The notes under the pieces were generated by a model, which saw only the letters and a list, made by a program, of their open reading frames with translations, searched no databases and was not told the DNA's origin. DNA of 64,000 nt from a virus: positions 1-64,000 of IMG/VR virus record IMGVR_UViG_3300033156_000215; one strand, given 5' to 3'. A program made the position numbers and the translations under genes. Positions 1 to 64,000 of this stretch are shown one piece after another. Position 1 is the stretch's first letter; every line of letters starts with the position of its first letter.

Positions 1-130
1 AAGAATGCGCGATCCTTTTGAGCCTGAATGCATAAAGTATATCGAGATAATCAGTACTGGAATCAAGGCTGAGAACTTAAAGATTATTAAGCACGGCAGG
101 TACGTAAATTTTGGTATTACAAAAGGATAA
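1..130 (+). CDS. C-terminal end of an array paralog (partial, cut by window start)
   Basis: Open from base 2 to the TAA at 128-130, giving 42 residues. It ends in the family C-terminal signature: a KYIEIISTGI strand-turn followed by a short hydrophobic strand, closely matching the end of the next gene (KYIEVVKTGIEPENL). It is therefore another member of the paralogous array at 151-2251 and 57918-64000. Only the tail is visible. It could be the other end of the truncated gene at 63499 if the genome is circular. Function unknown. Confidence 0.8.
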   Translation, partial: RMRDPFEPECIKYIEIISTGIKAENLKIIKHGRYVNFGITKG

Positions 131-150
131 ATAACAAGAGGAGAAACAAT

Positions 151-1131
151 GTGAAAGACGAGCTTAGCGGATATAAGAGAGTAAATAAAGTAAATTTGAT
201 TGGCCCTATATTCAAACTTATTCCAGACAAACATCACTATACTGATAGTCAACACGGTTCAAAGATTATTCTAGTCAATGAGATAACCAAGCAATATACT
301 GAAATACGTACCAACGTAATTTACTTTCATCCGCCAGAAGTACGCGTAAAAGTACGCAATAAGAATTATATCTTATCCAGTTCAGGTCTTTTTCCTAAGA
401 ATGTTGAAATCAAGGTTAAGAAAGATATTTATCTAATCAGACATGAAGATAATTATGTAGGTAATCCAGGTGAATATTTTATCAAGGGAAAAACACTCAG
501 ATTTATAACTGGACGAGATAATCAATTTCGTTTAGCAGGTCTTTTTACTGAAGATCGTCTTATTGGACTAATCAAAGGCTATTTTGACTTCTACGAAGTT
601 TGTGCTGTCTTCCGTAAGAAACTACAATATTATACCGATTACGTTGGTCTCAGGTTAAGCACAGGCAGGATAAAAGAGCTATGTCCAAAATATAGAACCA
701 ATGTAGTATCAACTGTACTTGCTGAAGCTTCAGCAGATCGTTATCCTTCAACAGAAATACTAATTCAAGATGGTAGGAAAATCTGCTCACGTTATTTAGT
801 TTTCAATAACAAATATAAAAACAAGCTTATCTCTCCTCTATTCGTAAAAATGTTAGCATCCAGAGGATGCTTCATCGGCCCTAGTTTTGTTTTAGGCGAG
901 CGCAAAGATAGCGTAGATGGAGAAGAATGTAGAGTTAGAGTAACTCGTCCTTCTTCCTCTTTTAGTTGTAAAGCAATTAGAACTAATGACAAACTTTATA
1001 TAGATTTACCAGATCCTCTGAATCCAGATTCTAAAAAATATATTGAAGTAGTAAAAACAGGAATTGAACCAGAAAACTTAAGGGTGGTGGAACATGGCAA
1101 AGATTTGGAATTCACAGTTTGCTACGGATGA
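151..1131 (+). CDS. Array paralog, long subfamily (326 aa)
   Basis: The start is GTG at 151, about 8 bases after AAGAGGAG. The ATG at 149 is followed at once by TGA and cannot be used. Predicted all-beta and soluble, with no signal peptide or membrane segment. It carries the two family signatures: an internal segment ending LIGLIKG, and SPLFVKML followed by FIGPSFVLGE around residues 225-250. The C-terminus has the KTGIEPENL turn. The closest relatives in the window are the genes at 61256 and 62371. No known domain is recognised and the function is unknown. It is co-transcribed with the preceding and following family members. Confidence 0.85.
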   Translation: MKDELSGYKRVNKVNLIGPIFKLIPDKHHYTDSQHGSKIILVNEITKQYTEIRTNVIYFHPPEVRVKVRNKNYILSSSGLFPKNVEIKVKKDIYLIRHEDNYVGNPGEYFIKGKTLRFITGRDNQFRLAGLFTEDRLIGLIKGYFDFYEVCAVFRKKLQYYTDYVGLRLSTGRIKELCPKYRTNVVSTVLAEASADRYPSTEILIQDGRKICSRYLVFNNKYKNKLISPLFVKMLASRGCFIGPSFVLGERKDSVDGEECRVRVTRPSSSFSCKAIRTNDKLYIDLPDPLNPDSKKYIEVVKTGIEPENLRVVEHGKDLEFTVCYG

Positions 1132-2251
1132 GAACGAAGATAAACCTATGGAAACAGAAACCACAAGATTGTACCTTTCCAAGGTAGAAGATTCTTTGTA
1201 CTTCCTTTCCGAAGAAAAGGATCAAGGTGTTATTAACTTATACATTATTTATCCACAGAAAGTGGAATATTTAGATGGAGTGCCAGTAACAAAAACTGAA
1301 AAACATTTGTTTGCAAGAAAAGAAGGTTCGAAATGGCTTTATAATCTTCACGTTTCTAATGTTGTTCCTGGATATGACTATAGAAGAATTTTTAGCGACT
1401 ATTTTAAATCTCCAGATAAAACTAATGATTATATCTCTGATTGGGTAGAAACAGGCTGTGAATCTTATCTTCCGATAGATAAAATCTTTGAAACCGCCTT
1501 TAAAAACTACAGCCTGATTTCATCAGAACCTAATCTAACTGTGCTATATGTTCTGCTTAACCATTTTGCATATCCGAAAGATTTTCCAGAAAACTTTAGA
1601 TACTTTGATCGTTTGTACTGGAAAAACAACTGGTTATATGCAGAAAAACAAGCACTAACCTATTTTGATCCTGACAGCTATGTTAGACTTTTCTTACTGC
1701 CTGGTGAAGGAAAAGAACTGAACAGTTGTATTGGACATTGCCTAAGACTTCACTTCAACGAAATGGGAATACACTGTAATATCACTCCATTCAATTCTGT
1801 ACCAGAAGGCACTAAGGTAGAAATTCTAGCAAAAGGTCTCTTCAGAAAAGAATTTGCTTTGTACAGAATTAATAATGAAAGATATTTTGTTGCTTGTTAT
1901 GAAGTTAGTAGAAAAGATGGGTTGAGACTTACTAATCCGTTATATCGTACTATGTTTACTGATGATTGTATCTTCCATTTAGGAATAAACTATGTTATGA
2001 AACCAGTAAAGCTACAGCAATTTACGACAAACTGCGAAGTAAGTTTTACCAGTCCTTTGAGAGAATATGTAATGGAGGGAATGTGGAATAAAGGAATTCT
2101 CTATGTAAAAAAGGATTTTGAGACTTTTATAACAGAGCAAAAAGGAATTGCATTTTATCAAGTTATTGATACAAAGATCCGCCCTTTAAATCAAAAGGTA
2201 ATTGACAACGATTCTGAATTTAGAATAATTATTGAACCAGTTGAACTATAA
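1094..2251 (+). CDS. Array paralog, divergent long member (385 aa)
   Basis: Overlaps the end of the preceding paralog by 38 bases. GGTGGTGG lies just before the ATG at 1094. An in-frame ATG at 1148 is a credible alternative, because the first 18 residues look unlike the rest. Late in the protein a TSPLREYVMEGM segment and a C-terminal YQVIDTKIRPLN turn correspond to the SP-x-F and TGIxP signatures of the family, but identity is low. It appears to be the last family member of the rightward array before the non-coding hub. Function unknown. Confidence 0.8.
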   Translation: MAKIWNSQFATDENEDKPMETETTRLYLSKVEDSLYFLSEEKDQGVINLYIIYPQKVEYLDGVPVTKTEKHLFARKEGSKWLYNLHVSNVVPGYDYRRIFSDYFKSPDKTNDYISDWVETGCESYLPIDKIFETAFKNYSLISSEPNLTVLYVLLNHFAYPKDFPENFRYFDRLYWKNNWLYAEKQALTYFDPDSYVRLFLLPGEGKELNSCIGHCLRLHFNEMGIHCNITPFNSVPEGTKVEILAKGLFRKEFALYRINNERYFVACYEVSRKDGLRLTNPLYRTMFTDDCIFHLGINYVMKPVKLQQFTTNCEVSFTSPLREYVMEGMWNKGILYVKKDFETFITEQKGIAFYQVIDTKIRPLNQKVIDNDSEFRIIIEPVEL

Positions 2252-2270
2252 GAAAAAGGGGAGATAACCA

Positions 2271-2552
2271 ATGGCTATTGATATGGAAGCTTTAGGTACA
2301 GCAGTAATGTGCCAACAGAAAGTTTATAAGCACTTGAGAATTGCTTGTGAAAAGGCAGAAAACAAACCAGAATTCAAAGAATACTTTGAAGAGCTGAGAG
2401 AAGCACAAGCCTATGTTGGTGCTTTCTTGTACAAGATTACTCAGCTAGTTGATCTTGGAATTCTACCTAGTACAAATAATGAAGCTTATGATAAAGAAAC
2501 AGAAGAGCACTTAGCTACGATTGGACACTTGCTAACTCCAGCAGAAGATTGA
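2271..2552 (+). CDS. Small helical protein of unknown function (93 aa)
   Basis: Preceded by AAAAAGGGGAG and separated by 19 bases from the paralog upstream, so probably in the same operon. The protein is acidic and mostly helical (residues 5-70), with no cysteine motif or membrane segment. It is not a member of the paralog family. It is the last gene before a hairpin with a T-tract at 2589-2652, which fits the end of the rightward transcript. Not recognised. Confidence 0.8.
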   Translation: MAIDMEALGTAVMCQQKVYKHLRIACEKAENKPEFKEYFEELREAQAYVGAFLYKITQLVDLGILPSTNNEAYDKETEEHLATIGHLLTPAED

Positions 2553-2588
2553 ACTAATAAAAGAATAACTCTCTGAACCCGTAAAATA

Positions 2589-2652
2589 CGGATAGGTTAT
2601 ATGACGAAAACACGATTTAGGTTTTAGCCGTCATATAACTTATCCGTTTTTT
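2589..2652 (+). terminator. Arm element 1: inverted pair of 18-bp arms followed by a T-tract
   Basis: Left arm CGGATAGGTTATATGACG at 2589-2606 and right arm CGTCATATAACTTATCCG at 2629-2646 form an 18-bp stem (one G-U) around a 22-base loop, followed by TTTTTT. As RNA this is a strong intrinsic terminator for the array operon. As DNA it is the shortest example of the dispersed arm element. Confidence 0.6.
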
Positions 2653-2703
2653 ATTGCTACCTGGAACTGAACTCATAGGCATTCTTAAAAAATCTTAGGA
2701 CTA

Positions 2704-2721
2704 TGTCATATAACTTATCCG
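2704..2721 (-). repeat. Solitary right arm of the 18-bp element
   Basis: TGTCATATAACTTATCCG, differing from the usual right arm only in the first base. No left arm lies directly upstream. With the left arm at 3036 it is one of two arms not obviously paired. Confidence 0.7.
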
Positions 2722-2883
2722 GTTAAGGTGAAGATAGAATCGAGAGAAGTTCAGAATTCATAGTTCAGTATCTTTCTGAAACTTACAGCTATCTTAGACT
2801 TAGATTCCAGGCAAAACCAGCTCTTTTGTTCTAGTGGTAAGTAGGACACTCATTCAAGATCAGAATGCGACTTACCTTAGTTA

Positions 2884-3037
2884 CGGATAGTTTATATGAC
2901 GGAGTTTTAAAGAGAAGCGGTTGTTGTTCCAGTATTAAGATATATTAATATATATTAATACCCAGAGTAAAAGCGGGTATTAAGAGTGGTAGTGAAGGAG
3001 AAGGAAAGAGAGAGATTCTCGTCATATAACTTATCCG
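2884..3037. repeat. Arm element 2: left arm 2884-2901, right arm 3020-3037
   Basis: Left arm CGGATAGTTTATATGACG and right arm CGTCATATAACTTATCCG enclose 118 bp, which include the AT-rich TATTAAG/ATTAATA tract at 2930-2963 and a purine-rich stretch. The right arm abuts the next left arm head to head. Confidence 0.75.
2930..2963. repeat. AT-rich second motif, copy 1
   Basis: CCAGTATTAAGA followed by two ATATTAAT/ATTAATAC units. The reverse complement of 40807-40846 begins with the same 12 bases, and the reverse complement of 54329-54362 carries GGTATTAAGAATTAATATTA. A shorter GGTATTAAGAG follows at about 2974-2984. Each copy lies within about 60 bp of an 18-bp arm. Confidence 0.5.
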
Positions 3038-3053
3038 GATATTTTATATGACG
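3036..3053 (+). repeat. Left arm overlapping the preceding right arm
   Basis: CGGATATTTTATATGACG shares its first two bases with the right arm at 3020-3037. The two make a 34-bp near-palindrome centred on CCGG, a plausible dyad binding site. Confidence 0.7.
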
Positions 3054-3066
3054 AAGGCTGGTAATA

Positions 3067-3219
3067 CGGATAGTTTATATGACGTAGTCTAGAACGAGAG
3101 TAAACTGGTAGTTTCTTCTGTTTTTCCTCTCGAATATCCTCGGTTTTTCTTTTCTCTGGTTTAGAATTTTTCTCTGGTATCTTTTTCTGCTGTTACCTTC
3201 ACGTCATATAACTTATCCG
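3067..3219. repeat. Arm element 3: left arm 3067-3084, right arm 3202-3219
   Basis: Both arms match the consensus forms for their orientation. The 117-bp interior is strongly pyrimidine-rich on the plus strand and has no ORF. Confidence 0.75.
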
Positions 3220-3342
3220 TTAAAAACGGAATAATAGTCCAGAAATTCTCTGGACAAAAAGAACAGGAGAAAAAGCGCCCTTTTTAATATAGTAAGAGAT
3301 TTCGTCTGGAAAAGTATTGTTAAGTACCTGGTAAATCGAGAA

Positions 3343-3388
3343 TGTCCTACCAGCTATCCTAACCTGGTATCCTACTTGTTGTATCCTA
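3343..3388 (+). repeat. Four short direct repeats TRTCCTA
   Basis: TGTCCTAC at 3343, TATCCTAA at 3355, TATCCTAC at 3368 and TATCCTAC at 3382 are spaced 12-14 bp, about one helical turn. They sit at the left edge of the foreign island, and further TATCCT words occur inside it. Possible regulator-binding iterons. Confidence 0.4.
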
Positions 3389-3705
3389 CTGTTGTAGGCT
3401 TCTGCTGTTTAGGACAGAAGCAACAGCAGAAGCGGAAGACGGCACAGCAAGCGGAAGTAAGGCTATGTGCAAGACAGACTTAGCTAGTTGCTGCTGTGCT
3501 GCTGTGCTGCTGTTCCAGGCTGTGGCTGTTGTAGGCTTCTGGCTATCCTTGCTGTGTTGTGACGGAAGTGACAGACGGCAAGGCTGTTCCTGTCTGGCCA
3601 GACACTTGCTTCTGCTGCTGATGCCTGGTTTGCGTATCCTAGGCATCTGTGCTATCCTTCTGATACTGGCATCAGACGCCAGAACAACATGCAAGGAGAA
3701 GACAG

Positions 3706-3897
3706 ATGGTTTACTTGGACAGCGAAGTCTTGGCACAGCGCATAGAAGACACGCTTATAGCGATACGCCAGATACGCAATGTCTTCTGGCGCACAGAAGA
3801 CAGCAGCAGCAGGAAGACGCTTGCAAACAGCATCAGACGCTTAGAAGAAGTCCATGATTACTTGCAAGTCTTGGCGAAGACACTTCCGCAAGTCTGA
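3706..3897 (+). CDS. Island protein 1, small helical (63 aa)
   Basis: The leader AAGGAGAAGACAG directly precedes the ATG and matches the leaders of the next three genes, which decides the start. The protein is soluble and helical, rich in Arg, Gln and Leu, reminiscent of short coiled-coil regulators. It ends 13 bases before the next ATG. A different frame over the same bases (3465-3857) gives a Cys/Leu-rich product without this leader and is considered spurious. Not recognised. Confidence 0.65.
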   Translation: MVYLDSEVLAQRIEDTLIAIRQIRNVFWRTEDSSSRKTLANSIRRLEEVHDYLQVLAKTLPQV

Positions 3898-3910
3898 AAG
3901 GAGAAGACGG

Positions 3911-4111
3911 ATGACCATACTAGAAGCGATTGCCGACAGCAGGGATTGTGTCTATGATGCCTTGCTACTGTGCCAAGGCTTACAGACTAGACTAGACACT
4001 ACAACAGCAGAAGCGGAAGACTTGCGACACGTCTGTCACTTGCTAACAGACGCTGTTATAGCGCTGTCTGTGACCAAGGACAGCCTTCTCCATATAGGAG
4101 AAGAAGCCTAG
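3911..4111 (+). CDS. Island protein 2, small helical (66 aa)
   Basis: Starts at the ATG after AAAGGAGAAGACGG. Helical and acidic, with repeated Leu and Asp/Glu and two separated cysteines, but no metal motif. Its layout (short helices, hydrophobic heptads around residues 17-60) resembles the preceding protein, and the two may be a pair. A perfect 10-bp hairpin follows at 4122-4144. Not recognised. Confidence 0.65.
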   Translation: MTILEAIADSRDCVYDALLLCQGLQTRLDTTTAEAEDLRHVCHLLTDAVIALSVTKDSLLHIGEEA

Positions 4112-4121
4112 AAGCGTCCTA

Positions 4122-4144
4122 CAAGACGCTTGCGAAGCGTCTTG
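4122..4144 (+). terminator. Hairpin after island gene 2
   Basis: CAAGACGCTT, loop GCG, AAGCGTCTTG: a perfect 10-bp stem. No T-tract follows, so termination is not certain. A hairpin with the same GACGCTT core closes the island at 5198-5223. Confidence 0.4.
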
Positions 4145-4150
4145 CAAGCC

Positions 4151-4176
4151 TTGACATGTCGTGCTATACTTATAGT
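4151..4176 (+). promoter_or_regulatory. Candidate promoter for island genes 3 and 4
   Basis: A perfect TTGACA at 4151 with TATAGT at 4171 (14-bp spacing, short) or weaker matches at 16-17 bp. It lies between the hairpin at 4144 and the gene at 4207, as expected for a second transcription unit. Confidence 0.3.
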
Positions 4177-4206
4177 GTAGAAACACAATCCGAAAGGAGA
4201 AGACGG

Positions 4207-4680
4207 ATGTTGACCAACAAGACAAGACGGCAGCTAGAAGGCACAGATTGGTACTCGCTTGACGCTTTAGAAGCCTTGCGCGATGCGTTTGGCATCAGCA
4301 AGACACGCTTCTATCGCTATGTAAGGCTGTTCGCATCAGCAGTAGACGGCAAACAGAAGGAGCCTTCTTACTGCTATGCGTTTGGAACAGCTGTGGAGCC
4401 TATCGGATCACGTGTCACACAACTACTAGACGAAGCCATCACAGCAGCAGACTTGCCTACTTTCCTTGACATAGCCATGACATACGGATGCGAAGTCTGC
4501 ACATTGGAGTACGAAGAAGACATACCAGCACAAGACGAAGCGTTTGTGCTGGAGAAGGCTATTGCTGCTATCGGCAGCATGGCCAGAAGCCTTCTAGAAG
4601 AAGGCAAGGATGTTCCTAAGGACTTCCTTAAGGCTGTGGCAGACATATCGGAAGTCTTTCCATATGTAGCCATATCCTAG
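4207..4680 (+). CDS. Island protein 3 (157 aa), function unknown
   Basis: Leader CCGAAAGGAGAAGACGG fixes the start at 4207 rather than the in-frame ATG at 4156. An N-terminal stretch (about residues 5-45, basic with SLDALEALRDAFGIS then SKTRFYRYVRLF) could form a small helix-turn-helix or DNA-binding fold. The rest is helical and acidic. No enzyme motif. It is the longest island gene. DNA binding is inference from charge and helix pattern only. Confidence 0.7.
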   Translation: MLTNKTRRQLEGTDWYSLDALEALRDAFGISKTRFYRYVRLFASAVDGKQKEPSYCYAFGTAVEPIGSRVTQLLDEAITAADLPTFLDIAMTYGCEVCTLEYEEDIPAQDEAFVLEKAIAAIGSMARSLLEEGKDVPKDFLKAVADISEVFPYVAIS

Positions 4681-4751
4681 GCTGTTGTGGCAGTAGACGG
4701 CAGTAGACGGCAACAAACAGACAGAAGACACACACAGAAAGGAGAAGACAG

Positions 4752-5174
4752 ATGGCAGTAAGCAAGAAGGATCTGGTCGCTATGATAGACACGCTTGGCG
4801 CATCAGCAGTAGAAGCCATAGTTGACCAATTGCGTCCTAGGATAGAAGTCAAGCAAGCGTCTGTGACGCTGTCGCCAGACGAAGTTAGGACGCTTCGTCT
4901 TACCAGACGCTATGGCGTCTGGTATGTGTCTGGTGACTTCGTCATCACAGATCAGCAGAAAGTAGCATCCTTGCTGTCCTGCAGCAATGATGACTTGGCT
5001 TTGGACGCTGTTGTCACCAAGGAGAAAGGCAAGCAAGCGGAAGTCTTGTTTCCTGGTAAAATGACCAAGAAGGAAAGCGCTTTCTTCGAAGCCTTGCGCA
5101 AGGAGCAATTGCGCAAGCAACAGCAGCAGACGGCAGACGGCAAGGACGGCAAGGCAGAAGGCAAGCAAGCCTAA
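4752..5174 (+). CDS. Island protein 4 (140 aa), low-complexity tail
   Basis: Leader AGAAAGGAGAAGACAG precedes the ATG. Residues 35-75 form a small mixed alpha/beta segment. Residues 113-140 are a Lys/Gln/Asp/Gly-rich tail encoded by the GCAGACGG-type repeats that fill the island, so the tail may have grown by repeat expansion. Not recognised. A hairpin at 5198-5223 follows. Confidence 0.7.
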   Translation: MAVSKKDLVAMIDTLGASAVEAIVDQLRPRIEVKQASVTLSPDEVRTLRLTRRYGVWYVSGDFVITDQQKVASLLSCSNDDLALDAVVTKEKGKQAEVLFPGKMTKKESAFFEALRKEQLRKQQQQTADGKDGKAEGKQA

Positions 5175-5197
5175 GCCAAGCCACAGCAGCCTAGCAG

Positions 5198-5223
5198 AAG
5201 GACGCTTCTTGCGAAGCGTCCTT
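5198..5223 (+). terminator. Hairpin closing the island
   Basis: AAGGACGCTTC, loop TTGC, GAAGCGTCCTT: a perfect 11-bp stem followed by CTTGCG. It has no real T-tract, so it may be a weak terminator or a processing signal. Confidence 0.45.
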
Positions 5224-5474
5224 CTTGCGTCTACGGCAGATGCCAGACGGCAGATGGCAGACGGCACAGCCTAAACCATAGCCAACTACTAACTATTGCC
5301 ATCCCTAGAACAATCAGCAGCATAAAGTATTCTACGAAATCGGAAATTTAGGATGCTAAGGGTGGTATCTCTACCATTTCCATACAAAAATTTACATCCA
5401 ACTCCTATACACACCCTTTTCCTTCCTCTCTCATCTCTCTAAAATCAACGAGAACCCTTCAAATTTTCATTCTA

Positions 5475-5503
5475 AGAGCACTTTCTAAGCCTTCTAGTAT
5501 AAT
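5475..5503 (+). promoter_or_regulatory. Promoter-like element AGAGCAC ... TAGTATAAT
   Basis: TATAAT at 5498-5503 preceded by AGAGCACTTTCTA at 5475. The same AGAGCACTTT(T/C)TA and TAGTATAATTAC pair occurs at 13362-13392. It would transcribe rightwards, antisense to the 3' end of the methylase gene. Confidence 0.35.
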
Positions 5504-5542
5504 TACACTATTAGACCTAAAAAGTACTCTCTCCTTGCATTT

Positions 5543-6310
5543 TTATGCACAATCAAGCAATCTTCTCTTAGCTATATCATAATACTCTTTTTCTTTCTCA
5601 ATCCCTATAAATCTCCTCCCATACTTCAAGCACACTACTCCAGTTGTACCACTTCCCATAAATGGATCAAGAACCAAATCTCCTTCATTTGTGCTTGCTA
5701 AGATAATGCGTTCTAGCAATGCTTCTGGTTTCTGTGTAGGATGTTTCCCGTAACGTTTCTCTTCTTTTCGAGGAGGAGTAATAGCCCAGACGCTACGCAT
5801 TTGTTTTCCAGGAACCTTTAGTTTGTCTTCAAATTCTCCGTTCTTCATCAACTCATAGTTGAACGTATGCTTAGCTTTCTTTGACTTTCTAGCCCATATC
5901 AAGGTCTCATGACTTGCTGTGAAATATCTACAAGATAAATTCGGAGGAGCATTAGGCTTGAACCAGCATATATCGTTTAGTATATGAAATCCTAGAATCT
6001 GTAGAGCAAACCCACAAGCATAAATGCTGTGATATGTTCCAGAAACCCAGATAGTACCGTCTGGTTTCAATACTCTACGACATGCAGAAATCCAATCCTT
6101 ATGAAACTGGAAATCTTTTTCTATCCCTTGACTACGATCCCATTTCCCTTTGTTTACACTTACAGCCCGTCCTGAGTGACAAGTAAAACCGTTGTTAGAC
6201 AAATTGTATGGCGGATCGGCAAACACCATGTCTATGCTCTCTGGTTGTAGTCTTTCCAAGACAGAAAAACAATCGTCTAGATAGATTTCACAATTCTTAT
6301 TTATCCGCAT
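5543..6310 (-). CDS. DpnA-like adenine-N6 DNA methyltransferase (255 aa)
   Basis: Beta-class order of motifs: DPPYNLSNNG (motif IV, about residues 31-40) near the N-terminus and DPFMGSGTTG (motif I, about 213-222) near the C-terminus. NLSCRYFTASHETL in the middle and KHPTQKP match the DpnA/M2.DpnII group, which methylates the adenine of GATC, including on single strands. The start overlaps the end of the ribonucleotide reductase gene by 10 bases, so they are co-translated. No cognate restriction enzyme is visible, so self-protection of phage DNA is the likely role. Last gene of the leftward block. GATC specificity is inferred from similarity only. Confidence 0.93.
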   Translation of the reverse strand: MRINKNCEIYLDDCFSVLERLQPESIDMVFADPPYNLSNNGFTCHSGRAVSVNKGKWDRSQGIEKDFQFHKDWISACRRVLKPDGTIWVSGTYHSIYACGFALQILGFHILNDICWFKPNAPPNLSCRYFTASHETLIWARKSKKAKHTFNYELMKNGEFEDKLKVPGKQMRSVWAITPPRKEEKRYGKHPTQKPEALLERIILASTNEGDLVLDPFMGSGTTGVVCLKYGRRFIGIEKEKEYYDIAKRRLLDCA

Positions 6311-8403
6311 TGGCTAAACCCACATGAAGGACAAGTAGCACAACCTTCTTTGAACTCTAGTATTGCTCCACACCTGGGACATTCAGGACTAATGCCATTT
6401 TCTGTAGAAACGTGATTCTCTGTTAGCTTCTCTAAAGCTTTAGCTACTGCATCAGAACAAGAAAGAATCTGTTGTTCATACCAAGCAGGAGCAGGGCATC
6501 TAATACCTTTCAGCTGGTCTATAATCTCACTTACTTCAATTCCAGACCTCAAAGCAAGAGAAATCATTCGAGCTAAGGCTTCAGAATACGAAGCTATGCA
6601 TCCTCCTGACTTACCTGTAGTTAGAAATACTTCACAAGGCCCATATTCATCTCTGTTCAAGGTAACATAGATATTCCTATTACATCCGAGCCTTATCTTT
6701 GTGGTAGTACCTTCTAGTTCCTTGGGTCTTTCTCTTGGAGTGATAGTATTAGCCATAACACTTTCCTGTTGATTCTTTGAATATAGCACTTGTTGCATCC
6801 TACTTCCATCTCGATATAAAGTTAGTCCTTTACACTTCAAGTGATAAGCTAACAATATTGCTTTTTCTACATCTTCTTTACTCGCTTCATTCGGAAGATT
6901 AATAGTCTTACTCACAGCATTATCAGTAAACTCCTGGAAAGTTCCTTGCATCATTACATGCCACTTAGGTTCTATATCTTTCACAGATACAAAGTAATCA
7001 CCAAACTGCTTAGGATCTACTTCCTCTGTCAAATCTCCTGCTACTTCCTTCAGAACCTGATTTACTTCAAGATATTCTCCATCCAGAACTTTCCTAACCT
7101 GAAAATAAGAGAATATAGGTTCTATACCGCTACTGCATCCAGCTATAAAGCTCAGAGATCCAGTAGGAGCTATCGTTGTAGTAGTAGCATTTCTAATCCC
7201 ATGTTTCTGAATTCTTTTACTCAGTCCTGTATGAGGCCACTTTGTTGGTAGTCTACCTTCAGCATAGATTGATTTCTCAAAAGCAGGGAAAGCTCCTTTC
7301 TCTTTAGCAAGTTCTATAGACTCAAGCTTACTTACCACATTGATTATTCTCATCACTCTTCTAGCAACATGCGTAGCTTCCAGAGAATCATACTTGACTC
7401 CCAACTTCAACAACATGTCTGCAAAACCCATCACACCGAGACCAATCTTTCTCGTCTCTTTAGTACGATTCTCAATATCAGAACTAATGTACTTATTCTT
7501 ATCTATTACATTGTCTAAAGCTCTAGTAGCAATCCTAACTACTTTCTTCAGCTTCAACCAGTCAATCTTACCATCCTTCACAAACTTACTAAGGTTTATA
7601 CTACCTAAATTACAAGACTCGTAAGGAAGAAGCGGTTGTTCTCCACAAGGATTAGTAGCTGTAATCATTCCTAATTCAGGAGTAGGGTTATATCTGTTTA
7701 TCGTGTCAATAAACACTACTCCTGGCTCACCGTTTTCCCATGCTCCTTCTACAATCTTATCAAACAAATCTCTAGCTCTAACTGTCTTTACAACATTACC
7801 TTTATCATCAACCAAGTCAAAATCATTGTCTGTCATTACCCTGTCTACAAACTCGTTAGTCAAAGCAACAGAGATGTTGAAGTTAGATAATTCTCCTTCT
7901 TGCTTCTTACAAGACAAAAAATTCTCGATATCAGGATGATCAATCCTGAGAATTCCCATGTTTGCTCCACGTCTCTTACCACCTTGCTTGATAGCTCCAG
8001 TAGCAGCATCAAAAACCTTCATGAAAGATACAGGGCCACTTGCTACTCCAGAAGTAGACTTTACCATAGAACCAGCAGGACGAAGATTCGAGAAGTCAAA
8101 TCCAGTACCTCCTCCAGTTTTATGCACAAGAGCAGCAAGTTTTACTGCTTCAAAAATGCTATCAATACTATCCTCTACAGGAAGAACAAAACAAGCACTC
8201 AACTGTCCTAGATCAGTACCAGCATTCATCAGAGTAGGAGAGTTAGGCAAGAACTCCAGATTGTACATACATTCATAAAGCTCTTTCTTATGCTTCTCGT
8301 TATCAGATAAAAAAGAAGCTACTCTATCAAATAGCATCTCAACAGTTTCACCAGGGAGCAGATACCTACTCTCTAACAAAGTCATAGCATTATCAGAGAA
8401 CAC
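6301..8403 (-). CDS. nrdJ: Class II (adenosylcobalamin-dependent) ribonucleotide reductase
   Basis: Makes deoxyribonucleotides using coenzyme B12. The finger-loop segment NPCGEQPLLPYESCNL and the N-terminal LSACFVLPVEDS supply the catalytic cysteines. HKTGGGTGFDFSNLRP is typical of the family. A TSCPD-type segment (about residues 565-640) and a C-terminal CPRC ... CPSC zinc or redox tail follow. 700 residues is normal for NrdJ, with no intein. Translation starts at GTG 8403, nine bases after AAGGAG. It supplies phage DNA precursors together with thyX at 11480. Confidence 0.95.
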   Translation of the reverse strand: MFSDNAMTLLESRYLLPGETVEMLFDRVASFLSDNEKHKKELYECMYNLEFLPNSPTLMNAGTDLGQLSACFVLPVEDSIDSIFEAVKLAALVHKTGGGTGFDFSNLRPAGSMVKSTSGVASGPVSFMKVFDAATGAIKQGGKRRGANMGILRIDHPDIENFLSCKKQEGELSNFNISVALTNEFVDRVMTDNDFDLVDDKGNVVKTVRARDLFDKIVEGAWENGEPGVVFIDTINRYNPTPELGMITATNPCGEQPLLPYESCNLGSINLSKFVKDGKIDWLKLKKVVRIATRALDNVIDKNKYISSDIENRTKETRKIGLGVMGFADMLLKLGVKYDSLEATHVARRVMRIINVVSKLESIELAKEKGAFPAFEKSIYAEGRLPTKWPHTGLSKRIQKHGIRNATTTTIAPTGSLSFIAGCSSGIEPIFSYFQVRKVLDGEYLEVNQVLKEVAGDLTEEVDPKQFGDYFVSVKDIEPKWHVMMQGTFQEFTDNAVSKTINLPNEASKEDVEKAILLAYHLKCKGLTLYRDGSRMQQVLYSKNQQESVMANTITPRERPKELEGTTTKIRLGCNRNIYVTLNRDEYGPCEVFLTTGKSGGCIASYSEALARMISLALRSGIEVSEIIDQLKGIRCPAPAWYEQQILSCSDAVAKALEKLTENHVSTENGISPECPRCGAILEFKEGCATCPSCGFSQCG

Positions 8404-8434
8404 TTCGATTACTCCTTAATCAGATATTAAATTT

Positions 8435-8557
8435 TTACCAACGTCTACGAAACGGATACCACTGGTAATACGGAGGGGGAGTCTTTCTTCTAGTGAGCCA
8501 ATGAAAAGTAACCAGAATCAAGATAATTATAGTTATTATCGAAGAGCAACAACCCAT
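8435..8557 (-). CDS. Tiny membrane protein (40 aa)
   Basis: A 40-codon ORF in the gap between the nuclease and nrdJ. ATG at 8557, TAA at 8435. A hydrophobic helix (residues 6-19, Ile/Leu-rich) is followed by LTRRK and a Pro/Tyr/Trp/Arg-rich cytoplasmic tail. AGGAGATCAAAGAAG lies upstream within the end of the nuclease gene, though AGGAG is 14 bases away. Its position and architecture fit a small accessory membrane protein. A role in lysis or host interaction is a guess. Confidence 0.5.
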   Translation of the reverse strand: MGCCSSIITIIILILVTFHWLTRRKTPPPYYQWYPFRRRW

Positions 8558-8558
8558 C

Positions 8559-8867
8559 TTACTTCTTTGATCTCCTATCTAGTTTGAGGAAGTCTTCCAA
8601 CCTCATGACAACCAAATCGTTTAGATGCCTCTTGTTCAGCTCATGAAGAATCACAACAGGAAGCTTATTCTTGGTTTTAGCTTTCTCAGCTTGATCAATC
8701 GCATCCCAGATCCAGTTAGGGAGTTTCTTTCTCAGCTTTACTTCTACTGAATAACGATCATGATCTATGTCTGGAGTTTCTCCTCTAGTCCTTCCAGTTA
8801 TCGGTATTCTCCTACCACCAAGAATCTCAGCTAAAGTTCTTTCAGTTCTTTTCCACGCTTTGTCCAT
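8559..8867 (-). CDS. Putative PD-(D/E)XK endonuclease, resolvase-like (102 aa)
   Basis: The core D-x-D ... SVEVK segment (TPDIDHDRYSVEVKLR) has the acidic residue plus E-x-K signature of small PD-(D/E)XK nucleases. The first residues (DKAWKRTERTLAEILGGRR) are basic and helical, as in phage Holliday-junction resolvase-like proteins. The start is placed at ATG 8867, where AAGGCAGGG gives a good ribosome-binding site. An upstream in-frame ATG at 8894 lies inside the preceding gene. It may resolve or trim replication intermediates. Confidence 0.75.
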   Translation of the reverse strand: MDKAWKRTERTLAEILGGRRIPITGRTRGETPDIDHDRYSVEVKLRKKLPNWIWDAIDQAEKAKTKNKLPVVILHELNKRHLNDLVVMRLEDFLKLDRRSKK

Positions 8868-8868
8868 T

Positions 8869-9288
8869 TTACCCTGCCTTATAAAGCCATTCATTCATTA
8901 CTTTATTTTTTACAAACACACGATCAACCAACTGAAATCTCAACATGCTCATCCAATAGTTAGTTTGAATTCCCTCACTACACCTGCATCGTATTTCACT
9001 CCTCTTTTGTTTTGCATATCTATATACTACTCTGAAAAGTGCTTCAGCAGCTTTCTGGTCTATAGCTGCAAATACCCAAATCTTGACTATGTCTTTTTTC
9101 TTTAGTTTCCTGAATGCAATTACACCTATTATATCTCTTTTTCTCTTAGCTACATATACTATTCCGTCTTTGAAGACGGATTTGTATAGGTAAGCCTCTT
9201 TATTACCGTCATTGGTGCGTAGCATGTTCAGAAAATAATTGATATCTGCGTGATGTCTTACGCTAGCTCTCTCTACATATACTGCCAT
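8869..9288 (-). CDS. GNAT-like acetyltransferase-fold protein (139 aa)
   Basis: Strand-helix pattern of the GNAT fold: VYVAKRKRDIIGVIAFRKL (central strands), then KIWVFAAIDQKAAEALFRVV (strand 4 and the following helix). The canonical acetyl-CoA loop is not clear. ATG at 9288 overlaps the end of the transglycosylase gene by 16 bases. Its substrate is unknown, and some phage GNAT-like proteins have structural rather than catalytic roles. Confidence 0.55.
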   Translation of the reverse strand: MAVYVERASVRHHADINYFLNMLRTNDGNKEAYLYKSVFKDGIVYVAKRKRDIIGVIAFRKLKKKDIVKIWVFAAIDQKAAEALFRVVYRYAKQKRSEIRCRCSEGIQTNYWMSMLRFQLVDRVFVKNKVMNEWLYKAG

Positions 9289-9830
9289 GTTTCTTCAGCT
9301 TTCTCCAACTCTTTCTTAGCATTATTTGCCAATCTTACTACTTCTCTACCTCTTTCTAAAGCAGCACTGGAAATCCCTTTCAGGACTATCGCTGCCTCTC
9401 TCCAAGTTCCAGAATGTGGAGCATATTCCAGAAAATCTTCTTGACAAGGAGAAAGATAGTAGTACTTCTTTGAAGCGAGGTGTACTTTCCGGATGTATTC
9501 CCAACCAGCAGGGATAATTCTTCCTCCTTGATATGCTCCATTGTAAGCAGCCAGAGCCATATCCAGACTATCGTATCTCTCGTATAAAGTACTCAGAATC
9601 TTACATCCCCAAAAGATATTCGTTTCTGGATCTTTCAATTCTTCTGCTGAAGGTCTATCGTCTAAGTCCGGTATGACTTGCATCAAACCTACTGCTCCAG
9701 CAGAGCTGATTGCTATAGGATTCCAAGAGCTTTCTACCTCGATTATACCAGCTACTATCGGAGAAGGCAACTGGAAAGACGAGGAATATTTTATGATCAG
9801 ACTCACATAAGGTATTAACAATATGTCCAT
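9273..9830 (-). CDS. Lytic transglycosylase, SLT/GH23 type (185 aa)
   Basis: Cleaves the glycan strands of peptidoglycan. Motifs in order: IIEVESSWNP with the catalytic Glu (about residue 28), AGAVGLMQVIP, and ALAAYNGAY. The start at 9830 has AGGAG eight bases upstream. A longer in-frame start at 9881 lies inside the preceding gene. No clear secretion signal. With the glycosidase upstream and the two-helix protein at 11290 it forms a lysis or cell-wall cassette. Confidence 0.9.
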   Translation of the reverse strand: MDILLIPYVSLIIKYSSSFQLPSPIVAGIIEVESSWNPIAISSAGAVGLMQVIPDLDDRPSAEELKDPETNIFWGCKILSTLYERYDSLDMALAAYNGAYQGGRIIPAGWEYIRKVHLASKKYYYLSPCQEDFLEYAPHSGTWREAAIVLKGISSAALERGREVVRLANNAKKELEKAEETWQYM

Positions 9831-9840
9831 ATTTCTTCTC

Positions 9841-11277
9841 CTAATTTTTCCTTTCAAACCAACGTGCTTTAGCCCAGTCACCTACAGGAGCATAGATGAT
9901 ATACTGTTTATCTCGTCTTGAGGGGTGACGGTAAACTTGTGCTCTGTAAAGCTTACCGTCTACATTTACATCTACCTCTTTAGAAGCAGGCAAATATCCG
10001 AATTTGCTGGCTTGCTTCTCGAAGTAAGCTTCAGGATTCAAAGGAATCACATGTTTCTGTAACTCGTTTCCTATGATCCGCTCAGTTCTATTGAGGTCAT
10101 AAGACGGAGTATCGTTGCTGGAAATTCCCAACAACTGCCCAATATTTCTTTCTTCTCCATAAGTCTGGATTGTTAGGAAGTATGAAGACTTTCCAGTAGT
10201 ACCGATAACTTCTCCAGGGCTTACCTCTTTTTGCAATGCAACCAAAGGAACAACGTTATCAAATTTCAGAGATCCCCATTTAGCGTTGATCCATACACTT
10301 TGCTCTTCGATTCGATATACAGTTCCTGCTACAGGGCTTTTCACCTTAGTACCGTTTCCAAGATAGATAATTGCTGTGTACGTGCTGACAATCTGAGGAC
10401 TACCTTCTATTTCTACTTTGTTAGGAATTACTATAGTCTTAGGGCCTTCCCATGTAGCTTGTCTTATCTGATCAGCACAGTATCTGATATCGAAACTATC
10501 CCATTGATTATTCTCATAATCAAGCAAGAAAATAGCTGTACCTTTTACTCTTCTATCCAATTCTCTGTGATACTGGACAAGCTGTGCTACGTAATTCTCA
10601 GGAGAAGTAACTTTCCTCCAACCATCATGAGGTTGTCCAGGAATAGTAGCTTGGTCAATACCACATTCAGATATCAGGATATCTTTGTCGTAAGGACATA
10701 GACAATGCCTACCGGCAAGCCAAGGCCAAGAAGCAAGAGGCCCGTTCGAATTCCAATACTCATGCAAGCCGATGAAATCTCCTGGCCTCATGAGATTTAC
10801 TGCATCACGAAATTCAGGCCACCAACTGTCATTATCTAACCAAGTATGAGGCCACCCTACAGAGAAGTTGAAGATACAACAGTTCAACCCTCTTGCATGA
10901 GCTTCTTCCAGAAAGTAACAAGTATACTCATTCAAAGCTTTGCGATATTGCCTACCATCCCAAATGGGAGGTTCGTTGAAAGTCATCGCTGCACCAAGAT
11001 AACCCATCGATCTCCAGTAAGCATATTTGGCAGCGTGACGTTGAGCCATAGCTCTCAAGTCAGCTCCAATTAGATTGAATTTCTCTCCACTATCCCCAAC
11101 AGAACCGTCTACTTGAATCATTATCGTATTGGGAGACAATCTAGCCCATTCCTTTACTTGCTCTGCTGAAGTAGAAGATACCCAATACTTTATAGCTGAA
11201 GGTTGTGTATCTCGAATCAAATCTCTCACAAGACTCGGATCATGTCGAGGCAACGTGAAATAACCAGGTCTAACCAT
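9841..11277 (-). CDS. TIM-barrel glycoside hydrolase with C-terminal beta domain (478 aa)
   Basis: Clan GH-A features: TFNEPP (Asn-Glu, acid/base) about a quarter into the protein and LISECGID (nucleophile Glu) about 80 residues later, within a barrel covering roughly residues 1-270. Residues 300-400 (KSPVAGTVYRI, then GEVIGTTGKS) resemble a lipoyl/M23-like beta barrel that may bind wall polymer. The start is put at 11277, nine bases after AGGAG; ATG 11283 is possible. It lies next to the transglycosylase and a putative holin, so degradation of cell wall or capsule at lysis or entry is likely. The family is not assigned. Confidence 0.75.
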   Translation of the reverse strand: MVRPGYFTLPRHDPSLVRDLIRDTQPSAIKYWVSSTSAEQVKEWARLSPNTIMIQVDGSVGDSGEKFNLIGADLRAMAQRHAAKYAYWRSMGYLGAAMTFNEPPIWDGRQYRKALNEYTCYFLEEAHARGLNCCIFNFSVGWPHTWLDNDSWWPEFRDAVNLMRPGDFIGLHEYWNSNGPLASWPWLAGRHCLCPYDKDILISECGIDQATIPGQPHDGWRKVTSPENYVAQLVQYHRELDRRVKGTAIFLLDYENNQWDSFDIRYCADQIRQATWEGPKTIVIPNKVEIEGSPQIVSTYTAIIYLGNGTKVKSPVAGTVYRIEEQSVWINAKWGSLKFDNVVPLVALQKEVSPGEVIGTTGKSSYFLTIQTYGEERNIGQLLGISSNDTPSYDLNRTERIIGNELQKHVIPLNPEAYFEKQASKFGYLPASKEVDVNVDGKLYRAQVYRHPSRRDKQYIIYAPVGDWAKARWFERKN

Positions 11278-11289
11278 AATCATTTTCTC

Positions 11290-11505
11290 CTAAAGAATGT
11301 AGAACAGATTTACTGAGGCTACTAAAGCTATCATACTGCTAACAACTAAAGCTAGTATAAAAAAGGGGCCTTTTCCGAAGACTGGAGCTATTTGCATCTG
11401 GAGTTGAAGCCTTCTCCAAAGTAGCCAACTGAACAAGAAAAATACAAACGAACTCAATGTAAAGTCTAGAGCTATTATATCATAAACGAGATTGTTCGTA
11501 CTCAT
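11290..11505 (-). CDS. Two-helix membrane protein, holin candidate (71 aa)
   Basis: Two hydrophobic segments (about 8-30 and 48-70) are joined by a basic turn with WRRLQLQMQ. It lies directly upstream of the glycosidase and transglycosylase and overlaps thyX by 26 bases. Size, topology and position fit a holin or antiholin, but there is no family signature. A second, better-supported holin is at 48153. Confidence 0.55.
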   Translation of the reverse strand: MSTNNLVYDIIALDFTLSSFVFFLFSWLLWRRLQLQMQIAPVFGKGPFFILALVVSSMIALVASVNLFYIL

Positions 11506-12085
11506 CTTTCAAATCCTGAAACACAGCAGGCGCTACTCCTGATAAACAATACAAAACTGCTTTCGCTACTTGCTTTATTTCCCATTGTGCTCCTGGTTCC
11601 AGTAATCTCAACTGGATAAAATGTCTCCAACTCCTAAAATTCATTGTTACCACGATAGTAGTAGCTGTTGCATTGGGCAACACAAACCTGGCATCTTCCT
11701 TCTTGATTCCAAGCTCTCTCAACTTAGCATAAGTCTGTCTGCAATGCTCTACACAATCCTCAAATACTTCAAGAGCCTCTTCGTTATCTTCTATATCAGG
11801 AGGAACCACGTATCTATAATTTGTTTCATCAACGTATCTCTGGCTCTGTTGAGAATAGCTAGCTATGCGATGCCTTACCAGTTGATGCGAACAAGCTCTA
11901 GAAATTCCTGATATCTTAATAGTAGCGCTAGCATGTTCTAAGATACTCTCGTGTCCTTCCTTGATCCTGTTTTTCACAAACTTAGCAGGATTCTTCTTTC
12001 TGCTGGTACTCAAATAGCAAGTCCTACCAGCAGTCTCAATCAACTTTTCCGGATCTGGAGTAACAGCTAGAAGTTCTACTTTCAT
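11480..12085 (-). CDS. thyX: Flavin-dependent thymidylate synthase
   Basis: Makes dTMP from dUMP using FAD and methylene-tetrahydrofolate. The ThyX motif RHRxxSxxxxSxRY is present as RHRIASYSQQSQRY (about residues 71-84). The FRSWRHFIQLR helix with conserved Arg/His occurs near residue 150. 201 residues is typical. It starts in an ATGA overlap with the upstream gene, after AAGGAGG. It works with nrdJ in phage nucleotide supply. Confidence 0.95.
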   Translation of the reverse strand: MKVELLAVTPDPEKLIETAGRTCYLSTSRKKNPAKFVKNRIKEGHESILEHASATIKISGISRACSHQLVRHRIASYSQQSQRYVDETNYRYVVPPDIEDNEEALEVFEDCVEHCRQTYAKLRELGIKKEDARFVLPNATATTIVVTMNFRSWRHFIQLRLLEPGAQWEIKQVAKAVLYCLSGVAPAVFQDLKDEYEQSRL

Positions 12086-12360
12086 TTTTCCTCCTTATCG
12101 GTAAATACGACCAAGTCAACACCATCATTAGTACATATAATAGCTACATCATGACGAGCTGCGTGGCAAGCTGCACATCCGAAACTTTGAGCATCTTGGT
12201 AAGTAAGCTCAAATGGTACATCTCCAAGATAAGGTTCTAGTTGTCCACGAATCGCCTCAAGCTTGTTCTTGATTAGATTAGTTACTGTAGTATCAACTTC
12301 TATCTTCGCTCTTTCTCCACAATTAGGACAAGGCGGTACATCTGGACTATGCATCTGCAT
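12082..12360 (-). CDS. Small zinc-binding protein (92 aa)
   Basis: Two cysteine pairs, CPNC (residues 11-14) and CAAC (about 62-65) followed by HAAR, suggest a single zinc site. The region between is helical. It overlaps its upstream neighbour at TAATG and thyX at ATGA, so it is translationally coupled. Function unknown. Confidence 0.8.
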   Translation of the reverse strand: MQMHSPDVPPCPNCGERAKIEVDTTVTNLIKNKLEAIRGQLEPYLGDVPFELTYQDAQSFGCAACHAARHDVAIICTNDGVDLVVFTDKEEK

Positions 12361-13019
12361 TATTCATTCTCCTCTTTAGTAATTCTTTCTATGCTTCTCT
12401 CAAATACAACTCTGTCTTGTTCCCTCGAAATCTTCCTAATTCTAGCTGCTACATCAAAAAGTACATCTTTCAAATCCTCCCTGATTTCAAAAATTGAAGT
12501 CTCAATGTCTTGTTCTAACGTTTCCTTCAAAGCCTTTGCATCATAGTTAGTATGTTTGAGCTGTTCCAAGAGAGCTTTGCTCCAGCTCTTCCTGCATATC
12601 TCTAGAATCTCTACTATCTCTTCTAGCCCAGGATTGTCTTTTATTCTCTCAGACAAATATTCAAAATCTTTCTCTTCCTGCTCAGTAAATTCTTCTCCAG
12701 ATAACTTCTTAATATACAGCTTGGTATAAGTTTCGTCTAGAGCCTTAAGACATTCCACAAAACTGATATACACGACCGGATCTTCTGCTGAGATAGAGGT
12801 ATTTAGTACTCTCGTAGTAAAAATTTTAGTCTTCTCATCATAGTCTACTTTTATTGGAATCCCTTTCTCAATATACCATCGTTCAGACAACTCTCCAACT
12901 AGGTCTCTTTCTGTTTGTAAATCTTCCATCCCTTCTTCTTGTCTCTTCTTTTGTTTTAGTAGATAAATTACTCCAAAAATAATTACTGCTAACAGCCCTA
13001 ATCTTATAATCCAGATCAC
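12360..13019 (-). CDS. Membrane-anchored coiled protein (219 aa)
   Basis: An N-terminal membrane helix (residues 3-21) followed by KQKKR places the rest in the cytoplasm. Residues 28-219 are highly charged and helical, with likely coiled coils. GTG start after AAAGGAG, overlapping the preceding stop (GTGA). A phage membrane scaffold or host-takeover protein is possible. Not recognised. Confidence 0.8.
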   Translation of the reverse strand: MIWIIRLGLLAVIIFGVIYLLKQKKRQEEGMEDLQTERDLVGELSERWYIEKGIPIKVDYDEKTKIFTTRVLNTSISAEDPVVYISFVECLKALDETYTKLYIKKLSGEEFTEQEEKDFEYLSERIKDNPGLEEIVEILEICRKSWSKALLEQLKHTNYDAKALKETLEQDIETSIFEIREDLKDVLFDVAARIRKISREQDRVVFERSIERITKEENE

Positions 13020-13177
13020 TTCACTTTGCTCCTTTCTTCAGTAAATAACGGTTTCTGACAATCTAAGACTTTTCCACAATTAGGACAAGTTGCTCTGTAC
13101 CAGATGTACTTATTCCATTTCCTATAAATCTCCAGATTCATTTGGGTAGCACATTTGGGACAAAAGAACTTGATCAT
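13016..13177 (-). CDS. Zinc-ribbon mini-protein (53 aa)
   Basis: CPKC near the start and CPNC about 25 residues later form a zinc ribbon. The start at 13177 (MIKFFCPKC) has AGGAG eight bases upstream; a longer frame to 13243 lacks one. First gene after a promoter-containing gap. Probably binds nucleic acid or protein. Confidence 0.75.
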   Translation of the reverse strand: MIKFFCPKCATQMNLEIYRKWNKYIWYRATCPNCGKVLDCQKPLFTEERSKVK

Positions 13178-13347
13178 ACCAAAACTCCTGGGGAGTAGAA
13201 TTTGAGATTGAGGATTCTGATTCTGAATTGCATCTTGATTCAAGATACTACCTCAAAACTAGCAGACAAGCAAATTTGAGATTAGGCTCAATTTCAATAA
13301 TTTTATCTGAGGTTAGACCAAACCTCTAGAATCAACGTAGTGCAAAG

Positions 13348-13361
13348 GAGAGGGCCCTCTC
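13348..13361. promoter_or_regulatory. Perfect 14-bp palindrome, operator-like
   Basis: GAGAGGGCCCTCTC lies just upstream of the AGAGCAC/TATAAT promoter element. Part of it (GCCCTCTC) recurs in the hairpin loop at 13416-13424. A dimeric repressor site is plausible. Confidence 0.4.
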
Positions 13362-13389
13362 AGAGCACTTTTTAGATTTATAGTATAAT
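13362..13389 (+). promoter_or_regulatory. Promoter-like element AGAGCAC ... TAGTATAAT
   Basis: Second copy of the element at 5475. TATAAT at 13384-13389. It would give a short rightward RNA beginning near 13396 and containing the 13407-13431 hairpin, antisense to leftward genes. Confidence 0.35.
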
Positions 13390-13406
13390 TACCTAAAGCA
13401 TAGAAA

Positions 13407-13431
13407 TGCACGAGAAGCCCTCTCTCGTGCA
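13407..13431 (+). ncRNA. Hairpin downstream of the promoter-like element
   Basis: TGCACGAGA, loop AGCCCTC, TCTCGTGCA: a perfect 9-bp stem about ten bases after the expected transcription start. No T-tract follows. It could be the 5' end of a small RNA or a DNA cruciform site. Confidence 0.35.
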
Positions 13432-13464
13432 ATCTGTGAGCAGTTTGAGAAATGCTCCAGAGAA

Positions 13465-13638
13465 TCAATCATCAAGAACCTCATTAATCGGCCAGCGTAC
13501 AACTTCCCACATATCTTGTCCTCTCGCTTCTAGTTCAGCGACTCTCGCTTCTGCAAGCTCTTTAGTTGTCCAGATGCTTTCGACTTCTGCTGGATAATAT
13601 CCATCATATTGAACTACCCATACATGTGTAAGCTGCAT
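13465..13638 (-). CDS. Small phage protein of unknown function (57 aa)
   Basis: GGAGAAAGAG directly before the ATG at 13638 sets the start. A strand (HVWVVQYDGYYPAEV), then a helix with KELAEARVAELEARG, resemble small widespread phage and plasmid proteins built as strand-turn-helix. Function unknown. Confidence 0.75.
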   Translation of the reverse strand: MQLTHVWVVQYDGYYPAEVESIWTTKELAEARVAELEARGQDMWEVVRWPINEVLDD

Positions 13639-13710
13639 CTCTTTCTCCACTTGTCTTCAATAATTTTTAAAATTCTCTCTGCCTAGATTTCTAACTATTC
13701 ACTCCAACGG

Positions 13711-14325
13711 TTATTCGACATCAATTAGTTTGTAATTAGGCGGTAGTTTACTTCCCCAAACATCGGTCATATCAGGATCGTCTGAAGCAATCAAGTAAAA
13801 GTCAAAAAGAATATCTTCGTAACGCTTTTGCAAAGCAAAGAGAAAATCATAATATGGTATTGAAATCTCATCTCTTGGAAAATTTGAAATAACCCAGACA
13901 ACTAAGTAAGGGCCATCTATTTCCCATCCTAAGCCTTGTATTCCTTTGATGATTGCAAATTCTTCTAGAAGTTCATCAATAATCTTAGGAATGTTTAGTT
14001 TAATTGGGTCTATGTCTGGAAAAAGGCTTCTGAAGACTTCTTTATCTGGTATCAGTCTCCCTTCAGCAGCTTCCTTACGAGCTTCCTCTATAGCTTGCAT
14101 TTCTTCTTTTGTAAGAGGTTCAAAATCCAGAAAAGCGTCCTCTAAGCTTCTTAGTATAGAATCATTCTGCTCTTTTTGCCAAATAGAAATAATGTCCATC
14201 ATCTCTCTGAGAAGTTGCTTCTTTTCTTGTATATTCTGATACTTCCATTTGCGAGGATGCTTACCGAATTCGATAGCTTTATCCAGAATTTTTTCTATTT
14301 CTAATTCGAGTTCTTGCTTAGTCAT
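13711..14325 (-). CDS. Unknown acidic helical protein (204 aa)
   Basis: Residues 1-115 are highly charged helices. Residues 115-204 look like a mixed alpha/beta domain (YLVVWVISNFPRDE, then FDFYLIASDD). No membrane segment or metal motif. The start lies just after the end of the preceding gene. Not recognised. Confidence 0.8.
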   Translation of the reverse strand: MTKQELELEIEKILDKAIEFGKHPRKWKYQNIQEKKQLLREMMDIISIWQKEQNDSILRSLEDAFLDFEPLTKEEMQAIEEARKEAAEGRLIPDKEVFRSLFPDIDPIKLNIPKIIDELLEEFAIIKGIQGLGWEIDGPYLVVWVISNFPRDEISIPYYDFLFALQKRYEDILFDFYLIASDDPDMTDVWGSKLPPNYKLIDVE

Positions 14326-14326
14326 C

Positions 14327-14551
14327 CTACCATTCTACCTCAACACTTACTGGAACTGCACGATTGTGCGATACAGCTTTCATTTCCAAATCTGCTAACT
14401 TCCAGTAAACTTCGCGTGTATGTTCATCTAATTCAACATAGATAATTATACTTCCGTCGAGCTTTACAGTAGTGCGTATAGATGTGATGAATGGAGCTTC
14501 ACTCGCTAGCTCATAAAATTTATTCACTGCAAGAATCTGATCTACAGTCAT
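14327..14551 (-). CDS. Unknown small alpha/beta protein (74 aa)
   Basis: Overlaps the end of the C5-methylase gene by 32 bases and is one base from the next gene. An N-terminal helix is followed by strands (FITSIRTTVKLDGSIIIYVEL) and a short helix. Not recognised. Confidence 0.75.
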   Translation of the reverse strand: MTVDQILAVNKFYELASEAPFITSIRTTVKLDGSIIIYVELDEHTREVYWKLADLEMKAVSHNRAVPVSVEVEW

Positions 14552-15146
14552 GCTTTACTTCTCCAAATCCAGTAATCTGTAAATGTTCCCAAAAGGGTTG
14601 AAGAGGTCTCTGAGATTCACAAGCAATAGCCAAAGCTAAGCTTAGCTCGTACGGAATCTTAGCTCTAAGAGCAGGATTTCTAATCTTCTCTTTCCAAGGT
14701 TTTATCTTGACATGACTGATATCAGGAAAGAATCCCCACAAGTAGATAGGATTCGAAATCCAACGAGGTTGTCCTAGGACAGGCCGTAACCACTTGACTG
14801 CACCTTTGACATTCTCCACTACCCAGTACGTAGGCTTAGTTTGAGTTATGATTCTTCTTACTGCAAAGATACAATCCAAGTTCGGAGGTTTAGTCTGCTT
14901 CACATTACGGAAAGGAAGAAAAGTCCTACTGAATTCTGTGCAAGGAGGAGAAGCCCAGACCAGTAAAGGTTGTCTGCCTGTCCAAGACCACTTGCGTACG
15001 TCTGCTACTATGTCGGGGGAAAACTCGGGATTGTTATCAACTCGAATCACTTCCCACCCTCTGTCAACCATTGCTTGGGAAGCACCACCCAATCCGCTAA
15101 AGAGGTCAATCATGAGAGGCTTTTCTTCTGACATTTGTTTGTCCAT
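14520..15146 (-). CDS. Short cytosine-C5 DNA methyltransferase (208 aa)
   Basis: Motif I DLFSGLGGAS, motif IV ASPPCTEFS with the catalytic Cys, and motif VI VVENVKGA are in the usual order within the first 115 residues. At 208 aa it lacks room for the long target-recognition region of Dcm-type enzymes. Such mini C5 methylases are common in phages. The start is after AAGGGAG, with a promoter-like TTGCGT/TATACT upstream. No restriction partner is visible. Confidence 0.88.
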   Translation of the reverse strand: MDKQMSEEKPLMIDLFSGLGGASQAMVDRGWEVIRVDNNPEFSPDIVADVRKWSWTGRQPLLVWASPPCTEFSRTFLPFRNVKQTKPPNLDCIFAVRRIITQTKPTYWVVENVKGAVKWLRPVLGQPRWISNPIYLWGFFPDISHVKIKPWKEKIRNPALRAKIPYELSLALAIACESQRPLQPFWEHLQITGFGEVKHDCRSDSCSE

Positions 15147-15172
15147 TTACTCCCTTCGAATTCTTTTCTTTC

Positions 15173-15200
15173 AGTATACCAGAAAAACCAGAGAACGCAA
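15173..15200 (-). promoter_or_regulatory. Candidate leftward promoter for the C5-methylase gene
   Basis: On the minus strand TTGCGT (15200-15195), 16 bp, then TGG TATACT (15178-15173), an extended -10. It lies about 27 bases before the gene start. Confidence 0.45.
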
Positions 15201-15313
15201 AATTTGACTTTTAGCTCTTGAGCTGCTAACATCAACTCAGAAAGCTCCAAGAGGTAAGCTTTGAAACTCAAAATTACATAGAAAGGCTGTAGTACCATCA
15301 GCAAGACAAAACT

Positions 15314-15341
15314 GAAGGCCACCGTCTTTCAGGTGGCCTTC
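15314..15341 (-). terminator. Leftward intrinsic terminator
   Basis: GAAGGCCACC, 8-base loop, GGTGGCCTTC: a 10-bp stem followed on the minus strand by AGTTTTG. It separates the small-RNA promoter at 15405-15433 from the methylase gene. Confidence 0.6.
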
Positions 15342-15398
15342 TAGCTTATATTGTATTAGTTAGGAGGTAACGATGGACGAAAAGACTATGTCCGATCA
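15314..15398 (-). ncRNA. Putative small RNA with an anti-Shine-Dalgarno segment
   Basis: Between a near-consensus promoter and a terminator lies an RNA of about 85 nt. Its unpaired 5' part includes CCAUCGUUACCUCCUAAC, the complement of a full translation start (TTAGGAGGTAACGATGG). It could base-pair with mRNA start regions, or be antisense to a rightward 10-codon minigene at 15373-15405. The rest of the 15147-15476 gap shows no gene. Confidence 0.4.
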
Positions 15399-15404
15399 AT
15401 TCTA

Positions 15405-15433
15405 ATTCTACCATACTGAAACTCAAATGTCAA
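15405..15433 (-). promoter_or_regulatory. Strong leftward promoter of the small RNA
   Basis: Minus strand: TTGACA (15433-15428), exactly 17 bp, TAGAAT (15410-15405), with TGG before the -10. A second extended -10, TGGTATAAT, lies upstream at 15444-15452. Confidence 0.6.
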
Positions 15434-15476
15434 ATCTTGATCTATTATACCACCTCCTGGACTTAGGTATTAGCGA

Positions 15477-15710
15477 TCATCCTCTTGAGTGAATTACAGC
15501 GGTAGCTATGAATACAGTAACAAAAAAGCTAGCCCAAACAACAGTCATCACAGCGTACCAGCGTTCCTCAGCGTCAACGCCAAACCTTTCTTGAATACGT
15601 TCTCCTACCCAATCAACCAACTTATTCACGACCCAGACGGCACCGAACAGCACTACTATAGCGAAGAACACTAACACCCAAATTTTCAGAAATTCTACAA
15701 CAAAAACCAT
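15477..15710 (-). CDS. Two-helix membrane protein (77 aa)
   Basis: Membrane segments at about residues 8-28 and 50-71 are separated by a charged amphipathic stretch (DWVGERIQERFGVDAEERW). The architecture is like the 75-aa protein at 17715: two helices with an acidic, Arg-containing loop. Both could be holin-like or envelope-modifying proteins. Not recognised. Confidence 0.75.
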   Translation of the reverse strand: MVFVVEFLKIWVLVFFAIVVLFGAVWVVNKLVDWVGERIQERFGVDAEERWYAVMTVVWASFFVTVFIATAVIHSRG

Positions 15711-15728
15711 GTTATTGCTCCTTGTTTT

Positions 15729-15905
15729 TTAGAGGTCTACAAGTTCTTCGAGAAGTTCTTTTCTTTTCTCAATTATTTTGTCTCTTAGCTTGCTAAAGTC
15801 GTTTGGCTCTATTTCTAAAGCGCAAGGATATTCTACTTGGATTACTACCTGATCTGGATTTAGCTCTATCAAGCTGTTCTTATCTTGATTAGTAGTATTA
15901 GTCAT
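15729..15905 (-). CDS. Unknown small protein (58 aa)
   Basis: The start at 15905 (MTNTTNQ) overlaps the stop of the gene at 15898 as ATGACTAA, indicating coupled translation. A longer reading to 16013 would mask that gene. Short strands are followed by a Lys/Glu-rich C-terminal helix. Not recognised. Confidence 0.65.
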   Translation of the reverse strand: MTNTTNQDKNSLIELNPDQVVIQVEYPCALEIEPNDFSKLRDKIIEKRKELLEELVDL

Positions 15906-16077
15906 CGCTTCCCATCCTGGATATGATAGCTCTTCTTGCTTTCTCAGCACGATCAAGTTTCTTACAAAACTCTTTATGCTTCTCGAAATCCTCTTCATCA
16001 AAGAGAGGTTCACTGTATAATATTTCTTTGAGAATAAGAGCTAACACAGCACCGGCAAACATATAAACAAAAGCCAT
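15898..16077 (-). CDS. Small membrane-anchored protein (59 aa)
   Basis: ATG 16077 to TAA 15898, preceded by GAAGAGGA. Residues 1-20 form a membrane helix (MAFVYMFAGAVLALIL), followed by an acidic stretch and a basic C-terminal helix. It fills the gap between the genes at 15729 and 16085 and ends in an 8-base overlap with the next start. Accessory membrane protein of unknown role. Confidence 0.6.
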   Translation of the reverse strand: MAFVYMFAGAVLALILKEILYSEPLFDEEDFEKHKEFCKKLDRAEKARRAIISRMGSDD

Positions 16078-16084
16078 TCGACAA

Positions 16085-16270
16085 TTATCCTCTTCTCTTT
16101 CGTGATTTGATTATACCTACAAAATCCACAACTAGCAAAATGGTAATACCGAGCAAGATTACTGTAAGGTTTTTCGGATTCATTATAGGGATAGGTGAAG
16201 TAACGCTTGCGTATAGAAGATAGGAAACGCTAACGAAGCTGATAAGCAGAAGTATCAGCATTGGTATCAT
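16085..16270 (-). CDS. Two-helix membrane protein (61 aa)
   Basis: The start at 16270 lies in an ATGA overlap with the upstream stop, after CAGAGG. Membrane helices at about 3-23 and 34-52, ending KSRKRRG in the cytoplasm. A longer frame to 16366 is inside the neighbour and lacks a ribosome-binding site. Not recognised. Confidence 0.65.
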   Translation of the reverse strand: MIPMLILLLISFVSVSYLLYASVTSPIPIMNPKNLTVILLGITILLVVDFVGIIKSRKRRG

Positions 16271-16731
16271 CTTAGTACCTCTGTGAAATAACAGATTGTC
16301 AATCCCCAAGCGCAGAGAGAAAGAAAAAGAGTTACTATGGATTCGTAGATTGGTTGAGTAGTCCATTCGACAACTACATCAATAGCACCATAATTCACAA
16401 AGTTATCTCTGGTAAATCTTTTCTTGTTCATCCAAGTTGGAACAATGTTGCAAGCAAAAACGTAGACAAGATGAATCGGTATCCAGAAATCTATAACTTT
16501 TATTTCAGCAACCTTAAGGAGACAAGCTAACGATATCATTATGCCCATCTCGATAGAAGCTATAAACATACAATATCTTGCTTTTGGTTTTAGTTTCTTA
16601 CCTCCAAAATATCTACGATCTACATAACATAGAAGCCAGGCTGGGATGTAAAGAGTAGCGAAGACAATAAAAAAGGTAGGAAAGAAACGGAGGATGGCTG
16701 ACCAATTCAAATGTTGTAATAAAAAGATCAT
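16267..16731 (-). CDS. Multi-pass membrane protein (154 aa)
   Basis: Four predicted membrane segments (about 13-34, 52-70, 80-97 and 130-150), with basic loops (DRRYFGGKKLKPKAR; WMNKKRFTR) expected inside. No family recognised. First of a run of small membrane genes (16731 to 15477) that may alter the host envelope. Confidence 0.75.
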   Translation of the reverse strand: MIFLLQHLNWSAILRFFPTFFIVFATLYIPAWLLCYVDRRYFGGKKLKPKARYCMFIASIEMGIMISLACLLKVAEIKVIDFWIPIHLVYVFACNIVPTWMNKKRFTRDNFVNYGAIDVVVEWTTQPIYESIVTLFLSLCAWGLTICYFTEVLR

Positions 16732-16756
16732 GTTCGTATTAACTCCTGAATAGTTA

Positions 16757-16765
16757 TGCTATAAT
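16757..16765 (+). promoter_or_regulatory. Extended -10 promoter for a rightward small RNA
   Basis: TGC TATAAT with only a weak -35 (TTAACT). The next 90 bases end in a GC-rich terminator. Confidence 0.4.
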
Positions 16766-16771
16766 ATTAAC

Positions 16772-16850
16772 GTCTTTTAGCCCCCGTACAGACCTTCGGG
16801 TGTGTATGTGAAAGGCCGCTAACTTTGCGGCCTTTCTGTGTTTTCTGAGT
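16772..16850 (+). ncRNA. Putative small RNA with two hairpins
   Basis: After the extended -10 element come a stem closed by ACC-UUCG-GGU (UUCG tetraloop, about 16790-16810) and a 9-bp terminator hairpin AAAGGCCGC/GCGGCCTTT (16811-16835), then CTGTGTTTTC. T-richness follows only on the plus strand, which sets the orientation. It overlaps the stop of the leftward gene at 16819. Confidence 0.45.
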
Positions 16851-17175
16851 GTAAAAGCTCACATATCTCAGCAGCTCTTTTCTTAGCTTTATCTAATTCT
16901 TCTTTAGTCCAAGGAGTTGTAATTTTGTATATGATTCTAATGTCTAAACCTGTAGGTGTATGCACCATCTTGAAATAATGCATAAAAGTTGATCCTGGTT
17001 TTATGAGCTTCTGATCTTCTTCATCAAAGTAGTGAGTGTAGAGTATTTTCCGGTAGACGGGTATCAGCTTTTTTGGTTTTGTGATATTTGCTAGAATGGT
17101 ATCTCCTTGTACTTCTAGAATTCTTCCTTCCCACATCTCAAGTATGCAGAAAGTCTTTTCGTCATTCTCTTTCAT
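16819..17175 (-). CDS. Unknown protein (118 aa)
   Basis: Beta-rich first half (FCILEMWEGRILEV), helical charged end. No metal or enzyme motif. The start is uncertain: 17175 is the first ATG outside the upstream gene, and ATG 17211 overlaps it by 32 bases. Neither has a good ribosome-binding site. Confidence 0.65.
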   Translation of the reverse strand: MKENDEKTFCILEMWEGRILEVQGDTILANITKPKKLIPVYRKILYTHYFDEEDQKLIKPGSTFMHYFKMVHTPTGLDIRIIYKITTPWTKEELDKAKKRAAEICELLHSENTERPQS

Positions 17176-17179
17176 AGTT

Positions 17180-17422
17180 CTACTTAATGTCTGGTGGAGG
17201 GAGTGGATCATGATCTTTTACTTCTAGTACTAACCGACCACAACCAAGAATCAAACGGCGTATATTCCAGAGAGCTTCGGCAGGATCAATCTCGTCTAGA
17301 TGTTCACGACACCAATCTGCGTATTTTAAAGCATCTAAGATTTGAGCTTCACGCTCTTCATCTTTTTCTTGCAAAAGCTTCTTGTTCTTTTTGCTAGGCT
17401 TCTTGATGGTTTTCTTCTTCAT
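17180..17422 (-). CDS. Unknown basic-tailed helical protein (80 aa)
   Basis: The N-terminus (MKKKTIKKPSKKNKKLL) is strongly basic and the remainder is helical. It overlaps the upstream zinc-finger gene by 29 bases. It may contact nucleic acid or acidic protein. Not recognised. Confidence 0.7.
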   Translation of the reverse strand: MKKKTIKKPSKKNKKLLQEKDEEREAQILDALKYADWCREHLDEIDPAEALWNIRRLILGCGRLVLEVKDHDPLPPPDIK

Positions 17423-17666
17423 TTCCCTTTGACTCCATTTGGCTATATATTTCTGTGTTATTGTCAGTGAAGCAGAATGTTACCCTGCACTTCTCGTTAT
17501 AAATTCTATCCCAGACTATTCCAGTTCCTCCGCAAGTACGGCACATTTCTGGCTTGGTTACCAAAGTAATCCTTAAATTATCTATGTCATAGAATCCTCC
17601 TGGCACTAAGCCACGTCCGTTGCAGACTGGACACACGTGAGGTCTTGATTCCTGTCTATACCACAT
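17394..17666 (-). CDS. DnaJ-type zinc-finger protein (90 aa)
   Basis: CPVCNGRG (about 12-19) and CRTCGGTG (about 42-49) are the CxxCxGxG repeats of DnaJ cysteine-rich domains, here without a J domain. Such mini zinc fingers are frequent in phage accessory regions. Partner unknown. Confidence 0.8.
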   Translation of the reverse strand: MWYRQESRPHVCPVCNGRGLVPGGFYDIDNLRITLVTKPEMCRTCGGTGIVWDRIYNEKCRVTFCFTDNNTEIYSQMESKGNEEENHQEA

Positions 17667-17714
17667 TCTATCCTCCTTTATTACTTTTACAAGCGAACAT
17701 ATTATTGTGAGTTG

Positions 17715-17942
17715 TTATACGCCTTCGAAGAAAATGCTTACGGCTATCGTAATGAGGCTTGCAGCGAAGAGAGTAGGCATCAGAATATTAAATAGAAGGT
17801 TGACACGGCGAGACCATTCTTCTCCCCAACGGAACTCAACCAGTTCTACTATCCAATCCATTGAATCTGGCAATATGTCTACAAAGAAAACTACTGCGAT
17901 ACTGGCAATCCATGTTATTAGGAATGTTTTTAGTACTGTCAT
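17715..17942 (-). CDS. Two-helix membrane protein (75 aa)
   Basis: Helices at about 5-22 and 50-73, separated by an acidic/Trp-containing loop with EEWSRRVN. Same layout as the protein at 15477; perhaps a diverged duplicate. Not recognised. Confidence 0.75.
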   Translation of the reverse strand: MTVLKTFLITWIASIAVVFFVDILPDSMDWIVELVEFRWGEEWSRRVNLLFNILMPTLFAASLITIAVSIFFEGV

Positions 17943-17961
17943 TGTTACTCCTTTCTTTTAT

Positions 17962-18216
17962 TCACACTATTGATGTCTTAGAGTTTAGTTCAGTTATTTC
18001 TTCTATTTTAAGTGGTTTACAATCCTCGGTTTCCTCTACTGGTTCATAAGTCTTACGGAATATCTCGTCTTTGCAAGGATATTGTTCTCCGTTGATTCCA
18101 GTTATAAGCCAGTCTCCTGGCTCTCCAACCATATCTCCCTCCAAGGTATGGATTGTTACTTTACGGGTTAGTCTGACTGCATCTACTACTACCGGTTTCT
18201 TCCTGTACTTGGCCAT
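17962..18216 (-). CDS. Conserved phage protein, PGDW/YPCK family (84 aa)
   Basis: Begins AKYRKKPVVVDAVRLT, then IHTLEGDMVGEPGDWLITG and a segment with EQYPCK followed by IFRKTYEPV. This combination is a very common small phage protein family of unknown function, thought to be a compact beta fold. Full length; the C-terminal 20 residues are variable. Confidence 0.88.
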   Translation of the reverse strand: MAKYRKKPVVVDAVRLTRKVTIHTLEGDMVGEPGDWLITGINGEQYPCKDEIFRKTYEPVEETEDCKPLKIEEITELNSKTSIV

Positions 18217-18231
18217 TATTCTATCCTCAAT

Positions 18232-18498
18232 TTACTCTTCTGGCAAATCTGGCATAGGCATCCAGTGAGTAATCCGTATCTTCTCGTCATAAGAGTCGAA
18301 ATCATAAGGTCGTATGCCGTATAAATCCCAAACTAGTTCCCAATCATTAGTGTAATAGTTATACCAGCCTATGTCTATTTCCCTCTCACCGTTGGGTAGC
18401 TGTAAGACTACCAATACGAAATCAGATAGCCATGACAGCTCTCCGTCGATTATCTGGTCTTGTGGAGGTAATCTTTCTTCTACAAGAATCCACTTCAT
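18232..18498 (-). CDS. DUF551-like protein (88 aa)
   Basis: Starts WILVEERLPP and ends ITHWMPMPDLPE, both hallmarks of the DUF551 family found in phages and mobile elements. Trp/Tyr-rich centre. Function unknown. Confidence 0.88.
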   Translation of the reverse strand: MKWILVEERLPPQDQIIDGELSWLSDFVLVVLQLPNGEREIDIGWYNYYTNDWELVWDLYGIRPYDFDSYDEKIRITHWMPMPDLPEE

Positions 18499-18500
18499 GT

Positions 18501-18851
18501 TTACTCTTCCTTTTCCTCTTCTTCGTCTTCGACTTTGATATCTAACTGTTCACAGAGATCAAGAACCTCCCTAGCAAAAGCCGCAGGCCAGTCTTGCTTG
18601 AGTTCTACTTTCTGCTTGAGGAAAGTAACCAAGTTTCGATCCTTGATTTCAATATTCCATTCCTTGCTAGTATCACGCCAAGTAAAGCCTGTGGAAGTAG
18701 ATTGTAAACCTATTTCTTTACTCTCCTCATCTGACATTTCTAATAAATCAATTAGTTTTAGAGCTTTGTTAATAGTTCTCAAATCTCCTTGTACTTGATT
18801 CATAAGCATAAGTAGTTGTAACCTTTGCCATGTAGTAAGATTCAATTTCAT
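18501..18851 (-). CDS. Unknown protein (116 aa)
   Basis: N-terminal helices (LTTWQRLQLLMLMNQVQGDL), a middle strand region, and an acidic Glu-rich end. It may be a small protein-protein adaptor. Two bases separate it from the DUF551 gene. Not recognised. Confidence 0.75.
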   Translation of the reverse strand: MKLNLTTWQRLQLLMLMNQVQGDLRTINKALKLIDLLEMSDEESKEIGLQSTSTGFTWRDTSKEWNIEIKDRNLVTFLKQKVELKQDWPAAFAREVLDLCEQLDIKVEDEEEEKEE

Positions 18852-18854
18852 GTT

Positions 18855-19058
18855 CTAATACTCCTCTTTTTCTGTAGGATATCCGTTTTCAGCGCACTCC
18901 CAGTATAACTCAATACCCAAATCGTGCGCAAGTTTGTCGAAACAAGAGGGACAAAGAAGCCCGTTTTGTTTCTTACCGGTGATTCTAGTCCAGAGTCTAT
19001 CCGGTGCTCTCCAAACAGTTGAGTAGAGTTTACCGTAGTTCTGACATTGCTCGCTCAT
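18855..19058 (-). CDS. Small zinc-binding protein (67 aa)
   Basis: RLWTRITGKKQNGLLCPSCFDKLA resembles a widespread phage treble-clef-like family with GLLCPxCFD; an N-terminal Cys may complete the site. ATG 19058. Function unknown. Confidence 0.75.
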   Translation of the reverse strand: MSEQCQNYGKLYSTVWRAPDRLWTRITGKKQNGLLCPSCFDKLAHDLGIELYWECAENGYPTEKEEY

Positions 19059-19062
19059 TGGT

Positions 19063-19371
19063 CTAGTTTCTATTTTTTTCTTCGAACTTGTGGAACCCTA
19101 CATCTCTCACTTCATCTTCTGTTACTTCATACGCTTTTCCTTTTACTTCCTGTATCTCAATGTAACGAGGCTTGCCTTCCCATTCCCAAGCGTTTCTCCT
19201 TATTCGGTTGAGAATAGCCTCAATCGCTTCATTTGCGCTGTTAGCTCCTGAACCTGGTGACAAGAAACTTTCTATAGAGCCTATGACTCTTCCCTTATTA
19301 TCTAGCTTGATGAATTCACAACGCCAACGACCATTATTGTGTCTAAGGCACCTATTCACTACCAATCTCAT
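19063..19371 (-). CDS. Unknown basic protein (102 aa)
   Basis: The start lies just downstream of the fibre gene end. The N-terminal strand is basic, the middle is helical (SANEAIEAILNRIRRNAW), and strands are at the end. It could bind nucleic acid by charge. Not recognised. Confidence 0.75.
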   Translation of the reverse strand: MRLVVNRCLRHNNGRWRCEFIKLDNKGRVIGSIESFLSPGSGANSANEAIEAILNRIRRNAWEWEGKPRYIEIQEVKGKAYEVTEDEVRDVGFHKFEEKNRN

Positions 19372-19373
19372 TT

Positions 19374-22300
19374 TTATAGCCCTCCCGTATATATCCCACC
19401 AGCGAAGTTCAAAGAAGCGGTTGATTTGTTCAAATCGCCTGCGTAAGTTCTGGTTGGATCTATCATCCAGTGATAGAGCCCTGTTCTGTCTATATCCAAA
19501 TCAACCTCGGTGCTACTTACATCTTCCACTAGGCTGGTATAAATCTGGCCCCAGCTTGTAGCCGAAAAACTTACATCAGTCACTATCCCTGCCGAACTTG
19601 ATGCTCCTGTAGCAGTACCTAAATCAAATCTAGTATCAGCTCGGATTACACCAGCTACGTGAAGATGTTGTTGAGGTTCTGTCCCAATACCAACAAGACC
19701 GCCAAAATAGTTAGGAGCATTACCGTCTTGATAGATGCCATAATCTACGTTGCTCATCTCATTCAAGTAGATCATATACGTATTGCCAGTTACAGTACCA
19801 TCAGCATCTACTTGTAGATATAATCCGCGGATATCGCCATCTACGGTGTTAGCTGCCTCCTGATCCACCCAGCCGAACAAAGCTATTGCATTGTTGGAAA
19901 CAGTACCGGCATCTAGATTGGCAAAAGCACGCAGAGCTTCGACGTTGGCTGTAACAGTACCACCTTCAACTTGAGCTATCGAGCGTATTCCGTGTAAGTT
20001 TCTTGTACCTGAAACAGCATTACCGACACTACCGTTTTGAAGCCTTGCCCAAGCATCTACACCATAAGTATGGCCTACCTCGCCACCCGATTGGTTGATT
20101 ATCAGATAGTGAAATGAGCCACGCATGATATGGTTGTAGTTTGAAGCTCCTGCCGTCTTTGTTGCCTCAGCTCTAATGACACTATGACTTGTATCGGTAT
20201 TTAGCGCGCTATTGTAAACATGCATTTTGGCATTAGTACTACTGGCACCGGAACCAACAAGCATGGCTCCCTCGATGGCAAGAGTGTCAGGAGAATACAG
20301 CACATTCGCAGCGCTGCGGTACAATTGTGTATCACCACCAATAAGAATACCCGCAGAAGAACCTTCTGCTCGCAGTTCTAACTGACCTGTTGGCGCTAAG
20401 CGCATCCAATAATTACCCTGCACCATGAAACGAATTCCGTTGAATTCGCCAGTACCAGGGCTCATATCTATTCCACACGACCCGTCTGCGTCGTAGGAAT
20501 AAAGATGAATGTAAGCGTACCCGCCTTCGGTACCACCATTGCCGAGAGAAATACGAGAATAATATTGAATATCCCCTTGCCCTTTAGTTTCTAAGGTTAG
20601 GAATCCGAGCTCGTATTCTCTGTTGCGGTTTACGATCAGCGATAGTTCCGGCCCTCCTGAGCCATAAAACCCTCCAGCAATCCGTGCTACCTCATTGCCA
20701 CCAGGTGGATCTACTTGAGAACGCCAAGCAATGGAATTGTATGCGTCAATGGACTCAGCAGTACCATCGAATGTTAAGCCTGTGCTGTCCAGTACTCCTT
20801 GGCCTCCGCCAAACATTGCTCGGCCGTCGCTACTGCGAATGTAGAATTGCTTGGTCGTGGCATCGCTGTAACCGGCGATCTCATCGCTGTTTATTTCAAT
20901 GCGGGCGTCGCTAGGCGTGCCTATCAGGATGTGCCCTCCATCAATGAAGACTTCGCTAGCGCTGCAAGATCGCCAAGGAGACGCATAGGAGCCACGCTCC
21001 AGTTGGAAACAGTCAAACCTGAAATAACCGCTTGTGTCACGAATGTACACATCTACGACAACTTTATTACAGTTAGAATCGAGGGTTGCAGTCACACGAG
21101 CACGTTGATAATTGCCATTTCCTGTGTTCAGCTCAAGGGTAGCGCGAGTAGCCCTAAGCCAAGTAGTATCTTGGTACTCGACAAGTCGGAGCGAGTGCAG
21201 GGGATTCGTAGTTCCCTCACTGTTGCTCCAAGAGCAGTAATACACGCTGAGCGTATATGTTCTACCACCTTCTACTGGAAACTCTTGACGGATGTATTTA
21301 GTCGTTTCTAGCTCACCGCGTATATAACCGCTTCGAGGCCCGTAGTAATGTTCCCCCCAAGTGGAGACAGTTACCTCGCTGCCACTAAGAATCCAATAAT
21401 CATCTCCGAGTGAAAAGTCGCTATTTGGTATTAAGTTACCGCTACCTTCGCGTACTTCGCCTCCAGTTACCGTGATAGAACCGACAACAGTAACATCTCC
21501 ATCAGCGGTTACTGTAAAGTTCTCATTTCCTGCTCCCGCACCAAGCCAAAATAAGTAATCGCTACCAGATGCAGAAGGATCAATCCTTCCTCTTAGTGTT
21601 CCGCTAGAATCGTAAATATTGAAGTCTACTCCATGTAAAGTGAACTCAGTACTTCCATCAGAGACTTTACGATATGCTGTGAAGTATTTCTTACTTCCAG
21701 CGCTAAGATCACCTATAGCAATACCATAACGTTCGCTATTGTCACCAAGAATTCCTTGAAGATTACCAAATTGAGTTTGTGTAAGCCAATCTGATATTCC
21801 TGAACCGGTACGGCTGGTTACTCTTACATAAGGCCCTTCATCATCTGTACTTCCTCCAACAAGGAGTACCCAACCGCCTTCGTCGTCTCTTCCCCATTCT
21901 GTTACTGCGGTACCTTCTCCCCAAGCGCAAAGTGCACCGCCAGCATAAGTTGATACATTTCGAGTTACTTTGTATTGATATCCTTTGTATTCTTCATCCC
22001 AAGTTCCATTTACAGCATCGGAGATAACCTTCATCCATTCTACTTGAATCAAGAGAGGATCTTCTAGACTTACTAGTGTTTGCAAACGTAACCAAGAGCC
22101 TACAGCAAAGACAGGATCTTCCACAATAATAATATTGTCGCCGGTGTTTGCTGTAAGGGCTTTCTTCAAAGGAGCTGCGTTTGTTACCATGAAATAACCG
22201 TTGAGTGCATTAACTTCTTTGTATGTAAATGTAGTAGCATAGAGTGCACCACGGATAAATGCAGAGTTGAACTCAGCTCTTCCGTCCCAAGTAATCTGCC

Positions 22301-23774
22301 AGCCTTGTCCATCAATCCCTGAGACAAAGTTACTGGACATTAAATCGCCTTCGTTATTGGCTATAATGCGGGCATTGCCTTGATAATCTTCTAATCTCCA
22401 GAGGTGGTTGGTCTGATTCTGTAGTGCTCGAACTACTATACCTCTCTGGTCTGTCTGAGCCGGTCGTACGACAAGTCCTGCGTTATAACTGCTTAGATCA
22501 ATTCCCGAATTGATACCAACTTGATCTGCTGAAGAATCAACGAATAATGTATCTGTATCTACAGCAAGATTTCCAGATATTGCACCAGAACCTTGAACAT
22601 CCAGCTCTGTAGAAGGAGTTTTACCGATACCTAGCTGAGTATCTACGACTAAAGTGTCAGGAGTTCTTAGAATATTAGCTGCGCTACGGTATAGCTCTAC
22701 ATCAGTTCCAAAAGCTATACCTCCAGCAGGAGTAGTATGTGTAGCAAGTTCTATCCTGTGATTAGAGTCGGTTGTACCTAAACTAAGATTACCATCTATT
22801 ACAAAGCTGTCAGGTGTTCTTATAGTATCAGTACTATCTCGATATAATTGAGTATCTCCACCAATAAATAAACCGTTGCTTAGACCTTGTCCAGTGATTG
22901 TGATGGAATTGCTTGCTACTAAGTCTGGTAGGTTTAGAGTACCAGTCATTGTATCGCCAGTTACGTTTACATATTGATCGTCGAAGAGGTTGATAATTCC
23001 AGAAGAAGGCAAGCTCAGAACTACTCTTGAATCGTATGTCCCTTCCATATACAGAGTGAGAACTACGTCATTTCCTGCACCGGTAACATTGGCATAGATT
23101 TTTAGAACTATGCGATCTGTAGAATCTAGAGTAATATCTGATTGTTTGATTGCTGCGAGAATGTGTTGTACTGTATCAACAGTTATTTCATCGCTTTCAT
23201 TACTGGTAATTAGCAAAGTTTCTGTACCAGATTCATCTCTCTTGAATAACTTCCAGTAAATGTTAGCTGTTTTGTTTCCAGTCTTCTTTAGGTAGCAAGT
23301 TAGAGCATAAGTTCCTGCTGACATTTTTTCTAGACCAGGATAACCTGGCTCAGTTACGAATGACCAGACTAGTTGATCGTTGCCTATTCCTAGAGCAGGA
23401 GAAACCAGAGTTGAAGTATCTTCTTCCGTATCTTGTGATGCTAGCTTGTAATAGCCTGAAACATCTGAACTAGAATCTGTGAGATAGAAATCCCAAGGAG
23501 TGACGCTAAGAAGTACAGCAGGATCAACTTCTACTTTGTAAGTTTCATTGTCTCCTGCGTTTTGTATAGAAAAGTCAATACCAGGCCCTTCTTCAACCTT
23601 ATCATTGAGAAATCCAGGATAAGCGTCTCCAGCACTTACCGCTACTTTCCTATCTGAGGAAACAACTGTGCTAGAACTTACAGCTCCTGAGCTTACTACT
23701 ACGCTAGGCCCTGCTTGAGCTTTATTCAAATATTTTCTTAGATTTATGCGTCTAATAGCATCATTCTTAGGCAT
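19374..23774 (-). CDS. Tail fibre / receptor-binding protein (1466 aa)
   Basis: Large beta-rich virion protein at the tail tip. Near-repeats ELYRSAANILRTPDTL, QLYRDSTDTIRTPDSF and QLYRSAANVLYSPDTL recur in the first third and near residue 1180. A carbohydrate-binding-like domain begins at NLIPNSDFSLGDDYW (about residue 770) and ends around FRFDCFQLERGSYASPW. No C-terminal S74 chaperone is visible. The DNA encoding the C-terminal half is GC-richer (33/60 at 20881-20940 versus 21/60 at 22801-22860), suggesting acquisition of a new host-recognition module. Confidence 0.85.
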   Translation of the reverse strand: MPKNDAIRRINLRKYLNKAQAGPSVVVSSGAVSSSTVVSSDRKVAVSAGDAYPGFLNDKVEEGPGIDFSIQNAGDNETYKVEVDPAVLLSVTPWDFYLTDSSSDVSGYYKLASQDTEEDTSTLVSPALGIGNDQLVWSFVTEPGYPGLEKMSAGTYALTCYLKKTGNKTANIYWKLFKRDESGTETLLITSNESDEITVDTVQHILAAIKQSDITLDSTDRIVLKIYANVTGAGNDVVLTLYMEGTYDSRVVLSLPSSGIINLFDDQYVNVTGDTMTGTLNLPDLVASNSITITGQGLSNGLFIGGDTQLYRDSTDTIRTPDSFVIDGNLSLGTTDSNHRIELATHTTPAGGIAFGTDVELYRSAANILRTPDTLVVDTQLGIGKTPSTELDVQGSGAISGNLAVDTDTLFVDSSADQVGINSGIDLSSYNAGLVVRPAQTDQRGIVVRALQNQTNHLWRLEDYQGNARIIANNEGDLMSSNFVSGIDGQGWQITWDGRAEFNSAFIRGALYATTFTYKEVNALNGYFMVTNAAPLKKALTANTGDNIIIVEDPVFAVGSWLRLQTLVSLEDPLLIQVEWMKVISDAVNGTWDEEYKGYQYKVTRNVSTYAGGALCAWGEGTAVTEWGRDDEGGWVLLVGGSTDDEGPYVRVTSRTGSGISDWLTQTQFGNLQGILGDNSERYGIAIGDLSAGSKKYFTAYRKVSDGSTEFTLHGVDFNIYDSSGTLRGRIDPSASGSDYLFWLGAGAGNENFTVTADGDVTVVGSITVTGGEVREGSGNLIPNSDFSLGDDYWILSGSEVTVSTWGEHYYGPRSGYIRGELETTKYIRQEFPVEGGRTYTLSVYYCSWSNSEGTTNPLHSLRLVEYQDTTWLRATRATLELNTGNGNYQRARVTATLDSNCNKVVVDVYIRDTSGYFRFDCFQLERGSYASPWRSCSASEVFIDGGHILIGTPSDARIEINSDEIAGYSDATTKQFYIRSSDGRAMFGGGQGVLDSTGLTFDGTAESIDAYNSIAWRSQVDPPGGNEVARIAGGFYGSGGPELSLIVNRNREYELGFLTLETKGQGDIQYYSRISLGNGGTEGGYAYIHLYSYDADGSCGIDMSPGTGEFNGIRFMVQGNYWMRLAPTGQLELRAEGSSAGILIGGDTQLYRSAANVLYSPDTLAIEGAMLVGSGASSTNAKMHVYNSALNTDTSHSVIRAEATKTAGASNYNHIMRGSFHYLIINQSGGEVGHTYGVDAWARLQNGSVGNAVSGTRNLHGIRSIAQVEGGTVTANVEALRAFANLDAGTVSNNAIALFGWVDQEAANTVDGDIRGLYLQVDADGTVTGNTYMIYLNEMSNVDYGIYQDGNAPNYFGGLVGIGTEPQQHLHVAGVIRADTRFDLGTATGASSSAGIVTDVSFSATSWGQIYTSLVEDVSSTEVDLDIDRTGLYHWMIDPTRTYAGDLNKSTASLNFAGGIYTGGL

Positions 23775-23780
23775 AACCTA

Positions 23781-25385
23781 TCACCCACATTCAGTCTCAG
23801 TCAATGCATAGTCCTCGAAGGCTACATAAGCACCAGTAACAAAGTATTCCATTCCGTAAGCTAACCAAGATATTGAGTCTAAATCCAAAGTTTGCAAAGC
23901 TGAAATCGTATTTCCTGATGAATCATATTCTATCTTTGAATCACCTAAATCATATGAGAATAGAGGATCTTTCCATACTCCGTTTTCGTCTACAAGATCT
24001 GTAGTTCCATCTGCTCTTGTAACTGACTCTATCCTACCTTGACCTATCCACCTTAACCATCTGTGTCTATGAAGTATTTTATACCTGTTCAAAGTAGTTT
24101 CAATTACGTACGCTCCTCCGATTGTTCCACCATGATCTCTGGTTATTCCACCAGCATAATCTGCTTCAGAAAACATCCAAGTAGTAAGAGGATGCCAGGA
24201 ATAAAGAATGTAATCTCCGTTATTTAGATTATCTATGTCATCACAAATAAGATTTAGTTGTGCTGCTGTCGGTTGATCCAAATAGCTGAATCTAGGCATT
24301 GGAGATGTTCTACCGTCTCCAGAACTTCTGAGTTGTATAGACAGATCTGTTAGAGATATCTTAGGGTTATTGTCAGTTTCTGCATCGTTTTTGATTCCAA
24401 TATAAACTTTATAAAGATTTCCAGGTGTCATGCCTATAGTGGTTAGATCAAAAGTCTCTGAGTATGGATAAGGAGTCAAACCGTTAGTTATTGAAGAATC
24501 TATAGTACGGAGAGTATAGTTGAAATCTCCTCCTCCGGAAAAAGTGGTAGTGTTATCTTGATCGAACGAAGTTATCTGAATATTAATACTGGCATCAGTA
24601 CTAGTAGTAGCAGTAATACCTTCTACTAAACCTTCTACAGTTAGTTCTCCCATACCTAGATACCTGAACACTCCGTGATACATTCCTAAATAGCCATCTG
24701 CTTGGTGATGCTCTAATTTCTGTAAGTAAGCAGAATCAAAAGGTTTATCCGCTCTGTACTTTAGTTTTTCCTGGTTACTTAGTATTGTGTTGAAATCAGT
24801 TGCAGTCGGTATTATTCCATCATCAAAAGTAGGATTAGTGTCTAGGCTTTGTTCCCCGCCAGACAAAGCAGCATAGAATACCCAGATACGATAGGTTTCT
24901 GTATTTGGATCATCTATACCTGTTACATAAAACCTAGCTCTGAAGCTTTCGTCTTGCATCTCATAACTTGAAATATCATAAGTATTCCATTGGGTATTAT
25001 TGAAGAAAGCATTATCTGTAGTTCCTGCTGCTACAGAAAAAGTCCAGGAATCCAAGGTTTGCCAACCATAATTCTCAGTACCAGGAGTTTTAGCCCAGAT
25101 TTGTAGAGAAACAGTTACACCTTGAGTAGATGAACCGCTATTTTCTAGCCTTACTCCTGCTGAGAAATGGAACTGTGTATGCTCTGATCTGTAGGTAGTG
25201 ACTCCAGTCCATCCCCAACCAGGAGTACCAATGTTATGTCCTTCCCAAGTCTTTTGTTTGAAGAGATAAGTCTTAGCAGTTGCTACTCCGTAGAGATAAT
25301 TATTTCTATCTACAAGCGGATTCATAAACGAATCAGCACCAAGAACTTGTCCGGTTTGTACTGTGCTTAGATATCTCCACTCCAT
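23781..25385 (-). CDS. Virion tail-tip / fibre-associated protein (534 aa)
   Basis: Beta-rich, Tyr/Trp/Asn-rich, no signal peptide. It lies between a tail protein and the fibre, as expected for a distal tail or fibre-attachment subunit. MEWRYLSTVQTGQVLGADSF at the start resembles tail proteins that begin with a short anchoring segment. AGGAG precedes the ATG. Precise role inferred from position. Confidence 0.7.
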   Translation of the reverse strand: MEWRYLSTVQTGQVLGADSFMNPLVDRNNYLYGVATAKTYLFKQKTWEGHNIGTPGWGWTGVTTYRSEHTQFHFSAGVRLENSGSSTQGVTVSLQIWAKTPGTENYGWQTLDSWTFSVAAGTTDNAFFNNTQWNTYDISSYEMQDESFRARFYVTGIDDPNTETYRIWVFYAALSGGEQSLDTNPTFDDGIIPTATDFNTILSNQEKLKYRADKPFDSAYLQKLEHHQADGYLGMYHGVFRYLGMGELTVEGLVEGITATTSTDASINIQITSFDQDNTTTFSGGGDFNYTLRTIDSSITNGLTPYPYSETFDLTTIGMTPGNLYKVYIGIKNDAETDNNPKISLTDLSIQLRSSGDGRTSPMPRFSYLDQPTAAQLNLICDDIDNLNNGDYILYSWHPLTTWMFSEADYAGGITRDHGGTIGGAYVIETTLNRYKILHRHRWLRWIGQGRIESVTRADGTTDLVDENGVWKDPLFSYDLGDSKIEYDSSGNTISALQTLDLDSISWLAYGMEYFVTGAYVAFEDYALTETECG

Positions 25386-25398
25386 TTACTTCTTACTC

Positions 25399-26871
25399 CT
25401 AGTAAGCTAATTTACCATCTTCGTTGTTCAAATGGGATGTACCGACTACAAAGTAGTTTGAAGTATCGAACATATTGGATGCTATTATGCCACCTACTTG
25501 CATTTCCATGTTAGGTAAGGAATATCTGATTTCTGTTACATAGAAGTCTGCATCTAGTCCTAGATGACTAGATTGCACAGTAATCAAATCTCCTAGTTCT
25601 AACAAAGGATTAGGCTTGAGCCCTGTTATCTGTACCGTTGCTAAAGGAGTAGTGATGTATCTGTTCTTGGACATATTAGCCAAAGCTTTAGCATGTTCTT
25701 CAGTTTGTACGTAGAAGTTTGTTTGTAGCCTATACACTCTGTCTACTTGAGCTGTATCTGTTTTATACTCTGAATCTGCTGCTCCTATTACAGGTATTCC
25801 ATCAATGTCAAACTGGGTTAGGTAAATAGTCTCATTCTCGTTTGTATTTTCTATTGTCATATCCCAATGTTCTGCGTATCTATATCCATCGTCTATGTCT
25901 GGAGTACTGCTGTTATTGAATTGGATGTAATCACTCATATCCCTTCCGTCTGCACTCAAAGCCATAAAAGTAACTTGAGTAATATGGCATACTGGTTGAT
26001 CAAATCTGAAAGTAGTTTCTACTTGACCGTTTATCCCGTTGTATTTATTAGGTATTATTAGAGTCCTGTCTAGAGAAAATACATTATCTACTTTTCCTAG
26101 ATATCTGGGTTGGAACGGTACGTAGACCTCGTCGTATTGATTGATTCTGCTGGATGTCACTAAGATGTTGGTACACATGTCTTCAGTAACAGTCCATTGA
26201 GAACTTTGATGTTCTGAATCTATCGCCAGGTAGAAAGGTGGCCAGTAGTGAATCTTACCGTCTTCTCCTGCATAAACTATTCCACCTTCACTAGCTGCTG
26301 CTTCTATTGCTTGTTCCAGTACCGCTTCGTCATCTAGCCAGAGAAATGGAATTGTAAAGAGTCCATATCCATGCTTTTCAAAATCCATCCCTGCTACAGT
26401 ACTGATCACGTATTCCAGCCATTCATCTATCCTCATATAAGTCTTTAGAGGAGTAGAAATACGCCTCTGTTGTAAATCTGTACCACCTATATCTCTGCAC
26501 ATTATATGCAATGTTTTAGTCGAGTCTTGTTCTGTAATATTGGTTATTTTCCCTAGGAAAACTAATACTCTAGATGTACCGTAGAAACCTATTTCTAGCT
26601 TGACTTGTTTGTCGTACAAGTTATAGTTCTCTTTGAATCTACCGTAAGTTGCATCATTGTCTAATAAGTCAAAAGTTAGTTCTGTGCTTGTCTCATTACC
26701 TAAGGTCATAACTGAAGCGTTGTTATTCTTTAGTTTTGCTGCATAAGATACATTTGCTGCTGGAACCTCTACGAAGTTACTAGTACCTGTAAGATCTATA
26801 TAAAGCTTAGATATTACTCTAAAATGAGTACCATTGACTATATTCTGAATTCCACCAGGGTCAGCCCTCAT
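25399..26871 (-). CDS. Tail-tip / baseplate-like protein (490 aa)
   Basis: Strand-rich throughout, with an early SVMTLGNETSTELTFDLLD stretch and a mid EAAASEGGIVYAGEDGKIHY segment of the kind found in tail-hub proteins. C-terminal beta domain with LGDLITVQSSHLGLDADFYV. It follows the tape measure and two small tail genes, so a hub or minor tail protein is most likely. Confidence 0.7.
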   Translation of the reverse strand: MRADPGGIQNIVNGTHFRVISKLYIDLTGTSNFVEVPAANVSYAAKLKNNNASVMTLGNETSTELTFDLLDNDATYGRFKENYNLYDKQVKLEIGFYGTSRVLVFLGKITNITEQDSTKTLHIMCRDIGGTDLQQRRISTPLKTYMRIDEWLEYVISTVAGMDFEKHGYGLFTIPFLWLDDEAVLEQAIEAAASEGGIVYAGEDGKIHYWPPFYLAIDSEHQSSQWTVTEDMCTNILVTSSRINQYDEVYVPFQPRYLGKVDNVFSLDRTLIIPNKYNGINGQVETTFRFDQPVCHITQVTFMALSADGRDMSDYIQFNNSSTPDIDDGYRYAEHWDMTIENTNENETIYLTQFDIDGIPVIGAADSEYKTDTAQVDRVYRLQTNFYVQTEEHAKALANMSKNRYITTPLATVQITGLKPNPLLELGDLITVQSSHLGLDADFYVTEIRYSLPNMEMQVGGIIASNMFDTSNYFVVGTSHLNNEDGKLAY

Positions 26872-26893
26872 ATAACGATCCTCAATTCCATAT

Positions 26894-27256
26894 TCATGTT
26901 AGTTTCCCAGTACTTATTTTAGCAACAACTTTGTATCTTGGTGGCATATCTCTAAGTGTTGTTATCTTTAGATCTATAACGTATCCGTTATAAGTAGTTC
27001 CTTCAGCGTTGCTACCAAATTCTATAGTTACAGGCATAGTCTGATTATAAGCCTGCTCGAACAGAGTTCTCTGAGAATCAGATAATATATCCCAAGTATA
27101 TGTATAGATTTTTCTGTAGCTGCTTCTGGCAGTAATTGTTCTTAGATTATTAGCCTCAGTAAATTCGTTTACAGTACCTTCAATTCTCTCTTCGATATTA
27201 GAAGGCAAAGGCAACTCTACTGAACCTATAGCCATATTATTAGCACCAACAGCCAT
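26894..27256 (-). CDS. Small tail protein 2 (120 aa)
   Basis: The start at 27256 has TAGGAG six bases upstream; GTG 27259 is too close. One beta domain (YRKIYTYTWDILSDSQRTLF, then VTIEFGS, then a YNGYVIDLKI strand). It shares its fold pattern with the next gene (Y-x-W-x-x-L/I-x-x-x-x followed by a helix), suggesting duplication. Placed among distal-tail proteins by position. Confidence 0.65.
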   Translation of the reverse strand: MAVGANNMAIGSVELPLPSNIEERIEGTVNEFTEANNLRTITARSSYRKIYTYTWDILSDSQRTLFEQAYNQTMPVTIEFGSNAEGTTYNGYVIDLKITTLRDMPPRYKVVAKISTGKLT

Positions 27257-27265
27257 CACTCACTC

Positions 27266-27625
27266 CTAAGTAGTTGTATCTACAGCTACAATGTCGAAAG
27301 ATACTGAGTAGTAATAAGTATCTGAACCTCTTGTCAAGTAGCTACATCTCCAATTCTGAGTATAAGCGTAATAAGGCCCAGTACCTTCAAGAGGTTGAAA
27401 TTCTACTAACTGGAATCTAGCATTTAGATATTGTGTTTCCAGAGTGCTCTTGTCTGAAGCATTTATAGGTTCCCATTCGTAATGGTATGTCCTTAGCTTC
27501 AAAGGACTCTCGTAGATTAAAGGAGCATTGGTAATAGTATCAACTACAGAGCGATTTGATATTTGTAACACTGGTGTTTCTCTCTTAGGAGCAGGTAAGG
27601 TTACTCCATTCAGTAATACGCTCAT
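27266..27625 (-). CDS. Small tail protein 1 (119 aa)
   Basis: YHYEWEPINASDKSTLETQY and the following strands parallel the domain in the gene at 26894. Directly downstream of the tape measure gene. A distal-tail or tail-tip adaptor is inferred from gene order. GGAGTAAAAAGTAG precedes the ATG. Confidence 0.65.
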   Translation of the reverse strand: MSVLLNGVTLPAPKRETPVLQISNRSVVDTITNAPLIYESPLKLRTYHYEWEPINASDKSTLETQYLNARFQLVEFQPLEGTGPYYAYTQNWRCSYLTRGSDTYYYSVSFDIVAVDTTT

Positions 27626-27632
27626 CTACTTT

Positions 27633-30600
27633 TTACTCCGGAATATTTCCAGGAATTCCTTCCTCTCCAGGAAGATTTCCTCCCTCTCCACCACCACCTT
27701 CTTCAGGCGGTTTAGCAGCGTTTCTAAGAGCATCCAACAGAGCTGAAATAATTCTAAAGTCACCGCTTATTATTGCATCTGTAACATAACCTATAAAACC
27801 AGCAGCGAAGAAATCAGCAGCTTTTTGAACTTGGGTTATATTATTCTCCACATCAGAGAACAAAGAATCAGCTAATACTCCCATGTAGCTAGCTTGTTCT
27901 AAATCTGTTTTTATAGTAGACGTAATCATATCAGAAGTCTGCAAGATAGCTTGAGCTTGTGGGCTAAGCTTTACACCTAGAGCTTGTTGTACCATAGCTG
28001 AAGTTACATCTAGACCAGCTTCTTTTGCTTTCTTCTTAGCAGTTTCGATAATTGCTGCCCAGTTGGCTTTGCTTGCAACTATTTCCTCTAGCCTGGCAAG
28101 GAATCCTTCCCAGTTTATAAGCTCAGGATGCATGCCCATGTCAAACTCATGAACTAACTGTGCAGCCCAAGCTCTAACTGCATCATTTCCTCTAGCAATT
28201 ACTTCCGGAGGAGGTTGATACATAGCAGCCCAAGGAGATTCCATACCACTTTTGACTATGGTTAGAATTCTTCTCTTTGCTTCATCCCAGACATCACGTC
28301 TACCGAATCCTGTCTCTTGTGCAAAGTTTCTTCCCATCTTGTCATACGCAGTAGTCATTTCATCCATCCACTGCGTAAAGTCAAACGTCATTGTAGGTTC
28401 TAAGGCTTCCTTTATTAAACCTTCCCAACTCTTGATAAGATTTTCTATCTCTTTCTTGGCATTGCCAGCTTTCTTAGGCAAATATCCTAATTGCTGGTTC
28501 ACTCCTTCTACAGCATCATCTAATTTCTTTGCACCTTCAGCAGACTCTTCAACTTTAGGTATATTTACAGTTAAAGCATCGGTACTCTCTTTTAAAGTTT
28601 CAACAAACTGACGTTGAGTCTCCATAGCTTTTCGTCTAGCTTCGTTTGCCTCTTCTTCAGCCTTTGTCCTTCTTGCTAGCTCTTCCTCAGAACGAGTCAT
28701 GCCTTTCCTTATTTCGCTGATATTGTGTCTAACTTTATTGAAATTATCTATTGCTTCCGATACATCTGGAAGGTGACCAGGGAAAGAATCAAAAACTTTA
28801 TATAGCCCCCACAACCTGTCTTCGAAGGATTTGGTAGAATCGGTTACTTCTCCCCATCCTTCCTTGAATTGGCCAAAATCAAAAGCTAAGCCAAGATTGG
28901 TCATCATCTCATGAAGGGTTCTCACCATATCGAATATGTTGTTAATTATGCTCACAAGCTTTTTGAAATCTTCTATTGCAGAGGCTACAAAGTTCCTAAT
29001 CTTGACTAACCAATAAGCAGTCTCACCAGCTACTTTTACTGAGATTTCGCCAAATGATTGTTTTCCTTCAACTTCAACTGAATCCAAGTTATCTATGACA
29101 TTTCCTAGAATCATCGAAGCTACTGTTGAGATTCCGTTGAATACTCCAGTAACATAAGCAAGTATTCGCTCAAATACGTTTACAGCTACTCTTCGAACTT
29201 TCTCCCAATCTATGTTTTCTAGTTTCTCAGAGATGGTATTAGTAATAGTTGTAACAACTGCAAGAATTCTAGGAGCTATATCTGAGAAAACACCAGTAAT
29301 AGCTTCTCCCAAACCAGACATACTATTAACTAAGTTAAGTAGACTATCAGTAACTACTTCAAAATCAATCCCTGCTAAAGCTCGTTTGAATCCTTCGGCT
29401 AGCGAAAGAATTTTTTCAGCTAGCACACCTAAAACTGGAGTAATAGCTCTAGCCAACGGTTCGAATATTTCGCTGCTAAGGGCTTGATACGCAGATTTGA
29501 CAGCATTAGCTCCAGCTGTTAAACTTTTCTCATAGATTTCTACCGAATTAGCACTAGCTTCAAGAATTGCATTATTCGCAAGCTGAATAGCATTAGCCCT
29601 CGTAATCTCATCGCTAACCTTACCAATAGCAATGCCATACTCTCTCAACGAAGCAAGGTTCTGATTTCTTGTTCCTATAGCTGAGGTGTAGATTTTAGCT
29701 GCCTCAGCTTCTGTTATATTCAGCTTTGCTGCTAGAGCATTTACTACTTCTAAGTTATCAGACGTAAGCAAAGAGGATTTAGCCAGAGTATACATTGCTT
29801 CGCTTACATCGTCAACAGGTCTACTGAACTTGGTAGCATAAGCTATAGCACTTTCCCAGATTTGATTACCTTTTTCTAAATCTCCAACAAAAGTTAGTAG
29901 TGAAGTTTTAGCTTCATCTACAGCAGCTCCTGTTTCGAGAAGCTTGGAAACTAATGCTCCTAATCTTTCTCCTAAAGATCCTAATACTGACAAAACACTT
30001 TGAACTACATTTCCTAGTAAACCGATTGCGCTAGTTACTAATCCTATTACTCCCTTGACAGCAGCAAATGCAGCACCAAGCGCTAGGCCAGCGCCTACAA
30101 ATCCTAGTGATGAGGTAGTAGCAAAGAGAACGCTCATAGCCATCCCAAGGATAGAGCCTTGTGCAGCAGAGCTAAAAGCCATGATCCCTTGCATCACGTG
30201 ACCTAGTCTGCTATATATCATCATCTGACCACGCTGTGCTTGTTGTTGCTCTCTTATTGCTTGTTGTTGTGCTCTTTCTGCTGTTGATACTTCTCTCATT
30301 GATTGTGCAGCTTCAGCTGCTTCTTGTTGCAACTTGTTGAATTGCTCTGCTTGTGCTTCGAGAACGCTATACATCTCCTCAGCTACTTTTCTGTAGTTTC
30401 CAGTCTGTTGCATGAGATTCTCTAGTTCTTCGGCAGCTTCTGGAGGTACTTCGTAGTCTCGATAAATCTTGGCAATATCCTTTCCGCTTTTGACTAGAGC
30501 TTCTTGTATTTTCTGAATCCTGCGCATGTTAGTTTCGAGATTTCTAGGCGTGATTCTGGTGAAGTTCTTCCCCATCTGAATTATGGCATCTTCCAATTGT

Positions 30601-30833
30601 TTGACAGGTTGTACAGCTTTCTTCAGTTCTTTGGACAGTCCAACATCTTCCAAGTCCTTTGCCATCTCTTTGATGGAGGAAGAGAAATCTTTTATTTCAG
30701 GAGCTTTGACAGCCCATTGCTGACTAGCAATCTTCTTGGTTTCGAGAATACGTCTTTGTATGGCATTTAGATCTTCTTTTACTTTCTGAGCATTGCTTTT
30801 GAAATTAAAGCTAACAGTATAATTAGTAGCCAT
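27633..30833 (-). CDS. Tape measure protein (1066 aa)
   Basis: Long helical protein with coiled-coil N-terminus (residues 10-205, Gln/Glu-rich), a hydrophobic glycine/alanine-rich stretch (about 205-290) and long helices after it, the classic tape-measure pattern. Position between the chaperone pair and tail-tip genes agrees. At about 0.15 nm per residue it predicts a tail of roughly 160 nm. It ends in a Glu/Gly/Pro-rich tail. No peptidase or transglycosylase domain was noticed. Confidence 0.92.
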   Translation of the reverse strand: MATNYTVSFNFKSNAQKVKEDLNAIQRRILETKKIASQQWAVKAPEIKDFSSSIKEMAKDLEDVGLSKELKKAVQPVKQLEDAIIQMGKNFTRITPRNLETNMRRIQKIQEALVKSGKDIAKIYRDYEVPPEAAEELENLMQQTGNYRKVAEEMYSVLEAQAEQFNKLQQEAAEAAQSMREVSTAERAQQQAIREQQQAQRGQMMIYSRLGHVMQGIMAFSSAAQGSILGMAMSVLFATTSSLGFVGAGLALGAAFAAVKGVIGLVTSAIGLLGNVVQSVLSVLGSLGERLGALVSKLLETGAAVDEAKTSLLTFVGDLEKGNQIWESAIAYATKFSRPVDDVSEAMYTLAKSSLLTSDNLEVVNALAAKLNITEAEAAKIYTSAIGTRNQNLASLREYGIAIGKVSDEITRANAIQLANNAILEASANSVEIYEKSLTAGANAVKSAYQALSSEIFEPLARAITPVLGVLAEKILSLAEGFKRALAGIDFEVVTDSLLNLVNSMSGLGEAITGVFSDIAPRILAVVTTITNTISEKLENIDWEKVRRVAVNVFERILAYVTGVFNGISTVASMILGNVIDNLDSVEVEGKQSFGEISVKVAGETAYWLVKIRNFVASAIEDFKKLVSIINNIFDMVRTLHEMMTNLGLAFDFGQFKEGWGEVTDSTKSFEDRLWGLYKVFDSFPGHLPDVSEAIDNFNKVRHNISEIRKGMTRSEEELARRTKAEEEANEARRKAMETQRQFVETLKESTDALTVNIPKVEESAEGAKKLDDAVEGVNQQLGYLPKKAGNAKKEIENLIKSWEGLIKEALEPTMTFDFTQWMDEMTTAYDKMGRNFAQETGFGRRDVWDEAKRRILTIVKSGMESPWAAMYQPPPEVIARGNDAVRAWAAQLVHEFDMGMHPELINWEGFLARLEEIVASKANWAAIIETAKKKAKEAGLDVTSAMVQQALGVKLSPQAQAILQTSDMITSTIKTDLEQASYMGVLADSLFSDVENNITQVQKAADFFAAGFIGYVTDAIISGDFRIISALLDALRNAAKPPEEGGGGEGGNLPGEEGIPGNIPE

Positions 30834-30839
30834 AAAACA

Positions 30840-31316
30840 CTACCTGATAAACATAGTAGGATTGAGATTTCGAAGAGTCTTGTTTACGACATATTCTACA
30901 TCATCTTCAGTTAGTCTTTGAGATGCAGGTTTACCTTTGATTCCCTTCCTGCGTATTGTTTTGATAATAGCTTCAGGGGGAAGACCTCTGTACTCAGCCC
31001 ATTGCCTTACTCGTTCTTGAGCCTCTCTACCAAGTAGTATTGCACCTGTTCCTTCTTCAATTACAGGAACATACACTTCCAGAGGTCTCCCTTGTCCCCC
31101 TCTGCCAGGTTTAGGCCCAATCGTGAGATTACCATTACCTTCTGGTGTGATGTTTTTGTTTAGAGTAGAAATACTTCTGTACAAGGCACCAGTAAACCTG
31201 AAAGGGTAGACCATATCCTTGATATGTTTTATGGTCTCCCTCTCTAAATTATCTATTGCTTTTGTAAGATCAATAATAGGCAACTTGCCAGATATTTCTA
31301 CATCTACTTCAATCAT
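30840..31316 (-). CDS. Tail-associated protein (158 aa)
   Basis: Alpha/beta protein with a PFRFTGALYRSISTL segment like HK97-gp10-type tail-completion proteins, and a basic C-terminal helix region (IIKTIRRKGIKGKPASQRL). It lies unusually between the chaperone and the tape measure. GAGGA upstream; the stop is six bases from the tape-measure start. Tentative. Confidence 0.55.
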   Translation of the reverse strand: MIEVDVEISGKLPIIDLTKAIDNLERETIKHIKDMVYPFRFTGALYRSISTLNKNITPEGNGNLTIGPKPGRGGQGRPLEVYVPVIEEGTGAILLGREAQERVRQWAEYRGLPPEAIIKTIRRKGIKGKPASQRLTEDDVEYVVNKTLRNLNPTMFIR

Positions 31317-31517
31317 CTAAAGAGTCCTCTTTCTATGCTTCTGCTTTTGTCTTTCCCTCTTGATTAATCTCTTATCAGCTTCTGCTCTTACTTCTGAATA
31401 GGTAAGAACACATTGAATGGCGTAGCTAGGAGTTCTCATGACTTCTTCAAAAGTCCAGCCTAGCTCCTTCATCAGCATTCCCTCTATAAGCCAGGGTTCA
31501 GGAGCCAGGTCAGGCAT
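31317..31517 (-). CDS. Tail assembly chaperone, frameshifted C-terminal part (66 aa from its ATG)
   Basis: The frame is open upstream of its ATG to at least 31559, encoding AKDKNKAIRWLCGD, so it can be fused to the gene at 31555 by a +1 or -2 shift on an A7 run. ELGWTFEEVMRTP and a basic Arg/Lys-rich end resemble gpGT-type C-termini. Free initiation at 31517 is possible but has only a weak site. The fused chaperone would load tail-tube subunits onto the tape measure. Confidence 0.75.
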   Translation of the reverse strand: MPDLAPEPWLIEGMLMKELGWTFEEVMRTPSYAIQCVLTYSEVRAEADKRLIKRERQKQKHRKRTL

Positions 31518-31554
31518 ATCTCCACAGAGCCATCTTATCGCTTTGTTTTTGTCT

Positions 31555-31881
31555 TTAGCTTTTTTTGGGCACTACCTCTTGGTTGCTAAGCTTATCTGTT
31601 ATGTGATTTACCAGAATAGCAGGTAGTTTCAGAATCGAATTCTCATCTTCTTTAGGTATTGGTAACTTCTCTCCTGTTTCTGGATCCTCTAGGTTCCAGT
31701 CGATGATAGTCTGCTTCAACAAGTCGAGGAATGAAGAATCGTCCTCAGGATTATCAGGAAGACTTCTGATAGTAGCATACGGAAGAGCTTGGACAGGAAG
31801 AGCTTCTACCCACTTTCCCTTTAGACCAAACTCATCCAGTTCGATCCTGAACTTCATTCTCTCGACAAATTGCTTCCACAT
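31555..31881 (-). CDS. Tail assembly chaperone, first frame (108 aa)
   Basis: gpG-like protein: LDEFGLKGKWVEALPVQALP near the start, then helical acidic segments. It ends in the A7 slippery site. AGAGGAG lies about eight bases before ATG 31881, favouring that start although it overlaps the MerR-like gene by 50 bases. It sits between the major tail protein and the tape measure, the expected position. Confidence 0.75.
   Translation of the reverse strand: MWKQFVERMKFRIELDEFGLKGKWVEALPVQALPYATIRSLPDNPEDDSSFLDLLKQTIIDWNLEDPETGEKLPIPKEDENSILKLPAILVNHITDKLSNQEVVPKKS
31560..31566 (-). other. Probable programmed frameshift site (A7)
   Basis: Codons CCC AAA AAA AGC TAA end the first chaperone frame. 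A +1 (or -2) shift on the seven adenines continues into the downstream frame without a stop. Position and organisation match the frameshifted tail chaperones known in many tailed phages. Most use -1, while Mu uses -2. Confidence 0.6.
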
Positions 31882-32134
31882 ATTCTCTACTCCTCTTTGG
31901 AATAAGTATTTGGGTTAATTCATCCTTATGCTTCTTTAGCAAAATATCAACCTGCTTTAGCTGATGAATGAGCAAGATGTCATTTAGCGTTCCAGCAGGA
32001 TAATAAACTTCTTGACCTATCCTTGAAGGTTTAGGTATAAGATTCTTTTCAGCCCAGTAGCGTAACTGTCTTTCAGTTACTTGTACTCCTAATTCTCTAA
32101 GTATGCCTAACAGTTCTTGTCTAGACAATGACAT
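31832..32134 (-). CDS. MerR-like helix-turn-helix protein (100 aa)
   Basis: Residues 1-45 contain a winged HTH of the MerR type: LGVQVTERQLRYWAEKNLIP, then a YYPAG strand. The C-terminal half is a charged helix. No ligand domain. It probably regulates transcription or acts as an excisionase-like DNA binder. Its place inside the tail operon, 50 bases into the chaperone gene, is odd. Confidence 0.75.
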   Translation of the reverse strand: MSLSRQELLGILRELGVQVTERQLRYWAEKNLIPKPSRIGQEVYYPAGTLNDILLIHQLKQVDILLKKHKDELTQILIPKRSREYVEAICRENEVQDRTG

Positions 32135-32156
32135 TTTTTGTCAGTTCCTGTTCAAA

Positions 32157-32184
32157 GGTAAAGCCACTATTTTGTGGCTCTACC
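32157..32184 (-). terminator. Hairpin after the major tail protein gene
   Basis: On the minus strand GGTAGAGCCAC, loop AAAATA, GTGGCTTTACC: an 11-bp stem with one G-U, followed by TTTG. Probably a partial terminator that lowers expression of chaperone and tape measure relative to the tube protein. Confidence 0.6.
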
Positions 32185-32192
32185 TCTTAGTA

Positions 32193-33116
32193 CTAGTAGC
32201 TTGAAGTATTATTTGCAAGTATTACTCTACAAGGGCCAGAGTCTGTAGTATTAGATATACATCGCCAATTTAGCGTCAGTCTCAAGTCAACTTCATCCCT
32301 GCTAATCTCAGCAGGTTCAGAGCTAAACGATACGTTGCCAGATGTGAAAGTAAACGTATTAGTACCACTTGTGAATGTCACGTCCATCGTAGCTGTAGTG
32401 TTATTCAAATAACGGTTGAGATCGTCTGCACTATCAAAGATAATTACCATGTTTCCAGCAGCTTCCATAGGCCCAGCATAGATGCTATAAGGAGCTTGAG
32501 TATTAGAAGCTGTGTAAACAATGCTTGCTTCCCTGGTAAGGGTAGCTTCGAAAGTAATGACTTTGGCAAAGGAAGAGCTATCAAGTTCGATAGAAGCTTG
32601 CCAACCGATGTACGGATCATCTGTCGAAGCTGCCTCAACAGATAGCGTAGACGTGGTGTAATCCTTACCGACTAGACTAGCAGACCAGTTTAGAAAGTCT
32701 TCAGCAGCATTGAACGTGATGCCAAACTCTGACACTCTTAGTCCTCGCATCATCAGAGTCTGCACACCATTTTCATCCAAGATTGCTAGCGATGTCGGAT
32801 CTTGAGCCATAGTGAAAGTGTGCGTGTAAGGAGTCTCAGTTCCAGACGTAGTTACACTACCAAACAAGCCAAGCAAGACGTAACCGATCTCATCAGGATA
32901 GACATGACCTTCTACATCAAATTCTACCCTGAAGACACCTTGGTAGATACCAAAGTCAGCACCAAACTCTCCACGCAAACTCTGGTCTCTGAGAAGTTCA
33001 TAAGTTATAGGACTGTAGGAAAAAGGTTCGATGGGAAGGTTTATGAATGTAGTTGCTCCACCGCCCCATGAACTCTCTTTATTTATTCCCAATTTAGACA
33101 AAGCTGAAAGTACCAT
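32193..33116 (-). CDS. Major tail (tube) protein (307 aa)
   Basis: Beta-sandwich protein rich in Ser/Thr/Ala, with VYPDEIGYVLLGLFGSV and EFGITFNAAEDFLNWSASLV segments typical of tail-tube proteins. The C-terminal 70 residues form an Ig-like tail. Gene order (connector, terminator, tube, chaperone, tape measure) supports the assignment, and a terminator follows as is usual for a highly expressed structural gene. Confidence 0.82.
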   Translation of the reverse strand: MVLSALSKLGINKESSWGGGATTFINLPIEPFSYSPITYELLRDQSLRGEFGADFGIYQGVFRVEFDVEGHVYPDEIGYVLLGLFGSVTTSGTETPYTHTFTMAQDPTSLAILDENGVQTLMMRGLRVSEFGITFNAAEDFLNWSASLVGKDYTTSTLSVEAASTDDPYIGWQASIELDSSSFAKVITFEATLTREASIVYTASNTQAPYSIYAGPMEAAGNMVIIFDSADDLNRYLNNTTATMDVTFTSGTNTFTFTSGNVSFSSEPAEISRDEVDLRLTLNWRCISNTTDSGPCRVILANNTSSY

Positions 33117-33130
33117 TTAAACCTCCAAGG

Positions 33131-33580
33131 TTACACGTAAGAGATAGTCTTTATCTCTCTTACAGTAAATGTTATAGTTACATGATAACACAACCTATCC
33201 GCTAATGCTGCAAGTTCTGTTTCAGCACTTGGTGGCATCAGAATATAATTTCCACCAGAAAGTAGAGATATATTCTTAGCCAATTCAAACAAAACGTTGT
33301 CTACAAGCGTATCAAAAGCTGAAGCAGTAGACATTGAAACAAAACCATCTATAGCTACTGTGTTATCAAAGAACACTCTTTGTGAAGCAGCTCCTTCTCT
33401 GATTATTTCAGCTCTACGCCTACTTATAAACCAAACATTGATACGGTTATTTGAATCGAGTGCGTAATTGGTTATGAATTGATCAAGAGTTGGCGTAGGA
33501 ACTGGATCTGTAACTACGTTTTCTACGTCAGATACGTTTCCTAGTATTGTCGCTACATTAGTAATAATTTCATCAATCAT
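33131..33580 (-). CDS. Tail terminator-like protein (149 aa)
   Basis: Alpha/beta fold of the tail-completion type: N-terminal helix, then NRINVWFISRRRAEIIREG, a strand-rich middle, and VTITFTVREIKTISYV at the end. Start in an ATGA overlap with the upstream connector. Assigned by length and position immediately before the tube gene. Confidence 0.6.
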   Translation of the reverse strand: MIDEIITNVATILGNVSDVENVVTDPVPTPTLDQFITNYALDSNNRINVWFISRRRAEIIREGAASQRVFFDNTVAIDGFVSMSTASAFDTLVDNVLFELAKNISLLSGGNYILMPPSAETELAALADRLCYHVTITFTVREIKTISYV

Positions 33581-34239
33581 TCATCAATACTCCAATCAGT
33601 TATGCCGTAGACTGCATTATAGTCTGTAAGCTTAGGCATTGTTTTTTGCTGATATAGAGCAGCAGGAGCAGCTCGTCCACTAGCAATATCTATTCCAGTT
33701 CTAATTGTAAATGTGCTCATGAAATTCTTTCTAGCGTTTGTATATTCGCTAGATTTAGTTCTCCACACTCCAGACAGAGTGCTAACAACATCATCTATTG
33801 AACCTGCGTATTTAGCTGCTAGCTGGTCACAAACTAAAGCAGCAGCCAATATAGCTACTGACTCAGCATCGTAATCCGATAGAGTATCCTCAGTCCACAA
33901 TGCAGTATAAGAGAGATTGAAGTCATCCTCTATCGCATACTTGAACTTAAGTTTCTTTCCTGTAGGTGTGTAGTAGATATTATAGTAATCTGTTGATAGG
34001 ATTTCAGGTGGATGCTGATTCAGAGGATATTCGATTTGAAGTATCTTACTAAATTGGTCTACCCAATTATCCGGCAAGTCAAAATCATAGGTAGATGAAC
34101 TTACGGTGTACTTTTCGGTTATTACTCTGGGACTATATCTTGAAAACACGGCAATAGCGGAAGTAACATAAGAAGCAACTGTTACTCCCTCAGTAGCAGC
34201 TTGTGGTAATAGCTCGTTCACACGATCTGCAATAGCCAA
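33577..34239 (-). CDS. Head-tail connector / adaptor (220 aa)
   Basis: Helical N-terminus, central segment with Tyr/Asp strands, and AAALVCDQLAAKYAG helix, like phage head-closure or adaptor proteins. Initiates at TTG 34239 after GAGGA; no better start exists. It follows the capsid and spike genes. Tentative. Confidence 0.6.
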   Translation of the reverse strand: MAIADRVNELLPQAATEGVTVASYVTSAIAVFSRYSPRVITEKYTVSSSTYDFDLPDNWVDQFSKILQIEYPLNQHPPEILSTDYYNIYYTPTGKKLKFKYAIEDDFNLSYTALWTEDTLSDYDAESVAILAAALVCDQLAAKYAGSIDDVVSTLSGVWRTKSSEYTNARKNFMSTFTIRTGIDIASGRAAPAALYQQKTMPKLTDYNAVYGITDWSIDE

Positions 34240-34338
34240 AGTCTAATCCTCGCTCTAGATATAAAAAGAGAGTAAACTTGTTCACGTTATACGTGTGTAG
34301 TTCTCTGTCTCAGTAAAAATTTTTCTTGATTATTTAGT

Positions 34339-34728
34339 CTAACGAGGTTGATAATCAAAAATCAATGAAAGATTGGTCAAACCTACACCACTACCTTCTT
34401 GAGCAATGACCAGCTTCAAGACTTCACCTTCGTCAATATCGGTAGCAGACACAAGGCTGGTAACTGTGTTAGCTGCCAGAGCTGTAGTATTGGTACCAAA
34501 CGAACCAAACGAAGTCGTGCCAGTACCAGTAGTGCCTCCGTTCGTAAACGTCAGCGTTGCGTAGTCTGAAGAGTTAGAGGCAGCAGTAGCTGACACAACA
34601 CCCTTGATTGCAACTTTAGCATCGTAAGGGGCCTTGAACACGAAACCTGTAAAAGACCCACCAGCAGTAACACTACCAATATATTGCACTTGACTAAGCG
34701 TGCCAGGAATATCATGTATCCTAGACAT
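34339..34728 (-). CDS. Head decoration / capsid-associated protein (129 aa)
   Basis: Small Gly/Thr/Ser-rich beta protein (a TLTFTNGGTTGTGTTSF stretch), compact with no charged tail. Located directly after the capsid gene with GGAGG upstream, as for decoration or stabilising proteins. Function from context only. Confidence 0.6.
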   Translation of the reverse strand: MSRIHDIPGTLSQVQYIGSVTAGGSFTGFVFKAPYDAKVAIKGVVSATAASNSSDYATLTFTNGGTTGTGTTSFGSFGTNTTALAANTVTSLVSATDIDEGEVLKLVIAQEGSGVGLTNLSLIFDYQPR

Positions 34729-34804
34729 TTATTAATCCTCCAATTCGAAATCTACCCACCTAATCCCACCCTCTCATCGCTGAGCACTCAACCCATCATC
34801 GGGT

Positions 34805-37090
34805 TTATCCGACGTAACCGTAGAAGCCTCGGTGATCCTCGATGGCCACAGCAAACACAAGGCGAACTTTGAAGTAAACCTTGTCAGCCGTGAGGTTACT
34901 ACCAGTATTAGGAACCTCGGTTAGAATCTCAGGTTCCTCTCTACCATCAAGGAATCCGACAGCGAGCATCGGAACCATGTTCTTATCCGCTGCCAAGAAC
35001 CAGTAAGTAGTATTAGTTGTCCAGTAAGGAACAACTATAATCTCGAACTGTTCCTTGACAGGGTTAGCATAGTAAGTTGAGCTGTCTACATAGAAACTAC
35101 CAGATTGAATCTGAACTGCTGTAGCTCTCAAAGCAGGTGGCACAATCAAGTACTTCGGCACAACACCGATGGCGAGTGCTGAAGAACTAGGAGCTGCTTG
35201 AGACATCATAGCAGCAAAACCGTCTGCTACAGCCGAAACTCCAAGAGTTTGAGTAGACTGGTTAGAGTGGCCAGCGCTGTCTATAAGAGCAGTGCTGTCG
35301 TAACCGCAAGTAGCGTTCGAATCAAGAACATCGAACACTGCCTTGTAAACAGTCCACTTCCCAGCCAAGCTCAACCTACGAGGAATCTTGGCCAAAGCGT
35401 TGAGGTCATCATTGAGAGCATCCTCCCAAGTATAACTCTCAAGCTGACCATACTTACCAGGAGTAAGCGTAGCAGCTTCATCGCCAGGGCTGGTAGGCTC
35501 AGTATACGTACCGCCAGACGAGACGCTAGGCAGCGTATTGTAATAACCAACCCTAACGAGGTTATGATCACGCATATCTTGTAGCGAAACGACATCGCTA
35601 ACAAGCTCACGCCACTCATTGAGATATTCAGCCTCGTAGTCCTTCATCAGTGCCCTGTGCATTGAAGTACCAAAGGCATCAGACCAACTAATTGCCTCTT
35701 GAGCAAAGGTATTCTCAGCAAACTTGGCATTTCCGATGTCTCGGATAATCATATGGGCAAGATCGCTCTTCGAAACCGAGAACGGATCTATTCCATTGAT
35801 TCGGCAATAAGATTCGTGCAAGCTGCGGAAAGGCTGCACACCCTCGACCATCTTACCGGTCAGCATACCTTCCATAGCCAGCACGTACTTATCCTGCTCA
35901 GACAAGCCAGGCTGCACAACCGTGCTCTGTCGAGTCTCCTCGATGAGGCTGGCAGTTAGATTCTTCAAAAGCTCTATCTCCTTATCCAGCTCTTCCTCCG
36001 TGACAATCTTGCCATCAAACTTTGCACGCAAGACGTTCACAACAGCAGGCGGAAGTCCCTGGGTTTTCTGCTCGAACAACTTCTCACTCTTGAGTCGAGC
36101 AAGCTCTTCCTTCAGTTCGTTGAGTTCCGGCATAACCTTATCCTCAACAGCTATCTGAGCTATATCAGGAGCTTCAGTATCAGGAATCTCTGGAGCATCC
36201 TCCCTACGGATTATCTCCTCCTGAACTGACTCTTGATCCTCGCTCATCTCTTCACGCTGCTCTTCCGCAGCAACAACTTCCTCTTCCATTTCATTTTCCT
36301 CCTCAAATTCTAGCTCTACAGGGTCAAAAGGTATCTGTACTGATTCATACAAACCTAGCAGCTTTCCTCCAGCAGCAGGTTCAGTAACTACATCAACTGA
36401 AATAACCTCCTCGATAGATTCCACATAGAATACTTTCCTTCCTTCCATAACCTTAGGCTTAATGTCTACTGCTGCACAGATAGACAAACCTACCAGATCA
36501 GGTTTATTTCGATCGAAAGCTTCTTGCAGAATTCCAACGATAGGAGATTGAGACAAAGCTACAAACGTAGCTTCAATAGCTTGAGCTTCCTCGTTCCAGT
36601 AAGGATCCTCAAACCAACCAACCAAATCTCTAACGCTTCTCGTTATTCCACCATTCTTGAACTCGTGGTCTACATAGCACTTAATGTTAGCAAACTTGTC
36701 AACACAGTTCTTTAGAACTTCTGCTGGATAGAAACGATTATTCTGAGAAAGACCAGCTTGGATAAGTCTTGCTTTCCAGACTAGACCGTTTCCACCTTCC
36801 TTGGCTTCAACAAGCTCCGCTTCGTCTGTAGTAGACTTTGTGTAATACCTTAGATCAGAATCAGCTTTGTATCCTGGAGCATAGGACATCTGTTTCTTGA
36901 CCTTGGTTGCTAACTTCTCGATAGCTTCAAGCAAACTCTTATTGTCTTCAAGCTTCTCAGCAGCTTTTCGAAGTTTATCAAGCTCACTTAGAACGTCTCT
37001 CAGAAACTGAGTTCCAGCTCTTCCGTAGTAGCCTTGACCTACAGCTTCTACAGAATCCTCAAGTTTCTGCAAGACCTCCTGTATTTTCAT
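34805..37090 (-). CDS. Prohead protease-scaffold-major capsid polyprotein (761 aa)
   Basis: One ORF carries three parts. Residues about 75-250 match the phage head-maturation protease region (NRFYPAEVLKNCVDKF, YVDHEFKNG, DLVGLSICA). Residues about 250-390 are a Glu-rich, coiled scaffold-like linker. Residues about 400-761 are the capsid protein (MIIRDIGNAKFAENTF, LPSVSSGGTYTEP, WFLAADKNMVPMLAVGFLDG). GGAGG six bases before ATG 37090 and an ATGA overlap set the start; a GTG at 37108 is less likely. Self-cleavage would release mature capsid. Confidence 0.85.
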   Translation of the reverse strand: MKIQEVLQKLEDSVEAVGQGYYGRAGTQFLRDVLSELDKLRKAAEKLEDNKSLLEAIEKLATKVKKQMSYAPGYKADSDLRYYTKSTTDEAELVEAKEGGNGLVWKARLIQAGLSQNNRFYPAEVLKNCVDKFANIKCYVDHEFKNGGITRSVRDLVGWFEDPYWNEEAQAIEATFVALSQSPIVGILQEAFDRNKPDLVGLSICAAVDIKPKVMEGRKVFYVESIEEVISVDVVTEPAAGGKLLGLYESVQIPFDPVELEFEEENEMEEEVVAAEEQREEMSEDQESVQEEIIRREDAPEIPDTEAPDIAQIAVEDKVMPELNELKEELARLKSEKLFEQKTQGLPPAVVNVLRAKFDGKIVTEEELDKEIELLKNLTASLIEETRQSTVVQPGLSEQDKYVLAMEGMLTGKMVEGVQPFRSLHESYCRINGIDPFSVSKSDLAHMIIRDIGNAKFAENTFAQEAISWSDAFGTSMHRALMKDYEAEYLNEWRELVSDVVSLQDMRDHNLVRVGYYNTLPSVSSGGTYTEPTSPGDEAATLTPGKYGQLESYTWEDALNDDLNALAKIPRRLSLAGKWTVYKAVFDVLDSNATCGYDSTALIDSAGHSNQSTQTLGVSAVADGFAAMMSQAAPSSSALAIGVVPKYLIVPPALRATAVQIQSGSFYVDSSTYYANPVKEQFEIIVVPYWTTNTTYWFLAADKNMVPMLAVGFLDGREEPEILTEVPNTGSNLTADKVYFKVRLVFAVAIEDHRGFYGYVG

Positions 37091-38412
37091 TTCTTCCTCC
37101 ATATACACTCTCCGACCTTTTCCATTCCAAGAGGCACTAAGAACTTTTCCATATTGTGGGTGTAGTGGAATGGATGTGTAGGATCAGGCCCTGGAGTATG
37201 TTCAACTAAGATTCCACCTTTCACAAGCTTTGGTATCAAAGTTCTCAAAACCTTGGAAAGTGATTTTGGACTAATGTGCTCAAACACATCTAACGCTATT
37301 ATACCACATATTTCGTCAAGATCTTTCAAATCATTAAGTATTTTGATGTTTGCTTCTTCAATTTTATAAATCTCTGAAGCCATCTTTCTACAAAGAGAAG
37401 ATTTGTCGTAGTAATAAACTTGTTCTACTCCGTGTCTATGGATAAAGAGTGCGTCTACACCAAGTCCACTACCGAAACACAATACTGGCTTGTTCATCTC
37501 TATAAAAGAGGGCACTACGCTGTAAACCACTTTCAATAGATTAGAAAAACTTACGCTACAGTTCCAGGCTATCAGATCGTAGACGCCTGCTTCTGTCTCG
37601 AATATTTCTTTTCCTTCTCGTTCAGCTTGCAAAGCCAGTTTAGGGCCTAGTGGAACTTGCTTAACTATATCTTCTACGGATTTATTTAGAACTTCAGTAG
37701 CAGCTTTTATAAGAACGTTAGCTAATTTCAGACGGAATTCAACTTCGTCTTGAGGATTAGCTCGCAAGTAATCGGCTGTATTGACTGGTCTTATAGCTAA
37801 GTGGTCGGGAAGGATACTCATGTCTGCATAAATCTTGTATCCGTGCTCAACTGCTTTCAGACAGAAGTAGTAATCCTCTGAACAATTGCGTTCGAAGCTA
37901 AACCAGGGTTCAGGAACATTCTCGAAAACTTCTCTGTGAACCAGCAAACATCCCGCACCACAACCTCCAATCTCTATCAAAGCATCGTGGTCTGGTGCTG
38001 GAGTATACAAAGGTTGAAATGGATGCTTCTTGAAGAAAGCAAGTGTTTCGTCTATCAGAGGTAGGAAATGTGTTCCAGAATGGTGCTTAGCTATAAGCGG
38101 AGTTGGGTCTCCTGGTTCCTTTGAATAATACAAACCGGTTAGAATCTTTATATTGTTTTTCTTGGCTCTGTTGACCATCAGATTTACTAGTTCTGGATGG
38201 AATATCATGTCCGAATCTAGAAATAGTGCGTACACGTTATTAGTAGCCAGAAAATCTTTTACTAGCCTGTTTCTCAAATCAGCTAGAAGAGTTCCTTCCT
38301 CAAACTTTATGTCGTTGACTTTACCTCTTAGAGCTACTTGATAAATACTATCAAGAGCACGTGGTATGATAAAGTAAGGAAGTCTTGGTACAAGTATTGA
38401 GACTTTAGGCAT
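37087..38412 (-). CDS. Glycosyltransferase-methyltransferase fusion (441 aa)
   Basis: N-terminal half (1-230) is a GT-A glycosyltransferase: an EEGTLLADLRNRLV helix, FLDSDMIF (the DxD-containing motif), GCGAGCLLVHREVFE and FSEDYYFCLK-like acidic motif. C-terminal half (about 290-441) is a SAM methyltransferase: VLCFGSGLGVDALF (motif I), IIALDVFEHI, LVEHTPGP. The start 38412 is nine bases after AAGGAG. Located between ligase and capsid genes; perhaps modifies virion proteins or host glycans. Substrates unknown. Confidence 0.8.
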   Translation of the reverse strand: MPKVSILVPRLPYFIIPRALDSIYQVALRGKVNDIKFEEGTLLADLRNRLVKDFLATNNVYALFLDSDMIFHPELVNLMVNRAKKNNIKILTGLYYSKEPGDPTPLIAKHHSGTHFLPLIDETLAFFKKHPFQPLYTPAPDHDALIEIGGCGAGCLLVHREVFENVPEPWFSFERNCSEDYYFCLKAVEHGYKIYADMSILPDHLAIRPVNTADYLRANPQDEVEFRLKLANVLIKAATEVLNKSVEDIVKQVPLGPKLALQAEREGKEIFETEAGVYDLIAWNCSVSFSNLLKVVYSVVPSFIEMNKPVLCFGSGLGVDALFIHRHGVEQVYYYDKSSLCRKMASEIYKIEEANIKILNDLKDLDEICGIIALDVFEHISPKSLSKVLRTLIPKLVKGGILVEHTPGPDPTHPFHYTHNMEKFLVPLGMEKVGECIWRKK

Positions 38413-38417
38413 TGAAT

Positions 38418-41090
38418 TTACTCCTTGTAATTGATTATTTCCAGAAGGTTCTCGTTCCAAAGGACATTTTCGCCTTCTTTTTTATGTGTTGCTATATATG
38501 GTACGTTATTCTTAGGAAATCCGCAAAACCAATTTCTTTGTCTCTCAGGTTTCTTGAAATCTATTCTTCTCCAATTTTTTATAAGCTTAGTTAGCTCAGG
38601 CATAGCTGTCTTATTACTCTTGATAAAGTACTCGAAAAAGTATGATTTACACACACCTGCTGCTACATCTACAAAAGCTAACCAAGCAAATATTGCTCCA
38701 GTTTTTGCAGTAGCTCCAACTCCACCAGGAGGAGCTTCAAACGTAGGATGTTGAGGAGTGACAATCGTAAGCCATTCCTCAGGCTGAGGTGGTTTCTTCT
38801 CGGTTATTGTCATACTTCCTACGTTGTTGACTATTCCAATTCCTAGCGGATAAATTAGGTCTCCAGTACCGACGTTCTGTAGAACTATCTTAGGTTGGTC
38901 AATAGTCCAGCCTATAAGATAATCTTTTTCCGGATGTTTGAATCTAAAATCTATGTGAGCATTACCTTTGTTCCAAACATTGGATAAGTCTGTAATAGGT
39001 CTGGTAGAGATGTGCCTATTGATAGCTGCTACTACGTCTCCTCCAGACTTCTCCGTAGCTCTAGCATCTTTTAGCAAAGCATTAAGAGACTTTATCCAGA
39101 ACAGATTTTCTTTCTTCCAGATAGCTTCTAAATCGTCTGCTTTGCTTAGACGCTCTATTAGGATTTCTCTGGATTTAGTATCATAGATTCCTCGGCTATG
39201 AATCTGCATTACTCCTCTGGTTGGTTTATCAGTAGTAATATAATATATCTTAGAAGATATTTCTTCTTTCGGTTTGGGTTCTGAGTAGTCCAGAGCTTCT
39301 AGCGCTACTGTAACTTTGTCTGGCTCTGTTCTTTCAGGGTCTAGTTCTTCTAGAATAGGATTCTCCCAAGAGTAACCTACACTTCCATCGTCTTTTACAA
39401 ATCTTGTTATTCTATGCAATCTGACTGTAGCTATGTCTCCAAGTTCTGGTTCTACTGGTAATTTCTTGGCATAAGTAGAACCATAAGCGTACTCACCAAC
39501 GTCTCTATGTCCGAAGGCAGAATCCATCTTCCAGAGTTCTGGACATTCTAGTCCCTTCCAGTCTTTTCCTGTCCACTCTGGAGTTAGGTCTGATTCTGTT
39601 AGCTTTTTCTGAGTTTCTATTGGTACTAACTTGCTTTCAGGATCATAGATAGCACATCTTAGCATATATGTGGTAGAATCTTCTGCTAATTCTTTGTATA
39701 GTTTTATAGCTGCTTCTCCTTTTACAGGACTATGAGAAGTAGCTGGTTTTATCGCTTTCTTGAATATTCCGATAACTTTTACTTTGATTTCTTTGAAAAG
39801 CTTCATCTTAGCCCAGCCGGTTGACCTACCGTCTACATCGTAGGTGCTATCTGCTTTCTTAGCCATGAAACCTTCTGACTCTGGATATTCGATACACTTC
39901 TTCGAATATTTGTCAAAATCAGATTTATTTGTTATTCTATAGCTTGGAAGCAAACGAATTGATTTTAGATTAGATTCCTGTTGTACTACTGTCCGTAAAA
40001 TTTTCTGTCTATCTTCCAGGGGATGATCTGTAAGATCTTCCCCGTCTTTGTATATTAAGTCGAAGACGTAATACACTATACCTTCGACTGGAGTATTAGA
40101 GCTGGTAATGGCAATCATATCAGCTCTATCTTTTCCAGGAAGAACTGCTTCTCCGTCTAGGATTACTGAATCACAATTTAGAGACCTTAGATCTTCTACT
40201 AGCTCTGGGAGATAATCAGCACGGTCTCGTTTTCTGTCTTCTGTGAAGATTGCTATCTTGCCTCCACGCTTGTGAGCCATAAGACGTACACCGTTTATCT
40301 TGGGTTCGATATAGAAAGGTAGGTTGGGTTCTCCCCAATGTTCCCAGAAACTCTTAGGATCGTAGAAAGTATATTCACCATATCCTGTTTGAGACTTGAG
40401 AGGTTGAATCGGTCTTAGGGGAGAAACTTCAAGAGCTTGGATTTTCTCATCTCTCGGTTTGAAAGCAATCCAGTATAAAGGTTCTGCATTCTTAGGTGTT
40501 CTATTTTCTTCCACTTCAGCTCCGTAGAGACGAGCAAGCTTGACTTGTAGTCCTGGAGTAAGCATCTTGCAGTACAGCTTTTTCTTGTCCGTGAAAACAA
40601 AAGGAGAGAATATCTCTATATTCGGATAGTTTATATGACGCGTCTCTTCGGGGAATGGATAAAGAACTAAGTCTCCTAGAATCTTGTAATTCCTGTCAGG
40701 GCCTAAAGGCTCATAGAGAAAGTGAATCGGGAGTCCGTCATATAACTTATCCGTAGATAAGAGCTTGGTGATTATCTTCTCTAGCCCTGGGAGCTTGTTG
40801 GGACTGCGTATTAATATATCTATATCATTAATATTCTTAATACTGGAATCGCTGACTGAAGAACCTACCTGAATCACCGCATCTCGTATAAATGTCATAG
40901 GCTCTAGAACCTTGAGAACTGATGGTGACATCCCTCTTCGTAGCATCTCTTGGAAGTAATCTCTAGCGAGTAGTGCATACTCCAGCTTTGTTTCTGGAGA
41001 TATTGCCTCTTTTTTGAGATGCATAGTAAGATATCTCCAGTCATTCAGAAGTTCCTTGTCAGATTTTTCCTGCAAGTCTCCCCTAATCAT
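38418..41090 (-). CDS. Nucleotidyltransferase-ATP-dependent DNA ligase fusion with LigD-PE-like end (890 aa)
   Basis: Three parts. Residues 60-165: Pol-beta-type nucleotidyltransferase with GSS and an NDIDILIRS metal motif. Residues 240-590: ATP ligase core with EPKINGVRL (motif I, K about 264, KxNG instead of KxDG), ILDGEAVL (III), YYVFDLIY (IIIa), EGFMAKK (IV) and WAKMKLFKEIKV (V). C-terminal third: HIDFRF plus strands, like the LigD phosphoesterase signature. It lies inside the head module between portal and capsid genes. A pair of 18-bp arms lies within its coding sequence at 40623-40753. Confidence 0.75.
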   Translation of the reverse strand: MIRGDLQEKSDKELLNDWRYLTMHLKKEAISPETKLEYALLARDYFQEMLRRGMSPSVLKVLEPMTFIRDAVIQVGSSVSDSSIKNINDIDILIRSPNKLPGLEKIITKLLSTDKLYDGLPIHFLYEPLGPDRNYKILGDLVLYPFPEETRHINYPNIEIFSPFVFTDKKKLYCKMLTPGLQVKLARLYGAEVEENRTPKNAEPLYWIAFKPRDEKIQALEVSPLRPIQPLKSQTGYGEYTFYDPKSFWEHWGEPNLPFYIEPKINGVRLMAHKRGGKIAIFTEDRKRDRADYLPELVEDLRSLNCDSVILDGEAVLPGKDRADMIAITSSNTPVEGIVYYVFDLIYKDGEDLTDHPLEDRQKILRTVVQQESNLKSIRLLPSYRITNKSDFDKYSKKCIEYPESEGFMAKKADSTYDVDGRSTGWAKMKLFKEIKVKVIGIFKKAIKPATSHSPVKGEAAIKLYKELAEDSTTYMLRCAIYDPESKLVPIETQKKLTESDLTPEWTGKDWKGLECPELWKMDSAFGHRDVGEYAYGSTYAKKLPVEPELGDIATVRLHRITRFVKDDGSVGYSWENPILEELDPERTEPDKVTVALEALDYSEPKPKEEISSKIYYITTDKPTRGVMQIHSRGIYDTKSREILIERLSKADDLEAIWKKENLFWIKSLNALLKDARATEKSGGDVVAAINRHISTRPITDLSNVWNKGNAHIDFRFKHPEKDYLIGWTIDQPKIVLQNVGTGDLIYPLGIGIVNNVGSMTITEKKPPQPEEWLTIVTPQHPTFEAPPGGVGATAKTGAIFAWLAFVDVAAGVCKSYFFEYFIKSNKTAMPELTKLIKNWRRIDFKKPERQRNWFCGFPKNNVPYIATHKKEGENVLWNENLLEIINYKE
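40623..40753. repeat. Arm element 4, inside the ligase gene
   Basis: Left arm CGGATAGTTTATATGACG (40623-40640) and right arm CGTCATATAACTTATCCG (40736-40753) are both perfect and sit in the coding region for the nucleotidyltransferase domain. They encode RHINYPN and TDKLYDG without breaking the frame. Confidence 0.75.
40807..40846. repeat. AT-rich second motif, copy 2 (in the ligase gene)
   Basis: The reverse complement begins CCAGTATTAAGAATATTAAT and ends ATATATTAATAC, matching 2930-2963. It encodes SSIKNINDIDILIR of the nucleotidyltransferase, so part of the similarity may be coding constraint. Confidence 0.4.
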
Positions 41091-42294
41091 TACCAACCTC
41101 TATACCAATAAAGTCAAATACCTTAGCAATTATTCTTCTAGCCTCATCATCTGTAAGCTGGCCATTCTCTTTCGCTGCAAGAGTAGCATTTATCAGACGA
41201 AGGATAGAACCGCTAAGCCTCTGCACATCTTTCGTGACCATTTGGCCAGGAACACATTCAACATCCATATCACCAGTAACCATCTTCACTACAGTAGAGA
41301 AATCAGAAGCTAATCTCTTCTGAATGCTGATTATCTCTTGCAATCCAGAGAAAGTAGAAAGATTATTTGGAATATCTCCGTTGAACAGGAACGAGGGAAT
41401 CTCGGTGCTGTTTATCAAAAGGTCAAGCAAGAACTGAGCTTGCTGGTCTGCATTGGAAGTAACTTTAGGATCAAGCAAATCCCACTCTACTCTATCGTTT
41501 GAAGTGATGATGGAATTAGGAGCAGGAGGATATTTTCCTCGTGCTCTTTCTAAATCTTGTAATTGCTCTACCGTAGCACCAGCATATACCACCTTGAACC
41601 AGATTGAATTCCTAAACGCTGAGCCTCGCAGATAGGCATAGGCATATGTCTGGAATTCATTTAGCAAGTCAAGAATAGCAATGAACGGTGGCACTCCTCT
41701 TACTTGATCTCCGAAGTTACCATAGGTGAAGAGGAATGCATTACCTTCTATCGAGTTGGTTGTTGGTCTATAAGTCAACATTTTGAAGGTTTTCTCTTCA
41801 TCTCCTGAATTGACTGTAATCTTGTCTATTAATCTAGGATCTGCTGTACTGGATTCTACTTTTGTGATCTGGGTAGGAGAAACAGTTTGTACGTAAACTT
41901 TGTTATTTATTCTGTTTCTCTGAAATACCCAAAACATCTCTCCGTGAATAAGATACTCGATAAGCCAAGTTCTGAGATTGTTGTCTATTCGGTTTGGATA
42001 TTTAAACCAGAATTCCTCAACCATCTCCTTTGATTCTGGATCTGCTTGAAACTCGAATCCAGTCATTAGGATCGTATCTACTATCAGATTTATCAGCTTG
42101 TGATAGAGGAAGTTTGAGTAGTAGCTGTTTCGAGAGATGCGTCTTGCTCTGTCTAAAATAGTTTCTGTGAGATTGGTTGCTTTGCTGTAGTTTACCCAAA
42201 CAGATTGGACTGAAGCCTCTGTAGCCAAATCTGTTGCTTCCCACAACGTATCCTGGGAACTTCTCTCTTTATTCTGATCTAGAGTTATAATCAT
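41083..42294 (-). CDS. Portal protein (403 aa)
   Basis: Portal-type organisation: helical N-terminus, IVDTILMTGFEFQAD, GEMFWVFQRN in the beta wing, VQTVSPTQI, and a helical stem and C-terminal crown (LLDLLINSTEIPSFLFNGD; LQEIISIQKRLASDF). It directly follows the terminase in the transcript, with ATGA overlaps. It forms the dodecameric DNA channel at the capsid vertex. Confidence 0.9.
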   Translation of the reverse strand: MIITLDQNKERSSQDTLWEATDLATEASVQSVWVNYSKATNLTETILDRARRISRNSYYSNFLYHKLINLIVDTILMTGFEFQADPESKEMVEEFWFKYPNRIDNNLRTWLIEYLIHGEMFWVFQRNRINNKVYVQTVSPTQITKVESSTADPRLIDKITVNSGDEEKTFKMLTYRPTTNSIEGNAFLFTYGNFGDQVRGVPPFIAILDLLNEFQTYAYAYLRGSAFRNSIWFKVVYAGATVEQLQDLERARGKYPPAPNSIITSNDRVEWDLLDPKVTSNADQQAQFLLDLLINSTEIPSFLFNGDIPNNLSTFSGLQEIISIQKRLASDFSTVVKMVTGDMDVECVPGQMVTKDVQRLSGSILRLINATLAAKENGQLTDDEARRIIAKVFDFIGIEVGND

Positions 42295-42587
42295 ACGTCA
42301 GCCACCTTTTTCCAAAACCAAAGAATCTTTTTATACACTTGAACTGGAACGTTACGATATGGGCCTGTCTGATGGGTTAGCTTAACGCTCAAGTCTTTAG
42401 CGAAGGGCAAGTGCATTACACTTATCAGGTCTACATCCTGATGCAAAGTAAACGAAGTTAGTCGTTTGTTTCCATAATATAATACCACAATAATTGAGTT
42501 TTCAGGTGAAAGGTTAGATGTATCAAATACTATAAAGTATTCTCCCTTCCCCTTTAGTTCTAGTCTATCATTTGGCCTGGGCTCCAT
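42291..42587 (-). CDS. Small beta protein between terminase and portal (98 aa)
   Basis: Strand-rich (GEYFIVFDTSNL, SIIVVLYYGNKRLTSFTL), with a basic C-terminus. Overlaps the terminase end by 28 bases and the portal start by 4, so tightly coupled to packaging genes. Not recognised; may be a head or packaging accessory. Confidence 0.75.
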   Translation of the reverse strand: MEPRPNDRLELKGKGEYFIVFDTSNLSPENSIIVVLYYGNKRLTSFTLHQDVDLISVMHLPFAKDLSVKLTHQTGPYRNVPVQVYKKILWFWKKVADV

Positions 42588-44014
42588 ATTCTTTCAAATC
42601 CTCCTATAGAATTTATATTTTGATATCCTGAGTTACCCTCTGTAGCTTGTTCTGATAACGGAGAGAAAGTCATGGCAGGTTCTGCTCCTTCTCTCCACGC
42701 TTCGAATGCGTTATAGACTGCATCTAGCAAATCATCATGTGAGCTTGTAGCACCGAAGCTTCTCCACTCTTCAATAAATAGCTTTGTGATTTCTGCTGGA
42801 GTCTCAGAAGTTAGCATTGGCAGAGTGATTCTTTCGTTCCTGAACTCCTCGGCAAGTCTTTGGATTCTTATTGTTTTTGGAATGTTGAATCTCAAAGTTC
42901 TGATGTTGAAATTTGCATCTTTCATCAGAGGATTCAAAGCTCCTCTGTCCTCGATAGCTATTGTGATGGGATGATAACGATTAGCAAACCAGAGAATTTC
43001 TTTTACTTGTTCCACTACGTCTATCTGCTTCTTGGTTCCATCGAGTATGAACATGTTTCCCATCTGGTCTACTCCTAAGACTGCAAGAGCAAAGTAGTCA
43101 ACTCCATCCGCTTTATCGCAAGGGTCAACTCCTATAAAGACTGCTAGTTCTTCTGGAGTAGAATAATGGAACCTAAGCCAGCCAGGATCAAGAGCTGCTT
43201 TCTCTCGAATCGGTGTTTGCATGTACTGAGCACGAAAGAATAGCGGATTAGATCTGTACTTTTGTTCTAGCCATTCTTTATCAAACTTCTCTGGCCACAG
43301 AGGATTATCTGGAGAAGTCTTTAGTACATGTACTCTCCAGTCATCCTTCTGTTTCATAATCTCATCGTATAAATCTCCCTCATAGAATCTAGACCCTGTA
43401 ACAATAACTTGACCGTCTGGTTCAAGGCGCGGGTATAAGGCTCCCCAGAACCAACTAGAAATTTTCTCTCTCATTACAGGAGTCATAGAGTTAGTCTGGC
43501 TTATCACGTCATCAGCTATTATCAAGTCTACTCTGAATCCAATAGTTCCTGAACCTACACCAAGAGCAACAAGGTTCGGGTCTTTTATGTATGTGTCATT
43601 GAATAACCAGCGTTGAGTCTTAGTCCATCCTTTTGTCTGTCTCTCAGGATTATCCGGTATTACCTTGCCTACTAGGGAAATAGAAGAAGGTGAAGCAAGG
43701 ATATCGCATATCTGAGTAAGAATAACCGATGAATAAGATACTGTATGCGTTGCTATAGCAATACGCTTACGCCTTCCTGTAGCCAGACACCATGCAGCAT
43801 ACCCAACCATAGTTGTAGTTTTTCTATGGCCAGGCGGAAGGAGAATTAGGATTCTCTGGTTATCTGGTATTGAAGCTACTATAGGTTGCCAGAACTTGGG
43901 AATACGCATATCGAATGCGTAGTTCATGTAATCGTAAAAGCTAATGTTTTTGTCTTTTGATGTAAGCTGTTGTTTTATATTTTCCAGTTCTTGCAAGAAC
44001 GGATTAGAAATCAT
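42560..44014 (-). CDS. terL: Terminase large subunit (484 aa)
   Basis: ATP-driven DNA packaging motor. ATPase: LPPGHRKTTT (Walker A, about 59-68), VDLIIADDVIS (Walker B). Nuclease domain of RNase H fold: FIGVDPCDKADG (about 290) and further acidic residues including IAIEDRGALNP and SSHDDLLDAVYNAFEAW. Gene starts in the end of the 89-aa gene (11-base overlap) after GAGGTGAC. Confidence 0.93.
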   Translation of the reverse strand: MISNPFLQELENIKQQLTSKDKNISFYDYMNYAFDMRIPKFWQPIVASIPDNQRILILLPPGHRKTTTMVGYAAWCLATGRRKRIAIATHTVSYSSVILTQICDILASPSSISLVGKVIPDNPERQTKGWTKTQRWLFNDTYIKDPNLVALGVGSGTIGFRVDLIIADDVISQTNSMTPVMREKISSWFWGALYPRLEPDGQVIVTGSRFYEGDLYDEIMKQKDDWRVHVLKTSPDNPLWPEKFDKEWLEQKYRSNPLFFRAQYMQTPIREKAALDPGWLRFHYSTPEELAVFIGVDPCDKADGVDYFALAVLGVDQMGNMFILDGTKKQIDVVEQVKEILWFANRYHPITIAIEDRGALNPLMKDANFNIRTLRFNIPKTIRIQRLAEEFRNERITLPMLTSETPAEITKLFIEEWRSFGATSSHDDLLDAVYNAFEAWREGAEPAMTFSPLSEQATEGNSGYQNINSIGGFERIWSPGQMID

Positions 44015-44273
44015 TTGTCACCTCTGGAAATTTGATGTCTATTGAATCTTCTACCACTAAGTAGTTAGGGTTAGCGTAGTGCCAGTCTTCCGCTTCACTT
44101 TCTTTTATGATAGTCTTAGGAATGCCTACTGGCCTGTTACCCTCTACTAAGTAATAGAGATAACAATACAGCAACTCGAACACAGTAGTATGGTATGCAC
44201 CAGCTACTTGTTCGAATGCAGATATAATCTCCTCGAAAGTCATTTCAAAGTCAACGTGCTTACTTTCCTTCAT
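44004..44273 (-). CDS. Small protein before terL, possible small-terminase role (89 aa)
   Basis: Helical N-terminal half with FEEIISAFEQVAGAYHTTVFELLYCYLYYLV and an acidic end. It occupies the usual position of a small terminase subunit but has no clear helix-turn-helix, and it is shorter than usual. Overlaps polA and terL. Position is the only support for that role. Confidence 0.7.
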   Translation of the reverse strand: MKESKHVDFEMTFEEIISAFEQVAGAYHTTVFELLYCYLYYLVEGNRPVGIPKTIIKESEAEDWHYANPNYLVVEDSIDIKFPEVTNDF

Positions 44274-45927
44274 ACCAGTTATTCACCTCTGCTGCATTTG
44301 CTACCAAAGGTACTTTCAGAGACGTAGCTGTTTCCATTGTTTCTTTTAGCTTTTTGAGTCCTTCAGGGTCTTTTGTTTCTGCTACAACTTCATCATGTAC
44401 TTGAATTAGTTGATAGATATCAGGATGTTCTTCGTATAATTTTATTTGTGCTAATTTCATTATATACGCTGCTGTTGATTGTATGACAGCATTCGTTGCT
44501 TCAGTCTCCACGCTATCGTTTTCTCTGAATCTTCTCCTGTATCCAAAGATGTTTTCTACGTACTTGTTGTATGTACCTTCCTCGATGAAATAGTCCTGGA
44601 TTTGCTTTATCTCTGGGAAAGTACGCATGTATCTGTGATATAAGTTCACAGCTTCGTCATATTCGATGTTCAACCTTTTAGCCAGTCCGTGAGGACGCAT
44701 TCCATAGATAACACCAAATGTTATTGTTTTGGCATATCTTCTCTCTTCTTTTGAAATCTTAGTCTTGTTCAGGAATTGAGATGCCATTACCGTGTGTGCA
44801 TCTTCTCCAGCTTCGATGGCTTGTACTAAGACGCTTGGTTTCTTGGTGATGCACTTTATCAAATGTGCTAAGACTCTCAGCTCCAGCGAGCTGTAGTCAG
44901 CTACCAGCATTCTATATCCTGGTCTAGGAATAAATATCTTTCTCAGCTCGTTAGCTGGAATATTCTGTAGGTTTGGATTTCTCGAAGCCAGTCTTGAGGT
45001 CACGGTTCCAGTTTGCAAGAAGTCGCAATAAATAACTTCTTGACCAGAACGTAGAAACGGTAGGATGAAACTGGATAGAAGCTTGAATGTCTTTCTGTAT
45101 TCCAAGACTGCTTTAGCTAGTGGATTGTCAAGCTCTTCCAGTACTGCTTTCCCTACGCTTTGTTGTTTATGAGTTTTAGGAAAAAGAAGTTGGGATAATT
45201 GCTTGTTTGAGTTGATATTGAAATGAGTGCCAGCAAGCTCGTAACATTTGTACATCTGTTTAGGCAAGATGTTTCTTTCAATGTCCTTAGACATCTGCCT
45301 CAAGAGTTCTACATCTATCATGATTCCTCTTGATTCCATCGCAGTAAGGACTTTGAGGAAAGGCATCTCTACTTCATAGAAAAGAGTTTTCAGTCTTGGA
45401 GTCTTTTCTAATTTGTTTTTGTAATAGAGGTAAATCAAGTAAGAGTAGTAAGCATCAGAACGACAGTAAGCTTCAACTGAATCGAACAGAGCAAGTTGAG
45501 AGATATTAGCTCTGTCCATAGCTAAGGGATTTACTCCTAGTATTTCTCTGACAAGAGGCTTTAGTCCTTTGTTTCTTCCACTCTCACTAAGTAGCCAGTA
45601 AGCTACCATAGAATCGAAAGGATTGTAGTTCTCGAATCTCAATCCTTCTTTGATTAGGAATTTCAAGTCGAACTTGAGGTTGAATCCGACAAGAGTCTCA
45701 AAGCCTCTTTCCAGTAGTTGTTTCGCTTGACTGAATTGCTGCGGAAAATTGAAGCTAACTGTCTCCTGTCCTGTGCTGAAGGCAGCCACAATGACTCTGT
45801 CTTTCGCAAGAGAGAGCCCTGTTGTTTCAGTGTCGAGACTAAGAGTTCTTTCTGTAGTTTTGTTAGGGTTGGAAAGGACTTGCTCCACCTTTTCGCTTTC
45901 ATTCTTTGAAAATAGTTCTTTCTGCAT
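44260..45927 (-). CDS. polA: Family A DNA polymerase with 3'-5' exonuclease (555 aa)
   Basis: Exonuclease: SLDTETTGL (ExoI, about 30-38), VGFNLKFDLKFL (ExoII). Polymerase: TSRLASRNPNLQNIP, DYSSLELR (motif A), AKTITFGVIYGM (motif B/O helix), IQVHDEVVAE (motif C). No 5'-nuclease domain, as usual in phage enzymes. Its first 88 codons overlap the preceding ORF in another frame. A slippery site at 45966-45972 would allow a fused longer product. Replicates phage DNA. Confidence 0.95.
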   Translation of the reverse strand: MQKELFSKNESEKVEQVLSNPNKTTERTLSLDTETTGLSLAKDRVIVAAFSTGQETVSFNFPQQFSQAKQLLERGFETLVGFNLKFDLKFLIKEGLRFENYNPFDSMVAYWLLSESGRNKGLKPLVREILGVNPLAMDRANISQLALFDSVEAYCRSDAYYSYLIYLYYKNKLEKTPRLKTLFYEVEMPFLKVLTAMESRGIMIDVELLRQMSKDIERNILPKQMYKCYELAGTHFNINSNKQLSQLLFPKTHKQQSVGKAVLEELDNPLAKAVLEYRKTFKLLSSFILPFLRSGQEVIYCDFLQTGTVTSRLASRNPNLQNIPANELRKIFIPRPGYRMLVADYSSLELRVLAHLIKCITKKPSVLVQAIEAGEDAHTVMASQFLNKTKISKEERRYAKTITFGVIYGMRPHGLAKRLNIEYDEAVNLYHRYMRTFPEIKQIQDYFIEEGTYNKYVENIFGYRRRFRENDSVETEATNAVIQSTAAYIMKLAQIKLYEEHPDIYQLIQVHDEVVAETKDPEGLKKLKETMETATSLKVPLVANAAEVNNWYEGK

Positions 45928-46574
45928 TTGTCCGAATATCCTATTACTGGGTCTGTGTTTTTCCTGTTTTTTACCAAGTTAGATATAGCAAAGATAGAAG
46001 CTTGAGTAGGCTCTATCTTATTCAGAGTGAAGTATTTGAATCTGCATACAGGGCAAACGGCCTTAGTGGAAGTAGTGTATACTCCACAGAAGATACAAGG
46101 AACCAACGAGTCTTGCACGTACTTCGATCTATATGCATGTGTGAATCCGTATTCGAATCCTGGGTTAAGTTCGTCAGCGTAGATATATTGTCTAACTCTC
46201 TCTAAGATTTCAGGGAAAAATCGGATCTTGTATAGCTCGTTGTATGGTAAGTCCATTATCTCTGAATCTCTTATCTTCATCAGGACTTTTGCTTTCTGCT
46301 CTTTGATTCCGAACTCTCTAGTTAAATCTTTATATGTAGCTTTTGGATTTCTTTTTAGATATTGAACTATTTTAGTCTGGTATATGAAATAAGTCTCTAG
46401 TCTAGAATAGTTCCTGTTTATTCTCAGAGCTTCACCCTCAAAGAATAGCGGTATGAAACCGTCTAGTGTTAAGCAGCAGGTTCTAAAATAAATTTCAGCT
46501 TTAATTTCACGATCCAGGGATCTGCGTCGTAGAATTGACTCTCTCCATAGATCCACGCTTTGTACTTTGTACAT
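45663..46574 (-). CDS. Zinc-finger protein overlapping polA (303 aa if unshifted)
   Basis: Centre: CIFCGVYTTSTKAVCPVC, a four-cysteine zinc finger (about residues 170-187). A wHTH-like segment (YLKRNPKATYKDLTREFGI) lies near residue 85. The last 88 codons lie over polA in a different frame and read like basic filler. Translation may instead shift -1 at A_AAA_AAC (45972-45966) into polA. The start is unclear: ATG 46574 has no ribosome-binding site. A replication accessory is likely. Confidence 0.6.
   Translation of the reverse strand: MYKVQSVDLWRESILRRRSLDREIKAEIYFRTCCLTLDGFIPLFFEGEALRINRNYSRLETYFIYQTKIVQYLKRNPKATYKDLTREFGIKEQKAKVLMKIRDSEIMDLPYNELYKIRFFPEILERVRQYIYADELNPGFEYGFTHAYRSKYVQDSLVPCIFCGVYTTSTKAVCPVCRFKYFTLNKIEPTQASIFAISNLVKNRKNTDPVIGYSDKCRKNYFQRMKAKRWSKSFPTLTKLQKELLVSTLKQQGSLLRKTESLWLPSAQDRRQLASIFRSNSVKRNNYWKEALRLLSDSTSSST
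45966..45972 (-). other. Candidate -1 frameshift heptamer A_AAA_AAC
   Basis: Codons GTA AAA AAC of the zinc-finger ORF form a canonical slippery heptamer. The -1 frame is open from there through the polA start, giving QEKHRPSNRIFGQ before the polA methionine. A stop in the -1 frame lies just upstream. No strong downstream stem was seen. Confidence 0.4.
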
Positions 46575-47725
46575 AAGTCAACTACAGCCTTTGCCCATTC
46601 TTCGTCTGTAAAGTATGATAGGTCAGCCGAATCTACATCTTTCCCAAGGTTGGGGAAATGATAGTACTTGGTGAACTCAGCCCAAACTTGATGAATATCA
46701 GCATCAATAATAAACGTACCGAATTTCGAATACTTGTCTTGCTGTTCTTTGGCAGCAGCAGTCCTTTTCCCACGCAAGGACTTTCCTAACTTGTCCTGCT
46801 CCAGTTCGTGGAGTGGGAAGTTTTTGGAAAAACGAATCCGCCTTTTCTCTGGAGTCATTATCAAGTGTTCCATCAGCTCAGGCAGCATTTGATAAGGAAC
46901 CAGCTTAGGATTCAGTTCTTCCAACTGATCTTTGAGTGCTAAGAGTCCTGGAGTAAGGAAAAGGACGTAGTCACCTTCTTCAATCGGAAAGACTACGTAA
47001 GGTACTCCAGCTTCTCTGAGTCTTCGAGTTACTTTTGCATGGTCTTCTACTAGCACAGAATAGAAGCTCTGCATAGATAGAAGAACTGCATTAGCTACCT
47101 TCTTGAGATAGGTCTTTACTCTCCAGTTCCTGCACCGAGGGCAATTTCTAAAATCGTTGCAGAAAAGACGATATGCTCTAGTTCTGGTAACTATTGTCCT
47201 TGCTCCACACTTTCTGGGTACTCCAGCAGATTCCAGAAGCTTATTCATCTTCTCGTGAGGATGCTGAATATACCACTCGTTAGTGTTCTCGTGGTATTCT
47301 TTATCTGGATGGTAGTCGCTATCTTTGAAATCTGTCTCTGGAATCGGAGTAGCTGTCTCAAGATATTCAGAAACAGAAAAAGGCCCAGAGATTTTGAATC
47401 CTTCGGGAAGAGCATATTTCAAGAAAGTATCAGGATCAATGCTTTCGTAGTTACGATATAGCTCCATGAAGTGAGCTACAAAGTTTGCATGGACTTCTTC
47501 ACGCCAGTTCTGGCTAGGACTAATAGGTTCAATATAAAAGATAGAACCATTGAAATCAACTGTCCAAGCGAATCCAGCATCTACGCCTAACGTCAACCAG
47601 TCGCTGAGCTTTGTGACTTTGTTAGCTGGAACTGGATCATCTTGATTCTTGTCTTTGAATTTTCTGTAGGAGCAGATATTAGGATAAGCAGCGAGTACAG
47701 TCTTAACGCCTTTTTCGATGTACAT
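46469..47725 (-). CDS. Putative replication protein with Cys motif (418 aa)
   Basis: The start 47725 (MYIEKGVKTVL) follows CCAGGACTCG; a longer frame to 47860 would overlap the upstream gene by 158 bases. In the middle CGARTIVTRTRAYRLFCNDF is followed by CPRC, resembling the cysteine clusters of plasmid and phage Rep proteins. The end is acidic with DADIHQVW. Upstream of the zinc-finger protein and polA, so initiation or primase function is suggested but unproven. Confidence 0.65.
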   Translation of the reverse strand: MYIEKGVKTVLAAYPNICSYRKFKDKNQDDPVPANKVTKLSDWLTLGVDAGFAWTVDFNGSIFYIEPISPSQNWREEVHANFVAHFMELYRNYESIDPDTFLKYALPEGFKISGPFSVSEYLETATPIPETDFKDSDYHPDKEYHENTNEWYIQHPHEKMNKLLESAGVPRKCGARTIVTRTRAYRLFCNDFRNCPRCRNWRVKTYLKKVANAVLLSMQSFYSVLVEDHAKVTRRLREAGVPYVVFPIEEGDYVLFLTPGLLALKDQLEELNPKLVPYQMLPELMEHLIMTPEKRRIRFSKNFPLHELEQDKLGKSLRGKRTAAAKEQQDKYSKFGTFIIDADIHQVWAEFTKYYHFPNLGKDVDSADLSYFTDEEWAKAVVDLCTKYKAWIYGESQFYDADPWIVKLKLKFILEPAA

Positions 47726-48008
47726 CGAGTCCTGGAAACTCAATGATGTTGGAGGCTTGTTTTTGCTTCTCTCGTAGAAATCTTTCCGCGCCTTCTGCCA
47801 CAGCTCGTCTGAAATCTTGATCTGGTGTATTATCTCCGGCATAATCTTTCCGCTCCTCAAAAGCTATATTTTCATCATCAGTAATTGGGGCTACTACACC
47901 CAAAGTAAACTCATCTAGTAGAACTGTATAGTTTACTCTAACTCTTTCAGTAGGTTTCTTACTAAATGGGTCATGTGACTCTCTTTCAACTTCCCAATAT
48001 TCATCCAT
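47703..48008 (-). CDS. Unknown protein (101 aa)
   Basis: AGAGGG upstream of ATG 48008. Acidic N-terminal half with strands (VNYTVLLDEFTLGVVAPI), helical Arg/Lys-rich end (NIIEFPGLDVHRKRR). Overlaps the upstream ORF by 76 and the downstream gene by 23 bases. Not recognised. Confidence 0.65.
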   Translation of the reverse strand: MDEYWEVERESHDPFSKKPTERVRVNYTVLLDEFTLGVVAPITDDENIAFEERKDYAGDNTPDQDFRRAVAEGAERFLREKQKQASNIIEFPGLDVHRKRR

Positions 48009-48205
48009 ACTTTAAATCCCTCTGAATTGATAAATTCTCTTGCTTCTTTTCGGATGGTGGGGCTAACAGAGCTAAGGTCAACTAAGGCCGTTAGTACAAC
48101 GGCCATAGCTAAAGCTCTATAGGGATCGTCAGGAAACTCTTCGTTGATAATATCAACTAGGGTTTCCCGCTTTTTGCTGCTCGTGCCAATTTCTGAGTAA
48201 TTCAC
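47933..48205 (-). CDS. Unknown helical protein (90 aa)
   Basis: Possible GTG start at 48205 inside the holin end, with weak ribosome-binding site. Helical, with a hydrophobic LAMAVVLTALVDL stretch that is short for a membrane span. Overlaps both neighbours by more than 50 bases. Not recognised. Confidence 0.5.
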   Translation of the reverse strand: MNYSEIGTSSKKRETLVDIINEEFPDDPYRALAMAVVLTALVDLSSVSPTIRKEAREFINSEGFKVWMNIGKLKESHMTHLVRNLLKELE

Positions 48206-48614
48206 GTAACCACTCTGGAACTACTACGCCACAAAGCGCAGCGTTTTCTACAATACTCAAAGCTTCGGCACCTGCAAAGAAGAAGATAGCGCCTTGCTTG
48301 ATGTAGTCTAATTTTAGCATAAAGTCTACTTGTGCCGCAACTACGACAACAAGCCAAATCAGGACTTTCTTCGCTATCCCGTTCTTTAGTTCTTGACTGC
48401 TCAAATCTTTAGTATAGCCAGCTCTGATGAATCCGGCTAATACGTCAACAGTCTGCAAAATTAGAAGTGTCAACATAGATTCTTCGAGTCCTCTAAAGAT
48501 GTAAGAAAGAAACCAAATTAAACCACCAAGAGCTGACTTTACCAAAAACTGTACTCCTCTAGTCTCTATCGAGACTAACCAATCTGTAGCTAAGTTCTGC
48601 GTTATTCTGTACAT
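48153..48614 (-). CDS. Phage holin, family-4-like (153 aa)
   Basis: Matches the toxin-secretion/phage-lysis holin pattern: hydrophobic segments near 28-42, 47-66, 83-99 and 107-122, with DVLAGFIRAGYTKDLSSQEL in between, and the signature EALSIVENAALCGVVVPEWL near the end. GGTGGAGAATAG precedes the ATG. It forms membrane lesions for endolysin release. It is remote from the wall hydrolases at 9.3-11.3 kb. Confidence 0.85.
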   Translation of the reverse strand: MYRITQNLATDWLVSIETRGVQFLVKSALGGLIWFLSYIFRGLEESMLTLLILQTVDVLAGFIRAGYTKDLSSQELKNGIAKKVLIWLVVVVAAQVDFMLKLDYIKQGAIFFFAGAEALSIVENAALCGVVVPEWLRELLRNWHEQQKAGNPS

Positions 48615-49302
48615 CTATTCTCCACCATCCTGGTAATGATACGTAACCGAACCTTCTCAAAGCCCAGACATCATCACTAACAGCAGTACCGTTAGTCATC
48701 AATGTTAGATTGCCTATCTCTATTATACCCGAAGTATGAAAATGTCCTATCACTACATGTGTCAAATCTCTGTATGAAGCTTTCCAGCGTGTTGCCCTGT
48801 TGATATAAGCAAACCAAGGAACTGAACCAGAATAAGCAGTAAACTCTCCACCGTGAGATATTAGAAAGGATTTACCTGCTATATCTACCTTTCTTATGAG
48901 GAACTCGTCTTCACAGTCGCTCAGGAGTTTAGTGTTGGCCTCTTTCTCGACGTATCTGTAAAAGACAATATCCCAGTTATCTCGTTCTGATAGGGACTGG
49001 CTTCTCCCGTGGTTTCCTGCCACAGCGTAGCATTTTACTCTTCTCTGCTTGATCAGATTGGAGAAATACAAAGCAACTTCTTGAGCTTGTCTTTCTGCGG
49101 AGACTACCTCTTGATGGGCAGCTTGGGTTTTGTAAATATTCGACCCATCTATTATATCACCTAATAGGAGAATTGTTGAGGGATTGCGTTTGGGGAGAGT
49201 TTCTACTGCTCTGGTCAATCTAGATAAAGCTACCGTAGTATCAAACGTTGATGTTTTCTTGCCGTAGTGCAAATCCGAAATAATTAGTATTGAATGTGAC
49301 AC
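48559..49302 (-). CDS. Calcineurin-like metallophosphoesterase (247 aa)
   Basis: Five metal-binding blocks in order: SDLHYGK, LLGDIIDGS, VAGNHGRS, ISHGGEF and IGHFHTSG. Two-metal phosphoesterase, possibly a DNA nuclease or nucleotide phosphatase. Starts at GTG 49302 behind AAGGAG (about 11 bases). Located between holin and DNA-metabolism genes. Substrate unknown. Confidence 0.9.
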   Translation of the reverse strand: MSHSILIISDLHYGKKTSTFDTTVALSRLTRAVETLPKRNPSTILLLGDIIDGSNIYKTQAAHQEVVSAERQAQEVALYFSNLIKQRRVKCYAVAGNHGRSQSLSERDNWDIVFYRYVEKEANTKLLSDCEDEFLIRKVDIAGKSFLISHGGEFTAYSGSVPWFAYINRATRWKASYRDLTHVVIGHFHTSGIIEIGNLTLMTNGTAVSDDVWALRRFGYVSLPGWWRIDVQNNAELSYRLVSLDRD

Positions 49303-49325
49303 CTTGCTTTTACTCCTTATAGTAA

Positions 49326-49367
49326 AACAACCCGCCTCTAGAACTTTTTGTCTGGAAGCGGGTTGTT
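49326..49367 (-). terminator. Intrinsic terminator within the leftward block
   Basis: Minus strand: AACAACCCGC, 22-base loop, GCGGGTTGTT, then TTAC. 10-bp GC-rich stem, T-run overlapping its foot. Separates the gene at 49391 from the phosphoesterase gene. Confidence 0.65.
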
Positions 49368-49390
49368 CCGATGTGGTGAAACTGGACAGA

Positions 49391-49813
49391 CTACACCTTA
49401 TTATAATACTTCTTTATTAGATGCTTTATTGCGTAGCGTCTCGCTGCATTCTCACAATGTAACGGTTCCCAGCCTTTCTCTCTGTACCTTCTTAGCGATT
49501 CTTCAATAATTTCTTCGAATTCAAGAGGTCTATTCTCGAAGAGAGAATTTGCTGCTAGATTCATGATTTGTCTACCGTGCTTATCTGGAGCAACTTTGCT
49601 GCTAGCTAGATAACCTAAATCTGCGAAAACTGAACCAAGAGTCCAGTTTCTTTTCATTTCTAACACAGCTATAACTGCTGCTGCCAGAGCGTCATCGTCT
49701 AGATAAGTTCTCATCAGCTCAAACTTTTCTGGATAAGCTTCAGAGACTCGGCTTACCAATTCCTCTCCTGCGTTCTCGTTTCTGTGTAGCCATTTTACTG
49801 CTAACTTTCTCAT
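49391..49813 (-). CDS. Unknown helical protein (140 aa)
   Basis: AAAGGAG upstream. All-helical, with two hydrophobic helices (ALAAAVIAVLEM; GSVFADLGYLASS) too short for membrane spans and a basic C-terminal helix (ENAARRYAIKHLIKKYY). Not recognised. Ends just before a terminator. Confidence 0.75.
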   Translation of the reverse strand: MRKLAVKWLHRNENAGEELVSRVSEAYPEKFELMRTYLDDDALAAAVIAVLEMKRNWTLGSVFADLGYLASSKVAPDKHGRQIMNLAANSLFENRPLEFEEIIEESLRRYREKGWEPLHCENAARRYAIKHLIKKYYNKV

Positions 49814-49839
49814 GTTGATTCTCCTTTGTTCCTGAGATG

Positions 49840-50355
49840 CTAACGAATGTAGATTATATTCTTCATTGGCACTATTTGACCATTAGCAAGTTGTATGGCC
49901 TTTCTTCCTAGCTTCTGGAGGATTCCTACAAGAATTACTCCACCTTGAATCTTGACATTATAAGCTGCTCCAGGAATCAAGAACTGGCTTCCAGTTCCTA
50001 CCGATTCTTTTCCTAGCACTTGGCAGCAAGCGATAGAATCACGTCCGACAACGAAACCACCACTAGCAAATCGAGTAGGCTTCAGCCAGACAGCTTCATC
50101 TGTAACATAGGTTACGATTCCATCAAAAGTCTCGTTGGAAACAGTAACTATCTTCAAAGCTTGACCAAGCTCGAAATTCATTTCAAACGTTTCATCTAGC
50201 TCTACTTCTTGAGGCTTGGTCTCCTCCACTGGTTGAGATTCTGGAATAACTGTAGATTGAGTTAGATCTCCGACCATCGGATTTGGCATCTCTGTAACAT
50301 TAGCATTGGCTTCCGTGGTCTTGACATCAGTTTCAGTTTTCTTCCTTCTTGGCAT
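49840..50355 (-). CDS. Protein with two Sm-like domains (171 aa)
   Basis: Disordered Thr/Glu-rich N-terminus (1-55), then two similar beta units: GQALKIVTVSNETFDGIVTY (about 63-110) and AYNVKIQGGVILVGILQKLG (about 128-171), each with the strand-turn-strand of LSm/Hfq-like folds and ending in a V/I-rich strand. AAGGAG is five bases before ATG 50355. May bind RNA, perhaps a phage Hfq-like factor. Based on fold pattern only. Confidence 0.5.
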   Translation of the reverse strand: MPRRKKTETDVKTTEANANVTEMPNPMVGDLTQSTVIPESQPVEETKPQEVELDETFEMNFELGQALKIVTVSNETFDGIVTYVTDEAVWLKPTRFASGGFVVGRDSIACCQVLGKESVGTGSQFLIPGAAYNVKIQGGVILVGILQKLGRKAIQLANGQIVPMKNIIYIR

Positions 50356-51124
50356 AATCACTCCTTATCTTGTCCCATGCTGTAGTATAGTCATCTTGAT
50401 AATCCTTGAATGGATTATCAGTATCTAGTATATCACAAATTTCTTGAATTGAATAATCAAGCTTAGAACGAGCAGCTATCATGACACTAGCTATTGAGTC
50501 AGGTTCAAATGTGTCTACGTCAAAGTTTTCTAGAGGATCTATGACTTCTACTTTCTTAGCTTGCTCGAATCTCTGCTCTTCCAACACATCCTCAACAGGA
50601 CGAAATGGGAAGGCAATAGCGTTGACTAGACATCGTCGTATTGCTTTTGTCTCTGCTAGCATTATGAGGTCTTCATCTGTGAAGTTTTCTCTTCCTGCCT
50701 TTACGCTACTAGCTGCTCCATAAGCTGTGTAAGTAGAACCGTCTAGAAATTCCGCTTGTGCTTTTACTACTGCTACTCTCTCTTGATCTTGGTCTGAAGA
50801 ATCCCAAGGGAATTTTACTATCTCAGTCTTTATTCCTTTTGCTTGCCTCGGATCAATTCTGAATGCCCAGCGGAATCCGTCAGCAGTAACATAAGGCTGG
50901 ACTCCATTCTTAGTGGGAATCATTGCCAAGGCACGAAGAGGAAGATTGTAAGCTTCAGCCATCTGTATAGCTTCTCTAACTGAAGCTTCGTTCAGCATGA
51001 CTGAGCCTGCTACTCGAAGTAGCTTTCTTGCTTCCTTCCAATCAAGCTTCCATTCTTTCTCGATTTGTTCTAGAGCTTTGTTGAATGAAAAGCCTACTGG
51101 TACTAATTCGTTTGAATTCGACAT
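50333..51124 (-). CDS. Putative ssDNA-annealing recombinase, RecT/ERF-like (263 aa)
   Basis: Core: LPLRALAMIPTKNGVQPYVT, DGFRWAFRID and AETKAIRRCLVNAIAFPF, the last resembling the AETRAxRRAL helix of phage annealing proteins. Acidic C-terminal helical tail. Start at 51124 after AAAGGAG, eight bases. Follows the RecB/Cas4-like nuclease gene, the usual exonuclease-annealase pairing. Family assignment tentative. Confidence 0.65.
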   Translation of the reverse strand: MSNSNELVPVGFSFNKALEQIEKEWKLDWKEARKLLRVAGSVMLNEASVREAIQMAEAYNLPLRALAMIPTKNGVQPYVTADGFRWAFRIDPRQAKGIKTEIVKFPWDSSDQDQERVAVVKAQAEFLDGSTYTAYGAASSVKAGRENFTDEDLIMLAETKAIRRCLVNAIAFPFRPVEDVLEEQRFEQAKKVEVIDPLENFDVDTFEPDSIASVMIAARSKLDYSIQEICDILDTDNPFKDYQDDYTTAWDKIRSDYAKKEEN

Positions 51125-51873
51125 GCCATATTCTCCTTTACGCACATGTTGTAAAATGTACAGAATTTAGGTGAGCAAATCCAAGACGTGAAGTTTGGAT
51201 AGAAGACACCATTGTTTATGCTAGCTGCTAGTTCTGGTAGAAAGTTTTCTTCAAACCACTTCACTTGATTGGGTGTTGGATTTACTCTGACTATTTGTAT
51301 GAAAGGCTCTTTTGATTTTACTAACACATGATACTGAAATGCAAATGAACCTGTGAGCGATGCGTAGACTAGTGACTGAACGTCTACTTTGTACTGTCTT
51401 CTCGGTCTATTCGAAACTTTGTAGTCTACGATATTTCCATCAGAATCTACTCTGTCAACTGTTCCTACTAGTAAGACATCTCCTACTTCTTTTTTGATTT
51501 CTTGTTCTACTGCGATGTAATCTAGAGAATGCAAAGAAACGTATTTCTCTACTAGATAAGCTGCTGTTTCTAATTCAGCTTCTTTATGTGGAAGCTCGGG
51601 GAGAGGTTTATCCTCTCCCCTCTTCCAGCTTTCTCCAGTCTCTACTTCAAATACCAGATATTCTCTCGCCTCCTTTGGACTCATTTTTTGTTTAGCTGCT
51701 TCAGCAAGCGTTGCATGAACACAGCTACCGATGTACATCGCTTCGGATACCTGATACGGTACTTGAGCTACGTATCTGAAATAGTAGAGCTTAGGACAAT
51801 AGATGTAATCATTTATTGATGATTGATGCAACTCTAGTTTAGAATGGCTTTGCGAGTTCAAGATTGTCTCCAT
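51103..51873 (-). CDS. Cas4/RecB-like PD-(D/E)XK exonuclease (256 aa)
   Basis: N-terminal CPKLYYFRYV, HATLAEAAK helix, catalytic GTVDRVDSDGNIVDYKVS (D ... D-x-K), then QxxxY-type QSLVYASL, and a C-terminal cysteine trio C-x4-CxFYxxC that with the first Cys can hold a 4Fe-4S cluster. Processes DNA ends for the annealase. The start is ATG 51873; TTG 51861 after TGGAG is an alternative. Confidence 0.88.
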   Translation of the reverse strand: METILNSQSHSKLELHQSSINDYIYCPKLYYFRYVAQVPYQVSEAMYIGSCVHATLAEAAKQKMSPKEAREYLVFEVETGESWKRGEDKPLPELPHKEAELETAAYLVEKYVSLHSLDYIAVEQEIKKEVGDVLLVGTVDRVDSDGNIVDYKVSNRPRRQYKVDVQSLVYASLTGSFAFQYHVLVKSKEPFIQIVRVNPTPNQVKWFEENFLPELAASINNGVFYPNFTSWICSPKFCTFYNMCVKENMACRIQTN

Positions 51874-52456
51874 CCACGCGAACTAGGTTAGCACTAGCGA
51901 GAGCTTCATAATCCAGCAAAGCTCTCATCAAATCTGCGTCTTCAGCAAAGAGCTTTACTACCCTGAGATTGTAAACCTCTTGGGTAAGAGGTTCCTCTTC
52001 CTCGAAAATCTTTATCAAAGCAGACGGAATATCCATCTTGCTTGAAGATTCCTGTGAGCTTTCGTCAGCTTCCTCTGCAAGCTCTTCATCAGTAACCATT
52101 GCAGTAGGAATCCAGACTCTAGTCTGATAACGACCAGATCCGATAGTCTGTTGCTCAAACTGGAAAGTCTTTCCAACTAGCCACTGTTCATCATCTTCTT
52201 CTGGATCGAAACCAAGCTTCTCAAGAGCCTTGCAGAAAGTACGCCAAGGCGAGATCGGAGCACGGCTAAGATTGAGACGGAATGAAGGTAGAGCTTTGCC
52301 AGTATTAGGATTCTCCATCCCGAAGTAAACCCTGGTCAAAACTACCTCTTGACCATCATCCCTGGTAAAGCTCTCTTCACGCACGTCTACATCGAACACT
52401 CTAGCAACCATTCTCCTTGGTTCATCCTTGAAATACTCTTTCGGTACCAAACCCAT
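51839..52456 (-). CDS. Unknown DNA-metabolism protein (205 aa)
   Basis: GGAGG upstream of the ATG. First 120 residues are strand-rich with a QFEQQTIGSGRYQTRVWIP segment that could be an OB-like fold, followed by an acidic low-complexity linker (EELAEEADESSQESSS) and a helical end. An SSB-like role is plausible from context (helicase, nuclease, annealase) but is not demonstrated. Confidence 0.65.
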   Translation of the reverse strand: MGLVPKEYFKDEPRRMVARVFDVDVREESFTRDDGQEVVLTRVYFGMENPNTGKALPSFRLNLSRAPISPWRTFCKALEKLGFDPEEDDEQWLVGKTFQFEQQTIGSGRYQTRVWIPTAMVTDEELAEEADESSQESSSKMDIPSALIKIFEEEEPLTQEVYNLRVVKLFAEDADLMRALLDYEALASANLVRVDGDNLELAKPF

Positions 52457-52482
52457 TTTGAAAATTCCTCCATTTGTAATAA

Positions 52483-53598
52483 TTAGTTTTTAGTTCTTAG
52501 TGCTTGATGAAACCATGTTGGGAACTTCTCGTAATTCTGTCTGTAGAACCACTCAAAGTTCGAATCAATTATATACGTTACGCTATAGTCTGTCAAGTCA
52601 CGAGAACACCTCCCTGAACCTTGCACAAGTGATGATATTGTTTTCCAAGAATACCATTCATTCCAGTCAACTCCTTTTGGTGCTATAGAGTCTAGCTTAG
52701 GGAAGGGCATCTTGGCAAATATGATAAACCTTCCTAAATCGTGCGGAAGATCTAATCCACGGATAACGGATGGAGAGACTAGAATTCTACCATAACCTGA
52801 GCGGAATCTTTCAATTAGAGAAGTACGAGAAACAGACCTCGATTGATAGAGAATCGAGTCTTGAGGTAAATTAGCAGTTAGATATTTTCCAATCTCTTCC
52901 GTTAGGTACATGTTCACCGAGTGTACTATTCCACGCCAGTTGTTTAGCTTCGTGCATAATTCTAGCACAGCCGGTAGCAGCTTGTCAAGATTTGGATTTG
53001 AAAGCGAAACGTGTGCTTTCGGCTGATAGACAATCGGTCTTATCTCTGGCTTGATGTATAAATCATTGACCGAGATAAATGAGTAATTGTCCATAAAAGC
53101 AGATAGGTTCTTATCTGCAAGAAACAGCTCAGAATTCAGAATTGTTGCCGACATCACAACTAGAACATTAGCATACGGAATCAGAGAAGACAAATCTTTG
53201 ATCTCGTCTGCTTCATCGATCACAACAACATCAGCGGGGGACTTGCTAAGAGAAGCAGTAAGCTTATAGTTTAGCACTTGAATCTCGCTATCTTTTATTT
53301 TCTTGTCCAATAAATCCTCCAGAGGTAGAAGGTTTGTTAGGACTTTCTCTCTGCTACCTACATGCATTCCTAAGCCATAGAAACCACTGGCATCGAGATA
53401 TTGTTCTTGGAGTTGTTTCGTAGCTGTGAAGATTACAGTTCTTCTCGATTTAAAGACAAAATGAACTGCTGCTCCAAGATAACTCTTTCCAGAACCTGTC
53501 GGAGCTTCGATCAAGATAACACGTTTCGAAGTGTCCAGATTGTCTAGGACGTATTTCTGTATTTCTCTGGGTACAACTTGCGAATAGATATCTGTCAT
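52483..53598 (-). CDS. Superfamily 2 helicase, DinG/XPD-like compact form (371 aa)
   Basis: EAPTGSGKS (motif I, about 31-39), TATKQLQEQYL (Ia), VVIDEADE (II), VMSATI (III), SPSVIRGLDLP (V), GSGRCSRD (VI). Only 371 aa, lacking most of the arch/iron-sulphur region of DinG. Starts in an ATGA overlap with the RHH gene. Unwinds DNA during replication or recombination. Confidence 0.9.
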   Translation of the reverse strand: MTDIYSQVVPREIQKYVLDNLDTSKRVILIEAPTGSGKSYLGAAVHFVFKSRRTVIFTATKQLQEQYLDASGFYGLGMHVGSREKVLTNLLPLEDLLDKKIKDSEIQVLNYKLTASLSKSPADVVVIDEADEIKDLSSLIPYANVLVVMSATILNSELFLADKNLSAFMDNYSFISVNDLYIKPEIRPIVYQPKAHVSLSNPNLDKLLPAVLELCTKLNNWRGIVHSVNMYLTEEIGKYLTANLPQDSILYQSRSVSRTSLIERFRSGYGRILVSPSVIRGLDLPHDLGRFIIFAKMPFPKLDSIAPKGVDWNEWYSWKTISSLVQGSGRCSRDLTDYSVTYIIDSNFEWFYRQNYEKFPTWFHQALRTKN

Positions 53599-53801
53599 TC
53601 TTCTTCGTTGTCTTCACCCTCGATCTTAGCAGCAAGATTTACTCCAGTCAAAACATGCTCATATCCGTGAGGGATATTACCATCTGTGAGATATTTAATA
53701 TATTCGGATACGAGAGTGCTAACTGTAGTACCGTAGTAAGTGCAGATGTAGATTAACTTCTTAGCTTCTTCTTCCGAAACAGTAACAACTACTCTTGGCA
53801 T
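53595..53801 (-). CDS. Ribbon-helix-helix regulator (68 aa)
   Basis: PRVVVTVSEEEAKKLIYICT gives the short strand plus helix of CopG/Arc-type DNA binders, then a second helix (TVSTLVSEYIKYL). Start at 53801 follows AAGGTAGG; an upstream ATG (53885) has no site. First gene of the leftward block, divergent from 53880, so probably represses its own promoter. Confidence 0.75.
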   Translation of the reverse strand: MPRVVVTVSEEEAKKLIYICTYYGTTVSTLVSEYIKYLTDGNIPHGYEHVLTGVNLAAKIEGEDNEEE

Positions 53802-53825
53802 TTTTATATACCTACCTTGTGTGTT

Positions 53826-53855
53826 ATTATAGTAAAGACAACATACCCGTTCCAA
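53826..53855 (-). promoter_or_regulatory. Leftward promoter of the main 48-kb block
   Basis: Minus strand TTGGAA (53855-53850), 18 bp, TATAAT (53831-53826), about 25 bases before the RHH gene. Confidence 0.6.
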
Positions 53856-53879
53856 AAAATTAAGGAGTAGACTGATACC

Positions 53880-54332
53880 ATGCAAAGTGAGAACATTGGC
53901 AAAGAATACTTGACCTCAATACTGAATAATAGAGACAGAGATAAGGCCAAAAAACTGCTCAACGATCCTAAAGAATTATATTCGCTAAAAGAGACAATAG
54001 TGAATCTGAAAATCCTGGAAGCTAAGGTGACTGCTTACCTGTCGCAGCAGGAAGAGCTTGACCCTGAGCTTCTGAAACAATTATTGTCCATCGAAACCAC
54101 GCTTGTCAAATCGGTTAGTTCTGCAATTGAAACTGAGACTAAGCTAGGCAAGCTTGTAAGCATCGAGGAGTTATCCAGCTACACAGAGATATTCGTGCAG
54201 TATCTTATCAAGTATATCGAGGACGAAGCTGAGCGTAGACGATTGCTCGCTGAGTTAGAATATAAAGTCAGTAACATGGGGCAAGAAGATTCTGAGACCG
54301 TTGACTCTGAGTTTAGACTGTTAGAGTCTTAA
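53880..54332 (+). CDS. Unknown helical protein (150 aa)
   Basis: Divergent from the leftward block. AAGGAG lies 12 bases upstream. Almost wholly helical and acidic with likely coiled coils (LEAKVTAYLSQQEELDPELL). No motif. It is a monocistron, closed by a terminator at 54426-54450. A packaging or regulatory coiled-coil protein is possible. Confidence 0.8.
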   Translation: MQSENIGKEYLTSILNNRDRDKAKKLLNDPKELYSLKETIVNLKILEAKVTAYLSQQEELDPELLKQLLSIETTLVKSVSSAIETETKLGKLVSIEELSSYTEIFVQYLIKYIEDEAERRRLLAELEYKVSNMGQEDSETVDSEFRLLES

Positions 54333-54362
54333 TAAATATTAATATTAATTCTTAATACCAGG
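54329..54362. repeat. AT-rich second motif, copy 3
   Basis: The reverse complement reads GGTATTAAGAATTAATATTA followed by ATATTTATTAAG. Overlaps the stop codon of the preceding gene and lies about 40 bp from the left arm at 54402. Confidence 0.45.
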
Positions 54363-54401
54363 TGTCTGTAGTTTTTCCAAGTCTCAAAAAAATTCTTATT
54401 C

Positions 54402-54588
54402 CGGAGAAATTATATGACGAAGAAAGGGCCGCTCTTGGCGGCCCCTTTTTAATATATAGGAATTTAATTGGTTGTGTACTAAGCTATGTTTCCTAACCTT
54501 GACCGTTTACTACAGTTACCTCCTAGCTGAAAATCTGTGCGTCTAGTCATTTTTTCATCCTATGTCTCGGCGTCATATAACCTATCCG
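54402..54588. repeat. Arm element 5: left arm 54402-54419, right arm 54571-54588
   Basis: The left arm is degenerate (CGGAGAAATTATATGACG); the right arm CGTCATATAACCTATCCG has one change. The interior holds the terminator at 54426-54450. Confidence 0.65.
54426..54450 (+). terminator. Intrinsic terminator
   Basis: GGGCCGC, loop TCTTG, GCGGCCC, then CTTTTT. Ends the rightward transcript of the gene at 53880. Confidence 0.75.
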
Positions 54589-54651
54589 TAGTATTTATAT
54601 CACAATTGGCCTGGACTGGCAAATTCTGTATGCGTTATCTAGTTGCAACTA

Positions 54652-54727
54652 AAAGGGAATGCGAGCGGATCTCTCCACTCGCATAGGGTGCTTGGAGCCA
54701 CACCTTTCTCCGAACTTCTTTGGATTG
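54652..54727 (-). ncRNA. Putative small RNA (about 75 nt), leftward
   Basis: Starts about 7 bases after the extended -10 at 54738-54733 and ends with hairpin ATGCGAG/CTCGCAT (54684-54659, with an inner GGA/TCC) followed by CCCTTTT on the minus strand. A GGTG/CACC stem lies in between. No ORF of size. The gene-free setting and promoter-terminator pairing support a small RNA. Confidence 0.5.
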
Positions 54728-54732
54728 TTCTC

Positions 54733-54797
54733 ATTATACCATGAAGCATTAAGAATCGTTCTGTAGTCTTTATACCACGAGTTACTCGGATACGCAA
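54733..54797 (-). promoter_or_regulatory. Two tandem leftward promoters
   Basis: P2: TTGCGT (54797-54792), 17 bp, TGG TATAAA (54774-54769). P1: TGG TATAAT (54738-54733) without a good -35. Both read into the small RNA at 54652-54727. Confidence 0.5.
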
Positions 54798-54801
54798 ATA
54801 A

Positions 54802-54922
54802 CGGATAGTTTATATGACGAAAGAGTGATCTGGACTTGAGCTTGCTAGCAACTACTTTCGTGTTAGGAATGAGAAAGCCATCTCAATTTTGCTGTTTCAC
54901 AGAACGTCATATAACTTATCCG
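54802..54922. repeat. Arm element 6: left arm 54802-54819, right arm 54905-54922
   Basis: Both arms are perfect consensus forms and enclose 85 bp. The right arm ends 67 bp before the strong rightward promoter, and the left arm touches the leftward promoter P2. Confidence 0.75.
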
Positions 54923-54989
54923 TATCTTGGGTTAACCCGCCCAGCTAAGTCCGACCAACTGGCGGGCTATTTCGGAAATAGGTCGAAAC

Positions 54990-55018
54990 TTGACAACGGC
55001 ACCGCTATATGGTATAAT
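54990..55018 (+). promoter_or_regulatory. Consensus promoter of the rightward array operon
   Basis: TTGACA, exactly 17 bp, TATAAT, with ATATGG directly before the -10. The best sigma-70-type promoter seen in the window. It drives 55156 onward. Confidence 0.8.
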
Positions 55019-55027
55019 CAAGGCAGA

Positions 55028-55159
55028 ATGGACAGATTGAGAATGTCCAAAGTTAAACGAAGAATAAACCAAAAATACTGGAAAAATAAAGGCCAGGTCA
55101 GGGAAACTTTTGTTTCTTTTGGCCTGGCTTTTGTTTTAACTAAAAGGAGAGAAAAATGA
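55028..55159 (+). CDS. Possible 43-aa basic leader peptide
   Basis: ATG at 55028 lies within a few bases of the expected transcript start, so it would be nearly leaderless. It reads through the terminator-like hairpin and ends in an ATGA overlap with the next gene. Very basic (MSKVKRRINQKYWKNK). It could be a coupling leader ORF or chance. Confidence 0.3.
   Translation: MDRLRMSKVKRRINQKYWKNKGQVRETFVSFGLAFVLTKRREK
55088..55136 (+). terminator. Terminator/attenuator in the operon leader
   Basis: AAAGGCCAGG (55088-55097) pairs with CCTGGCTTTT (55123-55132) around an inner GAAAC/GTTTC hairpin, followed by GTTTT. Lies between the promoter at 54990 and the first gene at 55156, so expression may need antitermination. 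Confidence 0.55.
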
Positions 55160-55539
55160 GAGATAAACTTATCCGAAGAAAAGAAAACTACTTGTGCTTT
55201 GTGTCTAATAACAAGATCTATTTTATACATGCACGGTTAGGTGCATGGGAAATAGATATGCCTAGAAAGACAAGCAAGAATCCTAGGTACTGGATTCTTG
55301 ATACTAAAGAATTCGATACTCGTGATCTATATGAAGCTGTTCCCATAAAAGACGAGAATAAGTACTATTGTTCCCTTGTTTTCCCTACGTTCAAAAATAA
55401 CGTAGGAACACAAGGGATTTATTTTCAGCGTGCAGGGTCAATATGGGAAATAAAACCCAACCTTGACTTTACGCCAGAGGATCGTTTAGAATTAATAACA
55501 GTACATTCTTCTCTTACTAGGCAATTATCGTTTGCCTAG
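55156..55539 (+). CDS. First gene of the array operon, unknown (127 aa)
   Basis: AAAAGGAGAG precedes the ATG. Beta-rich with NKIYFIHARLGAWEI, a charged middle, and a second strand set (GIYFQRAGSIWEI). It resembles the paralogs in general style but lacks their two signatures. Flanked by terminator-like hairpins on both sides. Not recognised. Confidence 0.75.
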   Translation: MRDKLIRRKENYLCFVSNNKIYFIHARLGAWEIDMPRKTSKNPRYWILDTKEFDTRDLYEAVPIKDENKYYCSLVFPTFKNNVGTQGIYFQRAGSIWEIKPNLDFTPEDRLELITVHSSLTRQLSFA

Positions 55540-55566
55540 TTAGATAAAATAAACTTAGGCTATTCT

Positions 55567-55622
55567 AGGTTTACTGCGGCAACTAAAATGAAGGTTGCCG
55601 TGGTAAGCCTATTCCCTTTTTT
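55567..55622 (+). terminator. Strong terminator before the AAA+ gene
   Basis: AGGTTTACTGCGGCAAC pairs along 17 positions (some G-U) with GTTGCCGTGGTAAGCCT around a 10-base loop, then ATTCCCTTTTTT. No promoter is seen between it and 55679. Confidence 0.7.
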
Positions 55623-55678
55623 ATGAGGGAAATAAAGATAGCAAAAAACCAAACCAAACCAATTTAAGGAGTAAAGAG

Positions 55679-56719
55679 ATGAGACCGAAGGACGTGAAAA
55701 ACCTGCTGAAGAGTCTTTATCCAGACGGGCCGTGTGTTTTCTTAATCGGGGCATCGGGTGTTGGTAAGTCAGAAATTGTGAAACAAGTAGCTGATGAACT
55801 AGGTGTAGGATTTTGTGTTCTTGACATGATTCTCCAAGACGAGGTAGTGATGCATGGTATTCCAGATCTTAACCAAGATTGGTTAGAATGGAAACCATCA
55901 AAGGAGATTCCTTTCGAAGGAAATGATGCGTTCCCTGAAAATGGTATTTTGTTCCTCGACGAGTTTAATTGTGCTCGTAGAGGATTACAAACTCTCGGCT
56001 ACCAGCTTGCACTTGAAAGAAGAATAGGCAGCCATCGTCTGAAGAAAGGTTGGTATCCTGTTTTTGCAGGGAATAGGGTACAGGATCAAGGAGAAATTTT
56101 TGATGTTCCTGGCCCCCTGAAGAACAGGGTTCTTAAAGTTGACTTCACGGTCAACTTGCAAGACTGGCTGCAATATGCGATTAGCCACGATGTATCCGAT
56201 GAGATTATTGGATACATCATGTGGTCAGCTCAGGGCATCGAAGAAGGTGTTGATGTCTTGGGCAATCTTATCAATCTGGAGTTGGCTGATAAAGATTGGA
56301 ATTGGCCAACTCCGAGAGCTTGGGCAAGAAATGTTGATTTCTTGCTCAAGAAAGGTATTCGTAGTTTGGAGGCAATTGCTGGCTGCATTGGACAAGTTGC
56401 AGCCAGTGAATTTCTAGGTTACTTAGAAGTTGTTTCTAAGTTACCTAAAGTTGAGGATTTCTTGGCAGGTAAGGCTGAATTCCCAGCCGAACCACATCTG
56501 CAATATGCTCTGATTGCTAGCATGATTAAATATGCTAGTAATCAAGAACGTATTGACAAGGTTCTTTTGCGTGTCACTCAAGGTGATATCCCTGAAGAGT
56601 ATGCTGCTATGTTAATTCAGCAGATATGTTCTACGCATACTGCTGAATTCTTCGCCTCGCCTTACCAGATGGATGCTCTGGCTAAGGCGGGAGAAATCTT
56701 CATCGAGGAGGAAGACTAG
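55679..56719 (+). CDS. MoxR-type AAA+ ATPase (346 aa)
   Basis: LIGASGVGKSE (Walker A, about 22-32), GILFLDEFNCARR (Walker B plus Arg, about 88-100), an FAGNR sensor-1 region, then DVPGPLKNRVLKVDF (arginine-finger segment) and a helical lid. MoxR ATPases remodel or assemble protein complexes together with VWA proteins, and the next gene is such a partner, one base away. Starts after TTAAGGAG. Confidence 0.9.
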   Translation: MRPKDVKNLLKSLYPDGPCVFLIGASGVGKSEIVKQVADELGVGFCVLDMILQDEVVMHGIPDLNQDWLEWKPSKEIPFEGNDAFPENGILFLDEFNCARRGLQTLGYQLALERRIGSHRLKKGWYPVFAGNRVQDQGEIFDVPGPLKNRVLKVDFTVNLQDWLQYAISHDVSDEIIGYIMWSAQGIEEGVDVLGNLINLELADKDWNWPTPRAWARNVDFLLKKGIRSLEAIAGCIGQVAASEFLGYLEVVSKLPKVEDFLAGKAEFPAEPHLQYALIASMIKYASNQERIDKVLLRVTQGDIPEEYAAMLIQQICSTHTAEFFASPYQMDALAKAGEIFIEEED

Positions 56720-56720
56720 G

Positions 56721-57899
56721 ATGGACGAACAAAAGCTTTTTCGTAAGTTTCGCTCAGTAAGAGCGGAACTTATGTTGGAGAATCAGATGTTTGGGGCCGT
56801 AGTTATGCAGCTACGGCCCCAACTAGAACTAACCGATGAAGAATTTGTAGCATCGGTTAGTGGGGATGGAAAGTTGTCGTTAGGCAAGAGATTCTTTGAG
56901 TTTACAAAAGAGGAACAAAAAGGAATCCTTGCCCATGAAGTTCTTCATGTTGCTCTTTCTCACCTTGATAGGATGGGAAAAAGCAATATGGAGTTGTGGA
57001 ACATTGCAGCGGATCTTGTAGTTAATGATTTGCTGTTGAGTTCCAATTTCCAACTCCCAAAAGAAGGACTTTTTGATAGAGATTTATCAAGAAGTCCTGA
57101 AGGGAAGTTATTAAGCGTAGAAAAAGTTTACAAGACCTTGACTGATAAAGTAAAACAGTTTCAGCAAGGTCAAGGTAACAGTAATCAACAGCAAAATTCT
57201 GATGGTTCATCTGGTGATGGTTTTGACCAGATGAGTCAAAAAAGGTTCGATAAGCATATCCCTGGAAAAGGGGAATCTTCCTCTTTTTCAGAAACAATCA
57301 AGAGGATTGTATCGGGCTTTTCTAGTATGCCTGGCACAATGCCAGGTGAAATGCAAGAGTATCTGAAGGAAAGTCTTGCGCCAAAGCTAGATTGGCGTGA
57401 GCTTCTCCGACGTTATCTTCAGAAAGTAACTGAGGATAACGTAAACTGGAGAAAGAGAAAAGAGTTCCTTAGAAACTTTGGTTATTTCCCGACACTAGAA
57501 ACAGAGGATAAAGTAAATGTTATCTTCTGTATAGACGTATCGGGAAGCATATCTCCAGAGGATTTACAGAAGTTCTATTCTGAAATCCTCGGAGTTATCA
57601 GAGCTGTACAATTGTCCAAAGTTACAGTTGTACAGTTTGATACTGAAATAACAAACGTAGAAGAAATTAGTTCTAGTTCTTCCCTGCAAGAAATAAAAAT
57701 TGTAGGGAGAGGTGGAACTGACTTTGCTTGTCTGGAAAATATTTCAGACAAGATTAGCAAGAAAGCGGACGTGGTTATTCTCATGTCCGATTTCTACGCT
57801 AATAGTCTTGATACTTACATCGCTGACGAAATGATCTATTTAGTAGTAGATAATGATGATTTCGATAGCGGTGTGTACAAGACAATACATTTAGATTAA
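56721..57899 (+). CDS. VWA-domain protein with metallopeptidase-like N-terminus, DUF2201-like (392 aa)
   Basis: HEVLHVALSH (about 74-83) is a zinc HExxH motif inside a helical N-terminal domain; the C-terminal VWA domain shows FCIDVSGSIS (MIDAS) and GRGGTDF. A Gln/Asn/Ser-rich linker is at about 150-180. Start 56721 after GAGGAGG; a longer frame lies in the ATPase gene. Pairs with the MoxR protein as in known MoxR-VWA modules. Confidence 0.9.
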   Translation: MDEQKLFRKFRSVRAELMLENQMFGAVVMQLRPQLELTDEEFVASVSGDGKLSLGKRFFEFTKEEQKGILAHEVLHVALSHLDRMGKSNMELWNIAADLVVNDLLLSSNFQLPKEGLFDRDLSRSPEGKLLSVEKVYKTLTDKVKQFQQGQGNSNQQQNSDGSSGDGFDQMSQKRFDKHIPGKGESSSFSETIKRIVSGFSSMPGTMPGEMQEYLKESLAPKLDWRELLRRYLQKVTEDNVNWRKRKEFLRNFGYFPTLETEDKVNVIFCIDVSGSISPEDLQKFYSEILGVIRAVQLSKVTVVQFDTEITNVEEISSSSSLQEIKIVGRGGTDFACLENISDKISKKADVVILMSDFYANSLDTYIADEMIYLVVDNDDFDSGVYKTIHLD

Positions 57900-57917
57900 T
57901 CTGAAGGAAGGTGATAC

Positions 57918-58712
57918 ATGTCGATTGAACCAATCTTGACGGTGAAGAACAAGAGAATAATCATTATCCATCCAAAAGAGTCGCTGAGAGTAGACATATT
58001 AGAAGAATTCCAAGATAAAGCTGCTTCTTATCTTGGTAAACTTAGAGAATGCACTGCTATTAAGGTACCTTACTTGTCTGACTTGTCAGATGTTGTTCTC
58101 GTAGATGATAGTATTGCCTATTTCGAAAAAGTAGGTAATACTATCGTAGATAAGCAAGGAAACATAGCAGGCTTGCTCGTTAATCAAACTCGTGAAGTAG
58201 TTTCTACTATAGACAATGACGATGCAGCCGATCAGCTGTTTGACATTGTTTACGAGTTTAAGTATACATTACGTAATATTGATAATGCTCCAAAAGATAT
58301 GAAGTTGGAGCAAGTATTGGGATGTACAAAGACGAATCCTGTCGTACAGACTAATTTAGGTCTGTACGTAAATTACATGCTGTTTGACAATTCTCTGAAG
58401 AACTTGATTCTTTCTCCTTTTTTCAAGAAGCTCGATTTCTACCTTTTCCCTGTATTTGCATTAGGAAAAGAAGTAGAAATTTCTGAAGAGGAAGATGCCC
58501 TCTTTAATTGCAACAAAGTGATGTTCAAAGAAATTCACACTTTGTTGCAAGCTTTGGAAGAGAAAAGAGAGGTAATAGTCAAAGTTTACAACAAAGCAGG
58601 AGTTTTAATAAACAGAGAATTAATCTATACAAGGATAAGACCCAGTAGGGTTATTCATCCTACTTTTCTCTCTAGCTTTGGCCCTACATGGGTTCACTAT
58701 CTAATTAGATGA
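57918..58712 (+). CDS. Array paralog, short subfamily 1 (264 aa)
   Basis: GAAGGAGGT-like leader (GAAGGAAGGTG). Signatures: YFEKVGNTIVDKQGNIAGLL (about 72-92), NLGLYVNYMLFDNSLKNLI, then SPFFKKLDFYLFPVFALGKE (about 175-195), a helical segment, and a C-terminal RELIYTRIRPSRV turn plus final strand. No known domain, signal or membrane helix. First member directly after the VWA gene. Confidence 0.85.
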   Translation: MSIEPILTVKNKRIIIIHPKESLRVDILEEFQDKAASYLGKLRECTAIKVPYLSDLSDVVLVDDSIAYFEKVGNTIVDKQGNIAGLLVNQTREVVSTIDNDDAADQLFDIVYEFKYTLRNIDNAPKDMKLEQVLGCTKTNPVVQTNLGLYVNYMLFDNSLKNLILSPFFKKLDFYLFPVFALGKEVEISEEEDALFNCNKVMFKEIHTLLQALEEKREVIVKVYNKAGVLINRELIYTRIRPSRVIHPTFLSSFGPTWVHYLIR

Positions 58713-58744
58713 ACAAGACGATACATTTAGATTAGGAGGAAACA

Positions 58745-59545
58745 ATGAGAGATCTGGTAATTCAGAACGGACGTATTCTTGTTAAAGGTAAAAATAACTA
58801 TATAGATCTCTTCGAATCCTATGGGGAGCATGCTTGGCAAAAGTTAAGACTTGTAAAGCATACTTCTGGAGAAAGTTTGCCAAGGCTTAATGATATCAAA
58901 GATCTGGTATTGGTAGACTACGATGACGTCTTCTACGAAAAAGTAGGAAACAAGATAATGAATAAGTACGGTGAAACTGTAGGCATTATTCAGGATAACC
59001 GTGCTTTTGTTTTTCTCTTTGACAGACCAGAGGAAAGGCATATTTCAGATGCATTAGCTTTCTTCAAAGTTGATGCAATCACTATAGGAGTAACGAAAAA
59101 GGTACATCCTATAGAAATAGTGGGAATGCAGAAAGATCTAAGCAGGCCGATAATAAGGACAGACTACGGCTTGTATATAAATAAAATGTTCTTTGATGAA
59201 AAGTGGGAGAGTACTCTATGCTCTCCCATTTTCCAGAGGTTTGAATTTTATCTCTTTCCTGTAATTGCTTTAGGTGAAGAGGTTGATATCTCTGACAATG
59301 AGGAACGACTTTTTTATAACGCTAGGTTGAGATTGAGCGTGCTGGAATCCTTGATTAAAGCTTTTGAAAATGGAAAAGAAGTTATTGGTAGGTTGCACTG
59401 GAAGAGCTATGATCCTTTAGTTCTTGATGAGCATTATCGAAAACTGATTTACACGAAAATAAAACCTAGGCTTGAAGTCGAAGTTCTTTACGAAGGTATT
59501 GTGTCTACGTGGTATTTAGAATACTATATAAAAGATGAATTCTAG
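58745..59545 (+). CDS. Array paralog, short subfamily 2 (266 aa)
   Basis: Same plan as the preceding gene: YEKVGNKIMNKYGETVGII, YGLYINKMFFDEKWESTLCS, SPIFQRFEFYLFPVIALGEE, RKLIYTKIKP. TTAGGAGG leader. Function unknown. Confidence 0.85.
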   Translation: MRDLVIQNGRILVKGKNNYIDLFESYGEHAWQKLRLVKHTSGESLPRLNDIKDLVLVDYDDVFYEKVGNKIMNKYGETVGIIQDNRAFVFLFDRPEERHISDALAFFKVDAITIGVTKKVHPIEIVGMQKDLSRPIIRTDYGLYINKMFFDEKWESTLCSPIFQRFEFYLFPVIALGEEVDISDNEERLFYNARLRLSVLESLIKAFENGKEVIGRLHWKSYDPLVLDEHYRKLIYTKIKPRLEVEVLYEGIVSTWYLEYYIKDEF

Positions 59546-59639
59546 TCAAATTGGCCCCGCTCCTTTGCTTTATCTAATCAAAGAGTATAAGTTGTCTAAT
59601 AAGACAGCAGAAAAAGACGAGAAGGAGACAGATTAAACA

Positions 59640-60419
59640 ATGGCTATGTGGGAAGTAATAAACGAAAGGTTGTATGTCAAGGATCCAGAAACTGGACACA
59701 AGTCTGATGAAGCTAAAAAAGATAAGCCTTTCGACGATCTCAATTTCTGGCTTCCTGTCTACGGATATGAGAAAATAACTTATGATTCCCTGCCAGAAAA
59801 GGTTGTCCTGTTAGATCGTGATGGACAGTTCTTTAAGAAAAACGGAGAGTATATTGAGAATCGAGAAGGAAAGAAGATTGCTTGTCGTATCGGTGATTTA
59901 CATTTTAGCTTTCTAACTGATGATTGGGACGAAATAAGGTTAGGCTCAATCCTAAGAAGATTGAAGGGCTTGCTATATAACATCAGAAATGCACCTGAAG
60001 ATCTTGAGATTTATAGACTAGTTGGAAAAGAACGGTCGTACAAATTAATAGAGACCAACAAGGGAATCTTTGTAAACCGTTATCTCGTTGATTCTGAACA
60101 TCTAAAGTTGCTACAGTCTCCGATATTAGATAAGGTTGAGTTTTTTGAATTTCCTTTGTTTGTTAGCACAAGCGAAGGAAAGGTTTTCGAAGATCCACCA
60201 AAAGAATTGCAGCAATCTCATAACTTTATCAAGACAGTTTATGAATTTATAGACGCTTTAGAAAGTGGTCACAAGGTATATGTTTATTTAGGCTCAAGAA
60301 AGAAAAAACCTTTGGTATTGCGAAGGATAACATATACTGGAATAAAGTTGAACGGAACGATACCTGATATGTCGAAAAAAGTTATTGATCCTGTATATTT
60401 CGTTTATCTTATTGAGTAG
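59640..60419 (+). CDS. Array paralog, short subfamily 3 (259 aa)
   Basis: More divergent: FFKKNGEYIENREGKKIA, KGIFVNRYLVDSEHLKLL, SPILDKVEFFEFPLFVSTSE, RRITYTGIKLNGT. Preceded by a 94-base gap, the longest within this run, with AGAAGGAG about 12 bases before the ATG. Function unknown. Confidence 0.85.
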   Translation: MAMWEVINERLYVKDPETGHKSDEAKKDKPFDDLNFWLPVYGYEKITYDSLPEKVVLLDRDGQFFKKNGEYIENREGKKIACRIGDLHFSFLTDDWDEIRLGSILRRLKGLLYNIRNAPEDLEIYRLVGKERSYKLIETNKGIFVNRYLVDSEHLKLLQSPILDKVEFFEFPLFVSTSEGKVFEDPPKELQQSHNFIKTVYEFIDALESGHKVYVYLGSRKKKPLVLRRITYTGIKLNGTIPDMSKKVIDPVYFVYLIE

Positions 60420-60439
60420 TAAAGAAGGGGAATATCCGA

Positions 60440-61243
60440 ATGAACAATTCAAGATATTTTGTGGAGGATGGAAGACTTAAAAGCGTAAATCCCTGGGACG
60501 GAAAGATTGTAGATGTGCTGAGACATAGTAACAGAAAACCTTACATATATTTCGCATCCGTCTCAAACAGAACAGGCGAAGATCCACCTTACTTTTTCGA
60601 TTTACCTGACTTTGTTATCTATGAAGACGGAGTCAGAATTTTTAAGAAGATGGGAAACAATATTGTAGATAGGAAAGAGAATGTGATAGCACTAGGCGAT
60701 CGTGATCTAGGCGCTGCCTATTGCATAGTAGAAACTAAAATCGGAACCACAATCCTCGACGATACTTTGTCTGCACTTGGAGTTGATCTTAATTGCTTGT
60801 ACTCAGTAGAGAAAATAAAGCTGGAGAAGATTTTGGGTTACTATGGAAGATACTTTCCAATACTCCAGACAGATCATGGGATTTTTGCAGATCAATTGTT
60901 CTTCGACAACTCTCTAAAAGAGATAATCTGTTCTCCAATGCTGAACAAGACAGACTTTGTGATTTTCCCTGTCTTTGCTTTAGGAAAAGAGTATTCGTTA
61001 ACAAAAGAAGAAGAAAAGAAGCTTACTTGTCAGAGAGTGACAGGTAAATTTATTTACAGTCTAATTGAGTTTTGTAAGCAGAACGATTCAAAGATTTTGG
61101 TACAAAGATGGAATACCTTGCAGATGGACTGTATATATCGAGAATTGGTTTTTACTGGAATTGAACCAAAAGCTGAGTTACTCGATGCAGTCTTCAGTTC
61201 GTCTCCGAACGGCTATATTACTTTTGTAGTCGTAGACAGATAA
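60440..61243 (+). CDS. Array paralog, short subfamily 4 (267 aa)
   Basis: IFKKMGNNIVDRKENVIALG, HGIFADQLFFDNSLKEIIC, SPMLNKTDFVIFPVFALGKE, RELVFTGIEPKAE. Leader AAGAAGGGG. The C-terminal FTGIEP turn links this short subfamily to the long one. Function unknown. Confidence 0.85.
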   Translation: MNNSRYFVEDGRLKSVNPWDGKIVDVLRHSNRKPYIYFASVSNRTGEDPPYFFDLPDFVIYEDGVRIFKKMGNNIVDRKENVIALGDRDLGAAYCIVETKIGTTILDDTLSALGVDLNCLYSVEKIKLEKILGYYGRYFPILQTDHGIFADQLFFDNSLKEIICSPMLNKTDFVIFPVFALGKEYSLTKEEEKKLTCQRVTGKFIYSLIEFCKQNDSKILVQRWNTLQMDCIYRELVFTGIEPKAELLDAVFSSSPNGYITFVVVDR

Positions 61244-61255
61244 TTAGGAGTAACG

Positions 61256-62347
61256 ATGAGATCAATACCATCTAGCGATAACAAGATGTATACGCTGCGT
61301 AGCTCAATGCTAGATATTATGGAACGAAAAGGAAACAGAATAAATCTAACTACGGTCATGCTTAACTATGGAAAAGTTGATAGCTATGGAAGAGTACTTT
61401 TCCCAGTCTTCAGCATAGATGTTGCTGAAGTAACTGAAGAAGAGAACAGAAGAATAATAACCTTTCTATCAGAACTATCTCCAGATATCCAGTCAGAACT
61501 ATATGATTTCTTACGTATAGGATTTTTTGAAGAAGTAAGGTATGGTTTAGAAATAGGAAATGTAAACCACGCAGCCTTGAAATCTAAATATAAGCCATTG
61601 CCAGATATAAGCTCTGTTGCAGATAGTCATTTATTGCTGATTCTCAACGCTTGCCGTATAGAAAACAAAAACTTAGAAAAGATGGTTTTTGAGGAAAAAC
61701 CTTTTACTGGAATAAATAAAAATATATTAGTTTTGAGAGATGTCTTAGTAGGCATAATCTCAAAAGAAAGGTGTGTTTTCGATAATCACGCTACTCTTAT
61801 CTACGATAAGATATGCGCTTGTCCTTTTATCTGGCATCTGACAGATTATTGTTCGAGCATTAGAGTTACACCCTTTCCTTATGAGATTCATGAAATAACA
61901 TATGATAAGCCTCCTTCGATTTTGGATAAAGCGTATCTTACTTTTGATACAGCTGTACATTACGTTGACTCGGATTCAGACTTTGCTATAGATTTTGGTG
62001 ATGTTGTCTTCACATCGAACTTCAGTTATTCAGGCAACGAGAGAAAGAAACTTGCCAATCCAGTGTTTATAAATTTACTAGCAAACCAAAAAACGTTTCT
62101 AGGGCCTTCGTTCATTCTGAAAGAGACGGATAAGAGTGCAAAAGAATTTAGTTGGAAAAGTGCAGACATTAGAAATTATAAATCTGGAATCAAGGCAGGT
62201 ATAAATTATGCCTTGGCTGAGAAAGATGGAAAGATGTATTATTTTTCTGGAGGTGTAGTATATGAAATAATTCCGACTGGAGTTCAACCAAACAAAATAG
62301 AATTCAAGTTCGCAGAAGATTGTTATTACGTTATAGAGTGTGGCTAA
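61256..62347 (+). CDS. Array paralog, long subfamily (363 aa)
   Basis: TTAGGAG, then TAACG, then ATG. N-terminal helical region, then EKPFTGINKNILVLRDVLVG (about 140-160), NPVFINLLANQKTFLGPSFI (about 265-285), and EIIPTGVQPNKI at the C-terminus. Its start region is complementary, bar one base, to the putative small RNA at 15314. Function unknown. Confidence 0.85.
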   Translation: MRSIPSSDNKMYTLRSSMLDIMERKGNRINLTTVMLNYGKVDSYGRVLFPVFSIDVAEVTEEENRRIITFLSELSPDIQSELYDFLRIGFFEEVRYGLEIGNVNHAALKSKYKPLPDISSVADSHLLLILNACRIENKNLEKMVFEEKPFTGINKNILVLRDVLVGIISKERCVFDNHATLIYDKICACPFIWHLTDYCSSIRVTPFPYEIHEITYDKPPSILDKAYLTFDTAVHYVDSDSDFAIDFGDVVFTSNFSYSGNERKKLANPVFINLLANQKTFLGPSFILKETDKSAKEFSWKSADIRNYKSGIKAGINYALAEKDGKMYYFSGGVVYEIIPTGVQPNKIEFKFAEDCYYVIECG

Positions 62348-62370
62348 GAATAAAGATAAGAGGATAAAAC

Positions 62371-63453
62371 ATGGAGCTAATGCAACGAAACGGAAAACAT
62401 CATTACTTGACCGATTCTTACTACATGATTTACTTTACTGAAGGAAATCTGGTCAAAAGAATATCTTATGATTTGACGGAACCACACATGGACAATGAAG
62501 GTTTTATGCGGTTTCCTGCCGAAAGTCGTGTACTGGCTAAAACAAGCAGAGTAAATTATGGAAGAAAGATTCTAATGCCTCCGTGTAATTACGGAGATAA
62601 AGCAACGCAAAGACATTTAGCTCAAGTACTGAAATTATCTCCGTATGAATCGTTTGTACGGACTGAAAAATACGAGGATCTTTTTACACGTGAAGTAAGC
62701 AACGAAAAACTGAATCTAAAGAATTTGAGTCTAGAAAAAACAGCCAAGGTATTAGTATCTATACGCTTGGATCGTATTACAGATCAGAAAAGGACTATTG
62801 TCTGCAAGAAGCCTTTTACTGGCGTTTACAATAACGTACTTATGATTGCTGATAAAATAATTGGAATTCTATATGGTAATTCTTTCTTTCTAGCTTATGG
62901 CATTTATCCGAAAGTAAAACTAGCAACAGAAGACGATCTATATCGTAGTTTTGTAAAAAGTGGGTACTACTGCAAAAAGATAATGCTGGCTGAATCGTTG
63001 ATGGAGAACTATGAAAAGAGAAAACCGGTTCTAATAAACAAAAATTACTTAGGTACACGTATATACGGTAAGTCTCACTATAATCTTGATTACATGATTG
63101 AACTTAGTGACAAGATATACACAGCTTTATTTAGCTATCCGAAATACGTAAAAGAAAGATTCAGCAATCCTTTGTTTGCCAAGCTACTTCAGAAACAAAA
63201 AGTTTTCCTTGGGCCTTCCTTTGTTCTCAAAGAAGTAGATCGGCCTTCAAAATTAAAATGGAAATATATAAAGCTTATAACGTTTGGATACGAATCCGCT
63301 ATTTATGAAAGGTGTGGATCCCTAGCTAGAGATGGAGAAAAACTTTATTATGATAATGATACGGGTACTTATGAAGTGATAGCGACTGGAATAGAACCAA
63401 GGATATTTAAGATTCACGAAAATGATTTTTGTTTTAGAGTCTATACTGGGTAA
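62371..63453 (+). CDS. Array paralog, long subfamily (360 aa)
   Basis: KKPFTGVYNNVLMIADKIIG (about 149-168), NPLFAKLLQKQKVFLGPSFV (about 268-288), EVIATGIEPRIF at the end. AGAGGA leader. Closest to the gene at 61256. Function unknown. Confidence 0.85.
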   Translation: MELMQRNGKHHYLTDSYYMIYFTEGNLVKRISYDLTEPHMDNEGFMRFPAESRVLAKTSRVNYGRKILMPPCNYGDKATQRHLAQVLKLSPYESFVRTEKYEDLFTREVSNEKLNLKNLSLEKTAKVLVSIRLDRITDQKRTIVCKKPFTGVYNNVLMIADKIIGILYGNSFFLAYGIYPKVKLATEDDLYRSFVKSGYYCKKIMLAESLMENYEKRKPVLINKNYLGTRIYGKSHYNLDYMIELSDKIYTALFSYPKYVKERFSNPLFAKLLQKQKVFLGPSFVLKEVDRPSKLKWKYIKLITFGYESAIYERCGSLARDGEKLYYDNDTGTYEVIATGIEPRIFKIHENDFCFRVYTG

Positions 63454-63498
63454 GTCAGATCAAAACGTTAAGAATTTTAGAGTTGGAGAATAGTTAGG

Positions 63499-64000
63499 GT
63501 GGCAAGAATCGAAGTCATAACCGAGAACAAGAATATTTACAGATTGTATAACGAGAAGGTGGAGAAATATGAACTGAAAGAAGATGGAATATTCAGGACT
63601 AAATATTTTCTGGACGATGTCTTGGTTGACAAAGGTAAAGTTTATGTCAAAGCTGAGATGCAGAAAGTAATAGAACAAAGTTCTGAATGTATTACGGTAG
63701 AAAGCAGTCTACCTAAAACAGTTGCTGAGAAATGCTTAGGTACTTATTATCCAGAATATATTTGTTCTGGAGCTGATTTATTAGTAGTCAGATACGCAGT
63801 AGAAGGAACAAACAGGATAGAACAAAAGAAATTTGCAAAAGTTGAGGATTATGTCGAACCTAGCATAATAACAGAGTTGTGTTTTGATCTAGCTACCAAG
63901 TCTGTTATACATATTCTAGAGAATAGTCCGTTTAGAACAGGGCTGAACGAACTAATAATAAACGAAGATCCGTTTACTGGAGTGAAGGGTAATTCTGGAA
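63499..64000 (+). CDS. Array paralog, long subfamily (partial, cut by window end)
   Basis: GTG at 63499, ten bases after TTGGAG. Open to the last base: 167 complete codons. It reaches INEDPFTGVKGNSG, matching the KPFTGV signature of the preceding genes, so roughly the second half is missing. It could continue at base 1 if the sequence is circular. Confidence 0.75.
   Translation, partial: MARIEVITENKNIYRLYNEKVEKYELKEDGIFRTKYFLDDVLVDKGKVYVKAEMQKVIEQSSECITVESSLPKTVAEKCLGTYYPEYICSGADLLVVRYAVEGTNRIEQKKFAKVEDYVEPSIITELCFDLATKSVIHILENSPFRTGLNELIINEDPFTGVKGNSG

Follow-up and report, generated by a model that had tools for sequence, protein, structure and literature searches.

A MoxR ATPase and metallopeptidase-VWA gene pair followed by fourteen tandem paralogs in a tailed phage genome

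The pair and its closest described relatives

In known MoxR-VWA pairs, the VWA protein holds a partner and ATP is used to alter the conformation or assembly of that partner (PMC7159879). Among phages, N4 encodes such a pair as gp24 and gp25, which count as core genes of no known function (PMC4193335), while for its jumbo-phage counterpart a role in virion assembly and proteolytic processing has been suggested (Iyer et al. 2021, PMC7824862). Here, we describe a pair of this type in the viral record IMGVR_UViG_3300033156_000215 (70,722 bp), of which bases 1-64000 form the window, i.e. the whole 64,000-bp stretch of DNA under analysis; sequence past position 64000 was analysed as well.

The first 114 bp of the record are identical to its last 114 bp, and the open reading frame of paralog p12 stays in frame over the join of the ends, yielding a 325-aa protein that aligns over its full length to p13 with 50% identity, which led to the conclusion that the record closes as a 70,608-bp circle. 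Its genes are those of a long-tailed phage and include a terminase, a fusion of a maturation protease with a head region, a tape measure and a minor tail protein, together with DNA polymerase A, exonucleases, a helicase and a B12-dependent ribonucleotide reductase; no close relative was found among sequenced phages. Genes between ~5.5 and 53.9 kb, among them those for capsid, portal, terminase, tail and replication, lie on the - strand, and a + strand arm reaching from ~53.9 kb via the join to ~5.2 kb carries the pair and the array.

A first-pass annotation had recognized the MoxR/VWA pair, which proved to be real. The MoxR protein matched phrog_1297 over residues 1-341 of 346 (E 4.8e-62) and the VWA protein matched phrog_1314 over residues 16-407 of 408 (E 3.9e-74), with the VWA gene likely starting at 56721, adjacent to the MoxR stop at 56719 and on the same strand. 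Walker A (GASGVGKS), Walker B (ILFLDE), the conserved Asn (GN) and the Arg-finger candidate R150 are intact in MoxR, and GKS, LFLDE, GN and R150 form invariant columns in the alignment with four phage relatives, to which the pair shows 21-28% identity. The VWA protein starts with a DUF2201_N metallopeptidase domain with an intact HEVLH (HExxH) motif and ends in a DUF2201 VWA domain with a complete MIDAS site (DxSxS-T-D: D288/S290/S292, T349, D373). Thus, the pair is an ordinary phage MoxR AAA+/metallopeptidase-VWA module of the N4 gp24-gp25 type. The PHROGs label for phrog_1314, which is copied in many records, reads 'HNH endonuclease' and looks wrong, as the domain evidence is that of a metallopeptidase-VWA protein.

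Like N4 gp24-gp25, the locus encodes a MoxR-type ATPase followed by a metallopeptidase-VWA protein with the same domain order and motifs, whereas in N4-like relatives the two genes are separated by a small one, the surroundings include dCTP deaminase, helicase or DNA polymerase genes, and no paralog array is present. It shares with the jumbo-phage pair a MoxR partner and a vWA co-chaperone with a fused N-terminal metallopeptidase, but occurs in a 70.6-kb phage with a 14-gene paralog array behind it. RavA-ViaA of E. coli also combines an AAA+ MoxR protein with a VWA partner; however, the VWA region resembles ViaA weakly (E 1.7e-5; 24.2 bits against a ViaA cut-off of 500), and a peptidase domain is present here. 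The MoxR + vWA core is common to the ternary systems (eLife 2020, PMC7159879) too, although those belong to multicellular bacteria and this one to a phage that has no defining third component.

The pair itself is widespread, with tblastn relatives of the VWA protein in 734 phage records and of the ATPase in 799, chiefly in N4-like Schitoviridae. A MoxR gene lies within 3 kb of the VWA gene in 68 of 80 viral loci, and most of the remaining 12 start too close to the locus end. The gene neighbourhood varies between phages: the pair adjoins virion genes in cyanophage S-TIM54 and jumbo phage PHA46, belongs in roseophage RPP1 to the second structural module, which is middle-expressed (PMC4193335), and in N4-like phages has replication or nucleotide genes nearby. 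Surveying phage genomes for co-occurrence of pair and array, as suggested in the first-pass annotation, gave no comparable paralog array near the VWA gene at the 80 other viral loci. At least three paralogs near the VWA gene were seen there in one case only, a three-member family around the gene (L019) whose sequences resemble HNH homing endonucleases and which we rejected as an array. Matches of p2 to open reading frames ~1.7 kb downstream of the VWA gene at four loci (L045, L062, L066 and L083; BLAST E 0.02-0.07) were attributed to chance and are missed by the family profiles, and one further locus (L095, MT835968) was discarded because it looked bacterial rather than phage. Two paralog profiles gave no match in 40 whole viral records with the pair; as a positive control, one of the two does recover the array when run on the record from which the window was taken.

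The + strand arm and its putative expression signals

The array consists of 14 contiguous paralogs (p1-p14) on the + strand, which occupy ~15 kb or 21% of the genome (Table 1). The seven paralogs behind the pair and the three at the other window end, one of them partial, were rightly noted in the first-pass annotation, while the sizes it gave, 260-385 aa, are too narrow for an actual range of 259-611 aa (p1-p4, 259-267; p5-p9, 360-398; p10, 611; p11-p13, 325-326; p14, 385).

Table 1 Features of the + strand arm (window positions unless marked as contig positions).
Feature	Position	Strand	Description
Promoter	54990..55018	+	perfect extended sigma-70 promoter, TTGACA-N17-TATAAT, TG before -10 box
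Leader ORF	55156..55539	+	127 aa, no known family
Hairpin	55566..55611	+	terminator-like, 19 pairs, between leader ORF and MoxR
MoxR	55679..56719	+	MoxR-type AAA+ ATPase, 346 aa, N4 gp24 family (phrog_1297); PHROGs match, motifs
VWA	56673..57899	+	metallopeptidase (DUF2201_N, HEVLH) + C-terminal VWA (DVSGS MIDAS), N4 gp25 family (phrog_1314)
p1	57918..58712	+	264 aa; Y module aa 139-249
p2	58745..59545	+	266 aa
p3	59640..60419	+	259 aa
p4	60440..61243	+	267 aa
p5	61256..62347	+	363 aa; Y module aa 241-363
p6	62371..63453	+	360 aa; Y module aa 239-360
p7	63499..64000 (contig 63499-64605)	+	368 aa, cut at window end
p8-p11	contig 64617-69750		outside window
p12	1..130 (contig 69761-70722, over circle join)	+	325 aa; C-terminal end in window
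p13	151..1131	+	326 aa; two Y modules, 50% identical to p12
p14	1094..2251	+	385 aa, most divergent; Y module aa 256-382

Perfect matches to the extended sigma-70 promoter occur twice in the window against 0.04 expected, and the one at 54990 probably drives the + arm. The VWA gene and p1 are 18 bp apart, and the remaining distances between array genes run from -41 to 94 bp; a Shine-Dalgarno sequence precedes nearly all of these genes, and promoter-like sites inside the array are fewer than in shuffles. The + strand arm is probably one operon and would be expressed early, as a single transcript. The hairpin may serve as an attenuator or antitermination point, and its position between promoter and MoxR suggests, as a prediction, regulated read-through.

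A paralog family with a common C-terminal module

All 14 paralogs end in a common C-terminal module of ~125 aa, termed Y, of which there are 18 copies in all, as p10 to p13 carry a second full or partial copy. The proteins form a true tandem paralog family, as had been proposed, with kinship beyond chance: BLAST links between them reach E values down to 1e-115, and a Y profile seeded from p5-p13 only recovered p14 (2e-11) and p4 (4e-5) and, more weakly, p1 (0.006) and p2 (0.015), while p3 is joined to the family via p1 (BLAST E 4e-23) and a profile-profile comparison of p1-p4 with p10-p13 gave E 1.4e-7. Pairwise identity over Y ranges from 11 to 59%, and one Thr is invariant in 14/14 full Y copies. 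Genomic neighbours are more alike than in random orders (mean 31% vs 24%, p 6e-5), which points to a stepwise tandem duplication that is old rather than recent.

The absence of known domains from the paralogs, stated in the first-pass annotation, was borne out: Pfam, PHROGs, NCBIfam and PADLOC, with not every paralog run against every library, returned no convincing match, and two paralog profiles had no match among PDB sequences. No match was obtained by tblastn of p1, p6, p8, p10, p13 and p14 against 50,697 phage records, for p13 against plasmids, or in Rfam. Viral contigs, searched with the paralog queries A2, A3, A7 and A8, with the VWA protein alone and with TerL, and genome contigs yielded no array homolog in pattern-based scans that reach only moderately close relatives and may leave out own and near-identical records. 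A 19-bp site had a single match in each of two other viral contigs, about the chance level and without related genes, and was set aside. The protein family, its 14-copy expansion and its place behind the pair are thus new as far as the collections searched are concerned, and are known from one genome.

An AlphaFold model of p1 (four rows; pLDDT 84.9, pTM 0.79) showed a mixed alpha/beta protein, at odds with the all-beta character assigned earlier. Foldseek of this model against PDB and BFVD gave no match at E <= 0.001, and the matches listed had TM-scores of ~0.2 or less on the query; the profile searches and structure prediction called for in the first-pass annotation thus led to no known structural family, and the fold of the paralogs, judged from this one model, is likely new. 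The model of p6 (B-type), with a pLDDT of 43, was rejected. Hydrophobic and aromatic residues, Gly, Pro, Lys and Thr make up the conserved positions of Y. No catalytic motif is visible in the paralogs, nor is a membrane segment, the maximal 19-residue hydropathy being below 1.6, and no shared C-terminal tag was seen by eye. We infer that the paralogs are non-catalytic binding or structural proteins.

Possible relationships between pair and array

The reading we regard as most likely, albeit tentatively and at less than even probability, is a client relationship in which the pair acts on the co-transcribed paralogs to remodel or assemble them; an independent accessory expansion is nearly as likely. 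At the head of the operon would stand the chaperone pair usual in phages, made up of a MoxR AAA+ ring and a VWA co-chaperone that carries a fused zinc-peptidase-like domain, and repeated tandem duplication and divergence would have produced fourteen non-enzymatic binding or structural paralogs, each with Y at its end. The MIDAS site of the VWA domain would capture the paralogs, with the Y module as a candidate common handle, and ATP use by the pair would lead to their being folded, assembled or released, while the peptidase domain would perhaps trim them. Consistent with such clients are the 18-bp VWA-p1 gap, the tight packing, the Shine-Dalgarno sequences, the few internal promoter-like sites and the perfect promoter upstream, as well as the presence of Y on all 14 paralogs, its conserved positions without a catalytic motif, and the low hydropathy. 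The intact MoxR and VWA motifs, the PDB search with the MoxR profile (built from the alignment with the four phage relatives), in which midasin ranked best, the remodelling of partner proteins by known MoxR-VWA pairs (PMC7159879) and the location of the pair by virion genes in the unrelated phages S-TIM54, PHA46 and RPP1 point in the same direction. However, hundreds of phages keep the pair without the array, so that the pair does not need the paralogs and has other or additional substrates. The lack of a common tag visible by eye and the terminator-like hairpin between promoter and MoxR also speak against clients, no second genome with the array was found, and sharing an operon is by itself weak evidence of physical partnership.

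That the pair occurs without the array everywhere else we searched fits a lineage-specific expansion of early accessory proteins, such as host takeover or anti-defence binders or inhibitors, that merely share the operon, a reading we hold possible but likewise short of even odds. The arm, preceded by a perfect host-type promoter, occupies the strand that the structural and replication genes do not use, and small, soluble, non-catalytic proteins with 11-59% identity over Y would suit a diversified binder family. PADLOC gave no match, though (its library holds defence rather than counter-defence proteins), and the VWA-p1 spacing together with the position of the pair at the front of the operon favours some link. 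Rather unlikely, in our estimate, is that the paralogs are virion components, i.e. tail or head accessory proteins forming a second structural module whose maturation would depend on the chaperone-peptidase pair. The proposal by Iyer and colleagues that the jumbo-phage version of the pair serves virion assembly and proteolytic processing (PMC7824862), the virion genes beside the pair in S-TIM54, PHA46 and RPP1, the repeated modules and the apparently structural conservation pattern agree with this, yet all capsid, portal, terminase and tail genes are on the other strand, a phage with fourteen divergent virion accessory proteins would be unusual, and neither PHROGs nor Foldseek gave a structural or virion match, an absence compatible with a virion role. 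The last reading takes up the ternary conflict systems of the first-pass annotation: a MoxR-vWA system of this type carried by the phage, in which the paralogs would be the third component or effectors. The locus resembles the described grammar of a MoxR-vWA core with variable extra components (PMC7159879), but this reading is very improbable: none of the four defining third components (VMAP, iSTAND, FtsH, beta-propeller) was found, with no Pfam match in the paralogs scanned and no propeller match for the p1 model, bpMoxR scored 12.4 bits against a cut-off of 27, and both proteins of the pair fall into phage families that are widespread. The VWA protein stops at its VWA domain, and no effector family was found.

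Returning to a client relationship, its fullest form, in which the pair would be dedicated to 14 diversified clients with a new fold and a common C-terminal module acting as combinatorial host- or virion-directed binders, appears doubtful to us; if true, it would represent a multi-client MoxR-VWA system of a kind not described before. Hundreds of phages have peptidase-fused MoxR-VWA pairs among their core genes, and the fourteen paralogs behind the pair offer concrete candidate substrates for them, while an orphan family, probably of a new fold, that takes up about a fifth of a phage genome amounts to a large investment.

Probable transcription signals at the head of the plus-strand arm

Perfect TTGACA-N16..18-TATAAT matches occur only twice in the whole window. 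By eye, a GC-rich hairpin followed by a T-run was seen at 55090-55130, after the plus-strand promoter and before the leader ORF. Together with the terminator-like hairpin at 55566-55611, which precedes the MoxR gene, it makes a pair of hairpins that suggests attenuation.

Promoters, minus-strand genes and clusters of the 19-bp site
Feature	Position	Strand	Remark
Perfect promoter	54990-55018	+	stands at head of plus-strand arm
Perfect promoter	52568-52596	-	
Class II (B12-dependent) ribonucleotide reductase	6301-8403	-	
CcrM-like adenine methyltransferase	5543-6310	-	
Head protein, 767 aa	34805-37108	-	matches families of both head maturation proteases and major head proteins
CGTCATATAANNTATCCGT clusters (n = 3)	2588-3220; 40622-40754; 54401-54923		

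Protein assignments and contig ends

The family of the protein encoded at 56673-57899 is named 'HNH endonuclease' in PHROG 1314 and in many GenBank records; this name looks wrong, since the domain evidence indicates a metallopeptidase and a VWA domain. Similarity to phrog_29592 spans most of the head protein, which is possibly a protease-capsid fusion. The contig termini carry a 114-bp direct repeat (1-114 and 70609-70722): either the map is circular and its ends overlap in the assembly, or the repeat is genuine and short.

A repeated site flanking the paralog operon

The asymmetric 19-bp site CGTCATATAANNTATCCGT is present in 14 copies versus 0.14 expected, mostly as inverted pairs spaced 23-152 nt apart with unrelated intervening sequences, and a single pair falls within an ORF. 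Two of the three clusters flank the paralog operon (the MoxR/metallopeptidase-VWA pair and p1-p14), one on either side. These copies could be regulator, replication or recombination sites.
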